NCBI RefSeq assembly: GCF_007830435.1 | Contig: NZ_VLLC01000001.1 | Location: 1-59,904, forward strand | Length of the DNA: 59,904 nucleotides | Origin: Desulfobotulus alkaliphilus | GTDB lineage: Bacteria; Desulfobacterota; Desulfobacteria; Desulfobacterales; ASO4-4 | Direction: 5' to 3' | Part shown: one piece after another, positions 1-59,904 of the stretch | Position numbering within the stretch: the stretch's first letter is position 1 | Layout of the letters: each line of letters starts with the position of its first letter | Notes under the pieces: model-generated | Told to the model about the DNA's origin: nothing | The model's input: only the letters and a program-made list of their open reading frames with translations | Databases searched by the model: none | Program-made: the position numbers and the translations under genes

Positions 1-2
1 CC

Positions 3-158
3 ATAAGTAATATTCATGCGTTTGAAGCTGGCTTGCTCCCCCTGCATCACAAAGATCCTTTTGACAGAATGCTGATTGCACAGGCACGCACCGAATCAAT
101 GATTATTTTATCCTCTGATTCATGTTTTAATTTTTATGAAGTTAATGTGAAGTGGTAA
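3..158 (+). CDS. PIN-domain toxin (VapC-like), C-terminal fragment
   Basis: The frame is open from the window edge to a TAA and encodes the last 51 residues of a protein. The stretch HHKDPFDRMLIAQA followed by a short beta strand (MIILSSD) is the C-terminal hallmark of type II toxin PIN-domain ribonucleases: the conserved DPFDR acid belongs to the metal-binding active site. PIN toxins cleave RNA and are neutralised by a cognate antitoxin, usually encoded just upstream, here outside the window. The 5' part of the gene is cut by the window edge, so completeness cannot be judged. Family assignment is confident from the motif; the VapC subtype is inferred. Confidence 0.8.
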   Translation: MSNIHAFEAGLLPLHHKDPFDRMLIAQARTESMIILSSDSCFNFYEVNVKW

Positions 159-310
159 TCTTGGAAAGTTCAAGGAAAGATGATCTGTCAGGCATACAGC
201 GAAGCCCCCGGAGTTTGCAGAGCATCCTCAAAACATAAGGCTTGATAAAAATTGTGGGGAAAGCCCAGCCCCTTTTATTTCATGCCTTTTTTGCTTGACA
301 AGCCAAGCTC

Positions 311-420
311 GGCACTGGGTTCACACCGTTCCAAGCAACAAAAATTCCACAATATGTGGTGGCTTGCTGGCAATTAAAAGCACACGATATTGTATGCCGG
401 AATGGTATGAGCCCAGTGCC
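311..420 (+). other. Long imperfect hairpin, candidate structured RNA or inverted repeat
   Basis: Between the PIN gene and the next gene (159-546) I see no convincing protein gene. Arms at 311-332 and 399-420 can form a 22-bp stem with one mismatch and two G-U wobbles when read as plus-strand RNA; on the minus strand the wobbles become A-C mismatches, so a plus-strand transcript fits better. The stem base GGCACTGGG recurs as GCACTGGGT at 473-481, so alternative pairing is possible, and a small GAGG/CCTC hairpin lies at 427-441. The identity is unknown; a remnant of a group II intron or the non-coding end of an insertion sequence is possible but unproven. Confidence 0.4.
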
Positions 421-546
421 CGGATAGAGGACTTGCACCTCCAATCTCATGACGGCTTATCTTTATCTCGGCGCACTGGGTATCCGATGGTTTCGTTTCA
501 GTCTGCTTGTGGTGTTGTACACGATGGTTTGATAAAATGATTTGGC

Positions 547-1395
547 TCACTTATCCAGCAACCCGCTTGTGGTATATACCCGCCCCCCCCGCATAATCAG
601 CTCACCACCATAGGGATCTTTCGGCAGCGTCTCCAGAAGCCCTTTTACCACCATCCCTTCCCAGCTTTCCGGGTATTTTTTATACTTCCCATAATAAATT
701 TTTATCTGCTCTTCCAGGTAATCCAAGAGCTCCAAAGCCTCAAGCCTTTTTTTCATATGCTGCAAGAGGCTGGGATGCCGTGTTTCTGCAATGGACTGGC
801 GCAAAAGAAAAATGGCGGGTTTGTAGGTTCCCGCATCCGCAGCCAGACGTGTCGCCAGCATGGGAAGGTAAGAGGGCGATCCCTTTTTGTCGGAAGCAAG
901 TCCCATGTAATGGGCACCGCAGGCCGTATCCCCAAGGAAATAAAAACAATTGAAGCCAAGAAAATAGGGAGGCCGCCAGTCCGTATCCTTATGTTTCATG
1001 GCCTTTTCAAGAAACATTCTAGCGGTATCAAAATCTTCAAAATCCCAGGTGAGTGTCATTACCGCAAAAAGGTAGGGGTCCCAGAAGCGCGGGTCAAGGT
1101 CTGTGACGGTATGGATGGAGGAAACCAGATAATTATGATGCCTTTCTCCAAAGGGAACCTGTTTTCCGATTTCTTCTCCCAAAGTCATAATGGTCTGAAG
1201 AAAAACAAAGTTCGACACCAGTCCTTTAAAGCGAAGGCTCATGGGATACAAAACCCTGGAGGGGAGGGTATAGCCCACGGGGGTGTCATGAAGCACACCC
1301 GCTCTCTGGCTGTGGCTCCACTGCCATGCAAGGGAAAAGAGAAAAATCAAACAGCAGAATAAAGCCCCCTGCATGAAAAAAGCCCTGATCTTCAT
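547..1395 (-). CDS. Membrane-anchored TPR-like hypothetical protein of an ABC transporter operon
   Basis: 282 residues. An N-terminal hydrophobic segment (about residues 7-25) looks like a signal anchor; the rest is soluble and helical with a repeat-like pattern (for example ARMFLEKAMKHKDTDWRPPYFLGFNCFYFLGD) suggestive of tetratricopeptide-type helices, and a C-terminal part resembling pilin-like or secretin-associated small domains (LPKDPYGGELIMRGGRVYTTS). Its ATG overlaps the stop of the upstream ABC permease by 4 bp (ATGA), so the two are translationally coupled and it is the last gene of the ATPase-permease operon. A function in the same transport process is inferred from this context only. 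I do not recognise a named family. Confidence 0.7.
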   Translation of the reverse strand: MKIRAFFMQGALFCCLIFLFSLAWQWSHSQRAGVLHDTPVGYTLPSRVLYPMSLRFKGLVSNFVFLQTIMTLGEEIGKQVPFGERHHNYLVSSIHTVTDLDPRFWDPYLFAVMTLTWDFEDFDTARMFLEKAMKHKDTDWRPPYFLGFNCFYFLGDTACGAHYMGLASDKKGSPSYLPMLATRLAADAGTYKPAIFLLRQSIAETRHPSLLQHMKKRLEALELLDYLEEQIKIYYGKYKKYPESWEGMVVKGLLETLPKDPYGGELIMRGGRVYTTSGLLDK

Positions 1396-2210
1396 GCAAG
1401 CTCCCTTCTTTTGAAAAAAAAGGAGGCCAGAAAGAGCAGAATAGCGATGTAGCTTGCCGCATAGACACTGATGGAAGCCACATAGGAAAAGGGCAGGAGA
1501 ATGCCGTGGGCAGCCTGGGCTTTCAAATCAAAGAGGGCCATATTGGGAAAAACATAACGGGAGATTTCAATGAGAAAATGAACGGGGCCAGACAGGGGAA
1601 TTTCTGCCGTTGCGGTCTGAAGGTAGCGGTAAACAGTTTCCACATTTTCGCCAACAATATAAATGGATACACTGAAAAGGAGAGTCAAAAATCCCGATGA
1701 GCTGAAGGAGGCAAAAAAGACCACAAGGCCGTTAATGAGGGCAAAAACCAGCCATTCGCCCAGAATGGCCAGCAAAAAGGCATCCATCCGGAAGGCCTGG
1801 AAATAAGCACTATACATGCTTTTTGCCAGAAGCATACCAGCCAGGGCAAAAAAGGCCAGAATGGCCGTGGCCACTGTCACCAGAAGAAGGATACCCGCAT
1901 ATTTTCCAAGGATGTAATCGGAACGGCTGAAGGGTTTGGCCAACACCACATAGATGGTTTTGCGTTCCAGATCTTTGGCCAGAAGCTGGGGACTGATGAA
2001 AAAGGAAAGCAGTAGACCGGCAAAGGCGATGGCCGAAAGCATGAAGTCGCTGGCCACCTTTCCAAGTTCCCGCATGAAAAAGCTCAGGACAATCAGCCCC
2101 AGCACCATGACAAAAAGGGAAAAGAGAAAGATACCGTACAGCGCACGGTCCCGTACGCCTTCTTTAAACGTGATGCCCGCCAGTGCGGCAATGCCCCTGA
2201 TCTTCTCCAT
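1392..2210 (-). CDS. ABC-2 type transporter permease (NosY-like)
   Basis: About 272 residues with six predicted membrane segments (for example residues 18-40, 50-72, 105-125, 160-180, 190-215 and 240-262). The first cytosolic stretch GITFKEGVRDRALYGIF and the motif LERKTIYVVLAKPFSRSDYILGKY are typical of ABC-2 permeases of the NosY/GldF type, which work with a single ATPase to export an unknown substrate or support protein maturation. The start at 2210 is chosen because an AGGA ribosome site lies 6 bp upstream and the ATG sits 2 bp after the ATPase stop; a longer frame reaches into the ATPase gene. It overlaps the downstream TPR-like gene by 4 bp. Confidence 0.85.
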   Translation of the reverse strand: MEKIRGIAALAGITFKEGVRDRALYGIFLFSLFVMVLGLIVLSFFMRELGKVASDFMLSAIAFAGLLLSFFISPQLLAKDLERKTIYVVLAKPFSRSDYILGKYAGILLLVTVATAILAFFALAGMLLAKSMYSAYFQAFRMDAFLLAILGEWLVFALINGLVVFFASFSSSGFLTLLFSVSIYIVGENVETVYRYLQTATAEIPLSGPVHFLIEISRYVFPNMALFDLKAQAAHGILLPFSYVASISVYAASYIAILLFLASFFFKRRELA

Positions 2211-2212
2211 GC

Positions 2213-3166
2213 TTATCCTGCCATTTCTGCGCATGCGTACGTTGACGTGCTTGCAATCACCTGTGAAAAAACAGCTTCCAGGGAGGATTCGGGGCTTTTA
2301 ATTTCGAGCACCTCCAGACCTTCCCGCCTACACAAATGCAGGAGGTCAGGAAGAGTTTCCGGCAGGCAGCGAACAAGGGAATGTCCGTTTTGAAGGGCCT
2401 CAATGGAAGCCCCCTCTGAAGGCGGGAGCTTTCCAGATACAAGTACCCTCAATTCCCCGGAAAGCCCTGCCATTTCTTCTTTTCGGATTTCCTTTGCAAT
2501 CCGTCCCTGATGCAGAATAACAATGCGATCCGCCATGCGCTCCACATCATTTAAGATGTGGGAACAAAAAAGGATGGTCTTTCCCTTTTGTTTGAGATCC
2601 AGCATGAGATCCGCCACCATTTTACGTCCAAAGGGATCAAGGCCGGACATGGGTTCATCCAGAATGAGAATATCCGGATCACTCACCATGGCAAGGGCAA
2701 GGCCCGTGCGCTGCACCATGCCCTTGGAGAAGGTACGAAGGCGTTTGCGCGCCGCATGAGCCATACCCACGGCCCTGAGGCAGGAAACGATGCGTTCTTT
2801 TTTCTCACTTCGGGAAAGGAATTGGTGGCAGAGGCCAAAGGAAAGGAGTTCTTCAGGGGTAAGGTGATCGTAATAATAGGGATTTTCAGGGAGATAACCC
2901 AGGTGCTTTCTGGCTTCGGGCTGGTCTGCTGGAATACCTGCAATGGAAACTGTGCCACTGCTCTGGCGGGTCAGGCCCAGAATGTGTTTGACCAGGGTGG
3001 TTTTGCCTGCTCCGTTGAGACCGATGATGCCCAGGACTTTTCCCCGTGAAACGGCAAGGGTGATATTGCTGAGTATGGTGCGCTCATGACGTATCAGAAA
3101 CTTTTCCTGTGACCGAAGTTTTTTGAAAAGATTTTTAATCTGGATTACGGGGTGAGGCTGGGTCAT
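2213..3166 (-). CDS. ABC transporter ATP-binding protein
   Basis: 317 residues from the ATG at 3166, which has GGAG 8 bp upstream; a longer frame to 3292 runs through the terminator of the preceding pilin locus and is unlikely. Visible motifs: Walker A GLNGAGKTT, a Q-loop region (GYLPENPYYYDHLTP), the signature-like FSKGMVQRTGLA and Walker B ILILDEPMSGLDP, followed by the switch histidine in FCSHILNDVE. The C-terminal third (after about residue 220) is the divergent extension found in CcmA/NatA/DrrA-like ATPases. It is the first gene of a three-gene operon with an ABC-2 permease and a TPR-like protein. The substrate cannot be told from the sequence. Confidence 0.9.
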   Translation of the reverse strand: MTQPHPVIQIKNLFKKLRSQEKFLIRHERTILSNITLAVSRGKVLGIIGLNGAGKTTLVKHILGLTRQSSGTVSIAGIPADQPEARKHLGYLPENPYYYDHLTPEELLSFGLCHQFLSRSEKKERIVSCLRAVGMAHAARKRLRTFSKGMVQRTGLALAMVSDPDILILDEPMSGLDPFGRKMVADLMLDLKQKGKTILFCSHILNDVERMADRIVILHQGRIAKEIRKEEMAGLSGELRVLVSGKLPPSEGASIEALQNGHSLVRCLPETLPDLLHLCRREGLEVLEIKSPESSLEAVFSQVIASTSTYACAEMAG

Positions 3167-3191
3167 AGGAATCTCCGGGACTGTATAAAGT

Positions 3192-3230
3192 ACAGGGAAT
3201 GTTTCCTTTGGGTCAGGAGACATTCCCTGT
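3192..3230 (-). terminator. Rho-independent-type terminator after the pilin locus
   Basis: The arms ACAGGGAATGT and ACATTCCCTGT are perfectly complementary around a 17-nt loop. The hairpin lies between the stop of the secreted pilin-partner gene (3262) and the start of the ABC ATPase (3166). On the minus strand it is followed by ACTTTAT rather than a long T run, so termination may be moderate and some read-through into the transporter operon is possible. Confidence 0.65.
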
Positions 3231-3261
3231 GGGGATTTAATACTCAGCAGATTTTTAAAAA

Positions 3262-3678
3262 TCAGGAGGAAGAGCCACCCATATATGTCCACTCATCTTC
3301 ATCTTCAAACACGTCACCTTCTCCATCGAGGTCACCAACTTCACCAGAAGGAGCTTCGTCGTCTTCATCTGTTTTTGCTCTTTGATAGTAGCCTTGTGTA
3401 TCCGAGAAGATGCCATATACCATACCCTGGGGTACTTTGGCAGAAACGGACATTGCAGTAAGGGCAAAGTAGTGACGCTCTGCATTGACGGACATTGATA
3501 CGGAGGGGGATGGCTGAAACTCAAAGTCGGCATTTGCTATGCCATCATCATCAGCGAAATGCCCCGCTCCTATTTCAATTTTTTCACCTTCTCCTGTCGT
3601 AACTGTATCAGCATAAGCCATGCCTGACAGGGCAACAGCTGCAAAAGCGGTAAGCATATAAAGCCATATTTTTTTCAT
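3262..3678 (-). CDS. Secreted acidic protein, PilA-C/Spc-like pilin partner
   Basis: 138 residues. An N-terminal Sec signal peptide (MKKIWLYMLTAFAAVALSGMAYA, cleavage after AYA) is followed by a compact beta-rich domain (FEFQPSPSVSMSVNAE, HYFALTAMSVSAK, GMVYGIFSDTQGYY) and a strongly acidic tail (DEDDEAPSGEVGDLDGEGD). It starts 39 bp after pilA on the same strand. In Geobacter the short PilA is followed by a secreted protein (PilA-C, also called Spc) needed for pilin stability, whose core has the same kind of strand-turn-strand pattern. Homology to that protein is my inference from position, size and pattern, not from an alignment. The acidic tail is unusual. Confidence 0.65.
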   Translation of the reverse strand: MKKIWLYMLTAFAAVALSGMAYADTVTTGEGEKIEIGAGHFADDDGIANADFEFQPSPSVSMSVNAERHYFALTAMSVSAKVPQGMVYGIFSDTQGYYQRAKTDEDDEAPSGEVGDLDGEGDVFEDEDEWTYMGGSSS

Positions 3679-3717
3679 GTGATCCTCCAGTGTAGAAACT
3701 GTCAGTTTTGATAAAAT

Positions 3718-3939
3718 TTAGTTGCCGGGGTAGGTGTTCCAGGTAGCGTGGAAACCTTCCATGTCTGTTCTGAGGTTGCGGGCATCGCTTAATGCCTGGG
3801 AATTGTATCCCCTTGCCCGATAACTGGCAAACTGGGGGATGGCCACTGCGGCCAGAATACCGATGATGGCAATAACAATCATCAGCTCGATCAGTGTGAA
3901 ACCCTTCTGGTCATGTCTGATTCTTACTTTACTGAGCAT
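3718..3939 (-). CDS. pilA: Type IVa major pilin, short Geobacter-type PilA
   Basis: 73 residues: a 13-residue basic leader ending in KG, then the prepilin-peptidase site G|FTLIEL with Glu5, and a hydrophobic N-terminal helix ([18 protein letters not shown]). The mature protein is only 60 residues, lacking the globular C-terminal domain of ordinary type IVa pilins, as in Geobacter PilA. Aromatic residues fall at mature positions 1, 24, 27, 32, 50, 54 and 57; Geobacter has 1, 24, 27, 32, 51 and 57. The product would be the pilus subunit polymerised at the inner membrane. It lies upstream of the secreted partner gene and downstream of two tiny genes. No other pil genes are nearby. Confidence 0.92.
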
Positions 3940-3977
3940 AGGAAACTCCTTTCATGAAGCCGTTTGGTGTGTATGGG

Positions 3978-3995
3978 GGAACCTTGCAAGGTTCC
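3978..3995. promoter_or_regulatory. 18-bp perfect palindrome in the pilA leader
   Basis: GGAACCTTGCAAGGTTCC lies 39 bp upstream of the pilA start codon, between it and the tiny gene ending at 4046. It could be an operator, or a leader hairpin in the RNA that separates pilA from upstream transcription. It has no downstream T tract on the minus strand, so it is not an obvious terminator. Confidence 0.5.
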
Positions 3996-4045
3996 TCTAA
4001 AAACCCTTTTTTTAAGGATTGTACTGCCTGAAAAAATAAGAAAAT

Positions 4046-4243
4046 TTACTTTTTAGGTTTATGTGCGTAATTTATCCACTCATCACTGCTTTTTCCAGAG
4101 GTCGTTTTCTCTTGGTATTCTATAAAGATGTCCGCATCTTTTTCATCCCGTATGTGCTGCACCTTTTCCGTCATTTTTTTAAGATGCTTGCCAATCTGGC
4201 TATGCACTGCCTTAAAAAGGTTTGGAGCTGTTATGCTAAGCAT
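4046..4243 (-). CDS. Small hypothetical protein upstream of pilA
   Basis: 65 residues from the ATG at 4243, starting MLSITAPNLFKAVHSQ. The protein is polar and helical with a basic middle (GKHLKKMTEKVQHIRDEKDADIF) and a lysine-rich end; no signal peptide or membrane segment. I do not recognise a family. The ATG overlaps the stop of the preceding 42-codon gene by 8 bp, an arrangement that usually means translational coupling. A TTG four codons further upstream is possible but has no clear ribosome site. Function unknown; co-transcription with pilA is possible, since only 106 bp separate them. Confidence 0.5.
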   Translation of the reverse strand: MLSITAPNLFKAVHSQIGKHLKKMTEKVQHIRDEKDADIFIEYQEKTTSGKSSDEWINYAHKPKK

Positions 4244-4364
4244 AAAGGGCTTCAATATAGGCCCTCTGGTTTTCCTGCGCCATTTTGAGAATCAGTTCAT
4301 GGGTGGTGAATTTTTCATCCATGGCTGGCAGGGTGTGGCTGAGCGTTTGTAAAAGATCCTGCAT
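4236..4364 (-). CDS. Very small hypothetical protein (42 aa)
   Basis: A 42-residue gene starting MQDLLQTLSHTLPAMDEKF and ending AYIEALYA. The ATG at 4364 follows an AAGGAAA ribosome site with good spacing. The sequence is amphipathic-helical and compositionally normal. It overlaps the next gene (4046-4243) by 8 bp, and a sigma-54-like promoter lies about 80 bp upstream, so the pair reads as a real mini-operon. No family is recognised; an adaptor or leader role for the pilin locus would be a guess. Confidence 0.5.
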   Translation of the reverse strand: MQDLLQTLSHTLPAMDEKFTTHELILKMAQENQRAYIEALYA

Positions 4365-4442
4365 CTGAGCTTTCCTTTTATGCTTGGGTGTCAGGTGATT
4401 GTTTCTTTCACCTGCTTGCCGAAAATCTTGAATTTAGCTTAA

Positions 4443-4458
4443 TGCATCTTGTGTGCCA
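4443..4458 (-). promoter_or_regulatory. Sigma-54-type (-24/-12) promoter candidate
   Basis: On the minus strand TGGCAC-ACAAGATGCA carries the GG and GC dinucleotides separated by exactly 10 nt, as sigma-54 promoters require; the -12 element reads ATGC instead of TTGC. Transcription would begin near 4432, about 68 nt before the 42-codon gene. Pilin genes are often RpoN/PilR dependent, which fits the location, but no second sigma-54 site was seen directly before pilA. Confidence 0.5.
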
Positions 4459-4823
4459 CAACTTTCATAAATATTGTTTTTCCAATTCTGTCGCAGTCCT
4501 GAACCATTTTTAAAATCTTGGGGGCATCCTACAGAAAAAGCTTTGACAAAAAAAGTCATTTTTATGGGGCCGTTTGTGACAAAAAATGGCAAAGCAAAAC
4601 CGCAACGAAGGAAAACTTCAATCTGAAAAAAGCAGCGTGAACATCAGTCTGAGGCCGGGAACCACCTTGAAGAATCCGGACCCATCCAACCCTACTGATT
4701 ATCAGCATTCCAGAAAGAACAGAACCAAAACAAAGGATGGTCCCCGTCAAATCGGCAATGATTGAACAATACTTTTTTAGGGGCTGCTTCTCAAAAACTG
4801 CCGTGCAGAACATAAAACAAGGC

Positions 4824-5381
4824 TCAGGCAGTGCCCCCATCTGCCGAAAGAAACTCCGGCCTGATCCCCATTTCCGCCAGCACCCTGTCCCAACAGCGCT
4901 CCACAGGTAAAGAAAGAAGGGTCTCCGCAGAAACCGGATGCACCAGCCAGACATTCTCGCATATTTCATTTTCAAGCTGCCCCGGACTCCATCCGGAGCA
5001 GCCAAGCATCATTCTATACTGCTGCGGCCCTTCCCCTTCGGCAAGGGCTTCCACAATATCCCTTGAAAAACTAAGGGCAATGGACGAGGTGATGGGAAGA
5101 CAGCTCTTCCAGTCAAAGGGCGGACCATGGAGAATAAAAAGGCCGTCTTCCCGCACGGGGCCTCCGCAGAAAACCGGAGAAAAACCCCGGCCTCCCTTTG
5201 GAAAGATCCCGATGGAACGCATGACATCCGCTTCGGACACCCCCTCCACGGGGTTGTTCACCACAATTCCGAAACTTCCGCCTGCATCGTGAATGGCCAT
5301 GCATACCACAGCCCGTGTAAACCAGGGATCATCCAGTTTCGGCATGGCCACCAGAGACTGCCCTGCAAAAGGATTGTCCAT
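4824..5381 (-). CDS. algH: YqgE/AlgH family protein (UPF0301)
   Basis: 185 residues. The family pattern is clear: an N-terminal GQSLVAMPKLDDPWFTRAV, then CMAIHDAGGSFGIVVNNP, VFCGGPVREDGLFILH, and the C-terminal GCSGWSPGQLENEI and WLVHP. YqgE/AlgH proteins are small cytosolic alpha/beta proteins of unclear biochemical role, linked to exopolysaccharide control in Pseudomonas. The start at 5381 follows GAGG; a GTG three codons upstream is an alternative. The gene lies 40 bp after the chemoreceptor on the same strand and may share its transcript. The 459-bp stretch between this gene and 4364 holds the sigma-54-like site and nothing else I can identify. Confidence 0.9.
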   Translation of the reverse strand: MDNPFAGQSLVAMPKLDDPWFTRAVVCMAIHDAGGSFGIVVNNPVEGVSEADVMRSIGIFPKGGRGFSPVFCGGPVREDGLFILHGPPFDWKSCLPITSSIALSFSRDIVEALAEGEGPQQYRMMLGCSGWSPGQLENEICENVWLVHPVSAETLLSLPVERCWDRVLAEMGIRPEFLSADGGTA

Positions 5382-5421
5382 CACCACCACCTCGCATCAC
5401 ACCTGAAGTCATCCACCTTCA

Positions 5422-7140
5422 TTAAATCCTGAAACGCTGCACCTGAGACTGCACCTCTGCCATCTGTTTTCTCATGGAAGAAGCCTGCTGATTCAGGGTT
5501 CGGCTGCTCTGTACCACATCATCGGTGGACCTGTGTACCTCCACAATGTCCTTTGCAATCTCAGAAGCAGCTATGGAAGCTTCTGAAACATTGTGGTTCA
5601 TTTCCTGAATCCCCTGGGATGCCTGAACCACATTGTCCGCTATTTCCCTTGTGGTATTGCTCTGCTCCTCCACCGCCGTTGCAATGGAAACCACAATGGC
5701 ATTCACATCCTGTATCACCGTAAGAATTTTTGCAATACGATCCACCGTAAGGGAGGTGGACTGCTGAATGCCGTCAATCTTCTCCCGGATCTCTTCGGTG
5801 GCGTTGCCGGTCTGCCTTGCCAGCTCTTTGATTTCATTGGCAACAACCGCAAATCCCTTGCCCGCATCTCCGGCACGGGCAGCCTCTATGGTGGCATTCA
5901 GGGCCAGAAGATTGGTCTGGTCAGAAATGTTGTTGATGGTTTCCGTGACCTGCCCCACTTCCCTTGCGGCATTGCCAAGGGTTTCCATCTGACGGGAGGC
6001 CTCTTCTGCCTGGGCAACGGCATCTTCGGTGATGGCACGGGCCCGCTCAGAGTTGGAAGCAATCTCATTGATGGTTTCTGTCATCTGTTCTGCGGCCTGA
6101 GCCACCATGGAAACATTGGTGGTGGTCTGCTCCACTGCCGCAGCCACGGAATTCATGTTGCTGCTCATTTCCTCACTGGCCGCAGCCACGGAATTGGCCC
6201 TTGAGGCGTTTTCTTCGGCATTTTCATTGAGAAGTTCCGAAATCCGGCCAAGGTCATCGGTCATGGACTGCAGCTCAACACCGGATTTTCCAATACTTCC
6301 CATCATGGTCCGCAGCTCCGAGGACATGGTATTCATGGCCTTGACCATGCGTCCGAATTCATCTTCTGAATCATATCTTTCCTGACGGGTCAGATCACCG
6401 GAAGCAACGGCCTGGGTGATGGATTCTGAAAGGTTCAGAGGCCTCAGAACATTCCGCCGGATCTGCCACCAGCCAAGGCCCACAACCACGGAAAGAATCC
6501 CCAGCACCCAGAGGGCAACGGAAATCCTTGCCCGGGCCACGGCCCTGTGGGCATCCTCCAGAGAAGAAATAATCTGAAAGGCACCATGCACCTCACCAAC
6601 CTTCCATCCCTCACGGATACCGCCCACGGGATCTCTGGTTCCCTTTGGATCGCCATGACAGGCCATACATTCCTGAGTCAGGGTAATGGCCTTGAAATAA
6701 CGCACCTGATCCTTTTCAAATATTATCTTTTCACTGATCTGCCCTTTTGCCAGCTCCCGGAGTACGGCTTCCTCCACGGCATCCGGTCTGTTTACAGGGT
6801 TCCTTGGATTGATTTTAGGGGCCCGGAAACGATACCCCGCTTCTTCGGCATTGCTTGCCGCCATATTTAAGGCTGTAATTACAGGGACAGCCTCCATGAT
6901 CTGATGGCGCTCCAGTTCTTCATAGGGACGCATGACGCCCATTTCCAGCTTTTTGGCCATCTCGTTCCTTGCGGCTTCCGCCATCAGAACAATGGCCCGG
7001 CTTTTCTCAAGAATCCCCTCCTCTGCGCCCCTGCGGATATCTCCCACCCGCATGACAGCCAGAATCAAAGCCACAACCAGAGGGCCAGATGCCACAATGG
7101 CCAGAATCTTCCAGCGCACGCTTAAATCCTTAAATTTCAT
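5422..7140 (-). CDS. Methyl-accepting chemotaxis protein with c-type heme Tll0287-like (DUF3365) sensor
   Basis: 572 residues from the ATG at 7140 (GGAG upstream; a longer frame exists but lacks support). Order: membrane segment about 12-30, periplasmic sensor about 31-205, second membrane segment about 208-226, HAMP (after [12 protein letters not shown]), then a long coiled-coil signalling domain with the conserved hairpin tip ([18 protein letters not shown]). The sensor contains CMACH at 158-162, a single c-type heme site followed by [11 protein letters not shown], as in DUF3365/Tll0287-like domains that bind heme in the periplasm. The receptor probably reports redox state or a gaseous ligand to CheA/CheW, which are not in the window. 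It lacks a C-terminal CheR-tethering pentapeptide. Confidence 0.9.
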
Positions 7141-7378
7141 GAAAAACGTCTCCTTGATGGGGTAAAGGCAGGCGGACTCTTTATTTTGGTATCCGTCACC
7201 GGATGACAAAGACATCCTTTATTTATACGTGAAAGCCAGCTTCTTGCAAAGCATCAATTCACTCCTTGACAAGCATCCCTGCAAATGTTCTCTATTTCCA
7301 GAGAATGACCATCAGCCCAAGCGGTATGCAGTCCGTGAACTGCAAAAACAGCCATCTATCTTTACGGCGGAGAAAAAC

Positions 7379-8599
7379 ATGCCCGTTTTTGAATATTCAG
7401 CCCTCAATGCCAAAGGAAAGCGCTGTCAGGGCATTATTGATGCCGACAGCATGCAGGTGGCCCGTACCCGCCTCCGGGAACGCAGCCTCTACCCCACAGA
7501 AGTACGGGAAGCCCACAGCCGCATTCAGGAAAAAAAAAATATTCTTCACTTTTTTTCCCATGGCAGGCTCCGGCCAAAGGATATCAGCCTGATAACAAGG
7601 CAGCTTGCCACCCTGACGGGAGCAGGCTTTCCCCTTGTGTCGGCCTTAGGCTCCGTCATCAGCCAGACCCGTTCAACGCCTGTGAAACGAACCCTTTCCC
7701 GCATCAAGGATGCCGTGGAAGGAGGAGCTGGCTTTGCCGATGCTCTGGATGCGGAATCCGGTACCTTTTCCCCGATTTATGTCAATATGGTGCGGTCCGG
7801 AGAAAGCTCCGGCACACTGGAGCTGGTGCTGGAAAGGCTTGCGGATCTTCTGGAAAATCAGCAGGCCCTGAAATCAAAGATACAGTCTGCTCTGGCTTAC
7901 CCCATTCTCATGGCCCTTTTTGGCGGTCTGGTTCTCTTCGCCCTCATGACCTTCATTGTACCGGGGCTGGTGGCTATTTTTGCGGACATGCAGCAGGAGC
8001 TTCCCGGCCCCACAAAGCTTCTGCTCAGCACCAGTGAATTCCTCAAAGCCACCTGGTGGCTGCTGCTGCCCCTTCTGATTGCCTTGCCTTTCATTTTCAG
8101 ACAGGCCCGGAAATCCCGGCGGCTGGGAACACAGGTGGACGCCTTTATCCTGAAAATCCCCATTGCCGGAAGTCTTGCCACCAAGCTGGCCGTCACCCGC
8201 TGCTGCAGAACCCTTGGCTCCCTCTTGGCCAATGGTGTTCCCATTCTGACAGCCCTTGGCATCGTGGAAAATGTGGTGGGAAACAAGCTTCTTGCAAAAA
8301 GCATTGCCCAGGCAGCGAGGGCCGTGGAAAGGGGGGACGGTCTGGCCGAGTCTCTGGCAGCAGGCAGGGGATTTCCTGACATGGCCCTGCAGATGATTCA
8401 GATTGGCGAGCGCAGCGGCAGTCTGGAGGCCATGCTGGAAAAGGTGGCAGACATCTACCAGAATGAAAGCCAGAATACGGTAACGGCCCTCACCTCCATG
8501 CTGGAGCCCATTGTGATACTGGTCATGGGAATCAGTGTAGGGCTGATTGTACTGGCCATCTGCCTGCCCATCTTTGAAATGAACCAGCTTATCCGATGA
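7379..8599 (+). CDS. gspF: Type II secretion system inner-membrane protein GspF
   Basis: 406 residues, normal GspF/PilC length. The start MPVFEYSALNAKGKR is the usual N-terminus of the family and has GGAG 6 bp upstream; a longer frame from 7229 has no such site. Two repeated T2SSF domains are visible (about 65-190 and 265-390), each ending in hydrophobic hairpins; membrane segments lie near 165-185, 215-235 and 370-395. GspF is the polytopic platform protein that contacts the GspE ATPase and pseudopilins. No other gsp or pil assembly gene is adjacent: it stands alone between a divergent chemoreceptor and a convergent VTT protein. A PilC role for the nearby PilA is possible; the start favours GspF. 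Confidence 0.88.
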   Translation: MPVFEYSALNAKGKRCQGIIDADSMQVARTRLRERSLYPTEVREAHSRIQEKKNILHFFSHGRLRPKDISLITRQLATLTGAGFPLVSALGSVISQTRSTPVKRTLSRIKDAVEGGAGFADALDAESGTFSPIYVNMVRSGESSGTLELVLERLADLLENQQALKSKIQSALAYPILMALFGGLVLFALMTFIVPGLVAIFADMQQELPGPTKLLLSTSEFLKATWWLLLPLLIALPFIFRQARKSRRLGTQVDAFILKIPIAGSLATKLAVTRCCRTLGSLLANGVPILTALGIVENVVGNKLLAKSIAQAARAVERGDGLAESLAAGRGFPDMALQMIQIGERSGSLEAMLEKVADIYQNESQNTVTALTSMLEPIVILVMGISVGLIVLAICLPIFEMNQLIR

Positions 8600-8612
8600 C
8601 CATTCCACAGGC

Positions 8613-9266
8613 TCAGGCTTCGGAATCTGTGTTTTTCAGGTAACGGTTCCTTCGTCGCAGGTACCAGAACCCGATGGCAAGCAGCGCCAGTGCAAACATT
8701 ACGGCTGAAAGCATGCCCCAGTCCTTCTCCAGAAGGGATTCCCCTAAAAGGACAAAGGATGCGGCATAGGCCATGCTGATGGAAAAACTGATGCCGAAAT
8801 AAATACGGAAAGGCACGCCGCTCAGGGCAATTAAATAATTTTTGGCAAAGGCCGGTACACCGGGTACCAGCTTGGCACCAATGGTAAAAGCAAGAAATCG
8901 TCCGGGCTTCACTTCCGGCAGATGGAATGAGGTCCTGTTCAGCATTTTTACCAACAAAGGACGCAGCCCGCTTCTGGATACCCAGTGGCATAAAACCAGA
9001 TTGGCTGCAAGGCTGAGCCCCGAACCCATAAGACCTGTGGCCCAGCCAAAGGTTGCACCTGCCAGTATATAAAAGGGCGTTGTGGGAAAACCAAAAAGGG
9101 GAAGAAGGGTCAGGGCAAGAAAAAAGGGAAAAGGGCCTGCCTGTTGCTTCCAGACAAAAAAAAGTTCCCTGTCCCAGGAAAACCACAGCCATAGCAGCAG
9201 CAGGGCCAACAGAAAAAATCCAGCCACACGCAAAAAAAGACCGATCTTCTTATGAACCGCCAACAT
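8613..9266 (-). CDS. TVP38/TMEM64 (VTT domain) membrane protein
   Basis: 217 residues with about six hydrophobic segments. The motif FGFPTTPFYILAGATFGWATGL followed by GAKLVPGVPAFAKNYLIALSGVPF is diagnostic of the VTT/DedA-like superfamily, whose members sit in the inner membrane and are thought to act as lipid scramblases or transporters (undecaprenyl phosphate or phospholipid movement). It is convergent with gspF (13-bp gap) and divergent from the small lipoprotein gene. The substrate is not predictable here. Confidence 0.85.
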   Translation of the reverse strand: MLAVHKKIGLFLRVAGFFLLALLLLWLWFSWDRELFFVWKQQAGPFPFFLALTLLPLFGFPTTPFYILAGATFGWATGLMGSGLSLAANLVLCHWVSRSGLRPLLVKMLNRTSFHLPEVKPGRFLAFTIGAKLVPGVPAFAKNYLIALSGVPFRIYFGISFSISMAYAASFVLLGESLLEKDWGMLSAVMFALALLAIGFWYLRRRNRYLKNTDSEA

Positions 9267-9364
9267 ATCTCTAACCTTTCACATCCCGCACAATAAAAGA
9301 ACCTGTTCCCCTTCCGGAAAGATCCTGTTTCTGAAAGATCCCCATGCCAGACACAATCCTTGCC

Positions 9365-9392
9365 TTGACGCAAAGAAAAAAGAGGGTATAAA
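9365..9392 (+). promoter_or_regulatory. Sigma-70-type promoter candidate
   Basis: TTGACG and TATAAA are separated by 16 bp in the divergent region upstream of the lipoprotein gene at 9535. Transcription would begin near 9399 and give a leader of about 136 nt. A second TATAAA occurs at about 9459 but without a well-spaced -35 box. Confidence 0.5.
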
Positions 9393-9534
9393 TAGGGCCG
9401 GACTTAAAAAAATCAGACCGTTTTGTCCAGAGGGCAGAAAACTTTGCCCTCGTGACGGTATAAAATCTGAAAAACATGCCCATGGCATACCAGCAACCGC
9501 ATCAGTCCATAACATTTTAACTGGAGGATTACCC

Positions 9535-9807
9535 GTGAAAAACCTTTTCTATGTTGCCCTTGCCGCATCCGCCCTGATGTTCACCGCCTGCACCGCAGAA
9601 AAAAGCACCCCTGAAATTGCCGCAGACAAATATGTCAAAGGCCAGATTGTCATTGGCGAAGGCCTGAAGGCAGATACATCCGGACTTACCTTCACCCTGA
9701 TTGAAACCATTGAAGAAACTGCCCTTGTGGAAGTTGCCGGAACCATCAGTGTAGAAGGTCAGGTTCAGGCCGTGAAGAACGAAAAAGGTCAGTGGGAAAT
9801 CAAATAA
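9535..9807 (+). CDS. Small lipoprotein
   Basis: 90 residues with a GTG start preceded by GGAGG. A lipoprotein signal peptide ends in the lipobox FTAC (Cys19). The mature part is short, acidic and beta-rich (GLTFTLIETIEETALVEVAGTISVEGQ), ending in a WEIK strand, which looks like a small single-domain fold. No family is recognised. It is a monocistronic unit with its own promoter candidate and a good terminator, and it stands next to a repeat element. An envelope role is inferred from the lipobox only. Confidence 0.8.
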   Translation: MKNLFYVALAASALMFTACTAEKSTPEIAADKYVKGQIVIGEGLKADTSGLTFTLIETIEETALVEVAGTISVEGQVQAVKNEKGQWEIK

Positions 9808-9817
9808 GACACCCGTG

Positions 9818-9850
9818 CAGGATGGTCTTTTCAGGCCGTCCTGTCTTTTG
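9818..9850 (+). terminator. Rho-independent terminator of the lipoprotein gene
   Basis: A 10-bp stem (CAGGATGGTC with GGCCGTCCTG, two G-U pairs) and a 6-nt loop, followed by TCTTTTG, lies 10 bp after the stop codon. Confidence 0.75.
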
Positions 9851-9863
9851 TCCTGAGAACAAC

Positions 9864-10219
9864 CCAACTATTCAACATATTTTATCTAAAATTCCAGCAC
9901 TATATTCTTTAACAGCTTCATACTGTTGCAAGGTACCTTGGCTATTTGCAAGTGACGTTGCAATCGTTTCGGATCAGAGCTTTGAAGCCCTGTGCGAAAG
10001 AAGCGGCAAACTGTCTGAGCCGCCACAAAGGCAGCGTGCTGAAGTCTGCCATGGCAATCAAAAAGCTTATCCTGCCTGTGGCGGGGAGTTTTTGCCGCTT
10101 CCGCACAGGGCTAGAAGCTCTAAGAATAAGATTGCGTCACGGGCAAATAGCTTAGGTGCCTATGCATATACCTGACAGGCATGAGCTTTAGCAAACTTTA
10201 AAAGTACAGAGGAAGTTAC
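9864..10219 (+). mobile_element. Nested foldback repeat, copy A (MITE-like, degenerate)
   Basis: A copy of the dispersed non-coding repeat best seen at 45736-46178. It has the left module (cagcttcatactgttgcaag and on), the middle foldback module in which AAGCGGCAAAC pairs with GTTTTTGCCGCTT, and the right module with GGGCAAATAGC. It lacks both 71-72 bp internal cassettes, so it shows the empty arrangement. The termini are diverged; the flanking octamers AGAACAAC and AGCACAAG match at 6 of 8 positions. Its right end supplies the TAA stop of the gene at 10216-10527. The frames across it are not credible proteins. Confidence 0.75.
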
Positions 10220-10527
10220 AGCACAAGCTCCATATCCGAAAAACGAAGAGTCCTTTTCTCCCCTTCCAGAACAAGCGTAATCCTTTCTTCCGTCCCGCCC
10301 TGCAGTTGGGGATACTTCCCCCTCAGACTTTTCAGATCCACGCTTTCAAGGATTTCCTTGAGCACTTCTGCCCGCTCAAACACCTTTTCATCGGCTCTGC
10401 CCTTTAAGGCCAGTGCTACGGCCCTTTCCTGCTGCCTCCGGATTTCCGTAAGAACACAGTGCCGGGAAAGATCCAGTTCCACTTTTTCAAGCATTTTTTC
10501 CATCCCTTTTCCCATGCCCTTTACCAT
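10216..10527 (-). CDS. Hypothetical protein downstream of an ABC exporter
   Basis: 103 residues from an ATG at 10527 with a G-rich ribosome site; the start overlaps the ABC exporter gene by 41 bp. The product begins MVKGMGKGMEKMLEKVEL and is mostly helical and charged (about residues 8-75: RRQQERAVALALKGRADEKVFERAEVLKEIL), then has a short beta C-terminus (ERITLVLEGEKRTLRFSDMELVL). No family is recognised. Its TAA stop is formed by the GTAA terminus of repeat copy A, so the present C-terminus may have been set by that insertion. Several in-frame ATGs further in are alternative starts. Confidence 0.55.
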   Translation of the reverse strand: MVKGMGKGMEKMLEKVELDLSRHCVLTEIRRQQERAVALALKGRADEKVFERAEVLKEILESVDLKSLRGKYPQLQGGTEERITLVLEGEKRTLRFSDMELVL

Positions 10528-12466
10528 CAGCTTCCCCCCCTTCCACGGATTCAAGGTGCTGCATGCGCCAGTAGAGTCCTTCCATGGCCAGAAGCTCCCC
10601 ATGGGTGCCGCTTTCCACAATCCTTCCCTTCTGCAGCACAAGAATCCTGTCCGCATGGCGGGCCGTGGACAGGCGGTGGGCAATGAGAAAGGTGGTTCTG
10701 CCCCGCATCAGCCGGGAAAGGGCTTCCTGCACCACACCTTCGGATAAGGAATCCACATAGCTTGTGGCCTCATCCAGAATCAGAATCTCCGGATTCCCTG
10801 CAAAGGCTCTGGCGATGGAAACCAGTTGCCGCTCTCCGCTGGAAAGGGGTCTGCCATCCTCCTCCAGCACCGTATCCAGCCCTTTGGGAAGCCTTGAAAG
10901 GAGCAGCTCACACCCCGCATCTTTAAGCAGAGCCTCCAGTTTTTCGTCGGAGCTGGCATCTGCCCCATGCTGTATGTTTTCCCGAAGGGTGCCTGCAAAA
11001 AGAAAGGGATCCTGCATGACCATGGCAAGGCGGCTGCGCCAGGTATGCAGGCAGAGATCCCTCAGATCCACCCCGTTCACAAGGATGCTTCCCGCAACCG
11101 GATCCCAGAAACGCACCAGCAGACTGACCATGGATGTCTTGCCTGCCCCCGTCGGCCCCACAATGGCGATGGTCTGCCCGCGCTCTACCCTGAAATCCAG
11201 ATCCTTTAAAATCAGCACATCTTTTTCATAACCAAAGGAAAGCTTTGAAAAGGTAAGGCTTTCCACGGGTCCGGGATTCACACCGCCCTTTTTCCCTTCA
11301 GCACCCATGGGTTCATCCAGAATCTGAAAAAGCCGTTCCGCACTGGAAAAGGCATTCTGAAGGGAATTGTATTTTTCAGCGATATCCCGTACCGGCCTGA
11401 AAAACATCCTCAGATAGCTGATATAGGCCACAAGCACCCCTAAGGATATCCCCTCGGATACCACCCGAAGTCCCCCATAATACAGAACCAGAGCCAGTCC
11501 AATGGAGCTTAAAACTTCCATGGCAGGCATGAATACGGCAAATATTTTCACCTGCCTCATTCCAGCATCATAATGACTGCGACTGACCCCGGAAAAAACC
11601 CTCTCCGTTTCCCTTTCCCAGCCAAAAAGCCGGATCACCGTCATGCCGCCGATGGTTTCGGAAAAACGGGAGTTGATTTCTGCAATGAGAACCCTGAGCT
11701 GCCGGAAAGCTTTTCTGGAACTTTTCGCAAAAAATACCGCCGTCAGGATAACAGGGGGCAGAATCATCAGGGTGACCAGCGCAAGGCGGACATCCAGAAC
11801 AAAAAGCATGATGACAATGCCCAGCACCAGAAAAAAATCCTTGAACACAAAGGTCACCACGGAAGTAAACATCTCACTTAAGTTTTCCACATCGCCTGTC
11901 ACACGGGTGACCATGCGGCCCAGAGGCGTTTCATGGAAATAGGCGATGGAGAGGCTTCGCAGGTGGGCAAAGATCGCCAGACGGATATCATAAATAATAC
12001 GCTGCCCGCCCAGCTCCAGCAGCAGGGTATGGGCAAAGGCAATGCTCCCGTGGCAGATGGCCACCGCCAGCATGAGAAGGGCCAGCCAGACAACGCCCTG
12101 CCTGTCTGCCTTGCGCAGGGCAAAGGCGGTTTCTCCATCGGCAAGGCTTAAGGCCTCACGATAGACATAAAGCCCTTCCTTTTCCCTGTCGATGGCTTCG
12201 GGATAAGCCCTGATAAAGGCTGCCACCAGCGGATTTTCCGGGTCCACGGCAAGGCTTTCACCGGCAAGGGAGGGTGTTGGCAGGATGTGCCGGTCCACGG
12301 CCTGTTTGGTAAGCCATGGAATGGCAAGGTCCAGGGCCGTCAGGCCAAAAACCAGAAAAACGGCCAGAGAAAAAACAGCCATGTGGGGACGCATGAAAGG
12401 AAAGAGACGGCGGAAAAGGCCCATATCATCCTTTTTGTCCAGAGCCTTTTCCTTAAAAGTCTCCAT
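10487..12466 (-). CDS. Heterodimeric ABC exporter subunit (fused permease and ATPase), larger half
   Basis: 659 residues. An N-terminal six-helix exporter domain (about 25-370) has an extended insertion after the first helix (about 55-120), typical of the longer half of heterodimeric exporters such as YheH or TM288. The nucleotide-binding domain carries Walker A GPTGAGKTS, signature LSSGERQLVSIARA and Walker B ILILDEATS with the catalytic Glu present, so this half provides the consensus catalytic site. The gene overlaps its partner's stop by 14 bp, indicating coupled translation. Substrate unknown; drugs or lipids are common for the family. Confidence 0.9.
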   Translation of the reverse strand: METFKEKALDKKDDMGLFRRLFPFMRPHMAVFSLAVFLVFGLTALDLAIPWLTKQAVDRHILPTPSLAGESLAVDPENPLVAAFIRAYPEAIDREKEGLYVYREALSLADGETAFALRKADRQGVVWLALLMLAVAICHGSIAFAHTLLLELGGQRIIYDIRLAIFAHLRSLSIAYFHETPLGRMVTRVTGDVENLSEMFTSVVTFVFKDFFLVLGIVIMLFVLDVRLALVTLMILPPVILTAVFFAKSSRKAFRQLRVLIAEINSRFSETIGGMTVIRLFGWERETERVFSGVSRSHYDAGMRQVKIFAVFMPAMEVLSSIGLALVLYYGGLRVVSEGISLGVLVAYISYLRMFFRPVRDIAEKYNSLQNAFSSAERLFQILDEPMGAEGKKGGVNPGPVESLTFSKLSFGYEKDVLILKDLDFRVERGQTIAIVGPTGAGKTSMVSLLVRFWDPVAGSILVNGVDLRDLCLHTWRSRLAMVMQDPFLFAGTLRENIQHGADASSDEKLEALLKDAGCELLLSRLPKGLDTVLEEDGRPLSSGERQLVSIARAFAGNPEILILDEATSYVDSLSEGVVQEALSRLMRGRTTFLIAHRLSTARHADRILVLQKGRIVESGTHGELLAMEGLYWRMQHLESVEGGEADGKGHGKRDGKNA

Positions 12467-14207
12467 GGCTATCCTCCATCAGGGCCGCTTCCATGGCCTG
12501 AATACGCCATGTTTTTGCATAGTAATCATCACTTTGCATTAAACGCTGATGGTCCCCTGTGGCCCGGATACGACCATTTTCCATCACCACAATGAGATCC
12601 GCATGGGATATGGCAGAAAAACGGTGGGATGCCAGAATCCTTGTATTTCCTTCAAGGCTGTCCAGCGCCTCCAGCATTCGTCCTGCGGTCACCGTATCCA
12701 CCTGACTGACGGGATCATCCAGCAGCAGCAGGGGAGCAGGATTTAATAAGGTTCTGGCCAGAGCCACCCGCTGTTTCTGCCCGCCGGAAAGGGTCACGCC
12801 CCTTTCGCCCACAAGGGTTTCCAGTCCCATGGGAAAGGAGGCAAGGGTTTCTTCCAGCTGGGCCGCCCTGCATGCCGCCCCAAGCTTTTTTTCATCCACA
12901 GCTCCAAGACCTGCTATGTTATCCCTCAGGGTGCCGGAAAAAATCCAGGGTTCCTGGGGCAGAAAAAGAATCTGACGCCTCAGATCCTCCAGCCGCAGAG
13001 AGCTAACATCCCTGCCATCCAGAAGAATTTGCCCGGAATCCGGATCATAGAGCCTTGCCATCAACTGCAAAAGGGCGGTTTTGCCACTGCCCGGCGGCCC
13101 CGTAATACCCACCCGGCTTCCCGGAGGAATAACAAGAGAAATATCCGACAAAACCTCAGGCCCTTCCCGGCGGAATCCAAAACAGACATTTTTCAGAACA
13201 AGCCCCCCCTCAGAGGATAAAAGGGGCCTTGCATCCGCAGCATCCCTGATCCGGGGCGCTTCACCCATGACGGCAGCAAGGCGTTCAAGGGAGGCCCTCC
13301 CCCGTTGAATGAGGTTGGTCATCCAGCCAAGGGCCATCATGGGCCAGGTCAGCAGGCCAAGGTAGGAGAGAAAGGCCACAAAATCCCCCGTGCTGATGCG
13401 CCCTTCTATCACCATCCAGCCCCCTGCCCCCACCACAATGGCAAGGGCCAGATTGGTAAAAAGCACCATGGCAGGCATCATGAGACCCGTTGTCCTTGCA
13501 AGGGACATGCGGCGGGCAAGGTAATCATCGGATAAACGCCTGAGTCTTGTATCCATCAGTGGTCCCATACCAAAAACCTTCACCACCCTTATGCCGGAAA
13601 AGGCTTCTCGGACCATTTCCGTCATGTCTCCAAGGCCTTCCTGAACAGCGGTATAATTTTTGTGCATCCTTGTGCTCATCAGACGTGTGGTGAGGACAAT
13701 GAAGGGCATGGGAATCAGGGCCAGCAGGGTCAAAGGCCCGCTGATCCAGAGCATGAAACCCACGGCAGCACCGCCCAGCAGGATGGCATCGGTCATGGCA
13801 ACAATTCCCATACCTGTGGCCATGCGCACATTCATGATGTCACTGGTGGCTCTGGACATGAGATCGCCCGTTCGGTTCTGATCAAAAAAAGGGGCATCCA
13901 GCGTCAGAAGGTGGGCATAAAGCCTGTCCCTGAGCCCCCTTTCGATTTTTCTGGACGTACCGATCAGACAATGACGCCAACCATAACGGAAAACCGCAAT
14001 GAAAAGGGCAAGCACCACCACAGTCAGGCCGTAGCGCAAAAGATCCCCATGCCCGGCCTCACCGGTGGAAAGGCCATCCACCACATGCTTCACCACCCGT
14101 GGAATCCAGAGCTGCAGGCCGTTCACCATCAGAAGAAATAAAAAACCAGCAAGGAACAGGTGGCGGTTTTCCACAATGTGGGGACGTAAAAGTGCATAGG
14201 GTTTCAT
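12453..14207 (-). CDS. Heterodimeric ABC exporter subunit, smaller half
   Basis: 584 residues from MKPYALLRPHI, chosen over an ATG five codons upstream because GAGAG precedes it. Six transmembrane helices (about 15-310) are followed by a nucleotide-binding domain with Walker A GPPGSGKTA and signature LSGGQKQRVALARTLL. The Walker B region reads LLLLDDPVSQVD: the catalytic Glu is replaced by Asp, the hallmark of the degenerate site in asymmetric exporters, with its partner (10487-12466) supplying the active Glu. First gene of the exporter operon; 240 bp of non-coding sequence separates it from the divergent Gcr-like gene. Confidence 0.9.
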   Translation of the reverse strand: MKPYALLRPHIVENRHLFLAGFLFLLMVNGLQLWIPRVVKHVVDGLSTGEAGHGDLLRYGLTVVVLALFIAVFRYGWRHCLIGTSRKIERGLRDRLYAHLLTLDAPFFDQNRTGDLMSRATSDIMNVRMATGMGIVAMTDAILLGGAAVGFMLWISGPLTLLALIPMPFIVLTTRLMSTRMHKNYTAVQEGLGDMTEMVREAFSGIRVVKVFGMGPLMDTRLRRLSDDYLARRMSLARTTGLMMPAMVLFTNLALAIVVGAGGWMVIEGRISTGDFVAFLSYLGLLTWPMMALGWMTNLIQRGRASLERLAAVMGEAPRIRDAADARPLLSSEGGLVLKNVCFGFRREGPEVLSDISLVIPPGSRVGITGPPGSGKTALLQLMARLYDPDSGQILLDGRDVSSLRLEDLRRQILFLPQEPWIFSGTLRDNIAGLGAVDEKKLGAACRAAQLEETLASFPMGLETLVGERGVTLSGGQKQRVALARTLLNPAPLLLLDDPVSQVDTVTAGRMLEALDSLEGNTRILASHRFSAISHADLIVVMENGRIRATGDHQRLMQSDDYYAKTWRIQAMEAALMEDSHGDF

Positions 14208-14447
14208 GGACGTTTCTCTCATTTTGCAAGCTGCACTGCCTGTTTTTATCCGTTTTCCTCCGAATAAAAACGGCTGCCTTCCTTCTCCATGGCACCATGC
14301 ACCCCAGTGCCCTGCAGGTCAAGATGAACTTTTTGCCGTCATCCTTCCTTGTATACCCGGATGGCATGAATTATATTAAGCGCATTTCAGCGAAGAGTCA
14401 TTGCAACCCTCTGCCCCGGCAGATTATTTTTTAGGAACATAGCCACC

Positions 14448-16514
14448 ATGCCCGAATCACGACCCACACCCCGGCAGATTTTCGACAGCCTGACGTCAGA
14501 AGATATCAGCGCCACAGGTCTTCTGCGGCAAATTGCAAACTGGCTTAGACCCGGACCCGACGAAAGCATAGAAGCTGTGTGCCAGCGCATCGATCTTCTG
14601 GAAAAAGCCCTTGAAGAAAATCCGGATGCCAGCGATGCCATTGCCCGCATTCTGCAGGACTGGCTGGGTACAGCCAATTATTTTCTCGCCTTTGCCGTTC
14701 TGGGGCTCTTTCCCCGTCAGGGATTTCTCCGGGAACTGGGCAGAAGGTTCTACGAACATATCAACCCGTCTCCCTTAAATCCGAACAGCCTCTCCGATGC
14801 CCTGCCCCTGATTTTCAACAAAAAAACGGACCCCCAGTGGGTGAATGAGCTGTCCGATGAAAGCTGGATGAAGCTTTTCAGAATCCTTTGGAATGCGGAA
14901 AGCGGAGATGCACCTAAACTTTTATGGAAAACCATCAGCGAGCTGCTCTATGCCCTTGAAATGCTTTCCATATGGGTGGCAGGCGAGGAGCTGGAAGCCG
15001 ACCTTGTCCGGCTGGAACCGCGCATCGTTTCAAGGGACTCGGCCTTTGTGGCCCTGCAGCGGGAAGTTTCCCGCTACTCCCGCTGCTACGAGGCATGGAT
15101 ATCGGGAGAAAAGAGTACACTGGAAGATGACGCCCATGCCCGGGTACTTCTGGAGCAGTGCATGGATGCTGTGACGGCTTTCCGCAAAAAATCCGTGACA
15201 AAGGGAACCAGCATTCCCCTTTCCTACCTTCTGGAGCGGCTGGATCAGACCCTGAAAAGAATTCAGGACATTCTCAACATCCTGGATCCCAAAGATCCGG
15301 TCAGTGCAAGGCAGACCGCCATTCCCCTTTTCAAGGAACTGGTGAGGGCCAGCAGGCAGCGCCGCAGTGTCCGTGCCCTCTTCCAGCGCAATCTCAGGCT
15401 GCTTTCCCGGAGCATCACAGAAAACACCAGTGACCACGGGGAACACTATATAACAGGCAACCGCAAAGAATACCTTGCCATGCTGCGCTCCGGTGCCGGT
15501 GGCGGCATCGTCATCGCCCTGATGGCCCTCATCAAAATCCGCATCATGGCCATGGCATTGAATCCTTTTCCTGAAACCGTCCTTGTGAGCCTCAATTATG
15601 GCCTCGGCTTTATGCTCATCCACATTCTGCACTTTACCGTTGCCACCAAACAGCCTGCCATGACGGCAGCCCGGCTGGCAGAGGCCGTGCAGCAGGGCGA
15701 ACATGGAGGAGCCAATCCGAAAATGATTGCCGACCTCCTGATACGGGTATGCCGGTCCCAGTTCATCGCCATTGTGGGCAACGTGAGTGTGGCCCTTTCC
15801 CTGGCCTTCGGCATCGGCTGGGCCTTCAACCTTTTCTGGGGAACACCCATCCTCAGCCAGCAGGCGTCAGAATACCAGATCTATGAGCTCAAGCCCTTTG
15901 AAAGCCTTGCCCTGCTCCACGCCTGCATTGCGGGGGTCTGGCTTTTTGTCGCCGGTCTTACGGCAGGCTTTTTTGACAACCGGGCGGCCTATATCGGACT
16001 CAGTGCCCGCCTTAAAAACCATCCCCTTCTCCGCCGTCTGCTGCCCCCAGGGGCAAGGGAAAAGTTTGCTGACTATATGCACGAAAACTACGGCGCCCTT
16101 GTGGGAAATTTTTTCTTTGGCATTCTTCTGGGCAGCACGGCCTATATCGGACTTCTGCTGGGACTGCCCTTAGGCATCCGCCATGTGGCCTTTGCATCGG
16201 GCAATCTCGGTTATGCCATGTCCTTTTCTTTTCCGGGATTTCCCCTTTTTTGCCTCTACTTCCTTTTTGTCTGCCTCATTTCCTTCTGCAATCTCTGGGT
16301 CAGTTTCGGTCTGGCCCTTTCCGTGGCACTGAAAGCCAGGGATACAAAAATAAAAAGTTTTCCCAAGGTTTTATCCGCTCTGGGCCAGCAGGTGAAAGCT
16401 GCACCCTTTTCCCTTTTGTTTCCACCGGCGGATCCCATAAAGAAAGACCCTGAAAAAACAGAAAAATCCTTAAACGGCCAAACCAAAGAACAGGAAAAAA
16501 ACCAGACTGGTTAA
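14448..16514 (+). CDS. Gcr-family membrane protein (annotated 'site-specific recombinase')
   Basis: 688 residues. The N-terminal half is helical and soluble; from about residue 340 there are six or more hydrophobic segments (GGGIVIALMALIKIRIM, LNYGLGFMLIHILHFTV, VSVALSLAFGIGWAFNLF, LLHACIAGVWLFVAGLTAG, FFFGILLGSTAYIGLLLG and a long C-terminal one). The pattern THP-free ATKQPAMTAARLA and FDNRAAYIGLSARL matches the PF10136 group, named after the gonococcal Gcr protein proposed as a recombinase. A polytopic membrane protein is an unlikely recombinase, so I treat the name as historical. The lysine-rich tail is low complexity. Monocistronic; function unknown. Confidence 0.8.
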   Translation: MPESRPTPRQIFDSLTSEDISATGLLRQIANWLRPGPDESIEAVCQRIDLLEKALEENPDASDAIARILQDWLGTANYFLAFAVLGLFPRQGFLRELGRRFYEHINPSPLNPNSLSDALPLIFNKKTDPQWVNELSDESWMKLFRILWNAESGDAPKLLWKTISELLYALEMLSIWVAGEELEADLVRLEPRIVSRDSAFVALQREVSRYSRCYEAWISGEKSTLEDDAHARVLLEQCMDAVTAFRKKSVTKGTSIPLSYLLERLDQTLKRIQDILNILDPKDPVSARQTAIPLFKELVRASRQRRSVRALFQRNLRLLSRSITENTSDHGEHYITGNRKEYLAMLRSGAGGGIVIALMALIKIRIMAMALNPFPETVLVSLNYGLGFMLIHILHFTVATKQPAMTAARLAEAVQQGEHGGANPKMIADLLIRVCRSQFIAIVGNVSVALSLAFGIGWAFNLFWGTPILSQQASEYQIYELKPFESLALLHACIAGVWLFVAGLTAGFFDNRAAYIGLSARLKNHPLLRRLLPPGAREKFADYMHENYGALVGNFFFGILLGSTAYIGLLLGLPLGIRHVAFASGNLGYAMSFSFPGFPLFCLYFLFVCLISFCNLWVSFGLALSVALKARDTKIKSFPKVLSALGQQVKAAPFSLLFPPADPIKKDPEKTEKSLNGQTKEQEKNQTG

Positions 16515-16639
16515 CTTTTATTAAAAAACCATTAAAACAGCACTTGTTTTTTTCCCATGAATGCCTTACTGTGTAATCAAGCTTTTTGGCTTTTTAAATA
16601 AAGCCGGATGCCCTTAGTCATTTAAAGAAAGGAGCAACC

Positions 16640-16900
16640 ATGGAAAAAAGCACAAGACAGGCAGAACGCAGACATCACAGGGCCAGAGTAAGAAGAAAAA
16701 GAATGGATGTGGTGGCCCACTGGAAGGCAGGAAACCCACGGGCCCACGGCGTAGCTGTAGAAACCCCCACAGCCGTTGCCGGATACAAGGAAAAAGTGCC
16801 AAGCCTTCAGGCCCTGCGGTATAAAAACTGGAGAAAAGTCGCCAGAGAAGCCTGGGATCTGAGTTTTGGTCAGGGCAACCGGACAGTCATCTTCCACTAA
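16640..16900 (+). CDS. Small basic hypothetical protein
   Basis: 86 residues, rich in Arg and Lys at the N-terminus (STRQAERRHHRARVRRKR) and ending WDLSFGQGNRTVIFH. It has an AAAGGAG ribosome site 7 bp before the ATG and a strong terminator shortly after it, so it reads as a genuine short transcription unit. No family is recognised. The basic N-terminus could bind nucleic acid, but this is only composition. The 124 bp before it is AT-rich and probably carries its promoter. Confidence 0.6.
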   Translation: MEKSTRQAERRHHRARVRRKRMDVVAHWKAGNPRAHGVAVETPTAVAGYKEKVPSLQALRYKNWRKVAREAWDLSFGQGNRTVIFH

Positions 16901-16970
16901 AAAACATGGAGAAGAGACAGCTGAAAAAGTTTTCTGATGCTGCCTGATCCATCTGAAGCATAAAAAGTTA

Positions 16971-17002
16971 AAGGAATCCCGGCTTTCGGGATTCCTTTTT
17001 TT
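16971..17002. terminator. Bidirectional terminator
   Basis: A perfect 11-bp stem (AAGGAATCCCG with CGGGATTCCTT) with a 5-nt loop (GCTTT) is followed by a T run on the plus strand and preceded by an A run that serves the minus strand. It lies between the convergent small basic protein gene and the LEA-type lipoprotein gene. Confidence 0.9.
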
Positions 17003-17024
17003 ATGGGGATTCTAAAGATAAATT

Positions 17025-17888
17025 CTAGCGTGTCAGGGTCACCCTGCCCTGCTGTGCCGTTTTAAAGGGAATACTTTTCAATGCAGGCAGGCTGCTTCCC
17101 ATCTCGCTCTCAAAGCCGAAACGATAATCCAGCTCCCCACTCCGGCGCAGTACATTGTAGAGGGCAAGCCCCGCCTCGCTGAATGAAAGGCGCAGGGGAA
17201 TTTCCAGCTCCCCTTCCACACCGGCATCCCATGCCAGTTTCCGGTCCACCTGACCTCCTGCAACGGGGCTGCCATTCAGAACCAGTGAATAGGAAAACTG
17301 TTCCAGCATCAGAGTAAAGTTGTTGGGATTTTGAATAGCCAGCCGCAGCTTCATTTCAGCACCACCAAGGGTTAAATGCTCAAGACTCATGCCCACGACA
17401 CGGATACCCGGAAATTCGGGAACGGGTATTTCCGTCTCCGCACTCAGGGGTACCCGTATCATCCCTGCCACAGGAATCTCAAAGCGCATCCCCCCTGCAA
17501 AGCGGCAGGTGACACTTTGCATATCTTTGAAATTCTGCAAAAGCTTAGCCAGCTCTCCGAATTCCAGTTCCAGCGGCAATATGAGCTTGCGGCGCTGCCC
17601 CGCATCCAGACGGGTACCTTCGGTCTGCTCACCGGAAAGCACCCTTGCTTCCTGAATGTCAAGGGAGTAGTCCAGGGCCCCCAGATGAATGCTGTATGGA
17701 TTGGGGTTAAAGACCTCCATCTCCAGACCAAGACTTGCACCCTGCATGGTAAGACCCGTCAGACGCATATCCGTAACCCGGGCCTCGGGCTGCTGCCAGA
17801 CCCCAGTATCCTGCAACAGGGCACAACCGGATACGGAAAGCATCACAAAACCAGCAACAACCATGTATTTAAAGACTTGCTTTTTCAA
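17025..17888 (-). CDS. LEA type 2 (WHy domain) lipoprotein
   Basis: 287 residues with a lipoprotein signal (lipobox VSGC, Cys22). Two tandem LEA14/WHy-type beta-sandwich repeats follow: the first at about 38-155 (ASLGLEMEVFNPNPYSIHLGALDYSL) and the second at about 165-280 (MKLRLAIQNPNNFTLMLEQFSYSL). The NPNP/NPNNF turn is the WHy signature. Such proteins are associated with desiccation and stress tolerance and are likely anchored in the outer membrane here. It lies 92 bp after the superoxide dismutase gene on the same strand, so a stress-related operon is plausible. Confidence 0.85.
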   Translation of the reverse strand: MKKQVFKYMVVAGFVMLSVSGCALLQDTGVWQQPEARVTDMRLTGLTMQGASLGLEMEVFNPNPYSIHLGALDYSLDIQEARVLSGEQTEGTRLDAGQRRKLILPLELEFGELAKLLQNFKDMQSVTCRFAGGMRFEIPVAGMIRVPLSAETEIPVPEFPGIRVVGMSLEHLTLGGAEMKLRLAIQNPNNFTLMLEQFSYSLVLNGSPVAGGQVDRKLAWDAGVEGELEIPLRLSFSEAGLALYNVLRRSGELDYRFGFESEMGSSLPALKSIPFKTAQQGRVTLTR

Positions 17889-17980
17889 AATTATTTCTCC
17901 TTACAGGAGTCTAAGTCCCTTAAGTGCCGGAGACATCACAGCCCGGTGGTCCGGGGGATATCCTGATAAAGGGCGGCCTT

Positions 17981-18589
17981 TCAAGGAATATTTTCAAGGG
18001 CAAAATCCCAGTTGATGAGCTTCTCAAGAACAGCTTTCACATAATCCGGTCTTCTGTTCTGATAATCCAGATAATAGGCATGTTCCCATACATCAAGGGT
18101 CAGAAGAGGTTTGAGACCTGTAGTCAGCGGAAGATCCGCATTGGCTGTTTTGACGACCTTCAGGCTCTCCCCGTCCAGTACCAGCCAGGTCCATCCGCTG
18201 CCAAACTGTGTAAGGGCTGCTGCGGAAAATACCGTTTTACAGGTATTCACACTGCCAAATTCCGCTTCCATTTTCTCCTTCAATGCTGCAGGGGGTTCGC
18301 CCCCGCCTCCGGGCCTGAGGCTTTTCCAGTAAAAGGTATGGTTCCATATCTGGGCGGCATTGTTGAAAATACCGGCTTTGTCTGCCTTGCCGGATGTTGC
18401 TCTGATAATGTCTTCCAAAGACATATCAGCATATTCCGTACCGGCAATGTGCCTGTTCAGATTATCCACATAGGCCCTGTGGTGTTTTCCGTAATGAAAT
18501 CCAATGGTGCTGGCTGTAATCACCGGATCCAGTGCATTGTCAGCATAGGGAAGGGCGGGCAGGGTGTGGGGGGATACCTGCTGATTCAT
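17981..18589 (-). CDS. sodB: Superoxide dismutase, Fe/Mn type
   Basis: 202 residues from [15 protein letters not shown], with AGGAGG 5 bp upstream. Metal ligands are visible: His in [12 protein letters not shown], His in QIWNHTFYW, and Asp and His in [13 protein letters not shown]. The C-terminal helices match the family. The enzyme converts superoxide to oxygen and hydrogen peroxide in the cytosol, a defence often retained by anaerobes. QFGSGWTW with the downstream DVWEHAYY is shared by Fe and Mn forms, so metal preference is uncertain. It leads the LEA lipoprotein gene. Confidence 0.95.
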
Positions 18590-18737
18590 GGAAACCTCCT
18601 TTTTGGATTTAATAATTCTGTAAAATTTCAGACTCATGAATACCATGGACCCATAAAAAGGCAATCTGATTACTACCGTCTTTCAGCCATACAAACCTTC
18701 ATCATGGAAATTACATGACCAGATTTTACGCATGTTA

Positions 18738-18816
18738 GCGGGCACCCGTAAAGGGTGCCCCTACACAAAACGGGGTCGTAAAAACCATTCGTAGGGGCAG
18801 GCCTTGCGCCTGCCCG
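18738..18816. repeat. Paired G/C-rich hairpin repeat
   Basis: Two adjacent hairpins: CGGGCACCC/GGGTGCCC (about 18739-18760) and GTAGGGGCAGGC/GCCTGCCC (about 18790-18816). Their outer parts (GTGCCCCTAC and GTAGGGGCA) are themselves complementary. Hairpin repeats built on GTAGGGGCAGGC...GCCTGCCC are dispersed in many bacterial genomes. They occupy the 357-bp gap between sodB and the antiporter gene; the rest of that gap shows no gene. Confidence 0.7.
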
Positions 18817-18946
18817 TATTAAAGCCCGCACCATAGGCCTGGCAACAACCTGACCTGCAGGCTGTGGCTGAGTCAGGGTAGTAATCAGAAAAGGTAAAGC
18901 CTGTACCGGGCCAGAGCAAAGGATTTTTCACCAAACTGAATGCGCC

Positions 18947-21106
18947 CTAAAGGGGCTGCTGCTCCTTCAAGGCTTTGACGGCACCTGCAATTCCGATGAC
19001 CACCAGACGGTCTCCGCCCAGAAGATGCTCTTCGGGCTGAATGGTAGTTATCCTCTGCCCTCTCCGCAGAATACCCAGCAGGGTAACGCCATACTTCTGC
19101 CTGAAACGGATCTCGCCGGGAGATTTTCCGGAAAGAGCCGAATTCTCGGCAACCAGCACCTCAGCAATTTCAAAATGATCAATGCCTTCGGAACCTTTTT
19201 GCTTTTCAAGCTGATTGAGTACCCTGCCCGCATCCTTAAGACCGGCCGGTGGCCCCACAATGAGCAGCCGGTCTCCCGGAAAAATCCTGAAATCGGGACC
19301 GGGATCATAGTGAACACTGCCTCCCCGGCTTACGGCCAGAATGGAAACCCCGGTTAAGGCCCTTAGGGGGATATTCTTGATCCTCTGCCCTGCTGCCGTG
19401 GCATCGGACTGAATCCGCACTTCAAGAAAGGAAACGGGCCAGTCAATATTTTCCGGAAGAAAGTCCATGGCATAGGTCAGGGCATCCGCAGCCTGCTCCG
19501 TTGCGTCCATATACGGGCGGAAAACCAGATGCGCTCCGGCCTTTTCAAAATCCATAGCTTCGTCCGCATCGGTAGCTGTCAGGGCCAGCTTCCCCCCATA
19601 TCCTGCACCTGCCAGATTCTGCGCCAGAGTCAGGTTCATTTCCCTTGACCGGACCGTACTGATCACCCACCGGGTTTTATGCAGGGGCAGATGTTCATGG
19701 ATATCCGGGTCCGCCATATCCCCATAAAGCACAGAAACTCCGCGATCCCGCCATCTGTCCAGGGCTGCGGGATCAAAGTCCACGCCCAGCACCGTTTTTT
19801 CCCTCCTCAGAAGATAATCCGCAAGACCACTGCCGTAATTGCCAAGCCCCACAAGAATCACATCCAGATCTTCCGTACGATTTTCCGTATCCGCAGCGGC
19901 TTCTCTGTAGGGTATGGATCTTTCAAATATTCTCAGGGATTCAGACAGAAAATTATAAAGCTGGCTGGAATAAAGGATCATGTAAGTGGATAAAAATATG
20001 GTTATAACCCCCACAAGGGTTATCAATCCTACGGTTTCATTGGTAATATGGCCAATGCTCAGGCCAAGGGCCGCCACAATCAGAGAAAACTCGCTGATCT
20101 GCGCCACGGTGAGACCCGCCAGAAGCCCCGTACGCCGCCGATATCCCATAAAACCCATGATCATCAAAACAATCAAAGGATTACCTATAAGAACAAAGAT
20201 GGAAAAAACAATGGCAGGCCCAATCTGTGATCCTACTGTGGACCAGTCCAGGCGCGCACCCAGATCAATGAAAAAGAACAGAAGCAAAAAGTCCCTCAGA
20301 CTGGTAAGCCTGGCTCCGATGGAATCCCTGTATTCCGTGGGCGCCAGCGAAATACCGGCCAGAAATGCCCCCACCTCTTTACTGAATCCGAGAATTTCGC
20401 TGGCCGCTCCCAGAAAAACCGCCCATGCAATGGCAAAAAGGGTAAGCATCTCAAGGGAATAGGCAAGGCGTTTCACAAGACCCGGAAGAATGAACTTCAT
20501 GACAAGGGCCACACAGCCCAACAGACCAAACCCCTTGATAAAAATCACAAGGGTGGAAATCCATAGATTATCCCCATCGCTGCCTGCCGAAGAACCAAAG
20601 GTTGTCAGGACAACGAGAGCCAGTATGGCGGCGATATCCTGAATAATCAGAAAACCAATAGCTATCTGACCGTGGAGGGAATCAATTTCCTTTTTATCGG
20701 AAAGAAGCTTGACAATGATGATGGTGCTGGAAAAGGTAAGGGCCACAGCCACATAGGCTGCATGGAGCCAGTTCATCCCCATGGCCATGGCAATGATAAA
20801 ACCCACAAGGGATGTAAAGACAATCTGCCCCAGACCCGTTGCCAGAGCCACAGGCCCGGTTGTGCGTATCAGGTGCAGATCCAGCTTCAGGCCAACAATA
20901 AAAAGCAGAAGTGCAATGCCGATTTCTGCAAGAAGGTCAATCTGCTCATAGCTGTGTATGATGCCCAGCATGGACGGGCCAGCAATAATACCCGTTGCCA
21001 GAAACATGATGATCAAGGGCTGGCGCAGCTTCTGACCAATGATGCCAATGACTGTGGCAAGACTCAGAATGGCTGCAATTTCTACAAAGGCACTTCCCTG
21101 AAACAT
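18947..21106 (-). CDS. Monovalent cation:proton antiporter with RCK domains (KefB/YbaL-like)
   Basis: 719 residues. Twelve or so hydrophobic segments (about 5-395) form a CPA2-type exchanger core (for example IALLLFIVGLKLDL and GAFLAGISLAPTEY). A cytosolic RCK_N/TrkA-N domain follows (about 415-535; VILVGLGNYGSGLADYLL with the dinucleotide-binding glycines), then two TrkA-C domains (about 550-640 and 655-715). Such proteins exchange K+ or Na+ for protons and are gated by nucleotide ligands. A single gene, with a short tandem repeat and hisF downstream of its promoter side. Confidence 0.88.
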   Translation of the reverse strand: MFQGSAFVEIAAILSLATVIGIIGQKLRQPLIIMFLATGIIAGPSMLGIIHSYEQIDLLAEIGIALLLFIVGLKLDLHLIRTTGPVALATGLGQIVFTSLVGFIIAMAMGMNWLHAAYVAVALTFSSTIIIVKLLSDKKEIDSLHGQIAIGFLIIQDIAAILALVVLTTFGSSAGSDGDNLWISTLVIFIKGFGLLGCVALVMKFILPGLVKRLAYSLEMLTLFAIAWAVFLGAASEILGFSKEVGAFLAGISLAPTEYRDSIGARLTSLRDFLLLFFFIDLGARLDWSTVGSQIGPAIVFSIFVLIGNPLIVLMIMGFMGYRRRTGLLAGLTVAQISEFSLIVAALGLSIGHITNETVGLITLVGVITIFLSTYMILYSSQLYNFLSESLRIFERSIPYREAAADTENRTEDLDVILVGLGNYGSGLADYLLRREKTVLGVDFDPAALDRWRDRGVSVLYGDMADPDIHEHLPLHKTRWVISTVRSREMNLTLAQNLAGAGYGGKLALTATDADEAMDFEKAGAHLVFRPYMDATEQAADALTYAMDFLPENIDWPVSFLEVRIQSDATAAGQRIKNIPLRALTGVSILAVSRGGSVHYDPGPDFRIFPGDRLLIVGPPAGLKDAGRVLNQLEKQKGSEGIDHFEIAEVLVAENSALSGKSPGEIRFRQKYGVTLLGILRRGQRITTIQPEEHLLGGDRLVVIGIAGAVKALKEQQPL

Positions 21107-21140
21107 GATTGATCTTTTCCTTTATCCATGGGGCATCATA

Positions 21141-21188
21141 CATTAAAACAGCTCATAAAACCTGCATTAAAACAGCTCATAAAACCTG
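21141..21188. repeat. 24-bp tandem repeat, two exact copies
   Basis: CATTAAAACAGCTCATAAAACCTG occurs twice head to tail between the antiporter start and the hisF stop. It has no palindromic character. It may be a simple duplication; a role as binding site for a regulator of the antiporter is possible but not shown. Confidence 0.85.
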
Positions 21189-21199
21189 AAAGCCCCTGT

Positions 21200-21949
21200 T
21201 CAAACCAGATCCTTCAGGTAATTTTTGACATCTGCAATCTGAATCTCACCAAAATGAAAGACAGAAGCCGCAAGCAGAATGGTAGCCCCCGCTTCCACGG
21301 CCTCACGGAAATGTTCCAGCTTTCCTGCACCGCCTGAAGCAACAATTTCCGCAGAAACAGCCCCTTTCATGGCACGGATTACCGGCAGGTCATACCCTGT
21401 CTTTGCCCCGTCTCCGGCCTTGCTGGTGGGAAGAATCACAGGCACACCATAAGCGTCCACCCGCTTTGCCCATTCCACCGCATCCGTACCCGTGGCGGTA
21501 CGGCCCCCATTGATATACACCTCATAACCCGAAGGCATGGAAGGATTCTTATCCACGTCAATGGCAACGGTCAGCCTTTGGGCACCAATGGCCCGGATCA
21601 GATCCGGAATCAGGTCCGGATTCTTAAAGGCTGCACTGCTGACGGAAATTCTGTCTGCTCCGGCCTTCATTACGGCCTCTGCGGAAGCAGCATCCGTTAT
21701 TCCCCCTCCCACGGTAAAGGGAACGGTGGTGACGGCGGCAACACGGCTGACCACATCCAGCATGGTTTCCCTGCCTTCCACCGTGGCTGTGATATCCAGA
21801 AGTGCCAGCTCATCGGCACCGTTTTCGCAATAAGCTCTGGCGCAGGCTACGGGATCTCCCGCATCTTTGATATCCACAAAATGAACACCCTTCACCACAC
21901 GGCCATTCTGCATGTCCAGACAGGGCATGATACGAATTTTCTGCGTCAT
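21200..21949 (-). CDS. hisF: Imidazole glycerol phosphate synthase subunit HisF
   Basis: 249 residues from MTQKIRIMPCLDMQNGRVVKG, with GGGAG about 10 bp upstream. Catalytic acids are present: Asp in PCLDM and Asp in VAIDVD. HisF is the cyclase half of the synthase that makes imidazole glycerol phosphate and AICAR from PRFAR using ammonia from HisH. Other visible motifs are TVGGGITD, GGRTATGTDAVEWAKRV and SGGAGKLEHF. The usual LTSMDRDGTKxGYD loop reads LPTSKAGDGAKTGYD here. No other his gene is adjacent. The gene follows the hybrid kinase by 62 bp on the same strand. Confidence 0.93.
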   Translation of the reverse strand: MTQKIRIMPCLDMQNGRVVKGVHFVDIKDAGDPVACARAYCENGADELALLDITATVEGRETMLDVVSRVAAVTTVPFTVGGGITDAASAEAVMKAGADRISVSSAAFKNPDLIPDLIRAIGAQRLTVAIDVDKNPSMPSGYEVYINGGRTATGTDAVEWAKRVDAYGVPVILPTSKAGDGAKTGYDLPVIRAMKGAVSAEIVASGGAGKLEHFREAVEAGATILLAASVFHFGEIQIADVKNYLKDLV

Positions 21950-22011
21950 TCTTATTTTTCTCCCATAGTATTGAATAAGATTCATTTTCGCAACTTCTGC
22001 TGTAAAAACAT

Positions 22012-24126
22012 TCATGAATCGAGGGCTTTCCGGACACTGGCGGCCATTTCTTTCATGGAAAAAGGCTTCTGTATAAAGTGAACCCCCTCATCCAGCACAC
22101 CATTTTCTGCAATATAATTGGCCGTATAACCGGACATAAACATGCACTTCATACCGGGGTAGCGGGAGCGCAGTTCAGAAGCAAGATCCCAGCCATTCAT
22201 CTCCGGCATCACCACATCCGTCAGCAGAAGATCTATTCCTGAGTGGTGCTCCGCCGCAAGGCGCAGGGCCTCAGCGGGCAAACCCGCCTCCAGTACCTTA
22301 TACCCCTGACGCTCAAGCATAATCCTTGCCATTTTCAGCAAAGCAGGTTCATCTTCCACCAGAAGTATGGTTTCGCCATTTCTGTTTTCTTCCCTCATTT
22401 TCCGGCCTGCCGGTACATCTTCTTCATCGGGGTGACGGGGAAGATAAATGCGGAAAGAGGTTCCATCGCCGGGTTCACTGTAAACATGGATAAAGCCCTT
22501 ATTCTGTTTTACGATACCATACACCATGGCAAGCCCGAGGCCGCAGCCCTTTGCCACATCTTTGGTTGTGAAAAAAGGTTCAAACAGATGTAAAAGCATC
22601 TCCTGTTCCATGCCACAGCCATCGTCACTGACCGCCAGCATCACGTAATCGCCGGGAATGAAATCCGCATGCCTTGTACGGACATCCTCATCAAACAGCA
22701 CGCAAGCCGTCTCGATGATCACCCTGCCCGCACCTGTGATGGCATCCCTTGCATTGGTACACAGGTGCACCAGAATCTGGTCGAGCTGGGAAGGATCCAC
22801 CTTTACCCTTGCGGGTTTTTCAGCAGGACACCATGAAAGCCTGATGTTTTCTCCCATCAGCCGCTGAAGCATGTGAAACATGTCCGCCACAAAGGCGTTC
22901 ATGTCCACAACCCTGGGGGATGCGGGCTGCCTTCGGGCAAAGGCCAGAAGCTGTTTTGTGATATCCGCCGAGCGGCCGGCAGCCTTATGGATACTCTGCA
23001 GATGCGAATACAGGGTATCCGATGGCCCAAGCTGATCCATGGCAAGCTCCGCATGACCGATGATCAGCCCCAGCATATTGTTGTAATCATGGGCCACTCC
23101 CCCTGCCATCCGTCCGATGGATTCCATCCTTTTGGACTGATGCAGTTGCTCCTGCAGGGTTTCCCGTTCTTTCTGCGCCTGCACCTGTGCCGAAATATCC
23201 CGGATAATCCCAAAAAATCCCAAAAGCTCCCCGTCCGGCTTACGAAGGGAGGCCACCCGTGTTTCCGAAGGAAAAATTTCCCCATTTTTTCTCAAATGAT
23301 TCAATTCTTTTACAAAGTGAAGTTTTTCCCCGTTTTCTTCCATCATCTGGCCCACATGAAGAAAATCCTCTTCATTTTCATAAAGGAATCTCGACTTTCT
23401 GCCCCTGATTTCCTCCGTGGAGTATCCGAAAAGCCTTGTGAAAGCCCCGTTTGCATCTATGATTGTACGGCTGGCATCCACCACAACAATGGCATCCTGT
23501 ATGCACTCAAAAAGACCATGATATCTGGCCTCACTTTCCTGAAGCTTCGTCAGCACCCTTTCCTGCTCAAAGAGTGCATTGGAAAAACGTATGCCGGAGA
23601 AACTTAAAGAAGCAATCATCTCCGCAAGCCTGACACAAAACCCCATGGCCCCGTGGATGGCTTCCTTTTTCCAGCGGGGAACCCGCCCAATGGCTTCAAG
23701 ATATGCCTTTTCATCAAAACCGTACTTGCGGGCCTGCTCCCGGAAAAAATAAGGGTCCACCACATCCTCTTCATAGAAAAACTGACCCAGATAAAGATTT
23801 CCAAGATGCCTGCCTTCCACCTCTATGGGTGTAACCATATCCCAGAGATGATTTTTACACCTGTAGGCCTTAAAACTGCCCGAGGAGACATTTCCAGCCA
23901 GAAACAGATCGCTTTCCTGACAGTTTTTCAGGGTTTCAGGATGCACCCTGTGGAATTTCCTGCAAACATCCTGCCACCCGAAGGAAAGAAGGATTTTGCC
24001 TGATATATCAAGAATGGCACCCCCGATGCCCGTCACCCGGTGAAATTCATCCATCATGGACTGAAGGGTCTGCTGATCACAAAGAACATCACTGAGGGTC
24101 AGGGTATCCATATCTTTTTTATCCAT
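22012..24126 (-). CDS. Hybrid histidine kinase with PocR sensor, PAS and receiver domains
   Basis: 704 residues from the ATG at 24126 (a TTG nine codons upstream also opens the frame). Order: PocR-type ligand domain about 10-185 (with FHRVHPETLKNCQESD and the Cys pair around SSGSFKAYRCKNHLWD), PAS about 200-310 (DAIVVVDASRTIIDANGAF), HisKA with phospho-acceptor His346 in GGVAHDYNNM, HATPase (NARDAI; DDGCGM; KGCGLGLAMV), and a C-terminal receiver about 583-704 with phospho-acceptor Asp in LLLTDVVMPEMNG. No membrane segment, so it senses an internal small ligand; PocR domains bind small hydrocarbons or diols. No output gene is adjacent. Confidence 0.9.
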   Translation of the reverse strand: MDKKDMDTLTLSDVLCDQQTLQSMMDEFHRVTGIGGAILDISGKILLSFGWQDVCRKFHRVHPETLKNCQESDLFLAGNVSSGSFKAYRCKNHLWDMVTPIEVEGRHLGNLYLGQFFYEEDVVDPYFFREQARKYGFDEKAYLEAIGRVPRWKKEAIHGAMGFCVRLAEMIASLSFSGIRFSNALFEQERVLTKLQESEARYHGLFECIQDAIVVVDASRTIIDANGAFTRLFGYSTEEIRGRKSRFLYENEEDFLHVGQMMEENGEKLHFVKELNHLRKNGEIFPSETRVASLRKPDGELLGFFGIIRDISAQVQAQKERETLQEQLHQSKRMESIGRMAGGVAHDYNNMLGLIIGHAELAMDQLGPSDTLYSHLQSIHKAAGRSADITKQLLAFARRQPASPRVVDMNAFVADMFHMLQRLMGENIRLSWCPAEKPARVKVDPSQLDQILVHLCTNARDAITGAGRVIIETACVLFDEDVRTRHADFIPGDYVMLAVSDDGCGMEQEMLLHLFEPFFTTKDVAKGCGLGLAMVYGIVKQNKGFIHVYSEPGDGTSFRIYLPRHPDEEDVPAGRKMREENRNGETILLVEDEPALLKMARIMLERQGYKVLEAGLPAEALRLAAEHHSGIDLLLTDVVMPEMNGWDLASELRSRYPGMKCMFMSGYTANYIAENGVLDEGVHFIQKPFSMKEMAASVRKALDS

Positions 24127-24393
24127 GGCATTTTCCAGATTGCGTGGCCTCAAATCAGGGCCGGATTCAATTTTGAATGGTCAGTAAAATACCCATATGA
24201 GGTATCACAGGGTCATACCACTGGCAACAGTCTGCTTTTAAAAAAGGCTTTCCTTGCCAAAAAAAGCGTCTGGGGCTATAAAAAGCCACCAGCGATCAGG
24301 GGTTCTGGCACAGATGATCTGGAAAAAGCCTGAATACAGAACCCATCCATGTCCAACTTCCGGCCCTGTCCGGGTACCCTGTTGAGGTTTTCC

Positions 24394-25434
24394 TTGCATT
24401 ACTCCTGCGTTGACATAAAAGCCATTGCCTATGAGCTGCCTTCCCATGTGCTGACTTCCGAAGATATTGAGGAACGTCTTGCCCCCCTCTACCAAAAACT
24501 CCACATCCGGCCGGGTCAACTGGAAGCCCTTACCGGGGTAAAGGAACGCAGGCAGTGGGAAAGGGGGATGCCCCTTTCAGAAGGTGCCATTGCCGCAGGC
24601 AGGAAAGCGCTGGATCTTGCTGCCATGAAACCGGAAGACATAGATATGCTCATTTACGGAGCCGTATGCCGGGAAAATCTGGAACCTGCCACGGCCTGCG
24701 CCGTTGCCTGCGGCCTCGGCCTGCCGGACCATGCCCATCTCTTTGACCTTTCCAACGCCTGCCTTGGTATGATGAATGGTCTTCTCCTCATCGCCGATGC
24801 CATTGAATCAGGCCGCATCCGAAGGGGCATGGTGGTGGCCTGTGAATCCTCAAGACAGATCATGGACATCACCATGGATGCCATGCTGGCCCAACCCACC
24901 ATGGCATCCTTCACAAAAGGCCTTGCCACCCTCACCGGAGGCTCCGGCGCAGCAGCCATTGTCCTTGGCAGAAAGGACGAGGGGAACCGGGGCCATGCCC
25001 TGCTGGGCAGCGTTTTAAAAAATAAACATGCCTGCCATGATCTCTGCGTCTGGGGGCCAGACACGGGCATACCCGCATCCGCTCCCATGGCAATGCGAAC
25101 CGATGCTGCAGCCGTGCTTCGCCACGGGGTTGAGCTGGGCAGGGAAACCTTCCAGCTTTTTCTTGAAGAGACGGGCATGGGGGAAAAGGATCTGGATCGC
25201 ATCATCTGTCATCAGGTGGGAGCCGCCCACAGGGAAACCATCCTTTCTGCCATGGGCATTCCCATGGAAAAGGATTATGCCACCTTCCCTTTTCTGGGGA
25301 ACATGGGCACCGTTTCCCTGCCCATCACCGCCGCCGCAGCCTTTGAACAGGGATTCCTTCAGCCCGGTCACAGGGTGGGCTTTTTCGGCATTGGCTCCGG
25401 ACTCAACTGCCTGCTGCTGGGTCTGGACTGGTAA
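24394..25434 (+). CDS. oleA: OleA-like thiolase (3-oxoacyl-ACP synthase III family)
   Basis: Thiolase-fold protein, 346 residues from a TTG at 24394 with GAGG upstream; an ATG at 24349 would add 15 residues but has no ribosome site. The N-terminal IAYELPSHVLTSEDIEERLAPLY is typical of OleA rather than FabH. The catalytic triad is visible: Cys in LSNACLGMMNG, His in ICHQVGAAHRE and Asn in GNMGTVSLP. OleA condenses two fatty acyl-CoAs head to head into a beta-ketoacid. OleB and OleC homologues lie at 31870 and 33543, beyond the curli genes. A plain FabH role is the alternative. Confidence 0.8.
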   Translation: MHYSCVDIKAIAYELPSHVLTSEDIEERLAPLYQKLHIRPGQLEALTGVKERRQWERGMPLSEGAIAAGRKALDLAAMKPEDIDMLIYGAVCRENLEPATACAVACGLGLPDHAHLFDLSNACLGMMNGLLLIADAIESGRIRRGMVVACESSRQIMDITMDAMLAQPTMASFTKGLATLTGGSGAAAIVLGRKDEGNRGHALLGSVLKNKHACHDLCVWGPDTGIPASAPMAMRTDAAAVLRHGVELGRETFQLFLEETGMGEKDLDRIICHQVGAAHRETILSAMGIPMEKDYATFPFLGNMGTVSLPITAAAAFEQGFLQPGHRVGFFGIGSGLNCLLLGLDW

Positions 25435-25634
25435 TCCTTGTCAATCAAAAGAATGAGAACCCTTCATACCTTCCCCGCCAAAAACACCCCAAAGAACTAG
25501 TACTTTCATTCATCCATTTTTACAAAAAATCCATCCTTCAGCGGATTGCGTTCAATGCTTAAATCCCATAGTGTTCATCTAACATTAAAGAAAATAGCAA
25601 TACATGAACATAATCCCAAAAGGATGGACTCTCC

Positions 25635-26150
25635 ATGCTGAAAAACAGACAAACCGGAAAACCGGGCTGGAAACTCCTTACGGTTTTTTTAATGCTGGCA
25701 TGTTTCTGCGCCCATGCAGGCCATACGGATATCCCACATTCTGCCCCAGAAATAGAAATGGAAAAAGCAGAAATTCCATACACAGAAAATCTGGGCACAC
25801 AGGATGAGGCCATGGAAGCCCTTATTTTAGAATATACATCCATTCGCGACAGAAGACCGGAAAACAGCTTTTACCTCGACATGGGTGCTGCCCATTCCGC
25901 CTCCCACATCGTAACCATTCAGGAGGGAATGGAAAACACCATCCTTGCCCGGCAGACCGGCACCGGCATCCTGTATGTTCACCAGTATGGAAACAGCAAT
26001 TATGCAGAAATCCTTCACGAAAGCGGTATTCATATGGTGCATCAGCTTGGAGACAGCAATTATCTCCAGTGGCATCAATCCGGTAATACCAACATGAGAA
26101 TCACCCAGACAGACGGTGCCCGAGCCATAATAAGGAATGATGCGGATTGA
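25635..26150 (+). CDS. csgB: CsgB-like minor curlin
   Basis: 171 residues with a Sec signal peptide (ending CAHAGH). After a non-repetitive region (about 30-80) the C-terminal half shows imperfect curlin repeats with Q, N and G at regular spacing (TIQEGMENTILARQTGTG, YVHQYGNSNYAEILHESG, MVHQLGDSNYLQWHQSG, TNMRITQTDG). CsgB nucleates CsgA polymerisation at the cell surface. It precedes the large curlin by 122 bp. Assignment as the nucleator is from position and its short repeat block. The AT-rich 200 bp upstream presumably carries the promoter, but I see no clear box. Confidence 0.7.
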   Translation: MLKNRQTGKPGWKLLTVFLMLACFCAHAGHTDIPHSAPEIEMEKAEIPYTENLGTQDEAMEALILEYTSIRDRRPENSFYLDMGAAHSASHIVTIQEGMENTILARQTGTGILYVHQYGNSNYAEILHESGIHMVHQLGDSNYLQWHQSGNTNMRITQTDGARAIIRNDAD

Positions 26151-26272
26151 TGACAAGACACATGGAAGACCCAGCGATTTTCCAAAAGAAAATCCTAAGA
26201 AACCATAAAAACAAAGCTTTAGACAAGAGATATTAAAAAAAAAACACCCAAACCCAAAAAGGAAGAAAACGA

Positions 26273-28081
26273 ATGAAAAAAAAATTTGCCATCCTCGTCA
26301 TCAGTGCTGCCATGACCATGGCCACCTACGGAACAGTTATGGCCGGGGACGAAAATGTCCAGATCACACAAACCGGGGACAAGCACATTTCTGATGTTAC
26401 CCAAACAGGCCTGAATACAGGAATAATTAATCAAGAAGGCATTGCCAATGAAACAGAGCTGACCCAGGATGGAAATGGAAATATTGCCACTATTCGTCAG
26501 GTACAGACAGGGGAAAATTCTACAATCAGAACAGGAATGCTTACCGGCGCAGTACACGCAACATTAACTCCAGCAAATGGGAACACAGCCAGTGCCACCC
26601 AAAGAGGTGAAAATAACAGGATTGACACTAAACAGACCGGGAGTGCAAACACTGCGGCCATAAATCAAGAGGGTAAAAACAATAGTGTAACAACCCTACA
26701 AACCCAGACAGGTTATACGGAAGAGAGCACAACCTCAGGCTTGATCAGAACAACAACCAAAAACACAAAGCCCGGCAATGAAATAGAAACCGGCCAGACT
26801 GGCAAGGATAACGAAATCACTGCCACACAGGTCGGCAGCAAAAACATAGCAACAATCACCCAAGATGGGGACAACAATGCTGCTGAATTGATCCAGGATG
26901 GTGACAACAATACTTTCACCTCTCTTCAGGATGGTAATAACAACCTTATCAAAGCGACCCAAAACAATATAAACAACACCGCCAAAATCACCCAAGAGGG
27001 AAACAGTAATACCGCTGAATTGGGCCAGGATGGTGAAAAAAATACGTTCACCTCTCTTCAGGATGGTAATGCCAACATTATCAAAGCCGCCCAAAAAAAT
27101 ATAAACAACACCGCCGATATCACCCAAGAGGGAAACAGAAATACCGCTGAATTGGGCCAGGATGGTGAAAAAAATACGTTCACCTCTCTTCAGGATGGTA
27201 ATGCCAACATTATCAAAGCCGCCCAAAAAAATATAAACAACACCGCCGATATCACCCAAGAGGGAAACAGAAATACCGCTGAATTGGTTCAGTCCGGAAA
27301 CAATAACAAATTCACTTCCACTCAGACAGGCATCAGCAACGAGATAGATGCCACACAATCAGGCCACAGTAACAAAGCAACAATCATACAGACCGTGGAA
27401 GGCCTCTTCAATGGCCGCAATACTGCGACCCTGCTTCAGTCCGGAGATGAAAACGAATTCACTTCCACACAGACAGGTGTTTTTAACATCATAAATGCTG
27501 AACAATCAGGCTCCAATAACATGGCAAGACTCACGCAGACCGAGGGATTCCTCAATGCCGGCAATACTGCGACCCTGCTTCAGTCCGGAAATGACAACAC
27601 CTTTACTTCCACACAGACAGGCATCAGCAACAAGATAGATGCCACGCAATCAGGCAACAGTAACAAAGCAACAATCACCCAGACCGTGGAAGGCCTCTTC
27701 AATGTCGGCAATACTGCGACCCTGCTTCAGTCCGGCAATAACCACACAGCGGATATTAACCAGAACGGCTTCAATAACAGTGTCAATCTTCAGCAGGATG
27801 CAGACGGCGGTGAAGCGAAAATTACTCAAACGGGATCACGCAACAAGGTCACAGGAATCAACACTGATGCTGCCCTTGCCAACGGTACTCTTGATGTCTT
27901 CCAAAATGGCGAAGCCAACATCCTGAACCTGAATCAGGATAACGCCAATGCAGGTGCCTGGATTGTTTCTAAGGGCAATGCCAACTTCGTCAACCTTACC
28001 CAGCTTGGCAACCTTGCCCACACCGCCAGTATCAACCAGATCGGAAACAGCAATACAGCAACGGTTGTTCAGCAGCAGTAA
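26273..28081 (+). CDS. csgA: Giant CsgA-like curlin
   Basis: 602 residues, about four times E. coli CsgA (151). A signal peptide (ending VMAGD) is followed by a near-continuous array of curlin repeats of about 22 residues with the pattern Q-x-G-x-x-N-x-A-x-I/L-x-Q (for example ITQTGDKHISDVTQTG). Two higher-order classes are seen: a 44-residue unit repeated three times at about 213-344 (two copies identical in DNA), and a 48-49 residue unit (NTATLLQSGNDNTFTSTQTG...) repeated four times after it. The product is a secreted amyloid fibre subunit exported through CsgG. A GGAAG ribosome site precedes the ATG. Confidence 0.88.
   Translation: MKKKFAILVISAAMTMATYGTVMAGDENVQITQTGDKHISDVTQTGLNTGIINQEGIANETELTQDGNGNIATIRQVQTGENSTIRTGMLTGAVHATLTPANGNTASATQRGENNRIDTKQTGSANTAAINQEGKNNSVTTLQTQTGYTEESTTSGLIRTTTKNTKPGNEIETGQTGKDNEITATQVGSKNIATITQDGDNNAAELIQDGDNNTFTSLQDGNNNLIKATQNNINNTAKITQEGNSNTAELGQDGEKNTFTSLQDGNANIIKAAQKNINNTADITQEGNRNTAELGQDGEKNTFTSLQDGNANIIKAAQKNINNTADITQEGNRNTAELVQSGNNNKFTSTQTGISNEIDATQSGHSNKATIIQTVEGLFNGRNTATLLQSGDENEFTSTQTGVFNIINAEQSGSNNMARLTQTEGFLNAGNTATLLQSGNDNTFTSTQTGISNKIDATQSGNSNKATITQTVEGLFNVGNTATLLQSGNNHTADINQNGFNNSVNLQQDADGGEAKITQTGSRNKVTGINTDAALANGTLDVFQNGEANILNLNQDNANAGAWIVSKGNANFVNLTQLGNLAHTASINQIGNSNTATVVQQQ
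26909..27304 (+). repeat. 132-bp tandem repeats inside the curlin gene
   Basis: Three head-to-tail units of 132 bp (44 codons). The second (27041-27172) and third (27173-27304) are identical for nearly the whole unit, diverging only at the distal end; the first is an older, diverged copy. Frame is preserved. This indicates recent in-frame expansion, so fibre-subunit length may vary between strains. It could also be collapsed or expanded by short-read assembly. Confidence 0.85.
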
Positions 28082-28082
28082 A

Positions 28083-28148
28083 AAGGATAAGAACTTCCTT
28101 ATCCTTCATGCAGCAAAGGTCCCGGCAGACAGGCTCCCTGCCGGGACC
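28083..28148 (+). terminator. Double hairpin after the curlin gene
   Basis: Two stems in series: AAGGATAAG/CTTATCCTT at 28083-28106 and the strong GGTCCCGGCAG/CTGCCGGGACC at 28118-28148, followed by ACTTTATT. This would stop or attenuate transcription between the abundant subunit genes and the secretion genes. Confidence 0.75.
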
Positions 28149-28211
28149 ACTTTATTCATGGCAGATTTTTATCAACCTTCGGCGTAAATTGGAAAAATAA
28201 TATTTTTCAGC

Positions 28212-28240
28212 TTGAATTCATCGACTAAAAAAAATATATA
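28212..28240 (+). promoter_or_regulatory. Sigma-70-type promoter for the curli secretion operon
   Basis: TTGAAT and TATATA are separated by 17 bp, 71 bp upstream of the csgE start, just after the double hairpin that closes the curlin transcript. It would give csgEFGH and the csgD-like gene their own transcript. Confidence 0.6.
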
Positions 28241-28310
28241 AAGTGCATTCACTTTTTTGGGCTGAGGCCAAAGCACCCCTTAACGCCCGACCCATAAGAA
28301 AGCCGCAACC

Positions 28311-28730
28311 ATGTTTCCCATGGGATTAACCAATAAAATAAAGATCTTTTGCGCGATCAGCCTTTTCATTTTCTGGTTTATACCCTGCGCCTCCCCACAG
28401 GATGTGGAGCTGGATAATCTCATCATCCAGAAAACCATGACGCCAAGGGGACATGAGTTTTACCGCCTGTTCTCTTCCCGTTGGAACCAGAGCCTGGGAA
28501 CGGATCTGGGATGGCTCCTTGTGCAGGAAAGGGCCAGCGCCAGATGGGGTTCACAAATTTTTATCCATATCAATGACAGACCCATTTACAGGCTTCAGCT
28601 CAGCCCGAGGAATCAGGCACTGACAGAAGATGCAGATAAAGCTGTGCAGGCTGTACAGATGATTCTTTTGCGTATGCAGATGGAAGAAAGCTCCGGGAAC
28701 TCGCCAGATCTTGTGGGAAATGGTTACTGA
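28311..28730 (+). CDS. csgE: Curli secretion chaperone CsgE
   Basis: 139 residues. A signal peptide (about 9-30) leads to a mature domain with the CsgE pattern LDNLIIQKTMTPRGHEFYRLFSSRW, followed by the WGSQIFIHINDRPIYRLQLSPR strand pair and the helix EDADKAVQAVQMI. CsgE caps the CsgG pore in the periplasm and directs curlin to it. An ATG three codons in is an alternative start; neither has a strong ribosome site. The stop codon lies in the first unit of a 22-bp tandem repeat. First gene of the csgEFGH-csgD set. Confidence 0.85.
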   Translation: MFPMGLTNKIKIFCAISLFIFWFIPCASPQDVELDNLIIQKTMTPRGHEFYRLFSSRWNQSLGTDLGWLLVQERASARWGSQIFIHINDRPIYRLQLSPRNQALTEDADKAVQAVQMILLRMQMEESSGNSPDLVGNGY

Positions 28731-28782
28731 CCCTGATAAAAATGGCTACTGACCCTGATAAAAATGGCTACTGACCCTGATA
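28721..28782 (+). repeat. 22-bp tandem repeat spanning the csgE stop codon
   Basis: The unit TGGTTACTGACCCTGATAAAAA occurs two and a half to three times (28721, 28743, 28765), with a single T/C difference in the later copies. Each copy carries the TGA that ends csgE. The repeats fill most of the gap before csgF. Confidence 0.85.
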
Positions 28783-28798
28783 TATCAAAGGATTTACA

Positions 28799-29242
28799 AT
28801 GATTAAAAAACGACATTTTTCAATCTTTTCCCTTTTATTTCTTTTTGCAGGAAGCAGTCTTGCAACGGAACTGGTTTATACCCCCATAAGCCCCTCCTTT
28901 GGAGGAAACCCCATGAACGCAACTTTTCTTTTGACCATGGCAGAAAAACAAAATGACACCAAAGCACCCCCGACACCACGCAGAGATCCTCTGGAAGACT
29001 TTGAGGCGAACCTAAACCGTATGGTTCTCAATCAGTTAAGCCGTAAAATCGTCAACATGGCCTTTGGCGGATACAATGATGATCTTGCCGGTGGAACCTA
29101 TCACTTCGGACAATACGAAATTGACATCACCATCATGGAAGGCCAGAGCATCGGCGTCAGTATCATCGACAGTCTCACGGGAGGGACCACCAAAGTTGAG
29201 GTACCCTATTACGGAGATATGCAGAATCCGGGAGACTGGTAG
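28799..29242 (+). CDS. csgF: Curli assembly factor CsgF
   Basis: 147 residues. The signal peptide ends at SLATE; the mature start ELVYTPISPSFGGNPMNATFLLTMAEKQ is the near-invariant CsgF N-terminus that inserts into the CsgG pore constriction. The C-terminal half has FGGYNDDLAGGTYHFGQYEIDI and a SIGVSIIDSLTGGTTKVEVP beta domain, as in the family. CsgF links secretion to nucleation at the cell surface. It precedes csgG by 4 bp. Confidence 0.93.
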   Translation: MIKKRHFSIFSLLFLFAGSSLATELVYTPISPSFGGNPMNATFLLTMAEKQNDTKAPPTPRRDPLEDFEANLNRMVLNQLSRKIVNMAFGGYNDDLAGGTYHFGQYEIDITIMEGQSIGVSIIDSLTGGTTKVEVPYYGDMQNPGDW

Positions 29243-29246
29243 CTCG

Positions 29247-30173
29247 ATGGAACATACAATCAAAATGTCACCCATAATTTTCATCAGAATTATTTCAGTA
29301 TGCATACTTCTACTGCTGCTGCAGGGCTGTGGCATAAAGGGCCCTAAAACAAGTCCCATGAGCCTTGCCACACTGGGATATGAAACACCTTCCGGAAAAA
29401 TACTCAGGCAACTTCCAGAACCCAAGGGGAAAATTACCGTCGCCGTCTATAATTTCAGGGATCAGACAGGACAATACAAGCATCATCCCACCACATCGTC
29501 CTTTTCAACTGCTGTCACGCAGGGGGCCACCACCATGATGGTGGAATCCCTTCTGGCATCAGGCTGGTTCGTTCCGGTGGAAAGGGAAGGCCTCAACGAC
29601 CTCCTGACCGAAAGAAAAATCATCCGGGCCAACATCGCCAATCCGGGAAGTGGCAATGACATTCCCAACCTCCTCCATGCACCGCTGATTCTTGAAGGCG
29701 GAATTGTGGCCTATGAAACCAATGTTTCCACAGGAGGAATGGGGGCCAAATACTTTGGAGTCGGTGGTTCAACCCAGTACAGAAAAGATCAGGTAACCCT
29801 TTACCTCAGGGCAGTGGATGTAATGCAGGGAAAAATTCTCCATTCCGTGTCCACATCCAAATCCATCCTTTCCATGGAAGTCATGGCTGGTATTTTCCGT
29901 TATGTGGATTACAGAAAACTCCTGGAAGCTGAAGCTGGGTATACCACCAATGAACCGCCCCAGCTGTGCGTACTGGAAGCCATTGAAAAAGCTTTGCTGG
30001 CCATGATTGTAGATGGAATTATTTCAGGATTGTGGGAGCTTAAAAATTATGAAGATATTAATAACCCCATTATATATAATTACCTGAGAGAAAAATATGG
30101 CAGAAAAGAAGCACGCGCCACTATTGCCCGTTACAAACAACGGTACATCATAAAAATGGATGTTAAGGGATGA
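29247..30173 (+). CDS. csgG: Curli outer-membrane secretion pore CsgG
   Basis: 308 residues from the ATG at 29247, four bases after csgF; a longer frame would run antisense-like through csgF. A lipoprotein signal ends in LQGC (Cys28). The CsgG core follows: GKITVAVYNFRDQTGQYK, the strand FSTAVTQGATTMMVESLLASGWFVPVERE, the pore strands around GIVAYETNVSTGGMGAKYFGVGGSTQYRKDQVTLYLRAVD, and a C-terminal helix region. CsgG forms a nonameric beta-barrel in the outer membrane. Its stop overlaps the next gene's ATG by 4 bp. Confidence 0.95.
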   Translation: MEHTIKMSPIIFIRIISVCILLLLLQGCGIKGPKTSPMSLATLGYETPSGKILRQLPEPKGKITVAVYNFRDQTGQYKHHPTTSSFSTAVTQGATTMMVESLLASGWFVPVEREGLNDLLTERKIIRANIANPGSGNDIPNLLHAPLILEGGIVAYETNVSTGGMGAKYFGVGGSTQYRKDQVTLYLRAVDVMQGKILHSVSTSKSILSMEVMAGIFRYVDYRKLLEAEAGYTTNEPPQLCVLEAIEKALLAMIVDGIISGLWELKNYEDINNPIIYNYLREKYGRKEARATIARYKQRYIIKMDVKG

Positions 30174-30544
30174 AAATGGAACTGATGATTTTAAGCCTGA
30201 GCCTTGTCATTATCTGCACCATGAACGCATGGGCATTTCGTAAGGATGAAATCCAAAGCAAGGCAACAATCCATATGGAGTCTACGCATAACGGCATTTC
30301 TGTATCTGCAAAAGCCATGGTACAGGAAACCGGAATTTATGAATACATCCTCACTTCCTCAAAAAAGGGGAACACTGGCAATGTTCAAAGTTCTCAAAAA
30401 GGGAAAAAACATATTTTTAAAAATGAAGAAACGGTGCTGACAACCATCCAGCTCTCCTGTGCTGAAGAAGATTACTGGAGCTTTCGGCTTATCATCATGC
30501 AAAACGACATCATTATGGCAGACATCACCCGAAGCAACAGGTAA
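30170..30544 (+). CDS. csgH: CsgH/CsgC-like curli inhibitor
   Basis: 124 residues with a signal peptide (ending NAWA). The mature part is an all-beta, Ig-like domain: ATIHMESTHNGISVSAKAM, YEYILTSSKKGNTGNVQSSQKGKK, EETVLTTIQLSCAEEDYWSFRL. The NTGNVQSSQ stretch is characteristic of CsgH, the alphaproteobacterial-type counterpart of CsgC, which prevents premature amyloid formation in the periplasm. It overlaps csgG by 4 bp (ATGA), which supports co-translation. I base the assignment on the strand pattern and position. Confidence 0.75.
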   Translation: MKMELMILSLSLVIICTMNAWAFRKDEIQSKATIHMESTHNGISVSAKAMVQETGIYEYILTSSKKGNTGNVQSSQKGKKHIFKNEETVLTTIQLSCAEEDYWSFRLIIMQNDIIMADITRSNR

Positions 30545-30606
30545 TTTTACATTCCATTGCCGTCTGCACTGATCAAAAAACAAAGAATCAAATACAGAGG
30601 TATTCC

Positions 30607-31311
30607 ATGTTTCTTGCGGAAATGGACAAAACAAGTGCTTCCGTTTCAACCAAAGTCTCTCAGATAATAGCAGTTATTATAAGTCCGCTGGAACTTCAAA
30701 GTGAACTTATCAGTGAAAAAATCCTACAGGTCATGGGTCATGCAACCCTTATTATTTCGAAACCTTCATCTAAAAAAATCCGCCCATATCTGGATCATAC
30801 ACTGGTCTTTCTGATAGATTGCCATCGCATGGATTTTCAGGAAATTATGCTCCATCTCGCCTCCACCAATGAGGCTATCAGTGAATTTTACCCCACAAAA
30901 TACTGGGCTTCATTCAATCTTCGCACCGATCTGCAGGGATTTATTGAAAAGGAACTGATGCAGGCAGGATGTAAGGGAGTTTTTTTTGAAAAGGATGGTA
31001 TCGAATATTTCATCAAAGGAATTCAGGATATTTTGAAAGGTAACCTCTGGTTCTCCCGCCAGGCCATGAATGATGCCCTCACCACAACAAGATTACCGAC
31101 TCCAGTTTTTGAAGAAAAGCGTATTACAAAACGAGAAAAAGACATACTGATTCGCCTCATAGCCGGAGAGTCCAATCAGAAGATTGCAGAAGGTATGGGG
31201 ATCAGTATTCACACCGTAAAAAGCCACCTCCACAGTGTTTATAAAAAAATTGGTGTTACAAGCCGAATTAAGGCTGCAAACTGGGGTGCTAAAAATTTTT
31301 CTTTGCTTTAA
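30607..31311 (+). CDS. csgD: LuxR-type regulator, CsgD-like
   Basis: 234 residues. An N-terminal receiver-like region (about 18-140) lacks an obvious phosphorylation triad, and a C-terminal LuxR helix-turn-helix (about 170-230) reads ITKREKDILIRLIAGESNQKIAEGMGISIHTVKSHLHSVYKKIGV. This is the CsgD/VpsT architecture. The start has GAGG 7 bp upstream. CsgD activates curlin expression; here it is the last gene of the secretion operon rather than divergent from it. DNA here is visibly AT-rich compared with the flanking genes. Confidence 0.85.
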   Translation: MFLAEMDKTSASVSTKVSQIIAVIISPLELQSELISEKILQVMGHATLIISKPSSKKIRPYLDHTLVFLIDCHRMDFQEIMLHLASTNEAISEFYPTKYWASFNLRTDLQGFIEKELMQAGCKGVFFEKDGIEYFIKGIQDILKGNLWFSRQAMNDALTTTRLPTPVFEEKRITKREKDILIRLIAGESNQKIAEGMGISIHTVKSHLHSVYKKIGVTSRIKAANWGAKNFSLL

Positions 31312-31320
31312 AAGAAACAT

Positions 31321-31842
31321 CCTTAGTATTTAAAATATATATTCAATTAAAAAACTTAGAACAAAATTTTTATCCATCACTGCTCGAAACAAATTTGAAC
31401 CCAGTAACAAGTTGTTCCCCGACAGAACGACGCAACAGTGCGCAGAGTTGCTTCTGAGAAAAACTACGTGCTGCTTTATTATTCCATCCTTTAGGCTTTC
31501 ATTGCTCTTTATTAAGATAGCTCATGCATAAAATATCTTTCACACCTACCTTCTGATTCCCGTCGAAATCCAACCCGTTTTCCAAACGCATCTCCTCTGA
31601 GTATAAAAAATGCAAAAATATGCCACAGATCTTTTTTTAACATAGTGTGGTAAGAACTGCCTTGAAAGATATTATTATTGGCTGTACTTTCTCCTTTGAA
31701 CAGTGGCTTTTTGATTCCAGGCCATTATTCTTTATGTGTCGGCTTCTTTATCTGCCTATTAATTTTCATTCCATGAAAAAACAACTGAATCCATGACCAG
31801 TCAGCCATAAACCAATTAAAATACATCCGAAACAGCTCTCCG
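31321..31842 (-). pseudogene. Non-coding gap with possible coding remnants
   Basis: The 531 bp between csgD and oleB has no intact gene. On the minus strand, short in-frame pieces read like eroded protein: one of about 35 residues (IFAFFILRGDAFGKRVGFRR) near 31520-31620 and one of about 40 (KGWNNKAARSFSQKQLCALL) near 31370-31490, separated by stops and in different frames. I cannot name a family. The sequence is AT-rich. This may be a decayed gene or a chance pattern. Confidence 0.25.
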
Positions 31843-31869
31843 ATGGGACGGATACTTATAAGGATCTCA

Positions 31870-32763
31870 ATGCCCCGGCCAAACGAAAAACTACCTTTTC
31901 CTTTCCCCTTTCAGTCAAAATATATTCAAATCAACAACCATGCCATGCATTATATTGATGAGGGTAAAGGCTCCCTTGTCCTCTGTATCCACGGCAACCC
32001 CACCTGGAGCTTTTACTTCAGAAATGTCATAAATTCCCTGTCACCGAATTTTCGTGTGCTGGCTCCGGATCACATGGGCATGGGCCTTTCCGCAAAACCC
32101 CAAGCTGACCCATACCCCCACACCCTCATGCAGCGGGTTATGGACATGGAAGCCTTCCTTGATGCCGTGGCACCGAAAGAGCCCTTTCATCTGATCGTCC
32201 ATGACTGGGGTGGAATGATCGGCACCCTTCTGGCCCTGCGCCAGCCGGAACGGATTTTAAGTGTTGTCATTACCAACACCGCAGGCTTTTTAAAGCCAGC
32301 CCATAAAAAACTGCCCCTGCGTATCCGCCTTGCAAGGGATATTCTTCCGGTGGCCGCTCCTGCCATTTTAGGACTCAATCTTTTCTCCAGAGGCGCTCTT
32401 TTCTTCTGTGCAAAGAAAAGGCTTTCCCCGGCCATCCGCAAAGGGTATCTTTTTCCCTATGGCAGCCCTGCAAAAAGAAAGGCCCAGCTTGCATTTGTCA
32501 GGGATATTCCCCTTGGCCCGGATGATCCGGCCTATGATGCCGTGAACTGGGCGGAAAACAATCTTCACAGACTTAAGGATATCCCGAAATGTATTCTGTG
32601 GGGAGAAAAGGATTTTGTTTTTGATACGGATTACAGAGACCTCTGGAAAAAGCATTTTCCCGATACCCCCTGCCACAGTTTCCCCGAAGCGGGCCATTAC
32701 CTTTTTGAAGACGAAACAAAAGCCTGCATGGAAATCATTCAGCGTTTTCTCAAATCCGGATAA
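31870..32763 (+). CDS. oleB: OleB-like alpha/beta hydrolase (haloalkane dehalogenase fold)
   Basis: 297 residues from the ATG at 31870 with AAGGA upstream; an ATG nine codons earlier lacks a site. Motifs: oxyanion-hole region CIHGNPTWSFYFRN, nucleophile Asp in HLIVHDWGGMIG, and the catalytic His in FPEAGHYLFEDE. The protein has the haloalkane-dehalogenase-like sequence typical of OleB, a beta-lactone decarboxylase that releases the olefin and CO2. Its neighbours oleC (33543) and oleA (24394) support that role over dehalogenation. It lies 74 bp before the Pro-rich protein gene. Confidence 0.82.
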   Translation: MPRPNEKLPFPFPFQSKYIQINNHAMHYIDEGKGSLVLCIHGNPTWSFYFRNVINSLSPNFRVLAPDHMGMGLSAKPQADPYPHTLMQRVMDMEAFLDAVAPKEPFHLIVHDWGGMIGTLLALRQPERILSVVITNTAGFLKPAHKKLPLRIRLARDILPVAAPAILGLNLFSRGALFFCAKKRLSPAIRKGYLFPYGSPAKRKAQLAFVRDIPLGPDDPAYDAVNWAENNLHRLKDIPKCILWGEKDFVFDTDYRDLWKKHFPDTPCHSFPEAGHYLFEDETKACMEIIQRFLKSG

Positions 32764-32837
32764 GACTCCATGGCAGGCATGCTTTACTGGCAAGCCGCCG
32801 CTACTCATAAGCTGTTAAACATAAAGAGGTGTCCTCC

Positions 32838-33497
32838 TTGGAAAAAAAACAGGCCGAAAGAAAAACATCCCCTAAAAAAAAAGGAAAAAAAAGCGAGCCT
32901 GAACCACCGCCGCCGCCACCTCCACCCAAAAAATCCCGGAAAAAAATTTTTCTGATGGTATTTATGGCAGGCGTCCTTGCCATTGGCGGTGCCTTTGCCC
33001 TTCTCTACCTGCTTGGCGGCGAAAAGGAAGAAAAACCGGCTGTGTACCCTGCCCTTGCACTTCCCCATATCCCCATGGACGATGAGCTTCTGGCCTTCAC
33101 CTGGCAGCATATTCCCCAGAGCTACGAAGCCCTGACTGGACTGAATGCTGAAATCTCTGTCATCACAGAAGAAATGGAACGCATTGAATCCATTGCCGCC
33201 CGCTTTCCAGAACAAAGGCGCATCACCCAGACGGAAATCCGGGAATGGGAAAGCCTGAAGAGGGAGCTTGAAACAGGACTGTCAAGGTCTGCGACTGCCC
33301 TTCAGGCCCTGCATGTGACCTTGCTCGTCAATCCTGAAAGGGGAAAAACCGCCATAGCCTCGGAAGCCGGAGCCATCACATCCGGCCTTCAGGCCATGCA
33401 TGAAGGATCGCGGGAAAAAACCCTGCGCCTGAATCCGGACCCCCTCCGGCGGCCCCCCTCATTCTTTGAAAAAATCACCCAATGGCTGCCCTGGTAA
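32838..33497 (+). CDS. Pro-rich single-pass membrane protein between oleB and oleC
   Basis: About 219 residues. A basic, Lys-rich N-terminus is followed by a run of eight prolines (about residues 22-31), a transmembrane segment (about 38-58: MVFMAGVLAIGGAFALLYLLGG) and an extracytoplasmic helical domain (about 75-200) with Ser/Glu/Arg-rich helices. A TTG at 32838 fits the GAGG ribosome site best; a GTG three codons earlier overlaps that site. It sits between oleB and oleC on the same strand. No family is recognised. The oligoproline after a basic patch suggests EF-P-dependent translation. Confidence 0.6.
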   Translation: MEKKQAERKTSPKKKGKKSEPEPPPPPPPPKKSRKKIFLMVFMAGVLAIGGAFALLYLLGGEKEEKPAVYPALALPHIPMDDELLAFTWQHIPQSYEALTGLNAEISVITEEMERIESIAARFPEQRRITQTEIREWESLKRELETGLSRSATALQALHVTLLVNPERGKTAIASEAGAITSGLQAMHEGSREKTLRLNPDPLRRPPSFFEKITQWLPW

Positions 33498-33542
33498 ACT
33501 ACCTGAGGCCTTTTTTCACCAACCTTTTCCCAAGGTGCCACC

Positions 33543-35201
33543 ATGGAAAATGCCAATATCGCCTGTCTTCTCACAAAAAATGCAGCAAAAAGCCCGAACA
33601 GACGGGCCGTTGTCATGCCCGCAGGCAAAGATGCCATGGGACGCTTAAAAACCACCCAGCTTTCCTTTGCCCAGCTTGATGCCTCCAGCACAAAGGTTGC
33701 TGCGGGTTTTTCTGCCATGGGCATGTCTCCGGGCACACGGACGGTACTCATGGTTCCACCGGGGATGGATTTTTTCATCCTCACCTTTGCCCTGTTCAAG
33801 GCCGGTCTCATTCCCGTGGTGGTGGACCCCGGCATGGGAGTCAAACGCATGGCAGACTGCCTGGCCTCCACCCGTGCCGAAGCTCTGGTGGGCATACCCA
33901 AGGCCCATCTGTTCCGTAAGCTCTTTCCCAGGGCCTTTGCCCATGTCCGGCATACGGTCAGCACCCGTCCCCTGCCCCTTTTACGCACAAAAACCTTAAA
34001 AGAGCTGCTTTCAAGCGATGCCACGGGTTTTGAAACCCTTTCCTGTGAACCTGAAACCACCGCAGCCATTCTCTTTACCACGGGCAGTACGGGTCCGGCC
34101 AAGGGTGTCATTTATACACATGCCAATTTCCATGCCCAGATTCAGGCCATCCAGAATCATTTTGACATCAAAGAAGACGACAGGGATCTTCCCACCTTCC
34201 CCCTTTTTGCCCTCTTTGATCCGGCCTTAGGCATGACAGCCTTTATTCCGGAAATGGACCCCACAAAACCGGGCAAGGCAGACCCCCGCCCCATCCTTGA
34301 AGCCATTGACCAGCATGCCATCACCACCATGTTCTGCTCACCGGCCCTTCTGGACCGCCTTGGCCGCTATGGCAGCCGGGAAGGTATCCGCCTGCCGGGC
34401 CTCAGGCGGGTGGTATCCGCAGGGGCTCCGGTACGGCCGGATATTCTCCAGTCCTTTGTGCCGGTAATCGGCAACCCAAAGCGCATCCATACTCCCTACG
34501 GGGCCACGGAAGCCGTCCCCCTCATGAGCCTGACTGCGGGTGAAATCCTCTCGGAAACCCGTTCCTTTACGGATCAGGGCATGGGCATCTGTGTGGGACG
34601 CCCCCTGAAAGGCGTGGACATATCCATCATCCGTATCACGGATGCCCCCATCGCAAGCATGGAAGACGCCGAAGAGCTGCCCGAAGGAGAAATAGGAGAA
34701 ATCATCGCAAAGGGCCCCATGGTGACATCTGCCTATTATGAAAACCCAGAAGCAGACAGGTTGTCAAAAATAAAGGATCAAAAAGGCTTCTGGCACCGCA
34801 TGGGGGATCTTGCATGGAAGGACAATTCAGGCAGGTTCTGGTTCTGTGGCCGCAAATCCCACAGGGTATGCACGGAAGAAGGGGAACTCTACACCCTGCC
34901 CTGTGAGGCCATTTTCAATACCCACAAAAAAATACGACGCAGTGCCCTGGTGGGCATCGGCCCGGAAAAATCGCAGACACCTGTTATTATCATTGAACCC
35001 ACGGATAAAATCAGCAGGGAAGAGAAATCAGAGCTTCAAAGCGAACTGCTGCAGCTTGCAGGTGCCTTTGACCACACATCGGGCATCCGCCACCTTCTCT
35101 TCCACAGGGATTTTCCCGTGGATATCCGCCACAACGCCAAAATCCACAGGGAATCTCTGGCTGCATGGGCTGAAAAAAAACTGACAGGAAAGACGATGTG
35201 A
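33543..35201 (+). CDS. oleC: OleC-like beta-lactone synthetase (acyl-AMP ligase fold)
   Basis: 552 residues with the ANL-superfamily motifs: ILFTTGSTGPAKGV (P-loop-like), TPYGATEAVP, GDLAWKDNSGRFWFCGRKSHRV, and the C-terminal domain. The N-terminus (NIACLLTKNAAKSPNRRAVV) and the motif VVVDPGMGVKRMADCLA are characteristic of OleC, which activates the beta-hydroxyacid with ATP and closes a beta-lactone. OleC usually works with OleA, OleB and OleD in long-chain olefin biosynthesis. Only oleD, the NADPH-dependent ketoacid reductase, is missing from this window. The gene is convergent with folE2 (78 bp). Confidence 0.85.
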   Translation: MENANIACLLTKNAAKSPNRRAVVMPAGKDAMGRLKTTQLSFAQLDASSTKVAAGFSAMGMSPGTRTVLMVPPGMDFFILTFALFKAGLIPVVVDPGMGVKRMADCLASTRAEALVGIPKAHLFRKLFPRAFAHVRHTVSTRPLPLLRTKTLKELLSSDATGFETLSCEPETTAAILFTTGSTGPAKGVIYTHANFHAQIQAIQNHFDIKEDDRDLPTFPLFALFDPALGMTAFIPEMDPTKPGKADPRPILEAIDQHAITTMFCSPALLDRLGRYGSREGIRLPGLRRVVSAGAPVRPDILQSFVPVIGNPKRIHTPYGATEAVPLMSLTAGEILSETRSFTDQGMGICVGRPLKGVDISIIRITDAPIASMEDAEELPEGEIGEIIAKGPMVTSAYYENPEADRLSKIKDQKGFWHRMGDLAWKDNSGRFWFCGRKSHRVCTEEGELYTLPCEAIFNTHKKIRRSALVGIGPEKSQTPVIIIEPTDKISREEKSELQSELLQLAGAFDHTSGIRHLLFHRDFPVDIRHNAKIHRESLAAWAEKKLTGKTM

Positions 35202-35279
35202 ATCTGACAAGGCATCTTTAAAGTGTTTCGAGCAGCTTTCTGATCCCGACCATTCCGATATTCCGTTTCAGGCGGGCCA

Positions 35280-36062
35280 TCAGGCCAGCAAAGACTCACT
35301 GGATATCTGGGCAAAGGCGCTGTGATTGTGAATGGACTCATAGTTTTCCGCACTCACGGAAAACCATGTGATGTTGGCATCTTCTTTCAGAGACAAAGCC
35401 ACATCCCTTACAATATCCTCCACAAACTTGGGATTCCTGAAGGCCTGTTCCGTAACCGCCTTTTCATCCACCCGCTTTAAAACCGAAAAAACATCGCTGG
35501 AAGCGCATTTTTCAATGCGCTGAATCAGGGCCTCTATCCAGAAAAATTTACGGAAACGAACGGACACCGTCACCATCCCCCTCTGGGTATGGGCTCCGAT
35601 CTCGCTGATCTCAAGGGAACAGGGGCAGACGGACATGACGGGAACCCGTACCGTGGAAAGCAGATCCGTTCTGCCTTCCGGAGAAATGGAGCCTGAAATG
35701 GTACAGGTATAATCCATAAGCCCCGGTTCTGCACTGACGGGTGCTTTTTTTTCCACAAAATAGGGAAAAGTCACATCAATGTGTGCCCTTTCCGCTTCCA
35801 GCAGGGTGCGCATCTCCTGAAGTATGGTTGAAAACGACCTTAAGGAAACCTCCTGTCTGAAAAGGTGCAGCATTTCCACAAACCGGCTCATGTGGGTTCC
35901 CTTGGCATCATGGGGAAGATCCACATACATGGAAATATCTGCGACGGTCTGCTGACGGCCCTGCTCCCGGTCCAGAACCGTGATGGGGTACCTCAGATTT
36001 TTTATACCCACCTTGTCTATGGGCAGATTGCGCTCATCGCGCTGGCTTTGCACATCTTTCAT
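35280..36062 (-). CDS. folE2: GTP cyclohydrolase FolE2
   Basis: 260 residues. Family markers: DVQSQRDERNLPIDKVG at the N-terminus, THMSRFVEML, and the active-site Cys in MSVCPCSLEISEIGAHTQRG, followed by the C-terminal EHNSxxS-type part (ENYESIHNHSAFAQ). FolE2 opens and rearranges GTP to 7,8-dihydroneopterin triphosphate, the first step of folate synthesis, and uses Zn or Mn. It overlaps the ttcA-like gene by 4 bp, so it is the last gene of a greA-rpoZ-ttcA-folE2 set. Confidence 0.93.
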   Translation of the reverse strand: MKDVQSQRDERNLPIDKVGIKNLRYPITVLDREQGRQQTVADISMYVDLPHDAKGTHMSRFVEMLHLFRQEVSLRSFSTILQEMRTLLEAERAHIDVTFPYFVEKKAPVSAEPGLMDYTCTISGSISPEGRTDLLSTVRVPVMSVCPCSLEISEIGAHTQRGMVTVSVRFRKFFWIEALIQRIEKCASSDVFSVLKRVDEKAVTEQAFRNPKFVEDIVRDVALSLKEDANITWFSVSAENYESIHNHSAFAQISSESLLA

Positions 36063-36850
36063 TCCCGGTCCTCGCCCGTGTCTGAATCATTGTCTGCTTC
36101 CCTCACGGGCGGATAAAGCATATATTCCAGCCGAACATTTCCCATTGATCTGAAAATATTGCTTTTTATTTTCCTGTCCTGACGATAGAGGGTCTGAAGA
36201 AAGTCCTTTATTTCCCTTCGCCTCGTCTGTCCCGCAGAGGGACACGGATTGCTGAAAACGGGGAAATATTCCGGAAAACTCCGGGTCAACTTTATAATAT
36301 GCTGCTCATCCACAAGGCTTAAGGGCCGGATGATATGAAAGGTATCCTTGAAAAGACCCTGACGGGGCACCATGGTACCTATTTTTCCTGCATAGCACAT
36401 ATTTATGAAAAGCGTTTCTATAATATCATCTTTGGTATGCCCCAGAGCCAGGGTTTTGCAATCCAGCTCCCTGGATATGGAAAAAAGACGCTTACGCCGC
36501 AGCAGGGCACAGAGAAAACAGGGACTTTTTTTCCGGTTTTCAGGGCCATGGGCCATGGGGCCATGGTCTGTCTTTTCCACGGTCAGATGCAGCCCCAGCT
36601 CTCCGCACCAGCGGGACAGCTCGTCACTGAATCCTCCGTCAAAACCGGGATCCACATAGATGGGATGCAGGGTGTAGGGAATGGCTGAAATACGCTGGCG
36701 ATCCTTAAGAATCCGAAGCAGTGTCAGGCTGTCCTTGCCGCCGGAAAGACCTACGGCAATCCGCTCTCCGGATTCAAACATCTGATACCGGAAAGCAGCC
36801 TTGCCCGTGGACTTAAAAATTTTATTGTAGTTTTTATTCTTTTCAAGCAA
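36059..36850 (-). CDS. TtcA-family PP-loop ATPase (tRNA thiolation-like)
   Basis: 263 residues. The PP-loop SGGKDS occurs in GLSGGKDSLTLLRIL; a CxxC pair is in PCFLCALLRRKRLF, followed by ALGHTKDD and a third Cys in NPCPSAGQTRR. This is the pattern of TtcA, an Fe-S-dependent enzyme that adds sulfur to C32 of some tRNAs. The TtcA group also includes related sulfur transferases, so the exact substrate is uncertain. It starts 2 bp after the rpoZ stop and overlaps folE2. Confidence 0.8.
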   Translation of the reverse strand: MLEKNKNYNKIFKSTGKAAFRYQMFESGERIAVGLSGGKDSLTLLRILKDRQRISAIPYTLHPIYVDPGFDGGFSDELSRWCGELGLHLTVEKTDHGPMAHGPENRKKSPCFLCALLRRKRLFSISRELDCKTLALGHTKDDIIETLFINMCYAGKIGTMVPRQGLFKDTFHIIRPLSLVDEQHIIKLTRSFPEYFPVFSNPCPSAGQTRRREIKDFLQTLYRQDRKIKSNIFRSMGNVRLEYMLYPPVREADNDSDTGEDRE

Positions 36851-36852
36851 GC

Positions 36853-37068
36853 TTATTTATCACCTTTTTTACTGCCCGTGTCCTTAACCGTAACCACACG
36901 GCCGGCAGCAATTTCACGCAGAGCCATCACCACATCTTCATTCTTTGCCCGCTGCACAAGATACTCGGAACCTTCCCGGAGCTGGCGCACCCTTTTGGCA
37001 GCCATATGAACAAGCTGAAAACGATTGGGCACCTTACTCAGACAATCCTCAACGGTAACACGTGCCAT
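36853..37068 (-). CDS. rpoZ: RNA polymerase omega subunit
   Basis: 71 residues with the RpoZ pattern [30 protein letters not shown], followed by the [18 protein letters not shown] helix. Omega folds around the beta' subunit and helps assembly of RNA polymerase. It lies 25 bp after greA and 2 bp before the ttcA-like gene, forming a transcription-related mini-operon. The size is typical. Confidence 0.93.
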
Positions 37069-37093
37069 AACACGCCCCCCTTATCATGGTAAA

Positions 37094-37561
37094 TTATAAA
37101 ATATCAACCAGCTCATAGCAGCGTTTGCCTCCCGGAGCATCAACCACAACCTCATCACCGGGAACCTTGCCAAGGATGGCCCGCCCCAGAGGAGAGGAAA
37201 CGGAGATTTTCCCCTTGCTGATGTCCGATTCATCCGGCCCCACCAGCTGATAGGTCACCTCATCACCGGAATCCACATTCTCAAGCAGAATGCGGCACCC
37301 GAACACCACCTTGTCTCTGGCAACCCTGGATGTATCAATCACATCGGCATTGGCCAGTTTGTAGGAAAGCTCGGAAATCCTTCCCTCCAGAAAAGACTGC
37401 CGTTCCTTTGCGGCATCATATTCGGCATTTTCAGAAAGGTCACCATGGGCACGGGCCACCTCAATGGCCTCAATGTTTTTTGGCCTTTCCACGCTTTTCA
37501 GCTGTTCAAGCTCCTTCTTCAGGTGCTCATAACCTTCCTTGGTGATGGGAATGCGTTCCAA
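37094..37561 (-). CDS. greA: Transcription elongation factor GreA, TTG start
   Basis: 155 residues. The true start is inferred as TTG at 37561, giving MERIPITKEGYEHLKKEL, because AGGAG lies 8 bp upstream and family members start exactly there; a longer ATG frame to 37681 adds a spurious hydrophobic stretch. The coiled-coil N-terminal domain (HGDLSENAEYDAAKERQ carries the acidic tip) and the C-terminal FKBP-like domain (SPLGRAILGKVPGDEVVVDAPGG) are visible. GreA rescues backtracked RNA polymerase. rpoZ follows. Confidence 0.93.
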   Translation of the reverse strand: MERIPITKEGYEHLKKELEQLKSVERPKNIEAIEVARAHGDLSENAEYDAAKERQSFLEGRISELSYKLANADVIDTSRVARDKVVFGCRILLENVDSGDEVTYQLVGPDESDISKGKISVSSPLGRAILGKVPGDEVVVDAPGGKRCYELVDIL

Positions 37562-37733
37562 TGAAAAAACTCCTGTTTTCTTTGTTTCATTACATAAGTA
37601 AAAGAAGATGAAGCTTCCAACCATAAAGATAAGAAGCCTCATCTTCCTGTATATTTTCCAACAAGCCTTGAAAAAGGCCATTATCCATTGTCAAAAACCA
37701 CCCGGATGAACGGGCCATGCAGCCGGGCCGGTA

Positions 37734-38756
37734 TTACAGATATTTTTCCGCAAGTATTTCTGCGATCTGAATGGTATTGGTGGCTGCCCCCTTACGGATA
37801 TTATCCGCCACTATCCAGAGATTCAATCCATTCTCTATGGACTCATCCCTCCGGATACGGCCAACCAGTGTGTCATCCTGCCCCTGAGCATCAATGGCCA
37901 TAGGATAAACATTGGCCGAAGGCTCATCCACCAGCCTTACTCCGGGCGCAGATGCCAGCATAGCCCGGATATCCTGAATGTCAAAGGGTGTTTTTGTTTC
38001 AACATTCACGGCTTCTGAATGGCCGTAAAATACGGGAACACGTACGGTTGTAGCCGTAACGCCAATGGTGGAATCCTCAAGGATTTTCCTTGTTTCATTC
38101 ACCATTTTCATCTCTTCCTTGGTATAACCATTTTCAAGGAAAACATCAATATGGGGCAGGCAGTTAAAGGCAATACGATGGGGGTAAACACTGACGGCAG
38201 CAGACGCATCATGGATCATGGCCCTTGTCTGCCCGGACAATTCATCAATGGCTTTTTTTCCTGAACCGGACACCGCCTGATAGGTGGAAACGACAATGCG
38301 GCGCAGGCCGTATTTACGGTATATGGGATTTAAGGCCACCAGCATCTGTATGGTGGAACAATTGGGATTGGCAATAATCCCTTTTTTAACGTATCCGGCT
38401 ACGGCATGGGGGTTGGCTTCGGGAACCACCAGAGGCACATCCGCATCCATGCGCCAGGCGCTGGAGTTATCCACCACCACACATCCGGCAGCTGCGGCTT
38501 TGGGGGCAAACTCAAGGCTGGGCCCACCGCCTGCGGAAAAAAGGGCAATATCCACCCCCTTAAAAGCATCTCCCGTCAACTCCTCCACGGCAATATCTTC
38601 CCCCTTAAATTTCAGGGTTCGCCCCACAGAACGACTTGAAGCCAGAAGCTTCAGGCTTTTAACGGGAAAATTTCGTGATTCAAGCCCCCGGATCATTTCA
38701 TTTCCAACGGCACCGGTTGCACCGGCGACGGCAACGGTAAACAGTTTTCGGGACAT
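37734..38756 (-). CDS. asd: Aspartate-semialdehyde dehydrogenase
   Basis: 340 residues from MSRKLFTVAVAGATGAVGNEMI (AGGAG about 11 bp upstream). The NADP-binding GATGAVG, the nucleophile Cys in ANPNCSTIQ, and the C-terminal domain residues (YPHRIAFNCLPHID and RVPVFYGHSEAV) are all present. Asd reduces aspartyl phosphate to the semialdehyde, feeding lysine, threonine and methionine synthesis. It is 172 bp from greA. The 266-bp upstream gap holds a short hairpin and the psd-pssA terminator. Confidence 0.95.
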   Translation of the reverse strand: MSRKLFTVAVAGATGAVGNEMIRGLESRNFPVKSLKLLASSRSVGRTLKFKGEDIAVEELTGDAFKGVDIALFSAGGGPSLEFAPKAAAAGCVVVDNSSAWRMDADVPLVVPEANPHAVAGYVKKGIIANPNCSTIQMLVALNPIYRKYGLRRIVVSTYQAVSGSGKKAIDELSGQTRAMIHDASAAVSVYPHRIAFNCLPHIDVFLENGYTKEEMKMVNETRKILEDSTIGVTATTVRVPVFYGHSEAVNVETKTPFDIQDIRAMLASAPGVRLVDEPSANVYPMAIDAQGQDDTLVGRIRRDESIENGLNLWIVADNIRKGAATNTIQIAEILAEKYL

Positions 38757-38795
38757 GTGTTTTAAAACTCCTTTAAACCAATTGAATAGCAACCC

Positions 38796-38812
38796 ACGCC
38801 GTGTTACGGCGT
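38796..38812 (-). promoter_or_regulatory. Compact hairpin in the asd leader
   Basis: ACGCCGTgttACGGCGT is a perfect 7-bp stem with a 3-nt loop, 40 bp upstream of the asd start. It could be a leader attenuator or a protein site. On the plus strand it is followed by TTTTG, but no plus-strand gene ends there. Confidence 0.4.
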
Positions 38813-38954
38813 TTTGTCATCAAGCAACTTGTGAATTTACTCAAGAAGGCTGCAAGTATAAAAACATGCATTTTTTTAATCTGTCGGCAAGCTCTCACGC
38901 CACCGCAGGGATCTCAGCCAGCATTTCCTGCACAAGGGAACAGATAAAAATAAA

Positions 38955-38992
38955 GATCCATTCCCAATGCCTTCCGTATTGAAGAATGGATC
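38955..38992 (-). terminator. Terminator of the psd-pssA operon
   Basis: On the minus strand the arms GGATCCATTC and GAATGGATC flank a loop of about 20 nt and are followed by TTTATTTTTATC. It lies 31 bp after the pssA stop. Confidence 0.75.
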
Positions 38993-39022
38993 CAGCAAAT
39001 ATCTGTTGTGTATGCTCCCTTA

Positions 39023-39787
39023 TCAGGCGTCCAGCTTTTCTTCCTCCATGGGCGTTTCCAGAACCTCGCCTTTATTTTTTCTGAACATACCCAGAGGCCC
39101 GGATACCACGTAAACAAGGGAAATCAGGAAAAGGGCTGCGGGAGGCTCTGCTGCAATAAAGACAAAAATCAGAATACAGGCCACCAGCATATGGAAGTTG
39201 AAACGTCGGAACAGGCTGTGTTTTTTAAAGCTGCTGTACCGCACATTGCTCACCATCAGGAAAGAAAGCGCATAGAGCATAACCATGGGAATCACCGGCC
39301 ACTGTTCCAGACTGACCATGGTACGTTCACACAGAAGCAGGGTGGTGGCTGCCATGGCAGCCGCACCGGGAATGGGCAGTCCTGTAAAATCACTGCCCGG
39401 TGCCGAATCCGCAGCGGCATTGAAACGTGCCAGACGCAGGGCACCACATACGGTAAAGAGAAAGGCCGCCAGCCAGCCCAGTCGCCCCATGGGCTGCAGG
39501 GCCCACATATAAATGAGAAGCCCCGGTGCCAGACCAAAGGAAATCAGGTCAGCCAGAGAATCATACTCCACGCCAAATCTGCTGGTGGTATTGGTAGCCC
39601 TTGCCACTTTTCCATCAAGGACATCAAAGACAATGGCCACAAAAATGGAAATGGCTGCTGTCTCAAACTGGGCATTTATGGCCGAAATAATCGCATAAAA
39701 CCCACAGAAAAGATTCATGGAGGTCAAAAGATTGGGAAGTACATAGACTCCCCTGCGGGGCCGGGACATGCCTTTTGCTTTTTTCAT
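39023..39787 (-). CDS. pssA: CDP-diacylglycerol--serine O-phosphatidyltransferase
   Basis: 254 residues. The CDP-alcohol phosphotransferase motif DG-x2-AR-x8-G-x3-D-x3-D is exact (DGKVARATNTTSRFGVEYDSLAD). The protein is polytopic with about eight hydrophobic segments, starting with a short basic N-terminus and LPNLLTSMNLFCGFYAI. It makes phosphatidylserine in the inner membrane, which the adjacent Psd converts to phosphatidylethanolamine. The ATG overlaps the psd stop by 4 bp, so the two are coupled. Confidence 0.93.
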   Translation of the reverse strand: MKKAKGMSRPRRGVYVLPNLLTSMNLFCGFYAIISAINAQFETAAISIFVAIVFDVLDGKVARATNTTSRFGVEYDSLADLISFGLAPGLLIYMWALQPMGRLGWLAAFLFTVCGALRLARFNAAADSAPGSDFTGLPIPGAAAMAATTLLLCERTMVSLEQWPVIPMVMLYALSFLMVSNVRYSSFKKHSLFRRFNFHMLVACILIFVFIAAEPPAALFLISLVYVVSGPLGMFRKNKGEVLETPMEEEKLDA

Positions 39788-40455
39788 TTCATGCTCCCCA
39801 GTGTTGTTGTACCAGCCTGCGTCTTTTCACCCACCTTCACGGCACATTCAAAATCCGCAGGCAGATAAAGATCCAGACGGGAACCAAAACAGATGACACC
39901 GAAACGCACCCCCCTTGACACACTGTCTCCTTCCCGGACACGGCAGATGATTCTGCGGGCCACAAGACCTGCAACCTGTACCGTCCAGAACTTTACAGAA
40001 GAAGGTGTTTCTATCAGAAGGGCATTGCGTTCATTGTCCTTTGACGCCTTGTCCAGGCTGGCATTCAGAAAACGGCCCGGCTGGTAACGGACTTCCCGCA
40101 CCACGCCATCAAAGGGAATACGGTTGACGTGCACATTGAAGACCGACATGAAAATACTGATCTGAAATGCCGGGCCTTCCCCATAGGGATGGGCTTCCAC
40201 CCTTTTTGCAACAATCACTTTACCATCTGCAGGGGACACAAGGGCAGAAGGATCTGAAGGAATCACCCTGTCCGGATCCCGAAAAAACCAGAAACAGAAA
40301 AGACTGAAGCACAGCCCTAAGCCAGCCAGCCAGCTCCATCCGAGAATGGCAGCAATGGCTGTTACAAAAACCGAAATAAAAATAAAGGGGTAGCCTGCCC
40401 TTGCAATGGGAAAACCGCTTTCTGAAGGAAGATCAGGTCTTGAAAAATCATTCAT
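39784..40455 (-). CDS. psd: Phosphatidylserine decarboxylase, short form
   Basis: 223 residues, the compact type. The proenzyme self-cleaves to a pyruvoyl enzyme at the Gly-Ser pair in CFGSRLDLYLP; the conserved HVNRIPFDGVV and SPADGKVIVA motifs are present. A hydrophobic hairpin lies near residues 25-60. It produces phosphatidylethanolamine from the PssA product. It overlaps pssA by 4 bp. The 292-bp gap upstream, toward the methyltransferase, shows no gene that I can support. Confidence 0.93.
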   Translation of the reverse strand: MNDFSRPDLPSESGFPIARAGYPFIFISVFVTAIAAILGWSWLAGLGLCFSLFCFWFFRDPDRVIPSDPSALVSPADGKVIVAKRVEAHPYGEGPAFQISIFMSVFNVHVNRIPFDGVVREVRYQPGRFLNASLDKASKDNERNALLIETPSSVKFWTVQVAGLVARRIICRVREGDSVSRGVRFGVICFGSRLDLYLPADFECAVKVGEKTQAGTTTLGSMK

Positions 40456-40747
40456 AATGTCTGTTTACAATCCATTTTCAGGGACAAATCCTGAAAAGAA
40501 TTCCATACCCAGTGAAGGATACGTCTTTCCATTCCAGATATTTTCAGGAAACGTCATGTTTAAGGAAGAGTTCAAAATTTGAGATCAAAAAGCCGACGGG
40601 ATTCTTTCTCATTAGACTGTTACCCATAACAAAAAACCACTCAGGTGTCAATAATGAGTATATTCAAGCTGAATATGCGGGCATGGCAACCCGTGGTTCC
40701 CCATGAAAAGGGAAAGCCCCATCCCCGCATACGGACAACCCGGGTTC

Positions 40748-41407
40748 TCAGGATGGCAGATCCCGGGGCAGCTCCCCCGGATGATACCGCCTCAGTACGC
40801 CTAAGGTTTTTGTACGGGGCAACTCTTCAAAAAGCCCTGATTTTTTTGCTGTTTCATACACATACCAGGGTGCCTGCCCCCCATCTTCCGGCTTTTCAAA
40901 AATATCATGAACCACAAGAAAGCCACCGGGCTGCACATGGGAAAACCAGCTCACATAATCCGTATACGCCGCTGCAAAGGTATGGCCTCCGTCAATAAAA
41001 ACAAGGGACAGGGGTGTGGTCCAGAAACGCGCTATATGGGCCGAGCCCCCCACCAGCGGCACGACGGTATCCTCAAGCCCTGCATCCGAAAGGGCTGTGC
41101 GGAAGAAAAAAAGCGTATCCATCTTCCCCGTTCTCGGGTCTACGAGATCCGGATCATGGTAAAACTCCCCCGGCTGCTGTTCCTCATTACCCCTGTGGTG
41201 ATCAATGGAGTAAAGGATGCCATTTCTGGCCCTGCAGGCAGGCCCCATGTACAGGGCAGACTTTCCGCAGTAACTGCCAATTTCAAGGCAGGCCCCTCTG
41301 CTGCTGGCATCAAGGGCCAGTTGAAACAGACGTTCCCCTTCTTCGGGATCCATAAAGCCCTTGGTTTTTTCAATCAGTTCTCCGTTATACACAAATTCCC
41401 CCTTCAA
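40748..41407 (-). CDS. Class I SAM-dependent methyltransferase (Methyltransf_24-like)
   Basis: 219 residues. The SAM-binding loop is CLEIGSYCGKSALYMG, with an acidic residue at the second strand (LYSIDHH) and LVFIDGGHTFAAAYTDY plus GGFLVVHDIFEKPEDGG further on, typical of Methyltransf_24 enzymes that modify small molecules or lipids. The HDIF and GGH residues would bind a metal. It is a single gene before a repeat remnant and ftsK. The substrate is unknown. Confidence 0.8.
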   Translation of the reverse strand: MKGEFVYNGELIEKTKGFMDPEEGERLFQLALDASSRGACLEIGSYCGKSALYMGPACRARNGILYSIDHHRGNEEQQPGEFYHDPDLVDPRTGKMDTLFFFRTALSDAGLEDTVVPLVGGSAHIARFWTTPLSLVFIDGGHTFAAAYTDYVSWFSHVQPGGFLVVHDIFEKPEDGGQAPWYVYETAKKSGLFEELPRTKTLGVLRRYHPGELPRDLPS

Positions 41408-41477
41408 TTGTTACCCGTCAAGGCCCTGCAAAAGGCCACTGAATATCTTTGCACATATTAACCAAAAAACTTCCGGA

Positions 41478-41567
41478 CAAGGCAAATAGCCAGGGTGCCT
41501 TGCAACGGTATAAAGCTGCTGGAATTACAGCTTTGGAATTTCTAAATAAATTGTGCTGAGCAATTAC
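41478..41567 (-). mobile_element. Foldback repeat, truncated copy (left module only)
   Basis: Read on the minus strand it starts with GTAATTGCTCAGCACAATT, the terminal sequence of the dispersed repeat, then the AGCAGCTTTATACCGTTGCAAGG module and GGCTATTTGCC, after which the similarity stops. No middle module or right end. Its terminus lies 3 bp after the ftsK stop codon. The rest of the gap 41408-41570 is unexplained. Confidence 0.7.
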
Positions 41568-41570
41568 AAA

Positions 41571-43826
41571 TCAGGCAACATTCCCCGTATCCGGCACAAG
41601 AACCTCCCTTGGCCTTGCACCGTCCGCAGGACCGATGACGCCCTCCTGCTCCATGGTCTCGATGATCCTTGCGGCCCGGTTGTATCCTATGCGCAGGTGA
41701 CGCTGCACCATGGAAATGGAAGCCTGCCGGTTCCGTGCCACCAGCGCAACCGCCTCATCATAGCGGGGATCAAAATCCCCTGCATCACCGCTGGCATCCT
41801 CCCCACTGTCCGCACATGCTTCTGTCACTTCCGCCACATAATCCGGAGCCCCCTGCTCCTTGAGAAAGGAGATCACCCGCATCAGGGCATCCTCGCCGAT
41901 ATAGGCACCGTGTATCCGCTGCAGCCGTGCCGTTCCGGGCGGAACAAAAAGCATATCCCCGTTCCCCAGAAGAGCCTCCGCACCCGAAGAATCAAGAATG
42001 GTTCTGGAATCAATGCGGGAAGAAACCTGAAAGGCCATGCGTGTGGGAAAGTTTGCCTTGATCACACCCGTCAGCACATCCACCGAAGGACGCTGGGTGG
42101 CCAGAATAATATGAATGCCCGCAGCTCTGGCCATCTGGGCAAGGCGGGCAAGGGCCACTTCCACATCCTTGGAAGCCACCATCATCAGGTCCGCAAGCTC
42201 ATCAATAATAACAACAATATAGGGAAGCTTTTCAGGAAGATCTGCCCCCTCGTCCCCGTCTTCACCGGGGTTCTTTTCCTGAAAAAGAACACATTTTTCA
42301 TTGTACTGGGTGATATTGCGGCATTTTAAACCCGCCAGAAGCTCATAACGTCTTTCCATTTCCTTAACGGCCCAGAAAAGGGCGGCAGTGGCCTTTTTCA
42401 TATCAGTTACCACGGGCGTGATCAGGTGGGGGATACCATCATATACGGAAAGTTCAATGCGCTTGGGGTCAATCATGATCAGTTTGACCTCTTCAGGGGA
42501 AGCCTTGAATAAAAGACTTGTGATCATGACGTTCAGTCCCACACTCTTGCCTGCACCCGTGGCACCTGCGATGAGCAGATGGGGCATGCGGTCCATTTCA
42601 ACGGCCACAGGAAGGCCGATAATATCCTTTCCGAGGCAGACCGTGAGGGAAGATTTGCTTTTCCGGAAGGATTCCGAAGCCACAATTTCCCGGAAATGGA
42701 CCATTTCCCGGACGGCATTGGGGACTTCTATGCCAATGGCCGCCTTGCCGGGAATGGGAGCAATGATACGGATGCTTAAAGCCTTGAGGGCAAGGGCAAG
42801 GTCGTCTGCCAGGTTGGTGACCTTGCTTATTTTTACTCCGGGTGCAGGCTGGTATTCAAAGGTTGTGATGACAGGCCCCGGTGTTACGGTCACAACCCTT
42901 CCGTTCACACCAAAGTCCGCCAGTTTTTTTTCCAGAATATCAGACTGATCCCGCAGAAAACCTTCATCCACAGCCTGAATATTTTCCGGAACTTTTTCCA
43001 GAAGATCCAGCGATGGAAGCTGAAACCCGCCTTCGGGCCTTGTAACGGGGAGCTCTTCCTGTACGGGACAGGGTCGGCTTTTAAGTCTGACCGGCATGCG
43101 TGAGGCAATCTGGGGGGTACTTTTGTTTACGGATTCTGGTTTTTCATCCTGAAAGGCTGTTTCCACCAAGGCTTCAGGCGCCTGATACGCCAGTTGTTTT
43201 TTATCTTTTTTCCCGGAAGGCCTGATCTTATGCAAAAAGAAAAAAAGAAAACGCATACCTGAAAAAAAGGCCTGAATCCCCTTCCACAAAACGGACACAA
43301 TGGCAGAGAGCAGTCTTTTCCAAAAATGAACAAAAACCTGCAGCACCCTGCCTACGGAAAGACCCGTTGCCATCATAAAACCGGAAACAAGCAGAAAGGA
43401 GAGTACCAGAAGGGCTCCCTGAACCTTGACATAGTGTTCCAGAAAATCCCTGAAAAGTCCTGCCACGAGGCTCGTAAGGTCAAAGCGGCCATCAATAACA
43501 CCTCCCCCCGATACGATGGCACCCGTGGCCAGCACAAGAAGCATTCCTCCCATGGCCCGGACACCCGGAGCAAAAGGATGTGCCTTTTTTTTCAATACCC
43601 GCCAGGTACTTTCACCCATGAGAACGGGCAGCCAGAAGGCACCGATCCCGAAGCAGCCAATAAGAAAACCCGCGATCCAGGCCCCCACAATACCAAAACG
43701 GTTATGTACGGAAGCATCCCCCACGGAACGCAGAATGGAGGGATCATCGGGATGATAGCTGATGAGGCTCCCAAAAAGCAGAACTGCCATAAAAATAAGA
43801 AAAAGTGCCGTAAACTCCCGCCGCAT
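41571..43826 (-). CDS. ftsK: DNA translocase FtsK
   Basis: 751 residues from the ATG at 43826 (AGGGGG upstream), 13 bp after the RNase J stop. Four or five membrane segments occupy the first 180 residues, followed by a variable linker, then the motor: Walker A GATGAGKSVGLN, Walker B IVVIIDELADLMM, and SRIDSRTILD. The C-terminal winged-helix gamma domain (YDEAVALVARNRQASISMVQRHLRIGYNRAARIIE) would read chromosome polarity sites. FtsK acts at the septum in chromosome segregation and dimer resolution. Confidence 0.95.
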   Translation of the reverse strand: MRREFTALFLIFMAVLLFGSLISYHPDDPSILRSVGDASVHNRFGIVGAWIAGFLIGCFGIGAFWLPVLMGESTWRVLKKKAHPFAPGVRAMGGMLLVLATGAIVSGGGVIDGRFDLTSLVAGLFRDFLEHYVKVQGALLVLSFLLVSGFMMATGLSVGRVLQVFVHFWKRLLSAIVSVLWKGIQAFFSGMRFLFFFLHKIRPSGKKDKKQLAYQAPEALVETAFQDEKPESVNKSTPQIASRMPVRLKSRPCPVQEELPVTRPEGGFQLPSLDLLEKVPENIQAVDEGFLRDQSDILEKKLADFGVNGRVVTVTPGPVITTFEYQPAPGVKISKVTNLADDLALALKALSIRIIAPIPGKAAIGIEVPNAVREMVHFREIVASESFRKSKSSLTVCLGKDIIGLPVAVEMDRMPHLLIAGATGAGKSVGLNVMITSLLFKASPEEVKLIMIDPKRIELSVYDGIPHLITPVVTDMKKATAALFWAVKEMERRYELLAGLKCRNITQYNEKCVLFQEKNPGEDGDEGADLPEKLPYIVVIIDELADLMMVASKDVEVALARLAQMARAAGIHIILATQRPSVDVLTGVIKANFPTRMAFQVSSRIDSRTILDSSGAEALLGNGDMLFVPPGTARLQRIHGAYIGEDALMRVISFLKEQGAPDYVAEVTEACADSGEDASGDAGDFDPRYDEAVALVARNRQASISMVQRHLRIGYNRAARIIETMEQEGVIGPADGARPREVLVPDTGNVA

Positions 43827-43839
43827 GGGGCAAATCCCC

Positions 43840-45489
43840 CTACACTTCAAAAATCTGGGCAAGAATAATGGGCCGTCTCCGGATGGTGAAATAAAAATAC
43901 TGCCTCAGGGCCTTCTGCAGCCTTGCCCTGATAATCTCCACCCGATTGGATACCTCAGGCCCCACATCCTCCACAATTTCAAGGATCACGCACTGTGCAT
44001 CATCCAGTACATGGCCGGTTTCCGTCCAGAAAACAAAGCCCCTTGAAATCAGCTCCGGACCATAAAGCACAACCCCTGTCTCCTGATCAATCACCATGGT
44101 AACAACGGCAATGCCGTCTTCGGAAAGGATCCGACGTTCCCTCAGAACGCTGCGGCCCACATCCCCGATACCCTTGCCATCAATGAGAACCCTGCCCGAC
44201 TGGACCACATTCCCCATGCGGGCTCCCCCCTCATCAAAAAGAACGGTCTGCCCGTTTTCCGCCAGCAGCACCCGTTCTTTCGGGATACCCGTTTCTACAG
44301 CCAGACGGGCATGGTGGACAAGGTGGCGGTATTCCCCATGGATGGGAATGAAATATCTTGGCTTTGTCAGGCTCATCATGAGCTTGAGTTCTTCCTGAAA
44401 GGCATGGCCGGACACATGGACATCGGCCATTTTATTGTAAATTACATTGGCACCGCGCCGGTACAGACTGTTAATAATGGCAGTAATGGCTTTTTCATTG
44501 CCCGGAATGGACTTTGAAGAAAGAATCACCGTATCCCCTTCACGGATACGTATCTGCTTATGATTGCCTTCCGCCATACGGGAAAGGGCACTCATGGGTT
44601 CTCCCTGACTGCCCGTTGTAATCATGATGACCTTTTCATCACAGGCCTGCCCCATCTCAACAAGGCCCATCTCCATGCCTTCGGGAAAAGAAAGATAACC
44701 CAGCTCCCGGGCCACCCGCACACTGAGCTCCATGCTGCGACCGTTGATCACCACGCGGGCATTCTTTTTCCGGGCAATATCCACAATCTGCTGAATTCTT
44801 GCCACATTGGAGGCAAACAGGGCGACAATCACACGGCCCGGCGCATCATTGATCAGCTGCTCCAGGGTCTGTCCCACGGATTCATCTGAGATGGTATACC
44901 CTTTGCTCTCAACATTGGTAGAATCCGACAGCAGTGCCAACACCCCTTCTTTTCCGCAGAGGGCAAAGGCATTTACATCCGTAATCATGCCATCAATGGA
45001 GTTATGATTGATGCGGAAATCCCCCGTATGAACCACAAGCCCCAGCGGTGTTCGGATTGCCAGCCCTACCCCATCCACGGTACTGTGACTGACGCGGATA
45101 AAACGAATGGAGAAAACACCGATATCCAGCGTATCTCCGGGACGGACGGTCCTCAGGTCCGCTTCGATGGGATAGTCAAAATCACTGAGCTTGTGCTGAA
45201 TCATTCCGATACTGAAGGCCGTGCCATAGACCGGTACGGAAATCTCCCGCAAAAGATAGGGCAGGGCCCCGATATGATCCTCATGGGAATGGGTGATCAC
45301 AACGGCTTTTACCCTGTGGGCATTTCCCTTAAGATACTCCATATCCGGGATGACAATATCTACCCCCAGCATGTAATCTTCCGGAAACATCAGGCCCGCA
45401 TCCACCACAAACACATCGTCTCCGTACTCAAAGACCATCATGTTCAGGCCAATTTCTCCAAGTCCACCCAGAGGTATTATTTTAAGCAT
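43840..45489 (-). CDS. rnj: Ribonuclease J
   Basis: 549 residues. The metallo-beta-lactamase core carries THSHEDHIGALPYLL, VSHSTVDGVGLAI and VVHTGDFRI; the beta-CASP domain (about 210-380) holds SDSTNVE and IITTGSQGEPMSALSRM, and a C-terminal domain follows from about residue 450. RNase J is an endo- and 5'-exonuclease with a role in RNA decay and maturation. It directly precedes ftsK (13 bp), so both may be co-transcribed. Confidence 0.95.
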   Translation of the reverse strand: MLKIIPLGGLGEIGLNMMVFEYGDDVFVVDAGLMFPEDYMLGVDIVIPDMEYLKGNAHRVKAVVITHSHEDHIGALPYLLREISVPVYGTAFSIGMIQHKLSDFDYPIEADLRTVRPGDTLDIGVFSIRFIRVSHSTVDGVGLAIRTPLGLVVHTGDFRINHNSIDGMITDVNAFALCGKEGVLALLSDSTNVESKGYTISDESVGQTLEQLINDAPGRVIVALFASNVARIQQIVDIARKKNARVVINGRSMELSVRVARELGYLSFPEGMEMGLVEMGQACDEKVIMITTGSQGEPMSALSRMAEGNHKQIRIREGDTVILSSKSIPGNEKAITAIINSLYRRGANVIYNKMADVHVSGHAFQEELKLMMSLTKPRYFIPIHGEYRHLVHHARLAVETGIPKERVLLAENGQTVLFDEGGARMGNVVQSGRVLIDGKGIGDVGRSVLRERRILSEDGIAVVTMVIDQETGVVLYGPELISRGFVFWTETGHVLDDAQCVILEIVEDVGPEVSNRVEIIRARLQKALRQYFYFTIRRRPIILAQIFEV

Positions 45490-45819
45490 AGAAGCACATC
45501 TCCAGATTTGTTAGGGGTTCCAACCCCGGTGTCTGTGATCTGTTGAAAAAATCCGGAACTCGACTTCAGGAAACCGGTTACTGGCAGACTAACCGGAAGG
45601 AAGACTCTGCATGCCGGACAGGCCCGGCCCTCTTCCAGAGCAAGAGGGGGGACAAAGGGGATTTCTATTTGCAGGAAATCACCTTAAGGGTGATACATCA
45701 ATGGCAGAAAATAAAAAATATCCATTTGAAAACAGGTAATTATTCAGCAGCTTCGTACTGTTGCAAGGCTCCGTGGCTATTTGCAAGTGACATTGCAATC
45801 GTTTCGGATCAGAGCTTTG

Positions 45820-45891
45820 TCCGGCACTCAAGCCATAAATCCAAAGCCAATAATTTAGAACAATACAACTTTATTGAGCTTGAGTGCCGGA
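45820..45891 (+). repeat. Internal cassette E1 with 14-bp perfect inverted repeats
   Basis: 72 bp bounded by TCCGGCACTCAAGC and its exact reverse complement. The interior is AT-rich and unlike cassette E2. The same cassette occurs in copy C at 46986-47057, reverse-oriented. Copy A lacks it at the equivalent site. Confidence 0.9.
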
Positions 45892-46027
45892 GTGCTAATA
45901 AGAAGCGGCAAACTGTCTGAGCCGCCACAAAGGCAGCGTACCAAAGCCTGCCATGGTAATCAAAAAACTTATCCTGCCTGTGGCGGGGAGTTTTTGCCGC
46001 TTCCGCACAGGCCAAGAAGCTCCCGAA

Positions 46028-46098
46028 TCCGGCACTCAAGATCCATAGGCATTTTTGTTCCCGTAAAGGGGCTTGAGTTTTTCAGCTTGAGTGCCGGA
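46028..46098 (+). repeat. Internal cassette E2 with 13-bp perfect inverted repeats
   Basis: 71 bp bounded by the same TCCGGCACTCAAG repeat as E1, but with a different interior containing a GCCCCTTTACGGG-like hairpin (CCCGTAAAGGGG). A second copy with a few differences is at 53490-53560. Confidence 0.9.
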
Positions 46099-46197
46099 TT
46101 GCGTCACGGGCAAATAGCCTGGAGCCTGTGCATCTGTCTTGCAGCTATGGTACTTGGAAAACTGTGCTGAACAGTTACGAAAACAGATAAAAAAGCA

Positions 46198-46530
46198 TCA
46201 GGCTGTCACACAGGCATCCTCCAGAAGAGCATCCACCATATCCATAATCCATCGCCGCTGCTCGCCGCTGGCATATCCCATACAGGAACAGTGCATGGCC
46301 TTTCTTGTACGCACCAGAAACTCACAGGTAAGGCGGGTTTCTTCCAGATCCAGAGCAACGACATGGGGGCTGCAGGCAGCATGTTCCGACTGAATTGGCG
46401 TAGACAGTGCTTCGGGCAGCTCTGCCCAGTAAACCCCTCCCACAAGGGGAATGCCAAAGCGGGTATCCAGTGCTTTTTTCAGTCTGCGGTAGTCCTCGGG
46501 CTGCAGGGTGTCAACAACATATTGTCTCAT
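46198..46530 (-). CDS. Hypothetical protein bracketed by inverted repeat copies
   Basis: 110 residues, starting MRQYVVDTLQPEDYRRL. The sequence looks like a compact mixed fold: FGIPLVGGVYWAELP, HVVALDLEETRLTCEFLVR and a final helix EQRRWIMDMVDALLED. The HCSCMGYA stretch near residue 80 has closely spaced Cys residues. No family is recognised. It lies between copy B (direct) and copy C (inverted) of the foldback element, 11 bp after the former's target duplication. The 375 bp between its start and copy C contain nothing that I can support. Confidence 0.6.
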   Translation of the reverse strand: MRQYVVDTLQPEDYRRLKKALDTRFGIPLVGGVYWAELPEALSTPIQSEHAACSPHVVALDLEETRLTCEFLVRTRKAMHCSCMGYASGEQRRWIMDMVDALLEDACVTA

Positions 46531-46905
46531 AGAACAGATATCCGGATATATGAAATTACTGGCTTTTGGAATGAAAAGAAAAAACCTTCAGGAAGAGGTT
46601 CTCCGGGATGCAGTCACTGGCAGTGTTCCATATGCGACCCGACAGCGGACAGATCACAGCTTAACAAGGATTGATTATCACGCTTTTATTTTGCAGGCAA
46701 GCTTTGTGGGAAAACCAATCTTTCACCGACATCGGTCATCTCAGTTTTTATGATTGAACGCATCAAATGGTCTTTGTCGTTATGGGTTTCAATTTTCTAA
46801 ATAGAAGTTACCCAGTTAATGTTTTTATCGTTTCCATTTAGGGTTTAAAAACAGGGAAAAACAAAAAAACCTAACAATTTAAATACCGACACAGAAACAA
46901 GAAAC

Positions 46906-47178
46906 GTAACTGCTCAGTACCATTTTCCAGATACCATAACTGTAAGACAGATGCACAGGCTCCAGGCTATTTGCCCGTGACGCAATCCGGCACTCAAGCT
47001 CAATAAAGTTGTATTGTTCTAAATTATTGGCTTTGGATTTATGGCTTGAGTGCCGGACAAAGCTCTGATCCGAAACGATTGCAATGTCACCTGCAAATAG
47101 CCACGGAGCCTTGCAACAGTACGAAGCTGCTGCAACTACAGCATTGGCAGTTCAGAATAAATTGTACTGAATAATTAC
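46906..47178 (-). mobile_element. Nested foldback element, copy C, inverted
   Basis: 273 bp. Read on the minus strand: GTAATTATTCAGTAC terminus, left module (more complete than in copy B), cassette E1 (46986-47057), right module, and GTACTGAGCAGTTAC. The middle module and E2 are absent. The flanking octamers CAAGAAAC and AAAGAAAC match at 7 of 8 positions, again implying an 8-bp target duplication. E1 is followed by the sequence that follows E2 in copy B, as expected if the segment between the two cassette right ends was deleted. Confidence 0.83.
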
Positions 47179-47187
47179 AAAGAAACA

Positions 47188-47217
47188 AAAAAAGGAGGTC
47201 ATAAGCCTCCCTTTTTT
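47188..47217 (-). terminator. Terminator of the kamA-like gene
   Basis: On the minus strand AAAGGGAGG and CCTCCTTTT pair around a short loop and are followed by a run of T. It lies about 90 bp after the stop of the radical SAM gene. Confidence 0.75.
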
Positions 47218-47308
47218 ACCATACATAAATAGACCCCCTGCTTCTTTCGTTGCAGGAGCTTTTTGTTGAATTCAGACAAGACCCACCCGGATATCAGATA
47301 ACCGGGAT

Positions 47309-48667
47309 TCAGGCAGCAGCAAAACCCTCCCGCCTTCTTCTTATGTTCTCCTGAATCCGTATATATTCTGCCTCATAGAAAAACTGCTGTTTTCCAAAGG
47401 CCGGTTTCAGATCATCAATCCAGTGGGCCTTGGGATTATGGGCCGCAAAGAAAATCCGGTTCACCCAGTCCGGATTGCGGGCCTGTATGAATTTTAAAAG
47501 AATAACCTGCTCTCCGCCCACTTCTGCCACACCATCCATGAGGATTTTCCCCGGACCCGCCGACATGGAAGGCCCCCGGACCGTACGGCAGAGGCCTGAC
47601 ACATTCCGGTAAGCTTCCGTGAAAATCCTGTGGGCCTCCACAAGGGGCACATTGAAGTATCCCCTCGGCCCGGTATCCCGTTCCATGAACATATAATAGG
47701 GTACGGCCCCCAGAGCCACCTGACGTTTCCACATGGCAGACCATACACCGGGGTCATCGTTGACATGGCGGATCAGGGGTGCCTGACACCGGATCTGGGC
47801 ACCGGTGGAACGGATTCTGGCCATGGCTTTTTCCACCGCAGGCGTGGAAAGCTCTCTGTCATGGCTGAAATGGGCCATCACGGAAAGGTGATATCCCGCT
47901 TCCGTAATTTCCTCAAAAAGCCGGATAATGTCATCGGCGTCCTTATCTTCGGTGAAACGGTAGGGCCAGTAGGCAAGACTCTTGGTTCCAAATCGTATGC
48001 TGTGGAGATTGCCGGGCTTTTTTTCCAGAAGCGGAGAGAGGTATTTTCTCAAAAGCTTTGCATGCATGACAAGGGGATCTCCCCCGGTAAACAGCACATC
48101 CGTTACCTCAGGGTGTTCAGTGATATAACGGGGAAGCAGGGTTTCATCGCTGCAGGCAAAACGAAAAGCCGTATCCAGCCCCACAAACTGGGGCCAGCGG
48201 AAGCAATAGGTGCAGTAGCTGTGGCAGGTCTGTCCCTGGGTTGGAAAAAAAAGAACGGTTTCATCATATTTATGCTGCATTCCCGTCAGCACTTCACTGC
48301 CCAGAAAGGGCACATTCAGATCCATCTGACCGGCGGGATGGGGGTTCATGCCCCGATGAATCCTGCGGACGATATCCGAGGCTGCCCTTTCATTGCCTGC
48401 ACGGACAAAGGTTCTCAGGCGGCAGAAATCCACCCTTGGAATCATTTCAGGCTGGGGAAAGGTCAGTTGAAAAACAGGATCTTCCGGTACACGATCCCAG
48501 TCAATGAGTTCATCAACCACATAATTGCTTACCCGAAAGGGCAGAACCCGAAAGGTAAGCTTCATATCTTCAATGCGTTTTGGGGAAATTTTATCGAGCT
48601 GGGGAAGGGTGTGAAAATTGTCCGGTGTATATGGACGATAGCGTGGTCTGGTGCTGGATGTTTTCAT
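47309..48667 (-). CDS. KamA-family radical SAM protein (lysine 2,3-aminomutase-like)
   Basis: 452 residues from MKTSSTRPRYRPYTPDNF, with GGAGG 6 bp upstream. The radical SAM motif reads CHSYCTYCFRWPQFVG, the standard CxxxCxxC for the 4Fe-4S cluster, followed by VLFTGGDPLVM. Later motifs include RIRSTGAQIRCQAPLIRHVND. This is the KamA fold, which in lysine or glutamate 2,3-aminomutases also uses PLP; I could not identify the PLP lysine with confidence. No beta-lysine acetyltransferase is adjacent, so an osmolyte role is not supported and the substrate is open. Confidence 0.83.
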   Translation of the reverse strand: MKTSSTRPRYRPYTPDNFHTLPQLDKISPKRIEDMKLTFRVLPFRVSNYVVDELIDWDRVPEDPVFQLTFPQPEMIPRVDFCRLRTFVRAGNERAASDIVRRIHRGMNPHPAGQMDLNVPFLGSEVLTGMQHKYDETVLFFPTQGQTCHSYCTYCFRWPQFVGLDTAFRFACSDETLLPRYITEHPEVTDVLFTGGDPLVMHAKLLRKYLSPLLEKKPGNLHSIRFGTKSLAYWPYRFTEDKDADDIIRLFEEITEAGYHLSVMAHFSHDRELSTPAVEKAMARIRSTGAQIRCQAPLIRHVNDDPGVWSAMWKRQVALGAVPYYMFMERDTGPRGYFNVPLVEAHRIFTEAYRNVSGLCRTVRGPSMSAGPGKILMDGVAEVGGEQVILLKFIQARNPDWVNRIFFAAHNPKAHWIDDLKPAFGKQQFFYEAEYIRIQENIRRRREGFAAA

Positions 48668-49168
48668 AGACCATCCTCCTTTCCGATTCATGAAAACGGG
48701 GACGAGCCGCTTCCCCCTGTTTTCCCGAAAGAACCGGAAAATATGAAATTGCAGCCCGCCACCTCAAAGATACAGACCAAAAAAAAGAAGAATTTTCAGA
48801 CATAGGGAGATTCCGTACCGGTTGATGATTCATGCTGGCAGCCAAACCTTTGAGCCCATCCTTTTTTTTGATCCTGCTCATTTATTCAATTAAAAAATTT
48901 AAGCTTTATTTGAAGCTGTGTCAAGCCAGTCTTACCAAAAGTCGAAATCTACCCATTAAAATATTTTTTTCTCAAAAATCCTTCATTTTTCTTTGTTTTT
49001 CATAATTTTTCATTCCTAAAAAAATATCTTTCTTTCATCGGGCACATTCCATATGAAAAAAAAACTCCCTGCCTGCAGGCCTGACTCCGGCGCTTGCAAT
49101 CCCTTCGGGTATAGCGTAAATTCCCGCCGTACATGGAAAGCCATACGGACCTATTTTCCGGGGAAAAA

Positions 49169-51295
49169 ATGAAAACCATTCAGGAAAACATTGCAAACAG
49201 CCTTGCCATTGGTAAACATCAGGTTTTTGCCATAGAAGAACTGCTTGCCGAAGGGGCAACCATCCCCTTTATGGCCCGCTACAGAAAAGAAAAAACCGGG
49301 GGGCTGGACGAAGTACAGATCAGCCGGATCTGTGAAGCCCTGGAAAGCCATAAAAAGCTTGAAGCCCGCAGGGCAAGTATTCTGAATTCCCTTCAGGAAC
49401 AAAATATTGAAGATGAAAAACTCCTTCATGCCATACAGCAGGCAGAAACCATGGCAGGCCTTGAGGATCTGTACCTGCCCTTCCGGCCCAAACGGCGAAC
49501 CCGTGCAGCCATGGCAAGGGAAAGGGGGCTGGAACCCCTTGCCCTTGCCATCTGGTCTCAGCCGGACAGACTGAATCCTGTGGAAGAAGCTGCCCGTTAT
49601 ACAGGCAAAGATGTTGCGGACGCTGAAGCCGCCCTTGCAGGGGCAAGGGATATCCTTGCGGAAATGATCAGTGAAAACGCCGCCATCCGTGCAAAACTCA
49701 GGACACTTTTTACCCGGAAAGCCATCATAAAGAGCACCCTCATCAAAGGAAAAGAAAAGGAAGGCATCACCTTCAGGGATTACTTTGATCATGAAGAAAT
49801 GGCGGCACGGGCCGGGGGCCACCGGATCCTTGCCATGTTCCGGGGCGAACGCGAAGGTTTCCTGCGCCTCACCCTCAGGCCCGACGGCGAAGAAGCCATG
49901 GCCCGCATCCTTAGCGAAACCATCCGCAGAAACAATAAAGCCAGTGATGAAGTGAAAAAGGCCGCCGAAGATGCATGGAAACGCCTCCTCTGCCCAAGCC
50001 TTGAAACGGAACTGAGGCAAAGCCTGAAGGAAAAATCCGATACAGAAGCCATAGATGTCTTTGCCACCAATCTGGAGGCCCTGCTCATGGCTCCGCCCTT
50101 AGGTTCCAGACCTGTTCTGGCCGTAGATCCCGGATTCCGGACCGGCTGCAAGGTGACTGTGCTGGATGCAAACGGAAACCTTGTGAAAGACACCCTCATC
50201 CACCCCCACGACAGGGAAACCGAGGCCGGAAATATCATTAAGGGGCTGCTGAATACCTTCAAGGTTTCTGCCATTGCCATTGGCAACGGTACCGCAGGCC
50301 GTGAGACGGAAAAATTTTTCCGGGAACTTGGTCTTTCCATTCCCGTCATCATGGTCAACGAGGCAGGGGCTTCCATATATTCGGCTTCGGAAATCGCAAG
50401 GGAGGAGTTCCCGGATAAGGATCTTACGGTCAGGGGCAGTGTATCCATCGGCCGCAGGCTCATGGATCCCCTTTCCGAGCTGGTTAAAATTGATGCCAAA
50501 GCCATTGGTGTTGGACAGTACCAGCATGATGTGGACCAGAACCTTCTGCGCCAGCGCCTCGACGCCGTGGTCTCTTCCTGCGTGAACCGTGTGGGCGTAA
50601 GCCTGAACACGGCCAGTGCTTCCCTGCTTTCCTATGTGGCAGGCCTCGGCCCGAAGCTGGCCAGGGCCGTGGTGCAGTACAGGGCGGAAAACGGGCCCTT
50701 TCCAGACAGAAAATCCCTTTTGAAGGTTCCGCGCTTAGGCTTAAAAACCTTTGAGCAGGCTGCGGGTTTTCTGCGGGTTCCCGAAAGCAGCAATCCCCTG
50801 GATGCCAGTGCGGTGCATCCGGAGCGCTATGGCCTTGTTGTACGGATGGCAGAGGATCTCGGGGCGGATCTCGGTGATCTGATGCGCTCTGGGGAGCTGC
50901 GGTCAAAAATCAATGCACACCGCTATATCTCAGAAGATGTGGGACTTTTCACCCTTCAGGATATTCTGGCAGAACTGGAAAAACCGGGGCGGGATCCAAG
51001 GCAGGGTTTTTCTGTTTTTTCCTTTGCCGACGTCCATTCCATGGAAGATCTGCAAAAGGACATGAAGCTTCCGGGGATTGTTACCAATGTCACAAACTTC
51101 GGCTGTTTTGTGGATGTGGGAGTGCATCAGGACGGCCTTGTGCACATCAGCCAGCTGGCTGACCGCTTTGTTAAAGATCCCCACGAAGTGGTAAGGGTCG
51201 GGCAGAAGGTGTCGGTGCGGGTCATGGATGTGGACATCCCAAGAAAAAGAATTTCCCTTTCCATGAAGACTGAATCCAGCTGTCAGGACAGGTGA
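49169..51295 (+). CDS. tex: Tex-family RNA-binding transcription accessory protein
   Basis: 708 residues from MKTIQENIANSLAI (GGGG 6 bp upstream); an ATG 12 codons earlier lacks a site. Order: N-terminal helical domain with FMARYRKEKTGGLDEVQI, a YqgF-like RNase H fold (VLAVDPGFRTGCKVTVLD), helix-hairpin-helix repeats (ASLLSYVAGLGPKLARAVVQYR), and a C-terminal S1 domain (GIVTNVTNFGCFVDVGVHQDGLVHISQLAD). Tex proteins bind nucleic acid and affect transcription. The 500-bp region before it, shared with the divergent kamA-like gene, is AT-rich and holds no gene I can support. Confidence 0.95.
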   Translation: MKTIQENIANSLAIGKHQVFAIEELLAEGATIPFMARYRKEKTGGLDEVQISRICEALESHKKLEARRASILNSLQEQNIEDEKLLHAIQQAETMAGLEDLYLPFRPKRRTRAAMARERGLEPLALAIWSQPDRLNPVEEAARYTGKDVADAEAALAGARDILAEMISENAAIRAKLRTLFTRKAIIKSTLIKGKEKEGITFRDYFDHEEMAARAGGHRILAMFRGEREGFLRLTLRPDGEEAMARILSETIRRNNKASDEVKKAAEDAWKRLLCPSLETELRQSLKEKSDTEAIDVFATNLEALLMAPPLGSRPVLAVDPGFRTGCKVTVLDANGNLVKDTLIHPHDRETEAGNIIKGLLNTFKVSAIAIGNGTAGRETEKFFRELGLSIPVIMVNEAGASIYSASEIAREEFPDKDLTVRGSVSIGRRLMDPLSELVKIDAKAIGVGQYQHDVDQNLLRQRLDAVVSSCVNRVGVSLNTASASLLSYVAGLGPKLARAVVQYRAENGPFPDRKSLLKVPRLGLKTFEQAAGFLRVPESSNPLDASAVHPERYGLVVRMAEDLGADLGDLMRSGELRSKINAHRYISEDVGLFTLQDILAELEKPGRDPRQGFSVFSFADVHSMEDLQKDMKLPGIVTNVTNFGCFVDVGVHQDGLVHISQLADRFVKDPHEVVRVGQKVSVRVMDVDIPRKRISLSMKTESSCQDR

Positions 51296-51300
51296 AAAAA

Positions 51301-51316
51301 TGTGCTGAATAATTAC
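51301..51316 (+). repeat. Solo terminus of the foldback repeat
   Basis: TGTGCTGAATAATTAC, the right terminus of the dispersed element, occurs alone 5 bp after the tex stop codon. No other module is present on either side. Confidence 0.6.
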
Positions 51317-51381
51317 AAAAAAACAATGAACATTGACAATCTCAGGGCCATTTTGGGAATAACAGACAAAAGGAAGAAAAC

Positions 51382-52707
51382 ATGACAACAGGATTATATG
51401 ATGTTCTGATCATCGGAGGAGGTATATCCGGCAGCTCACTGCTCTATGAGCTGGCAAGGTATACGGATCTGAAAAACATTGCACTGGTGGAAAAATACGG
51501 AGACCTTTCCCAGGTTAACTCCGCAGCCAGTAACAACTCCCAGACACTGCACTGCGGAGACATTGAGACCAATTATTCCCTTGAAAAAGCCATCAGGGTC
51601 AACCAAGCGGCCCAGATGCTGATCCATTATGCCAAGGCCCAGAAAAACATTAAAAAGCTGATGGCAAAGTATCCCAAAATGGTACTGGGCGTGGGGCCTC
51701 AGGAATGTGCCCTTCTCAGAAAAAGATTTGAAATTTTCAGCCCCCATTTTCCGGATATGCGCCTCTGGGAAGCCGATGACATCGCCCGCATTGAACCAGC
51801 CCTTGTAAAGGACAGAAAAGAAGAGATCGTTGCCATTGGCGTTGAAAACCAGTACACGGCCGTGGATTACTATGCCATGGCCCACTCCTTTGTGGAGAAT
51901 GCCAGAAAAGAAAAGGAAAAAAATGTGGATGTCCGCCTCAATGAGGAGGTCATATCCATTCAGAAAAAAGATAATATCTTCCGGATCGAAACCAGCCGGG
52001 GGATTCTTAAGGCAAAGTTTGTTGTGGTTTCTGCGGGGGGCCATTCCCTTCTTTTTGCCCAGAGCATGGGGTATGGACACGAATTCAGCTGCCTGCCCGT
52101 TGGAGGCTCCTACTACTTCATCCCTGAGTATCTCAAGGGAAAAGTGTATACGGTTCAAAATGACCGCCTTCCCTTTGCCGCCATCCACGGAGATCCTGAT
52201 TTTACGGCAAAGGGCATGACCCGCATCGGACCCACGGCCCTGCTCCTTCCCATGCTGGAACGTTACAACCCCAAAACGGTCTTTGACTTTTTTAAGGTTT
52301 TAAAGCTGGATCTTGCCGTCATCCGGGTCATGCTGAGCCTTTACAGTGTAAAGGATATCCGCAACTACATCTTGAAAAACTTCTTGTTTGAAATTCCCTA
52401 TATCAACAGACGCCTCTTCCTCAAGGATGTGAAAAAAATCATCCCATCGGTAAAACTTGAGGACCTGACCTTTGCAAAGGGATTCGGCGGCCTCAGGCCC
52501 CAGCTCATCGACAAAAAAAACAGGGAGTTGCTGCTGGGAGAAGCAAAAATTGATACGGGAGAGGGCATCACCTTCAACATGACGCCCTCCCCCGGAGGCA
52601 CGGTCTGTCTTGACAATGCCCTTAAGGATCTGAAAATCATCGTGGATTATCTTGGATGCTCTTTTGATGAAAAGCGTTTCAACGGGGAACTTCTGGAACA
52701 GGAATAA
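51382..52707 (+). CDS. mqo: Malate:quinone oxidoreductase
   Basis: 441 residues. The FAD-binding VLIIGGGISGSSLLYEL is at residues 8-24; NNSQTLHCGDIETNYSLEKA and the C-terminal TFNMTPSPGGTVCLDNA are family markers. Mqo oxidises malate to oxaloacetate on the inner face of the membrane and passes electrons to quinone. It has its own ribosome site (AAGGAAG) and a palindromic terminator candidate downstream. The related L-2-hydroxyglutarate oxidase (LhgO) shares the fold but the Mqo markers fit better. Confidence 0.88.
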   Translation: MTTGLYDVLIIGGGISGSSLLYELARYTDLKNIALVEKYGDLSQVNSAASNNSQTLHCGDIETNYSLEKAIRVNQAAQMLIHYAKAQKNIKKLMAKYPKMVLGVGPQECALLRKRFEIFSPHFPDMRLWEADDIARIEPALVKDRKEEIVAIGVENQYTAVDYYAMAHSFVENARKEKEKNVDVRLNEEVISIQKKDNIFRIETSRGILKAKFVVVSAGGHSLLFAQSMGYGHEFSCLPVGGSYYFIPEYLKGKVYTVQNDRLPFAAIHGDPDFTAKGMTRIGPTALLLPMLERYNPKTVFDFFKVLKLDLAVIRVMLSLYSVKDIRNYILKNFLFEIPYINRRLFLKDVKKIIPSVKLEDLTFAKGFGGLRPQLIDKKNRELLLGEAKIDTGEGITFNMTPSPGGTVCLDNALKDLKIIVDYLGCSFDEKRFNGELLEQE

Positions 52708-52728
52708 TTTATTTTAAGGATAAAAACA

Positions 52729-52764
52729 TACAGACTGCACCCTGGGGATGGGGTGCAGCCTGTA
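52729..52764 (+). terminator. Terminator candidate after mqo
   Basis: A strong hairpin: TACAG-CTGCACCC with GGGTGCAG-CTGTA around a 7-nt loop (TGGGGAT region), with one internal mismatch. There is no T run, so it may act through stability or be a processing site. The remaining 228 bp before the next gene are AT-rich with no clear gene. Confidence 0.5.
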
Positions 52765-52992
52765 CATTGGGAGGAAGTTGGGAGTAGGATGGTGGTGTAT
52801 CAAATCATGAAATTCTAAGGAGTACAGAAGATATCAAAATAAACACCGTTCATCTTGGGTTTATTTATTTCACAACCGAACGGCCGTGTCAAGCATAAAT
52901 ATGCTGCCAGACTGAATGCAGTGATTTTTTTTGAATGCAGCAACAAGACAGAATTTTGAAGGGCCAGAAACGATATTTTAAAGGAAAAAGAT

Positions 52993-53379
52993 ATGGCTAA
53001 AATAAAAGTATCCCGCTACAGAGGCAGCAATGATGACCTTGTAGCCAAGGCTCTCACGGAGATGGCGGGTCCCATCCTTACCTTATGCAGCAGGGATCAG
53101 GAGCTGACGGCTCCCCTCGGAGAACTCATGGTCTTTGGATGGAACCTTTCTCTGGAAGCCCTTGAAGAAGAAGTCTGTACGGAGCGTATCCGAAAAGCGC
53201 TGCCGGAAAAACTGCCGCCTTCCCAGCAGGAAGCCCTCACATCCTTTGTCCTGAACCTGATCCGCCAGCGCCGGAAAGACTATCCGGACATTCTGCGGGG
53301 AATTACCCACCATGAGATAAGCATGGAACCTCAGCCTGCTTTCATGGTAAAGACCCTGCCCCTGAATCCTTTAAAGTAA
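52993..53379 (+). CDS. Hypothetical protein
   Basis: 128 residues with an AAGGAAAAAG ribosome site. The protein is helical: the core ELMVFGWNLSLEALEEEVCTERIRKALPEKLPPSQQEALTSFVLNLI looks like a small helical bundle, followed by RQRRKDYPDILRGITHHEISMEPQ. No signal or membrane segment. No family is recognised. It is a single gene between mqo and a repeat fragment. Confidence 0.6.
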   Translation: MAKIKVSRYRGSNDDLVAKALTEMAGPILTLCSRDQELTAPLGELMVFGWNLSLEALEEEVCTERIRKALPEKLPPSQQEALTSFVLNLIRQRRKDYPDILRGITHHEISMEPQPAFMVKTLPLNPLK

Positions 53380-53460
53380 GGCTTGCAGGCCTTCTGATAC
53401 TGAAAAAGGTGACAGAAATGGTGCAAAGCGGGTGTACACCTTGAAAAATCAGATGACACC

Positions 53461-53644
53461 TGCCCTGTGCAGGGCAAGAAGCTCCCGAATCCGGCACTCA
53501 AGATCCATAGGCATTTCTGCTCCCGTAAAGGGGCTTGCGTTTTTTAGCTTGAGTGCCGGATTGCGTCACGGGCAAATAGCCTGGGTGCCTGTGCATCTGT
53601 TATCTGGCAGGTATGGAACTTGAAAAATTGTGCTGAACAATGAC
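53461..53644 (+). mobile_element. Foldback repeat, partial copy with cassette E2 and right end
   Basis: Contains the end of the middle module (CTGTGCAGGGCAAGAAGCTCCCGAA), cassette E2 (53490-53560), the right module with GGGCAAATAGCCTGG, and a terminus reading TGTGCTGAACAATGAC. The left part is missing, so it is 5'-truncated relative to copy B. It occupies most of the gap between the hypothetical gene and the TauE gene. Confidence 0.8.
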
Positions 53645-53752
53645 ACGATTTTTAAAATTAGCACCATCTGAATTCAGGCATTTTTCTTGCATTTACTCTT
53701 TTTGCCAAGTTTTGAGAAACCCTCACCCCTGAATCAGGAAAGGTATGAAAAA

Positions 53753-54646
53753 ATGGAAATCTTTTTCCCAGTATCCGAACTCAGCCTCAATCCCCTCTTT
53801 CCCGTATTGATCGGCTTCGTGCTGGCTTTTTTCTGCTCCATGGGCGGCATATCCGGGGCTTTTCTCCTTCTCCCCGTTCAGATGAGTTTCTTAGGCTTTA
53901 CCAGCCCTTCCGTGAGTGCCACCAATCAGCTTTACAATATCGTGGCCATCCCCAGCGGCGTATGGCGGTTTTATAAAGAAGGCCGCCTGATTCCGCCCCT
54001 TGTCAAGGCCGTTGTCATCGGCACCCTGCCCGGTGTCTTCATCGGTGCTGTCATCCGGGTTTATTACATGCCCGATCCCGATCTCTTCAAGCTTTTTGTC
54101 GGCTGCGTCCTACTCTACATCGGCATACGGATGATCCGGGATCTTCTTGGTAAAAAACAGGCCACCGCAGGTGGTGGTGCACAGGGCAGCGGCCGTGTGG
54201 AAGTGCTGCCTTCCGGTTTTTTTGAAGTCCGCTTCATCTTCCGTGAAAAGGAATACCATGTGGGTGCTGCGGGCATCATGGCCTTAAGCGGTATTGTGGG
54301 AATCATCGGAGGGATATACGGCATTGGCGGGGGCGCCATCATCGCCCCCTTCTTTGTTTCTGTTTTCGGACTGCCCGTATATACGGTGGCAGGGGCAGCC
54401 CTCATGGGTACTTTCATCACCAGCGTTGCCGGTGTTATCTTTTATCAGATCCTTGCCCTGCTGAACCCTGAACAGGCCATTTCTCCGGACTGGCTTCTGG
54501 GTATTCTTTTTGGCATCGGCGGTTTTATCGGCATGTACCCTGGAGCCAGAACCCAGAAATTTGTTCCGGAACGCTGGATCAAGTGGGGCCTTTGCCTTGT
54601 CATCGCATGGACAGCGGGGAATTATATTCTGGGTTATTTCTTCTGA
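53753..54646 (+). CDS. Sulfite exporter TauE/SafE family membrane protein
   Basis: 297 residues from the ATG at 53753. About eight hydrophobic segments; the paired motifs GGISGAFLLLPVQMSFLG near the N-terminus and GGIYGIGGGAIIAPFFVSVFGLP in the second half are the duplicated TauE/SafE signature, and NQLYNIVAIPSGVWRF is also typical. Such proteins export sulfite, organosulfonates or related anions; in a sulfur-metabolising anaerobe a sulfur anion is plausible but not shown. It is convergent with, and overlaps by 13 bp, the GTPase gene on the other strand. Confidence 0.87.
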   Translation: MEIFFPVSELSLNPLFPVLIGFVLAFFCSMGGISGAFLLLPVQMSFLGFTSPSVSATNQLYNIVAIPSGVWRFYKEGRLIPPLVKAVVIGTLPGVFIGAVIRVYYMPDPDLFKLFVGCVLLYIGIRMIRDLLGKKQATAGGGAQGSGRVEVLPSGFFEVRFIFREKEYHVGAAGIMALSGIVGIIGGIYGIGGGAIIAPFFVSVFGLPVYTVAGAALMGTFITSVAGVIFYQILALLNPEQAISPDWLLGILFGIGGFIGMYPGARTQKFVPERWIKWGLCLVIAWTAGNYILGYFF

Positions 54647-56043
54647 TCCGGCCCTGAGGAAAGACGGGTAAGAACGGAGGCAAGGCCTGCATCCATTTCC
54701 CTGCGCTGTTCTTCCCCGACCTTATTCTTTCCTGCATCCTGAAAAAAGGCAGCCAGTTTTTTTCTCTCCTCACTGCCAAGGATCTGTAAGAGGCTCCTTT
54801 CCGCCGGTCTTTTTTCCTCATCCCGGGTGGCATGGGGCCTTGTTACCAGCGTATGAAAAAGAAGGAGGCAGCGATCCAGAACCATCCATGGAATCCTTGC
54901 ATCCCGAACAGGCCCGATGCAGACCTCAAAACCGCTGACCCGTATGCCCGCAATGCGGCGGGCATCACCGCTGCGGGTACCGAGATAGCTCCAGGTGGCA
55001 CCGGCCAGCCCCCCTGCGGCTGTCACCAGACCCAGGGCCGCACCGCCCAGAGCAAGGTCCACCCCTGCGGCCACGGCGGCTCCGGCACCTCCGCTGATGG
55101 CCGCAAGCTGCACCCGGGAAAGCCCGAACATATGGAAGGCCTCCTTTGAAAGGAGATCCGTTTCCACCAGCGCCAGAACATCCGGAGACGGGGCAAAAAA
55201 ACGGTGGCGGAAGGTATCCCTCAGGCTGTCCCAGCAGACTTCCTCCTGCCTGCGGATGGACTCCTGCCACTGAAGAACCAGTCTGCGGGAAAGGTCCTCC
55301 ACCTTTTTTGCATCCGAAGCCTCCTCCTTCAGGGAAAAAGAAGACACGCTGTAAAGAAGATCCGTAATCTGACTGGCAGACCGGGCAATCCTGTCTTCCC
55401 AGTCCTGCTCCAGCTCACGGATAACAGGATGCAGCACGGGCTCCACATCCGGGTCCATGGAGCGCAGGGCCGAAAGCAGCCGCATACGCTCCCTGAATCC
55501 GGCGGTCAGGGCATTGAATACGTGGACGGCATTAAAGGTTTTACGCAGGGCGGTCTTCCAGTCTTCCAGAGCCTCCGCCGTTCCCTTGGGATTGATGATG
55601 GCCATGCGGGAAAGTCCCACCAGACGCAGAATCTCCATTTCCGCAAGATCGCTCTTACGCACGGGCCGGGCCGCATCCACCACGTAGAGAATACCGGCCC
55701 CCCTGGAAAGGGCGGAAAAAATCTCGCATTCATCCTCAAAATCCGGGTTGCCTCCATGCATGGCAACAAAGGCACCGGCAAGATCCTTACCCGTAAGATT
55801 TTTTTCATGTTCCTGAATCCATGCAAGGGTTCGCTTCGGCGACTGAAAACCCGGCGTATCCGTGAAAAGAAGCCGGACCGTATCTCCGGAATGCACAGGG
55901 TAGGCACGGCTTTCACGGGTTTCCCCGGGCCATGGACTGATGCGGATGGTATCATCTTCCACAAGGGTGGCCACAACCGATGACTTGCCCTCATTGGGAT
56001 GACCCACCACGGCAAATTCCAGATGAAGGGAATCAGGCTTCAT
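54634..56043 (-). CDS. GTPase with DUF3482 domain
   Basis: 469 residues. The N-terminal Era/EngA-like G domain (about 8-185) has G1 GHPNEGKSS, G3 DTPGFQ, and a G4-like NPKG in place of NKxD, which is weak. The rest is a DUF3482 region, mostly helical, with Gly- and Ala-rich hydrophobic stretches near 320-350 (GGAGAAVAAGVDLALGG). It overlaps the DUF2868 gene by 11 bp. The two families regularly form a pair. The role of the pair is unknown. Confidence 0.83.
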   Translation of the reverse strand: MKPDSLHLEFAVVGHPNEGKSSVVATLVEDDTIRISPWPGETRESRAYPVHSGDTVRLLFTDTPGFQSPKRTLAWIQEHEKNLTGKDLAGAFVAMHGGNPDFEDECEIFSALSRGAGILYVVDAARPVRKSDLAEMEILRLVGLSRMAIINPKGTAEALEDWKTALRKTFNAVHVFNALTAGFRERMRLLSALRSMDPDVEPVLHPVIRELEQDWEDRIARSASQITDLLYSVSSFSLKEEASDAKKVEDLSRRLVLQWQESIRRQEEVCWDSLRDTFRHRFFAPSPDVLALVETDLLSKEAFHMFGLSRVQLAAISGGAGAAVAAGVDLALGGAALGLVTAAGGLAGATWSYLGTRSGDARRIAGIRVSGFEVCIGPVRDARIPWMVLDRCLLLFHTLVTRPHATRDEEKRPAERSLLQILGSEERKKLAAFFQDAGKNKVGEEQRREMDAGLASVLTRLSSGPDQKK

Positions 56044-57535
56044 GGCGCACCCCCCTATGCATCACAGGGCGGGGTTCAGAAAGACCCTGCAGCCTGAGAT
56101 CCCATATGCGGATATCATCGGCGCTTGCCTCTCCCCCGTTTCTGTCCGGCCTGCCCACGGGCCAGATCCATAAAGGGGCTTCGCTTTTTTCTGCCATGCC
56201 TTTTAAAAGCTTCAGATCCTCCTTCACAGGCGGCATAAAAACCTCCAGAGCCAGCACCCGGCTGCAGGACGAATCCGCATTTTCCGGCAGATTTTCCGTA
56301 TCCATATGAAGAATACTTCTGGGAGACGAACCCATGGCAGTACCGGTATTTTCAAGGATTTTTCCATGCAGATTTTCAGGGATCTCATCGCTGATCCACA
56401 GATCCCACACCATGGTGGAAGATGTTTCTTTATCCTCCTGTTTCATCTCTATGGATGAGATTTTTTCCTCAAATATAAGAGGTTTTTCTTTCCCTTGATC
56501 CTTTTTTGGGGAAGGAATGGAGCGCCTCAGAAAAAAACAGAGCTCATGGATGCGGGAGTCAGTTATTTTTGTTTCCATGGCGGTTTTATGGAAACGCCAC
56601 CGGGCAAAAAAAAGAAAAAAAAGCCTTGGCAAAAATCCATAAACCAGAAGTGCCATGGACAGAAAGGACCACCATGCGCTCAGATGGCGTGCTTCCAGAT
56701 GGGCGATGCCTTCCTTTAAAACCAGACGGGAACCTTCTACATAGGCGGTATCCGGAAGGGCCTGTGGAAAAAACCAGCTCCAGGGCAGAGCCAGCAGGGT
56801 CATCAGTCCGTGGATGGCCTCTGCACCGGGATTCAGGGTGCTCTGCCATGCAAAGGCCAGATCACTGGCTGCAACCTTGAGAAGAAAACCGGACAAAAGA
56901 CCCAGCACAAGAAAAAAACCCGCTACCTGAAAGGCAAAAAAAACAAAGGAAAAAACCAGTGGCCGGTATCGCCCTGAAAACCTGTCCATGTTTTTTGCCC
57001 GGACCTGAAGAAGATCCTTGATTTCAGAAGACATTCTGTTTTCGGCTCCCTTCTGCACACGCAGGAACAGCCTGCGGAATCCGGAAAGAAACAGTCTGTA
57101 AGCCAGAGGCATTTTACGATTACGGAACAAAATAACCAGAAGGGTAAGGACAAGGCTGATCAGCGGCAGTCCCACCAGCACAAAAAGTGCATGGAAAAGA
57201 TTGACAGGGGTAAGACCATCATAGCGTAAAACGCCTGCAGCCATGGAAAAACCAGCAAGAAAGCCCAGCAAAGCCAGCAGGACAATGCCCGTCTTCATGA
57301 GAGAAACCACACGGTCTCCGGCCAGAATGCGGCCCGCATCCTTTCCCGCCTGCTTCCGGCGTTCGTTCAGCCAGAAGTGAAGACAGGCATCATCCGTATT
57401 TTCCGGCTGGATGAAAGCAGCAATGCGTTTATTGCGGAGCCTCGCCCCTTCACCTTCCTGGGCATCCTGTGAAAGAAACCACTCCGTATCTGCAAGATCG
57501 CTAATTTTTTCATAGGTTTTATACCTTCGTGTCAT
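56033..57535 (-). CDS. DUF2868 membrane protein
   Basis: 500 residues with about seven hydrophobic segments (for example GIVLLALLGFLAGFSMAAG, LFVLVGLPLISLVLTLLVILF, FSFVFFAFQVAGFFLVLGLL and WWSFLSMALLVYGFLPRLFFL), a soluble N-terminus with RDRxx-type motifs, and a soluble C-terminal domain with LWIWPVGRPDRNG. It is the first gene of the pair with the DUF3482 GTPase, its stop overlapping the next start. This is probably a membrane partner of the GTPase; function is unknown. Confidence 0.82.
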   Translation of the reverse strand: MTRRYKTYEKISDLADTEWFLSQDAQEGEGARLRNKRIAAFIQPENTDDACLHFWLNERRKQAGKDAGRILAGDRVVSLMKTGIVLLALLGFLAGFSMAAGVLRYDGLTPVNLFHALFVLVGLPLISLVLTLLVILFRNRKMPLAYRLFLSGFRRLFLRVQKGAENRMSSEIKDLLQVRAKNMDRFSGRYRPLVFSFVFFAFQVAGFFLVLGLLSGFLLKVAASDLAFAWQSTLNPGAEAIHGLMTLLALPWSWFFPQALPDTAYVEGSRLVLKEGIAHLEARHLSAWWSFLSMALLVYGFLPRLFFLFFARWRFHKTAMETKITDSRIHELCFFLRRSIPSPKKDQGKEKPLIFEEKISSIEMKQEDKETSSTMVWDLWISDEIPENLHGKILENTGTAMGSSPRSILHMDTENLPENADSSCSRVLALEVFMPPVKEDLKLLKGMAEKSEAPLWIWPVGRPDRNGGEASADDIRIWDLRLQGLSEPRPVMHRGVRHEA

Positions 57536-57701
57536 TATTTTTCACTTATCCCCGTTTTACGGTATGTCAGAATTTACTTGTCCGGAAAATAGGCTCAGGC
57601 TAGCCTGTATCAGGGGAAAGGCTGAGCTGTCCCTGATTCAGACCCTGTACTTTAATGTTGAAACGTTCTTTCTTCAAGAACTACTCTTCGGGGGGAATGG
57701 A

Positions 57702-58565
57702 ATGAATGAGGAAAAAACCGTTGCAAGAATCCTGAGACAGTACCGGCTCAACCCCTTTGGCACCCATGGTGTTTCCCACTGGGCAAGGGTCATGGAAAAT
57801 GGTTTGAAACTGGCCTCATATAATGGTGCCGATGAAAACGTTGTCCGTTATTTTGCCCTTTTCCATGATGCAAGGCGCAGAAATGAAGGACTTGACTTCA
57901 ACCACGGCCTCAGGGGGGCCAATCTGGCAAAGCGCCTGCGCTCTGAGCTCATTGATCTTAATGATCAGCAGTTTGAGCTTCTGATACTGGCTTGCAGGGA
58001 CCATACCAAAGGCAAAACAGAAGGAGACATCACCGTCCGGACCTGCTGGGATTCGGATAGGCTGGATCTTGCCAGGGTGGGAAAAATCCCGGACCCCAAA
58101 CGCCTCTGTACGGATGCGGCAAAACAGCCTGAGGTCATGGCATGGGCAACGGAAAGGGCCTCCTGCCGCATGGTTCCGGAACGCATCTGGAACCTGTGGG
58201 GGCTTAAATCCCTGCGCTTCAATGACCGGGGCCTGCCCTGGCTGGACAGGGAAATGGTGAACCGCATCCTCTCACGGGTTACCTGCGGCTTCATGCCCCA
58301 GAACAGTCCCCCGCCCTGTCCGGACAAACAGATCAGGGACTTTCTCCAGACCCTGACCACCATGCAGCATTACAACTATCGCTACAGATCCGAGGCCATC
58401 ATGGAAATGAAAGATACGATTCTGCCCCTGATACCTGAAACGGCCAATACGGACGTGGTAAGAATGTGGCTGGCGCTGGCACTGGCCCTCAAAGACCTCT
58501 ACCATATGCGAAGGACAAAGCTTGCGGAAATACTTGCCAAGGGCGTTCACAGGGCAATACTGTAA
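57702..58565 (+). CDS. HD-domain protein next to rtcB
   Basis: 287 residues from the ATG at 57702 (GGGGGG upstream); the longer frame from 57564 has no such site. An N-terminal HD-type fold with His in GTHGVSHWARV, HD in FALFHDARRRNEG, His in CRDHTKG and the final acidic DSDRLDLARVG is consistent with a metal-dependent phosphohydrolase. The C-terminal half is helical with no recognised domain. It is 20 bp before rtcB, in the same operon, so a role in RNA end processing is suggested by context. Confidence 0.75.
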   Translation: MNEEKTVARILRQYRLNPFGTHGVSHWARVMENGLKLASYNGADENVVRYFALFHDARRRNEGLDFNHGLRGANLAKRLRSELIDLNDQQFELLILACRDHTKGKTEGDITVRTCWDSDRLDLARVGKIPDPKRLCTDAAKQPEVMAWATERASCRMVPERIWNLWGLKSLRFNDRGLPWLDREMVNRILSRVTCGFMPQNSPPPCPDKQIRDFLQTLTTMQHYNYRYRSEAIMEMKDTILPLIPETANTDVVRMWLALALALKDLYHMRRTKLAEILAKGVHRAIL

Positions 58566-58585
58566 AATCCCGAAGGAGAAGAACC

Positions 58586-59773
58586 ATGTCAAGAAAAGCA
58601 TCCGGTATTCCCCTGCGTTCCTGGTGTCAGGATCCCGAAGATCTGGCCATGGAGCAGGCAGAAAACCTCTGCCGCCATCCAAGGGCCTTCCATCACATTG
58701 CCCTGATGCCGGACTGTCACCCCGGATACGGCATGCCCATCGGAGGTGTGGCAGCCTTCAGAAATGCTATCATTCCCAATGCCGTAGGTGTGGATATCGG
58801 CTGCGGCATGGGGGCTGCCATGTCTGATTTCACAGGACAGCCGGAACGAAAAACCCTCGTAAAAATCACAGAAACCATTACCAGCTGCATTCCAGCAGGC
58901 TTCAACCGCCACAAACAGGATCAAAAATGGGAAGGCTTTGACAGTTTCCTTGAAAATCTGAGCGGAAAACCCGGCTGGTTGGGAAAGGATACCCTGAGTA
59001 TTGCCCGCCAGAGTCTTGGGACCCTTGGTGGCGGTAACCACTTCATTGAAATTCAAAAAGATGGTGAAGACAGAATCTGGGTCATGCTGCACTCGGGCTC
59101 CCGCAATCTCGGCAAAACCATAGCAGAATACCATCACAGAAAAGCCCTTGCGGAAAACCGGAAAGACGGCATTGTCCTTCCATCGGAAGATCTGGCTTTT
59201 TTTGATACGGATAGTGCAAGGGGAATGGCCTATATAAGGGATATGCACTTTGCCCTGAACTTTGCAAAGGAAAACCGCAGGCGCATGATGGATATCGTTA
59301 AAAAAATTCTTGGGGATACCCTTGGCTGCAGTTTTCTGCAGGAAATCAATATCCACCACAATTATGCCGCAGAAGAAAACCATTTCGGATGCCGTGTCTG
59401 GGTACACCGCAAGGGTGCCACCTCCGCACAAAAAGGTGAAAAGGGTATCATTCCCGGCTCCATGGGCAGCCCTTCCTATATTGTGGAGGGCTTGGGAAAC
59501 CCGGAATCCTTCTGTTCCTGCTCCCATGGGGCAGGCAGGGTCATGGGAAGAAACGAAGCATGCAGAAAACTGGATGCCGCTGCTGTGGCAGCTTCCATGA
59601 AGGGCATTGTCCATGGAGGATTTCCCACCATGAAAAAAGGAAACCTCCGGGGAAAACAGGATTTCGGTGAAGCTCCCGGTGCTTACAAGGATATCGACAC
59701 GGTCATGGCAGCACAAGCCGATCTTGTAAAAATTCTTGTGAAACTTCAGCCCCTTGCCGTTGTCAAAGGATAG
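58586..59773 (+). CDS. rtcB: RtcB-family RNA ligase (compact form)
   Basis: 395 residues from MSRKASGIPLRSWC, with AAGGAG upstream. Active-site motifs are present: DCHPGYGMPIGG, VDIGCGMGA (metal-binding Cys), GGGNHFIE, HSGSRNLGK, NIHHNYAAEE, and the guanylylation-site His in SHGAGRVMGR. RtcB joins 2',3'-cyclic phosphate or 3'-phosphate ends to 5'-OH ends in RNA repair, using GTP and Mn. At 395 residues it is shorter than the classic RtcB of about 480, resembling the RtcB2 group. No archease or RtcR is nearby; the HD-domain gene is its partner by position. Confidence 0.9.
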   Translation: MSRKASGIPLRSWCQDPEDLAMEQAENLCRHPRAFHHIALMPDCHPGYGMPIGGVAAFRNAIIPNAVGVDIGCGMGAAMSDFTGQPERKTLVKITETITSCIPAGFNRHKQDQKWEGFDSFLENLSGKPGWLGKDTLSIARQSLGTLGGGNHFIEIQKDGEDRIWVMLHSGSRNLGKTIAEYHHRKALAENRKDGIVLPSEDLAFFDTDSARGMAYIRDMHFALNFAKENRRRMMDIVKKILGDTLGCSFLQEINIHHNYAAEENHFGCRVWVHRKGATSAQKGEKGIIPGSMGSPSYIVEGLGNPESFCSCSHGAGRVMGRNEACRKLDAAAVAASMKGIVHGGFPTMKKGNLRGKQDFGEAPGAYKDIDTVMAAQADLVKILVKLQPLAVVKG

Positions 59774-59780
59774 AAAAATA

Positions 59781-59904
59781 GTAATTATTCAGCACGGTTT
59801 ACCCCGAACTGCCAATGCTGTAGTTGCAGCAGCTTTGTACTGCTGCAAGGCTCTGTGGCTATTTGCAAGTGACATTGCAATCGTTTCGGATCAGAGCTTT
59901 GCAG
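59781..59904 (+). mobile_element. Foldback repeat, copy D, cut by the window edge
   Basis: Starts GTAATTATTCAGCACGG 8 bp after the rtcB stop and contains the complete left module, including the CCAATGCTGTAGTTGCAGCAG stretch missing from copy B, then runs to AGAGCTTTG at the end of the window. This is the left half of a probable full-length copy. Confidence 0.82.

Follow-up and report, generated by a model that had tools for sequence, protein, structure and literature searches.

In Desulfobotulus alkaliphilus a complete, horizontally acquired curli operon was very probably inserted into a continuous oleA-oleB-(222-aa gene)-oleC cluster, most simply after the split from the sister species. We favor this reading because the sister retains the empty site, curli genes are nearly absent from our sample of the order, the composition of the inserted DNA is foreign and the ole genes around it are intact and constrained. 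It was first suggested as the simplest explanation by an inspection of the sequence alone (the sequence-only reading), and it is supported by the empty site, by the csg-free loci of the congener G002 and of other relatives, and by the presence of CsgG in a single genome of the order. We found no paper combining curli, olefin, gene cluster and insertion.

The locus lies in a window of 59,904 bp, the whole stretch of DNA analysed, in which the ole homologues are co-directional (+ strand) and about 6.4 kb apart with csgB, csgA, csgE, csgF, csgG, csgH and csgD between them, as had been described. The distance from the stop of oleA (24394-25434; TTG-initiated gene for a 346-aa thiolase that condenses acyl-CoAs) to the start of oleB (31870) is 6435 bp, and this is the inserted island (25435-31869, + strand). 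OleB (31870-32763; beta-lactone decarboxylase, 297 aa) belongs among the haloalkane-dehalogenase-like alpha/beta hydrolases (PF00561, 98 bits); in NCBIfam it comes nearest to haloalkane dehalogenases (162 bits, below the cut-off of 241), as it does in the PDB, and we name it OleB because its gene adjoins oleC or oleA in ole loci. The ATG at 31870 is the better start, with AAGGA just 5' of it, and the protein has an HDWGG motif. OleC (33543-35201; beta-lactone synthetase, 552 aa) scores 711 bits with NF006754 (cut-off 478) and 589 and 582 bits with the olefin beta-lactone synthetase models NF045785 and NF045786, below their cut-offs of 850 and 900; its PDB search returned CoA ligases only (best 89 bits).

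Curli are sticky amyloid surface fibers. All the island genes lie on the + strand, and CsgE (28311-28730; PF10627, 86.7 bits, cut-off 25), CsgF (28799-29242; PF10614, 109 bits, cut-off 25.8) and the outer-membrane secretion channel CsgG (29247-30173; PF03783, 248 bits, cut-off 20.8; lipobox-like QGCG) each exceed the Pfam cut-off, so that by profile search the channel is present with both partners; with the E. coli-type NCBIfam models the three fall below the respective cut-offs. CsgG also reached 261 bits with CsgG-named structures in a PDB sequence search. The csgA-like gene (26273-28081) encodes a curlin of 602 aa with 14 repeat stretches of PF07012 (218 bits), and the underlying DNA repeats are spaced 132 bp. 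The curli chaperone CsgH (30170-30544) passes NF041112 narrowly (37.1 bits, cut-off 35) and stays below the cut-off of PF10610 (CsgC; 16.5 bits, cut-off 25); a PDB sequence search with it returned no CsgC or CsgH chain and no related match. The names of csgB and csgD rest partly on position, as their profile scores are below cut-off: the csgB-like minor curlin (25635-26150; 171 aa, weak repeats) gave 17.1 bits with PF07012 (cut-off 20.7) and 21.3 bits with NF007506 (cut-off 165), and the csgD-like LuxR-type regulator (30607-31311; PF00196, 57.5 bits) gave 80.8 bits with NF007505 (cut-off 250).

The sister species (G001) has an uninterrupted oleA-oleB-(222-aa gene)-oleC cluster without csg genes. 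The left flank aligns to it at 88.6% identity over 5569 columns up to 25434, the oleA stop, and the right flank at 86.7% over 3327 columns from 31900, just inside oleB; the alignments end at the edges of the insert, and only about 150 bp lie between the aligned ends in the sister. The island DNA had no match in the ole loci of G001 or G002. A further DNA comparison took account of matches of at least 150 columns. Among 48 other ole loci (OleC matches of at least 150 bits, overlapping weaker matches set aside), in 25 of which both oleA and oleB are visible, no csg gene was found. With one genome per species, CsgG was detected at E <= 1e-15 in 1 of the 291 genomes of the order, D. alkaliphilus only, any weaker relatives falling below this threshold, and CsgE in 10 of the 395 genomes of the phylum. 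Furthermore, the gap between oleA and oleC is 927-3147 bp in 89 of the 90 usable genomes and 8111 bp here, a count that leaves aside 22 genomes with the two genes on different contigs and one with them on opposite strands. The interleaved order, whose conservation across distant lineages would have spoken against insertion, was seen nowhere else, and the gap sizes, the csg-free loci and the single CsgG lead us to reject its being conserved.

The comparison of GC and codon use also indicates foreign DNA. The GC content of the island is 0.439, below all of the 406 other overlapping 6435-bp stretches of the window (0.488-0.540), and six of the seven csg genes have the lowest codon-use values among 28 genes, the sixth being level with the native psd; the codon use of csgE is ordinary. 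The curli DNA had been described as AT-rich mainly from csgE onward; this is correct for the island as a whole but not for that limit, as csgB-csgA (0.461) and csgE-csgG (0.464) are alike, with csgH-csgD at 0.404 and the last spacer at 0.36. The csgD-oleB spacer contains a copy of a dispersed repeat (31342-31461, + strand) that occurs with 70-84% identity at 17 further places in the same genome (40 of 47 candidates scored), at two in the sister and at none in G002. No integrase or transposase was seen among the island genes, no tRNA in the window and no clear flanking repeat at the island edges, only short weak ones. Rfam gave no match in the window and three further loci, and no CsgG was found in virus contigs.

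In the proposed history, csgBAEFGH and the csgD-like regulator would have entered by horizontal transfer between oleA and oleB. Judging from the protein families, CsgG, CsgE and CsgF would secrete the repeat protein CsgA and anchor it as amyloid fibers, CsgH would restrain early aggregation and the CsgD-like protein would act as regulator. Likewise, OleA would condense two acyl-CoAs, OleD (encoded on another contig, C9) would reduce the ketone, OleC would make the beta-lactone and OleB would remove CO2, leaving a long-chain olefin. Because the insert parts oleB-oleC from oleA, transcription of oleB-oleC would have to start from a promoter within or close to the 558 bp between csgD and oleB, or to reach them by read-through from csg. 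The ole genes appear undamaged and constrained, with dN/dS values of 0.10-0.21 against the sister and near-equal relative rates.

There is a slim chance that the insertion built a joint unit, in which the CsgD-like regulator or csg read-through would drive oleB, the 222-aa gene and oleC while oleA and oleD would be controlled apart; if this were true, surface amyloid and membrane hydrocarbon would be made together in this species. That selection grouped curli and membrane olefins as jointly needed surface traits, oleB-oleC being co-expressed by the same means, is equally doubtful. Every gene is co-directional, the ole genes stay constrained and no + strand terminator-like site was listed from csgD to oleB, but the terminator scan, as well as the promoter scan, was at chance level. 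Moreover, the arrangement occurs in one genome only, OleC (E <= 1e-80) is present in 195 of the 291 genomes of the order versus one for CsgG, and a curli operon of another order (in genome G316) has no ole match in the surrounding 14 kb.

We consider it very unlikely that curli DNA of another organism was misjoined into the contig during assembly. The host genome is a draft of 95 contigs and the foreign composition would fit such a chimera, but the island begins and ends at gene borders and lies 25 kb into a 358-kb contig, oleB still has its in-frame start with a ribosome-binding site, the spacer to the right of csgD holds the repeat found elsewhere in this genome, and the contamination estimate is 0.67%. 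Even less probable is that the interleaved order is ancestral and that the relatives lost their curli genes: absence alone can never rule out loss, but this would require many independent clean losses, with csg in none of the 25 other loci showing oleA and oleB and 290 of the 291 genomes giving no CsgG match at E <= 1e-15, and would leave the foreign composition of the island against it. We give practically no credence to the OleA homologue being an ordinary FabH, which would do away with the ole cluster altogether, since, although both belong to the thiolase superfamily and NF006720, which we take to stand for OleA, is itself titled 3-oxoacyl-ACP synthase III, the protein is far above FabH with this model (445 bits, cut-off 285, versus 95-121 bits for fabH models) and in the PDB (180 bits for 3row/3s21, presumably Xanthomonas OleA, versus 87 bits for the next other synthase), and oleB adjoins oleA in 19/19 of the loci where oleA is seen among 23 (L027, L083-L104).

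Insertion of the curli operon does not account for the position of oleD. Its absence had been noted and is true for the window but not for the genome, as an OleD homologue lies on a different contig (C9:29921-30916); two OleD models match this protein best by far and near full length (321 and 305 bits, next 120), below the cut-off of 580. The orthologue in G002 lies about 620 bp 3' of oleC; on these results we reject loss of oleD, and oleD was parted from oleC by an event other than the curli insertion. The ole cluster can therefore split at two points, its genes showing no visible decay.

A gene absent from the earlier description separates oleB from oleC (32829-33497, + strand). Its 222-aa product has no Pfam match, is predicted to be all-helical and gave a best E of 0.27 in a fold search. 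Family members are found before oleC in part of the order, 8-75 bp 5' of it in 20 genomes, nine of which are rows of the search profile. We regard the product as a member of a new family of membrane-type proteins.

Among the csg operons found, the one nearest by sequence comparison is in another order of the same phylum. The CsgG tree (99/97) and the joined CsgG-F-E tree (100/100; CsgE part missing for Azospirillum and Rhizobium) pair the island with G316, the only representative of its order in the search, and the CsgF tree alone lacked resolution. The closest CsgG proteins are 59-64% identical; plasmid curli loci reach at most 57.9% among the 40 matches listed. The G316 locus (L128) resembles the island in having curlins followed by csgE-csgF-csgG-csgH in matching order, with identities of 64% for CsgG, 53% for CsgF, 35% for CsgE and 34% for the CsgD-like protein, and differs in having csgD upstream and more curlin-like stretches.

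The locus offers an unusually clean natural experiment, in which a pathway cluster received an entire operon for amyloid secretion and the sister kept the empty site. In PMC3521004, horizontal transfer is said to have contributed little to how curli spread, and one deltaproteobacterial curli system is counted; the D. alkaliphilus island is a counter-case to the former statement. That paper also describes the Alteromonas and Pseudoalteromonas operons as a single csgBAEFG run with csgD at the downstream end, an organization shared by the island. The island differs from those operons in the direction of csgD, which here runs with the other genes, in the placing of csgH between csgG and csgD, and in its location within an ole cluster. 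As for oleABCD clusters, which according to PMC7064751 carry 0 to 3 intermediate genes, D. alkaliphilus retains the usual order oleA, oleB, oleC and an OleD homologue in the genome, but it differs in having seven genes between oleA and oleB, one before oleC, and oleD on another contig.

An acquired curli operon has been inserted into the ole cluster of Desulfobotulus alkaliphilus, and the insertion is real and clean. According to the ORF list and family scans of the window, the locus consists, all on the + strand, of oleA (24394-25434), a csgB-like gene (25635-26150), a csgA-like gene (26273-28081) encoding 602 aa with 14 curlin-repeat stretches, csgE (28311-28730), csgF (28799-29242), csgG (29247-30173), csgH (30170-30544), a csgD-like gene (30607-31311), oleB (31870-32763; its preferred start is the ATG at 31870, with AAGGA upstream), a gene for a 222-aa protein (32829-33497) and oleC (33543-35201). 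The csgB-like, csgD-like and oleB genes, and likewise oleD outside the window, were named partly by position and score below the curated cut-offs. The closest named OleC is 57% identical and comes from an uncultured Desulfobacteraceae bacterium. A 22-bp unit is present in three tandem copies at 28718-28783, covering the csgE end and the csgE-csgF spacer.

The insertion, which had been proposed in the sequence-only reading, was borne out by the sister species (G001), where the order is an uninterrupted oleA-oleB-222aa-oleC with no csg match in the ole locus. Its DNA aligns with both flanks (19878-25434 at 88.6% and 31900-35183 at 86.7%), and the two aligned ends, which are 6465 bp apart in the window, lie about 150 bp apart in G001 (147 by blastn ends, 154 by tblastn ends). 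The left-hand similarity stops at the final base of the oleA stop codon, and the old oleA-oleB spacer and the first oleB codons can no longer be recognised, through either replacement or divergence. The second congener (G002) presents the contiguous order oleA-oleB-222aa-oleC-oleD, also without csg. By the simplest reading, the insertion took place after the split from the sister species.

No other case of the interleaved order turned up: csg proteins gave no match (tblastn, E <= 1e-4) in any of 48 ole loci (G001, G002, 20 more of the order and 26 from a genome-contig search), several of them short, so that the 25 in which oleA and oleB are both visible are the sole direct tests of the spacer. 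In 23 of these loci (L027, L083-L104) oleA was seen 19 times, always adjoining oleB, and oleD followed oleC 14 times. OleA was detected in 197 (E <= 1e-50) and OleC in 195 (E <= 1e-80) of 291 genomes of the order. Their positions were compared in 113 genomes; both genes share a contig and strand in 90, the gap between them being 8111 bp in D. alkaliphilus and 927-3147 bp in the other 89. In 22 genomes they are on different contigs, and in G115 they share a contig but lie on its two strands, separated by about 6 kb. The CsgG query matched only D. alkaliphilus among the 291 genomes (E <= 1e-15, at which weaker CsgG relatives would escape), and CsgE had matches in 10 of the 395 phylum genomes, D. 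alkaliphilus among them.

The composition of the island, which had been described as AT-rich mainly from csgE onward, agrees with a foreign origin. Its GC content is 0.439 versus 0.488-0.540 across 406 further overlapping segments of equal length from the window, and when synonymous codon use of 28 window genes was scored against a pool of 21 non-csg genes, all seven csg genes but csgE took the six lowest places; the highest of these six, csgG, equals the native psd at three decimals, and csgE falls inside the native range. A 19-row CsgG tree pairs the window protein with that of G316 (support 99/97), a genome of another order of the phylum and the only one from that order in the collection searched, and a joined CsgG+F+E tree does likewise (100/100); CsgF by itself gave no resolution. 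Both loci have the order csgE-csgF-csgG-csgH, although csgD is upstream in G316 and the csgD-like gene is downstream of csgH in the window. Because CsgG is only 59-64% identical to its nearest relatives, the donor is not among the genomes compared, and the island DNA matches other fetched loci only in short pieces of 63-75% identity. A mobilizable plasmid of Aeromonas hydrophila (L121) carries a LuxR-type gene, csgE, csgF, csgG, curlin and csgH with transposase genes on both sides; plasmids of this type could conceivably carry curli genes between hosts.

No integrase or transposase was found among the island genes and no tRNA in the window, and the repeats at the island edges are short. The csgD-oleB spacer contains a dispersed repeat of up to ~120 bp (31342-31461), present at 17 other places in the genome and 2 in G001 (70-84% identity) and not found in G002; this recurrence speaks against a chimeric join and for spacer DNA native to the genome. 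Neither promoter-like nor terminator-like sites were commoner than in shuffles, and the scan placed none of the latter on the + strand between csgD and oleB, so that read-through into oleB is possible. Elsewhere, 9905-10175 is a copy of a dispersed imperfect palindrome of ~255-270 bp that folds into one long hairpin and matches no Rfam family. It has at least 40 copies in the genome (40 of 40 scored were strong, of 278 candidates), and G001 also has many and G002 some; the tool counts of 58, 58 and 35, respectively, are raised by copies that match a second time on the opposite strand. One copy abuts oleD in G001 (L119 11166-11418).

The ole genes show no marked acceleration after the insertion, as unique changes in D. 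alkaliphilus and G001, with G002 as outgroup, are nearly even (OleA 7:5, OleB 12:9, 222-aa protein 6:7, OleC 13:15). The dN/dS values between both species are 0.147, 0.207, 0.159 and 0.104, respectively, and OleA, OleB, OleC and OleD retain what we take to be their active-site motifs. The reported lack of oleD held for the window only: on another contig, C9:29939-30658 encodes the genome's best 3-beta-HSD-like protein, for which the two OleD models score best (321 and 305 bits; next model 120 bits), and DNA similarity to both congeners starts there 9 bases before the oleD start. The oleD orthologue begins about 620 bp past oleC in G002, and in G001 it lies on the contig and strand of oleC, 33.9 kb downstream. 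The parting of oleC and oleD is therefore separate from the curli insertion. The ~34 kb between them in G001 (contig C11, 74.1-108.0 kb; L119, L083), as read over about 97.0-107.6 kb and 74-83 kb, holds large genes which by eye look like P-loop GTPases (dynamin-type), a WD40-repeat protein, an Hsp70-like protein and a HerA-type ATPase.

The 222-aa protein represents an undescribed membrane-type family encoded directly upstream of oleC. Nine members (window 32829-33497, L083, L084, L087, L090, L093, L098, L102 and L104) share nine invariant positions, and their profile matched 60 of the 291 genomes of the order (E <= 1e-4). Among 47 strong matches (E <= 2.6e-14), 20 have the gene 8-75 bp before oleC (9 being the profile's own rows and 11 independent of it), 10 have it elsewhere, and for 17 there was no OleC place to compare; the other 13 genomes match over the N-terminal part only and are likely chance matches. 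Pfam gave no consistent family, only weak scattered matches in single members, FliL models matching two of the nine (best 4.7e-6). The predicted structure is all-helical (mean pLDDT 78, pTM 0.59) and had no convincing PDB match; on visual inspection its N-terminal helix resembles a membrane span. As a guess, the protein may partner the Ole enzymes at the membrane, an exclusive Ole role being less likely because the gene also occurs away from oleC.

A narrow literature search found no paper dealing with curli, olefin, gene cluster and insertion together. Part of one study reports oleC of Desulfobacteraceae and related bacteria as most abundant in anoxic lake water (PMC10176705), and passages of another describe oleABCD clusters in which 0 to 3 further genes intervene (PMC7064751). 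For curli, passages of PMC3521004 describe a single system within Deltaproteobacteria, csgC and csgD missing in Delta- and Betaproteobacteria, csgH in Alphaproteobacteria, and horizontal transfer as a minor player. The insertion of a curli operon into an ole cluster is ordinary in kind and unusual in its place and host.
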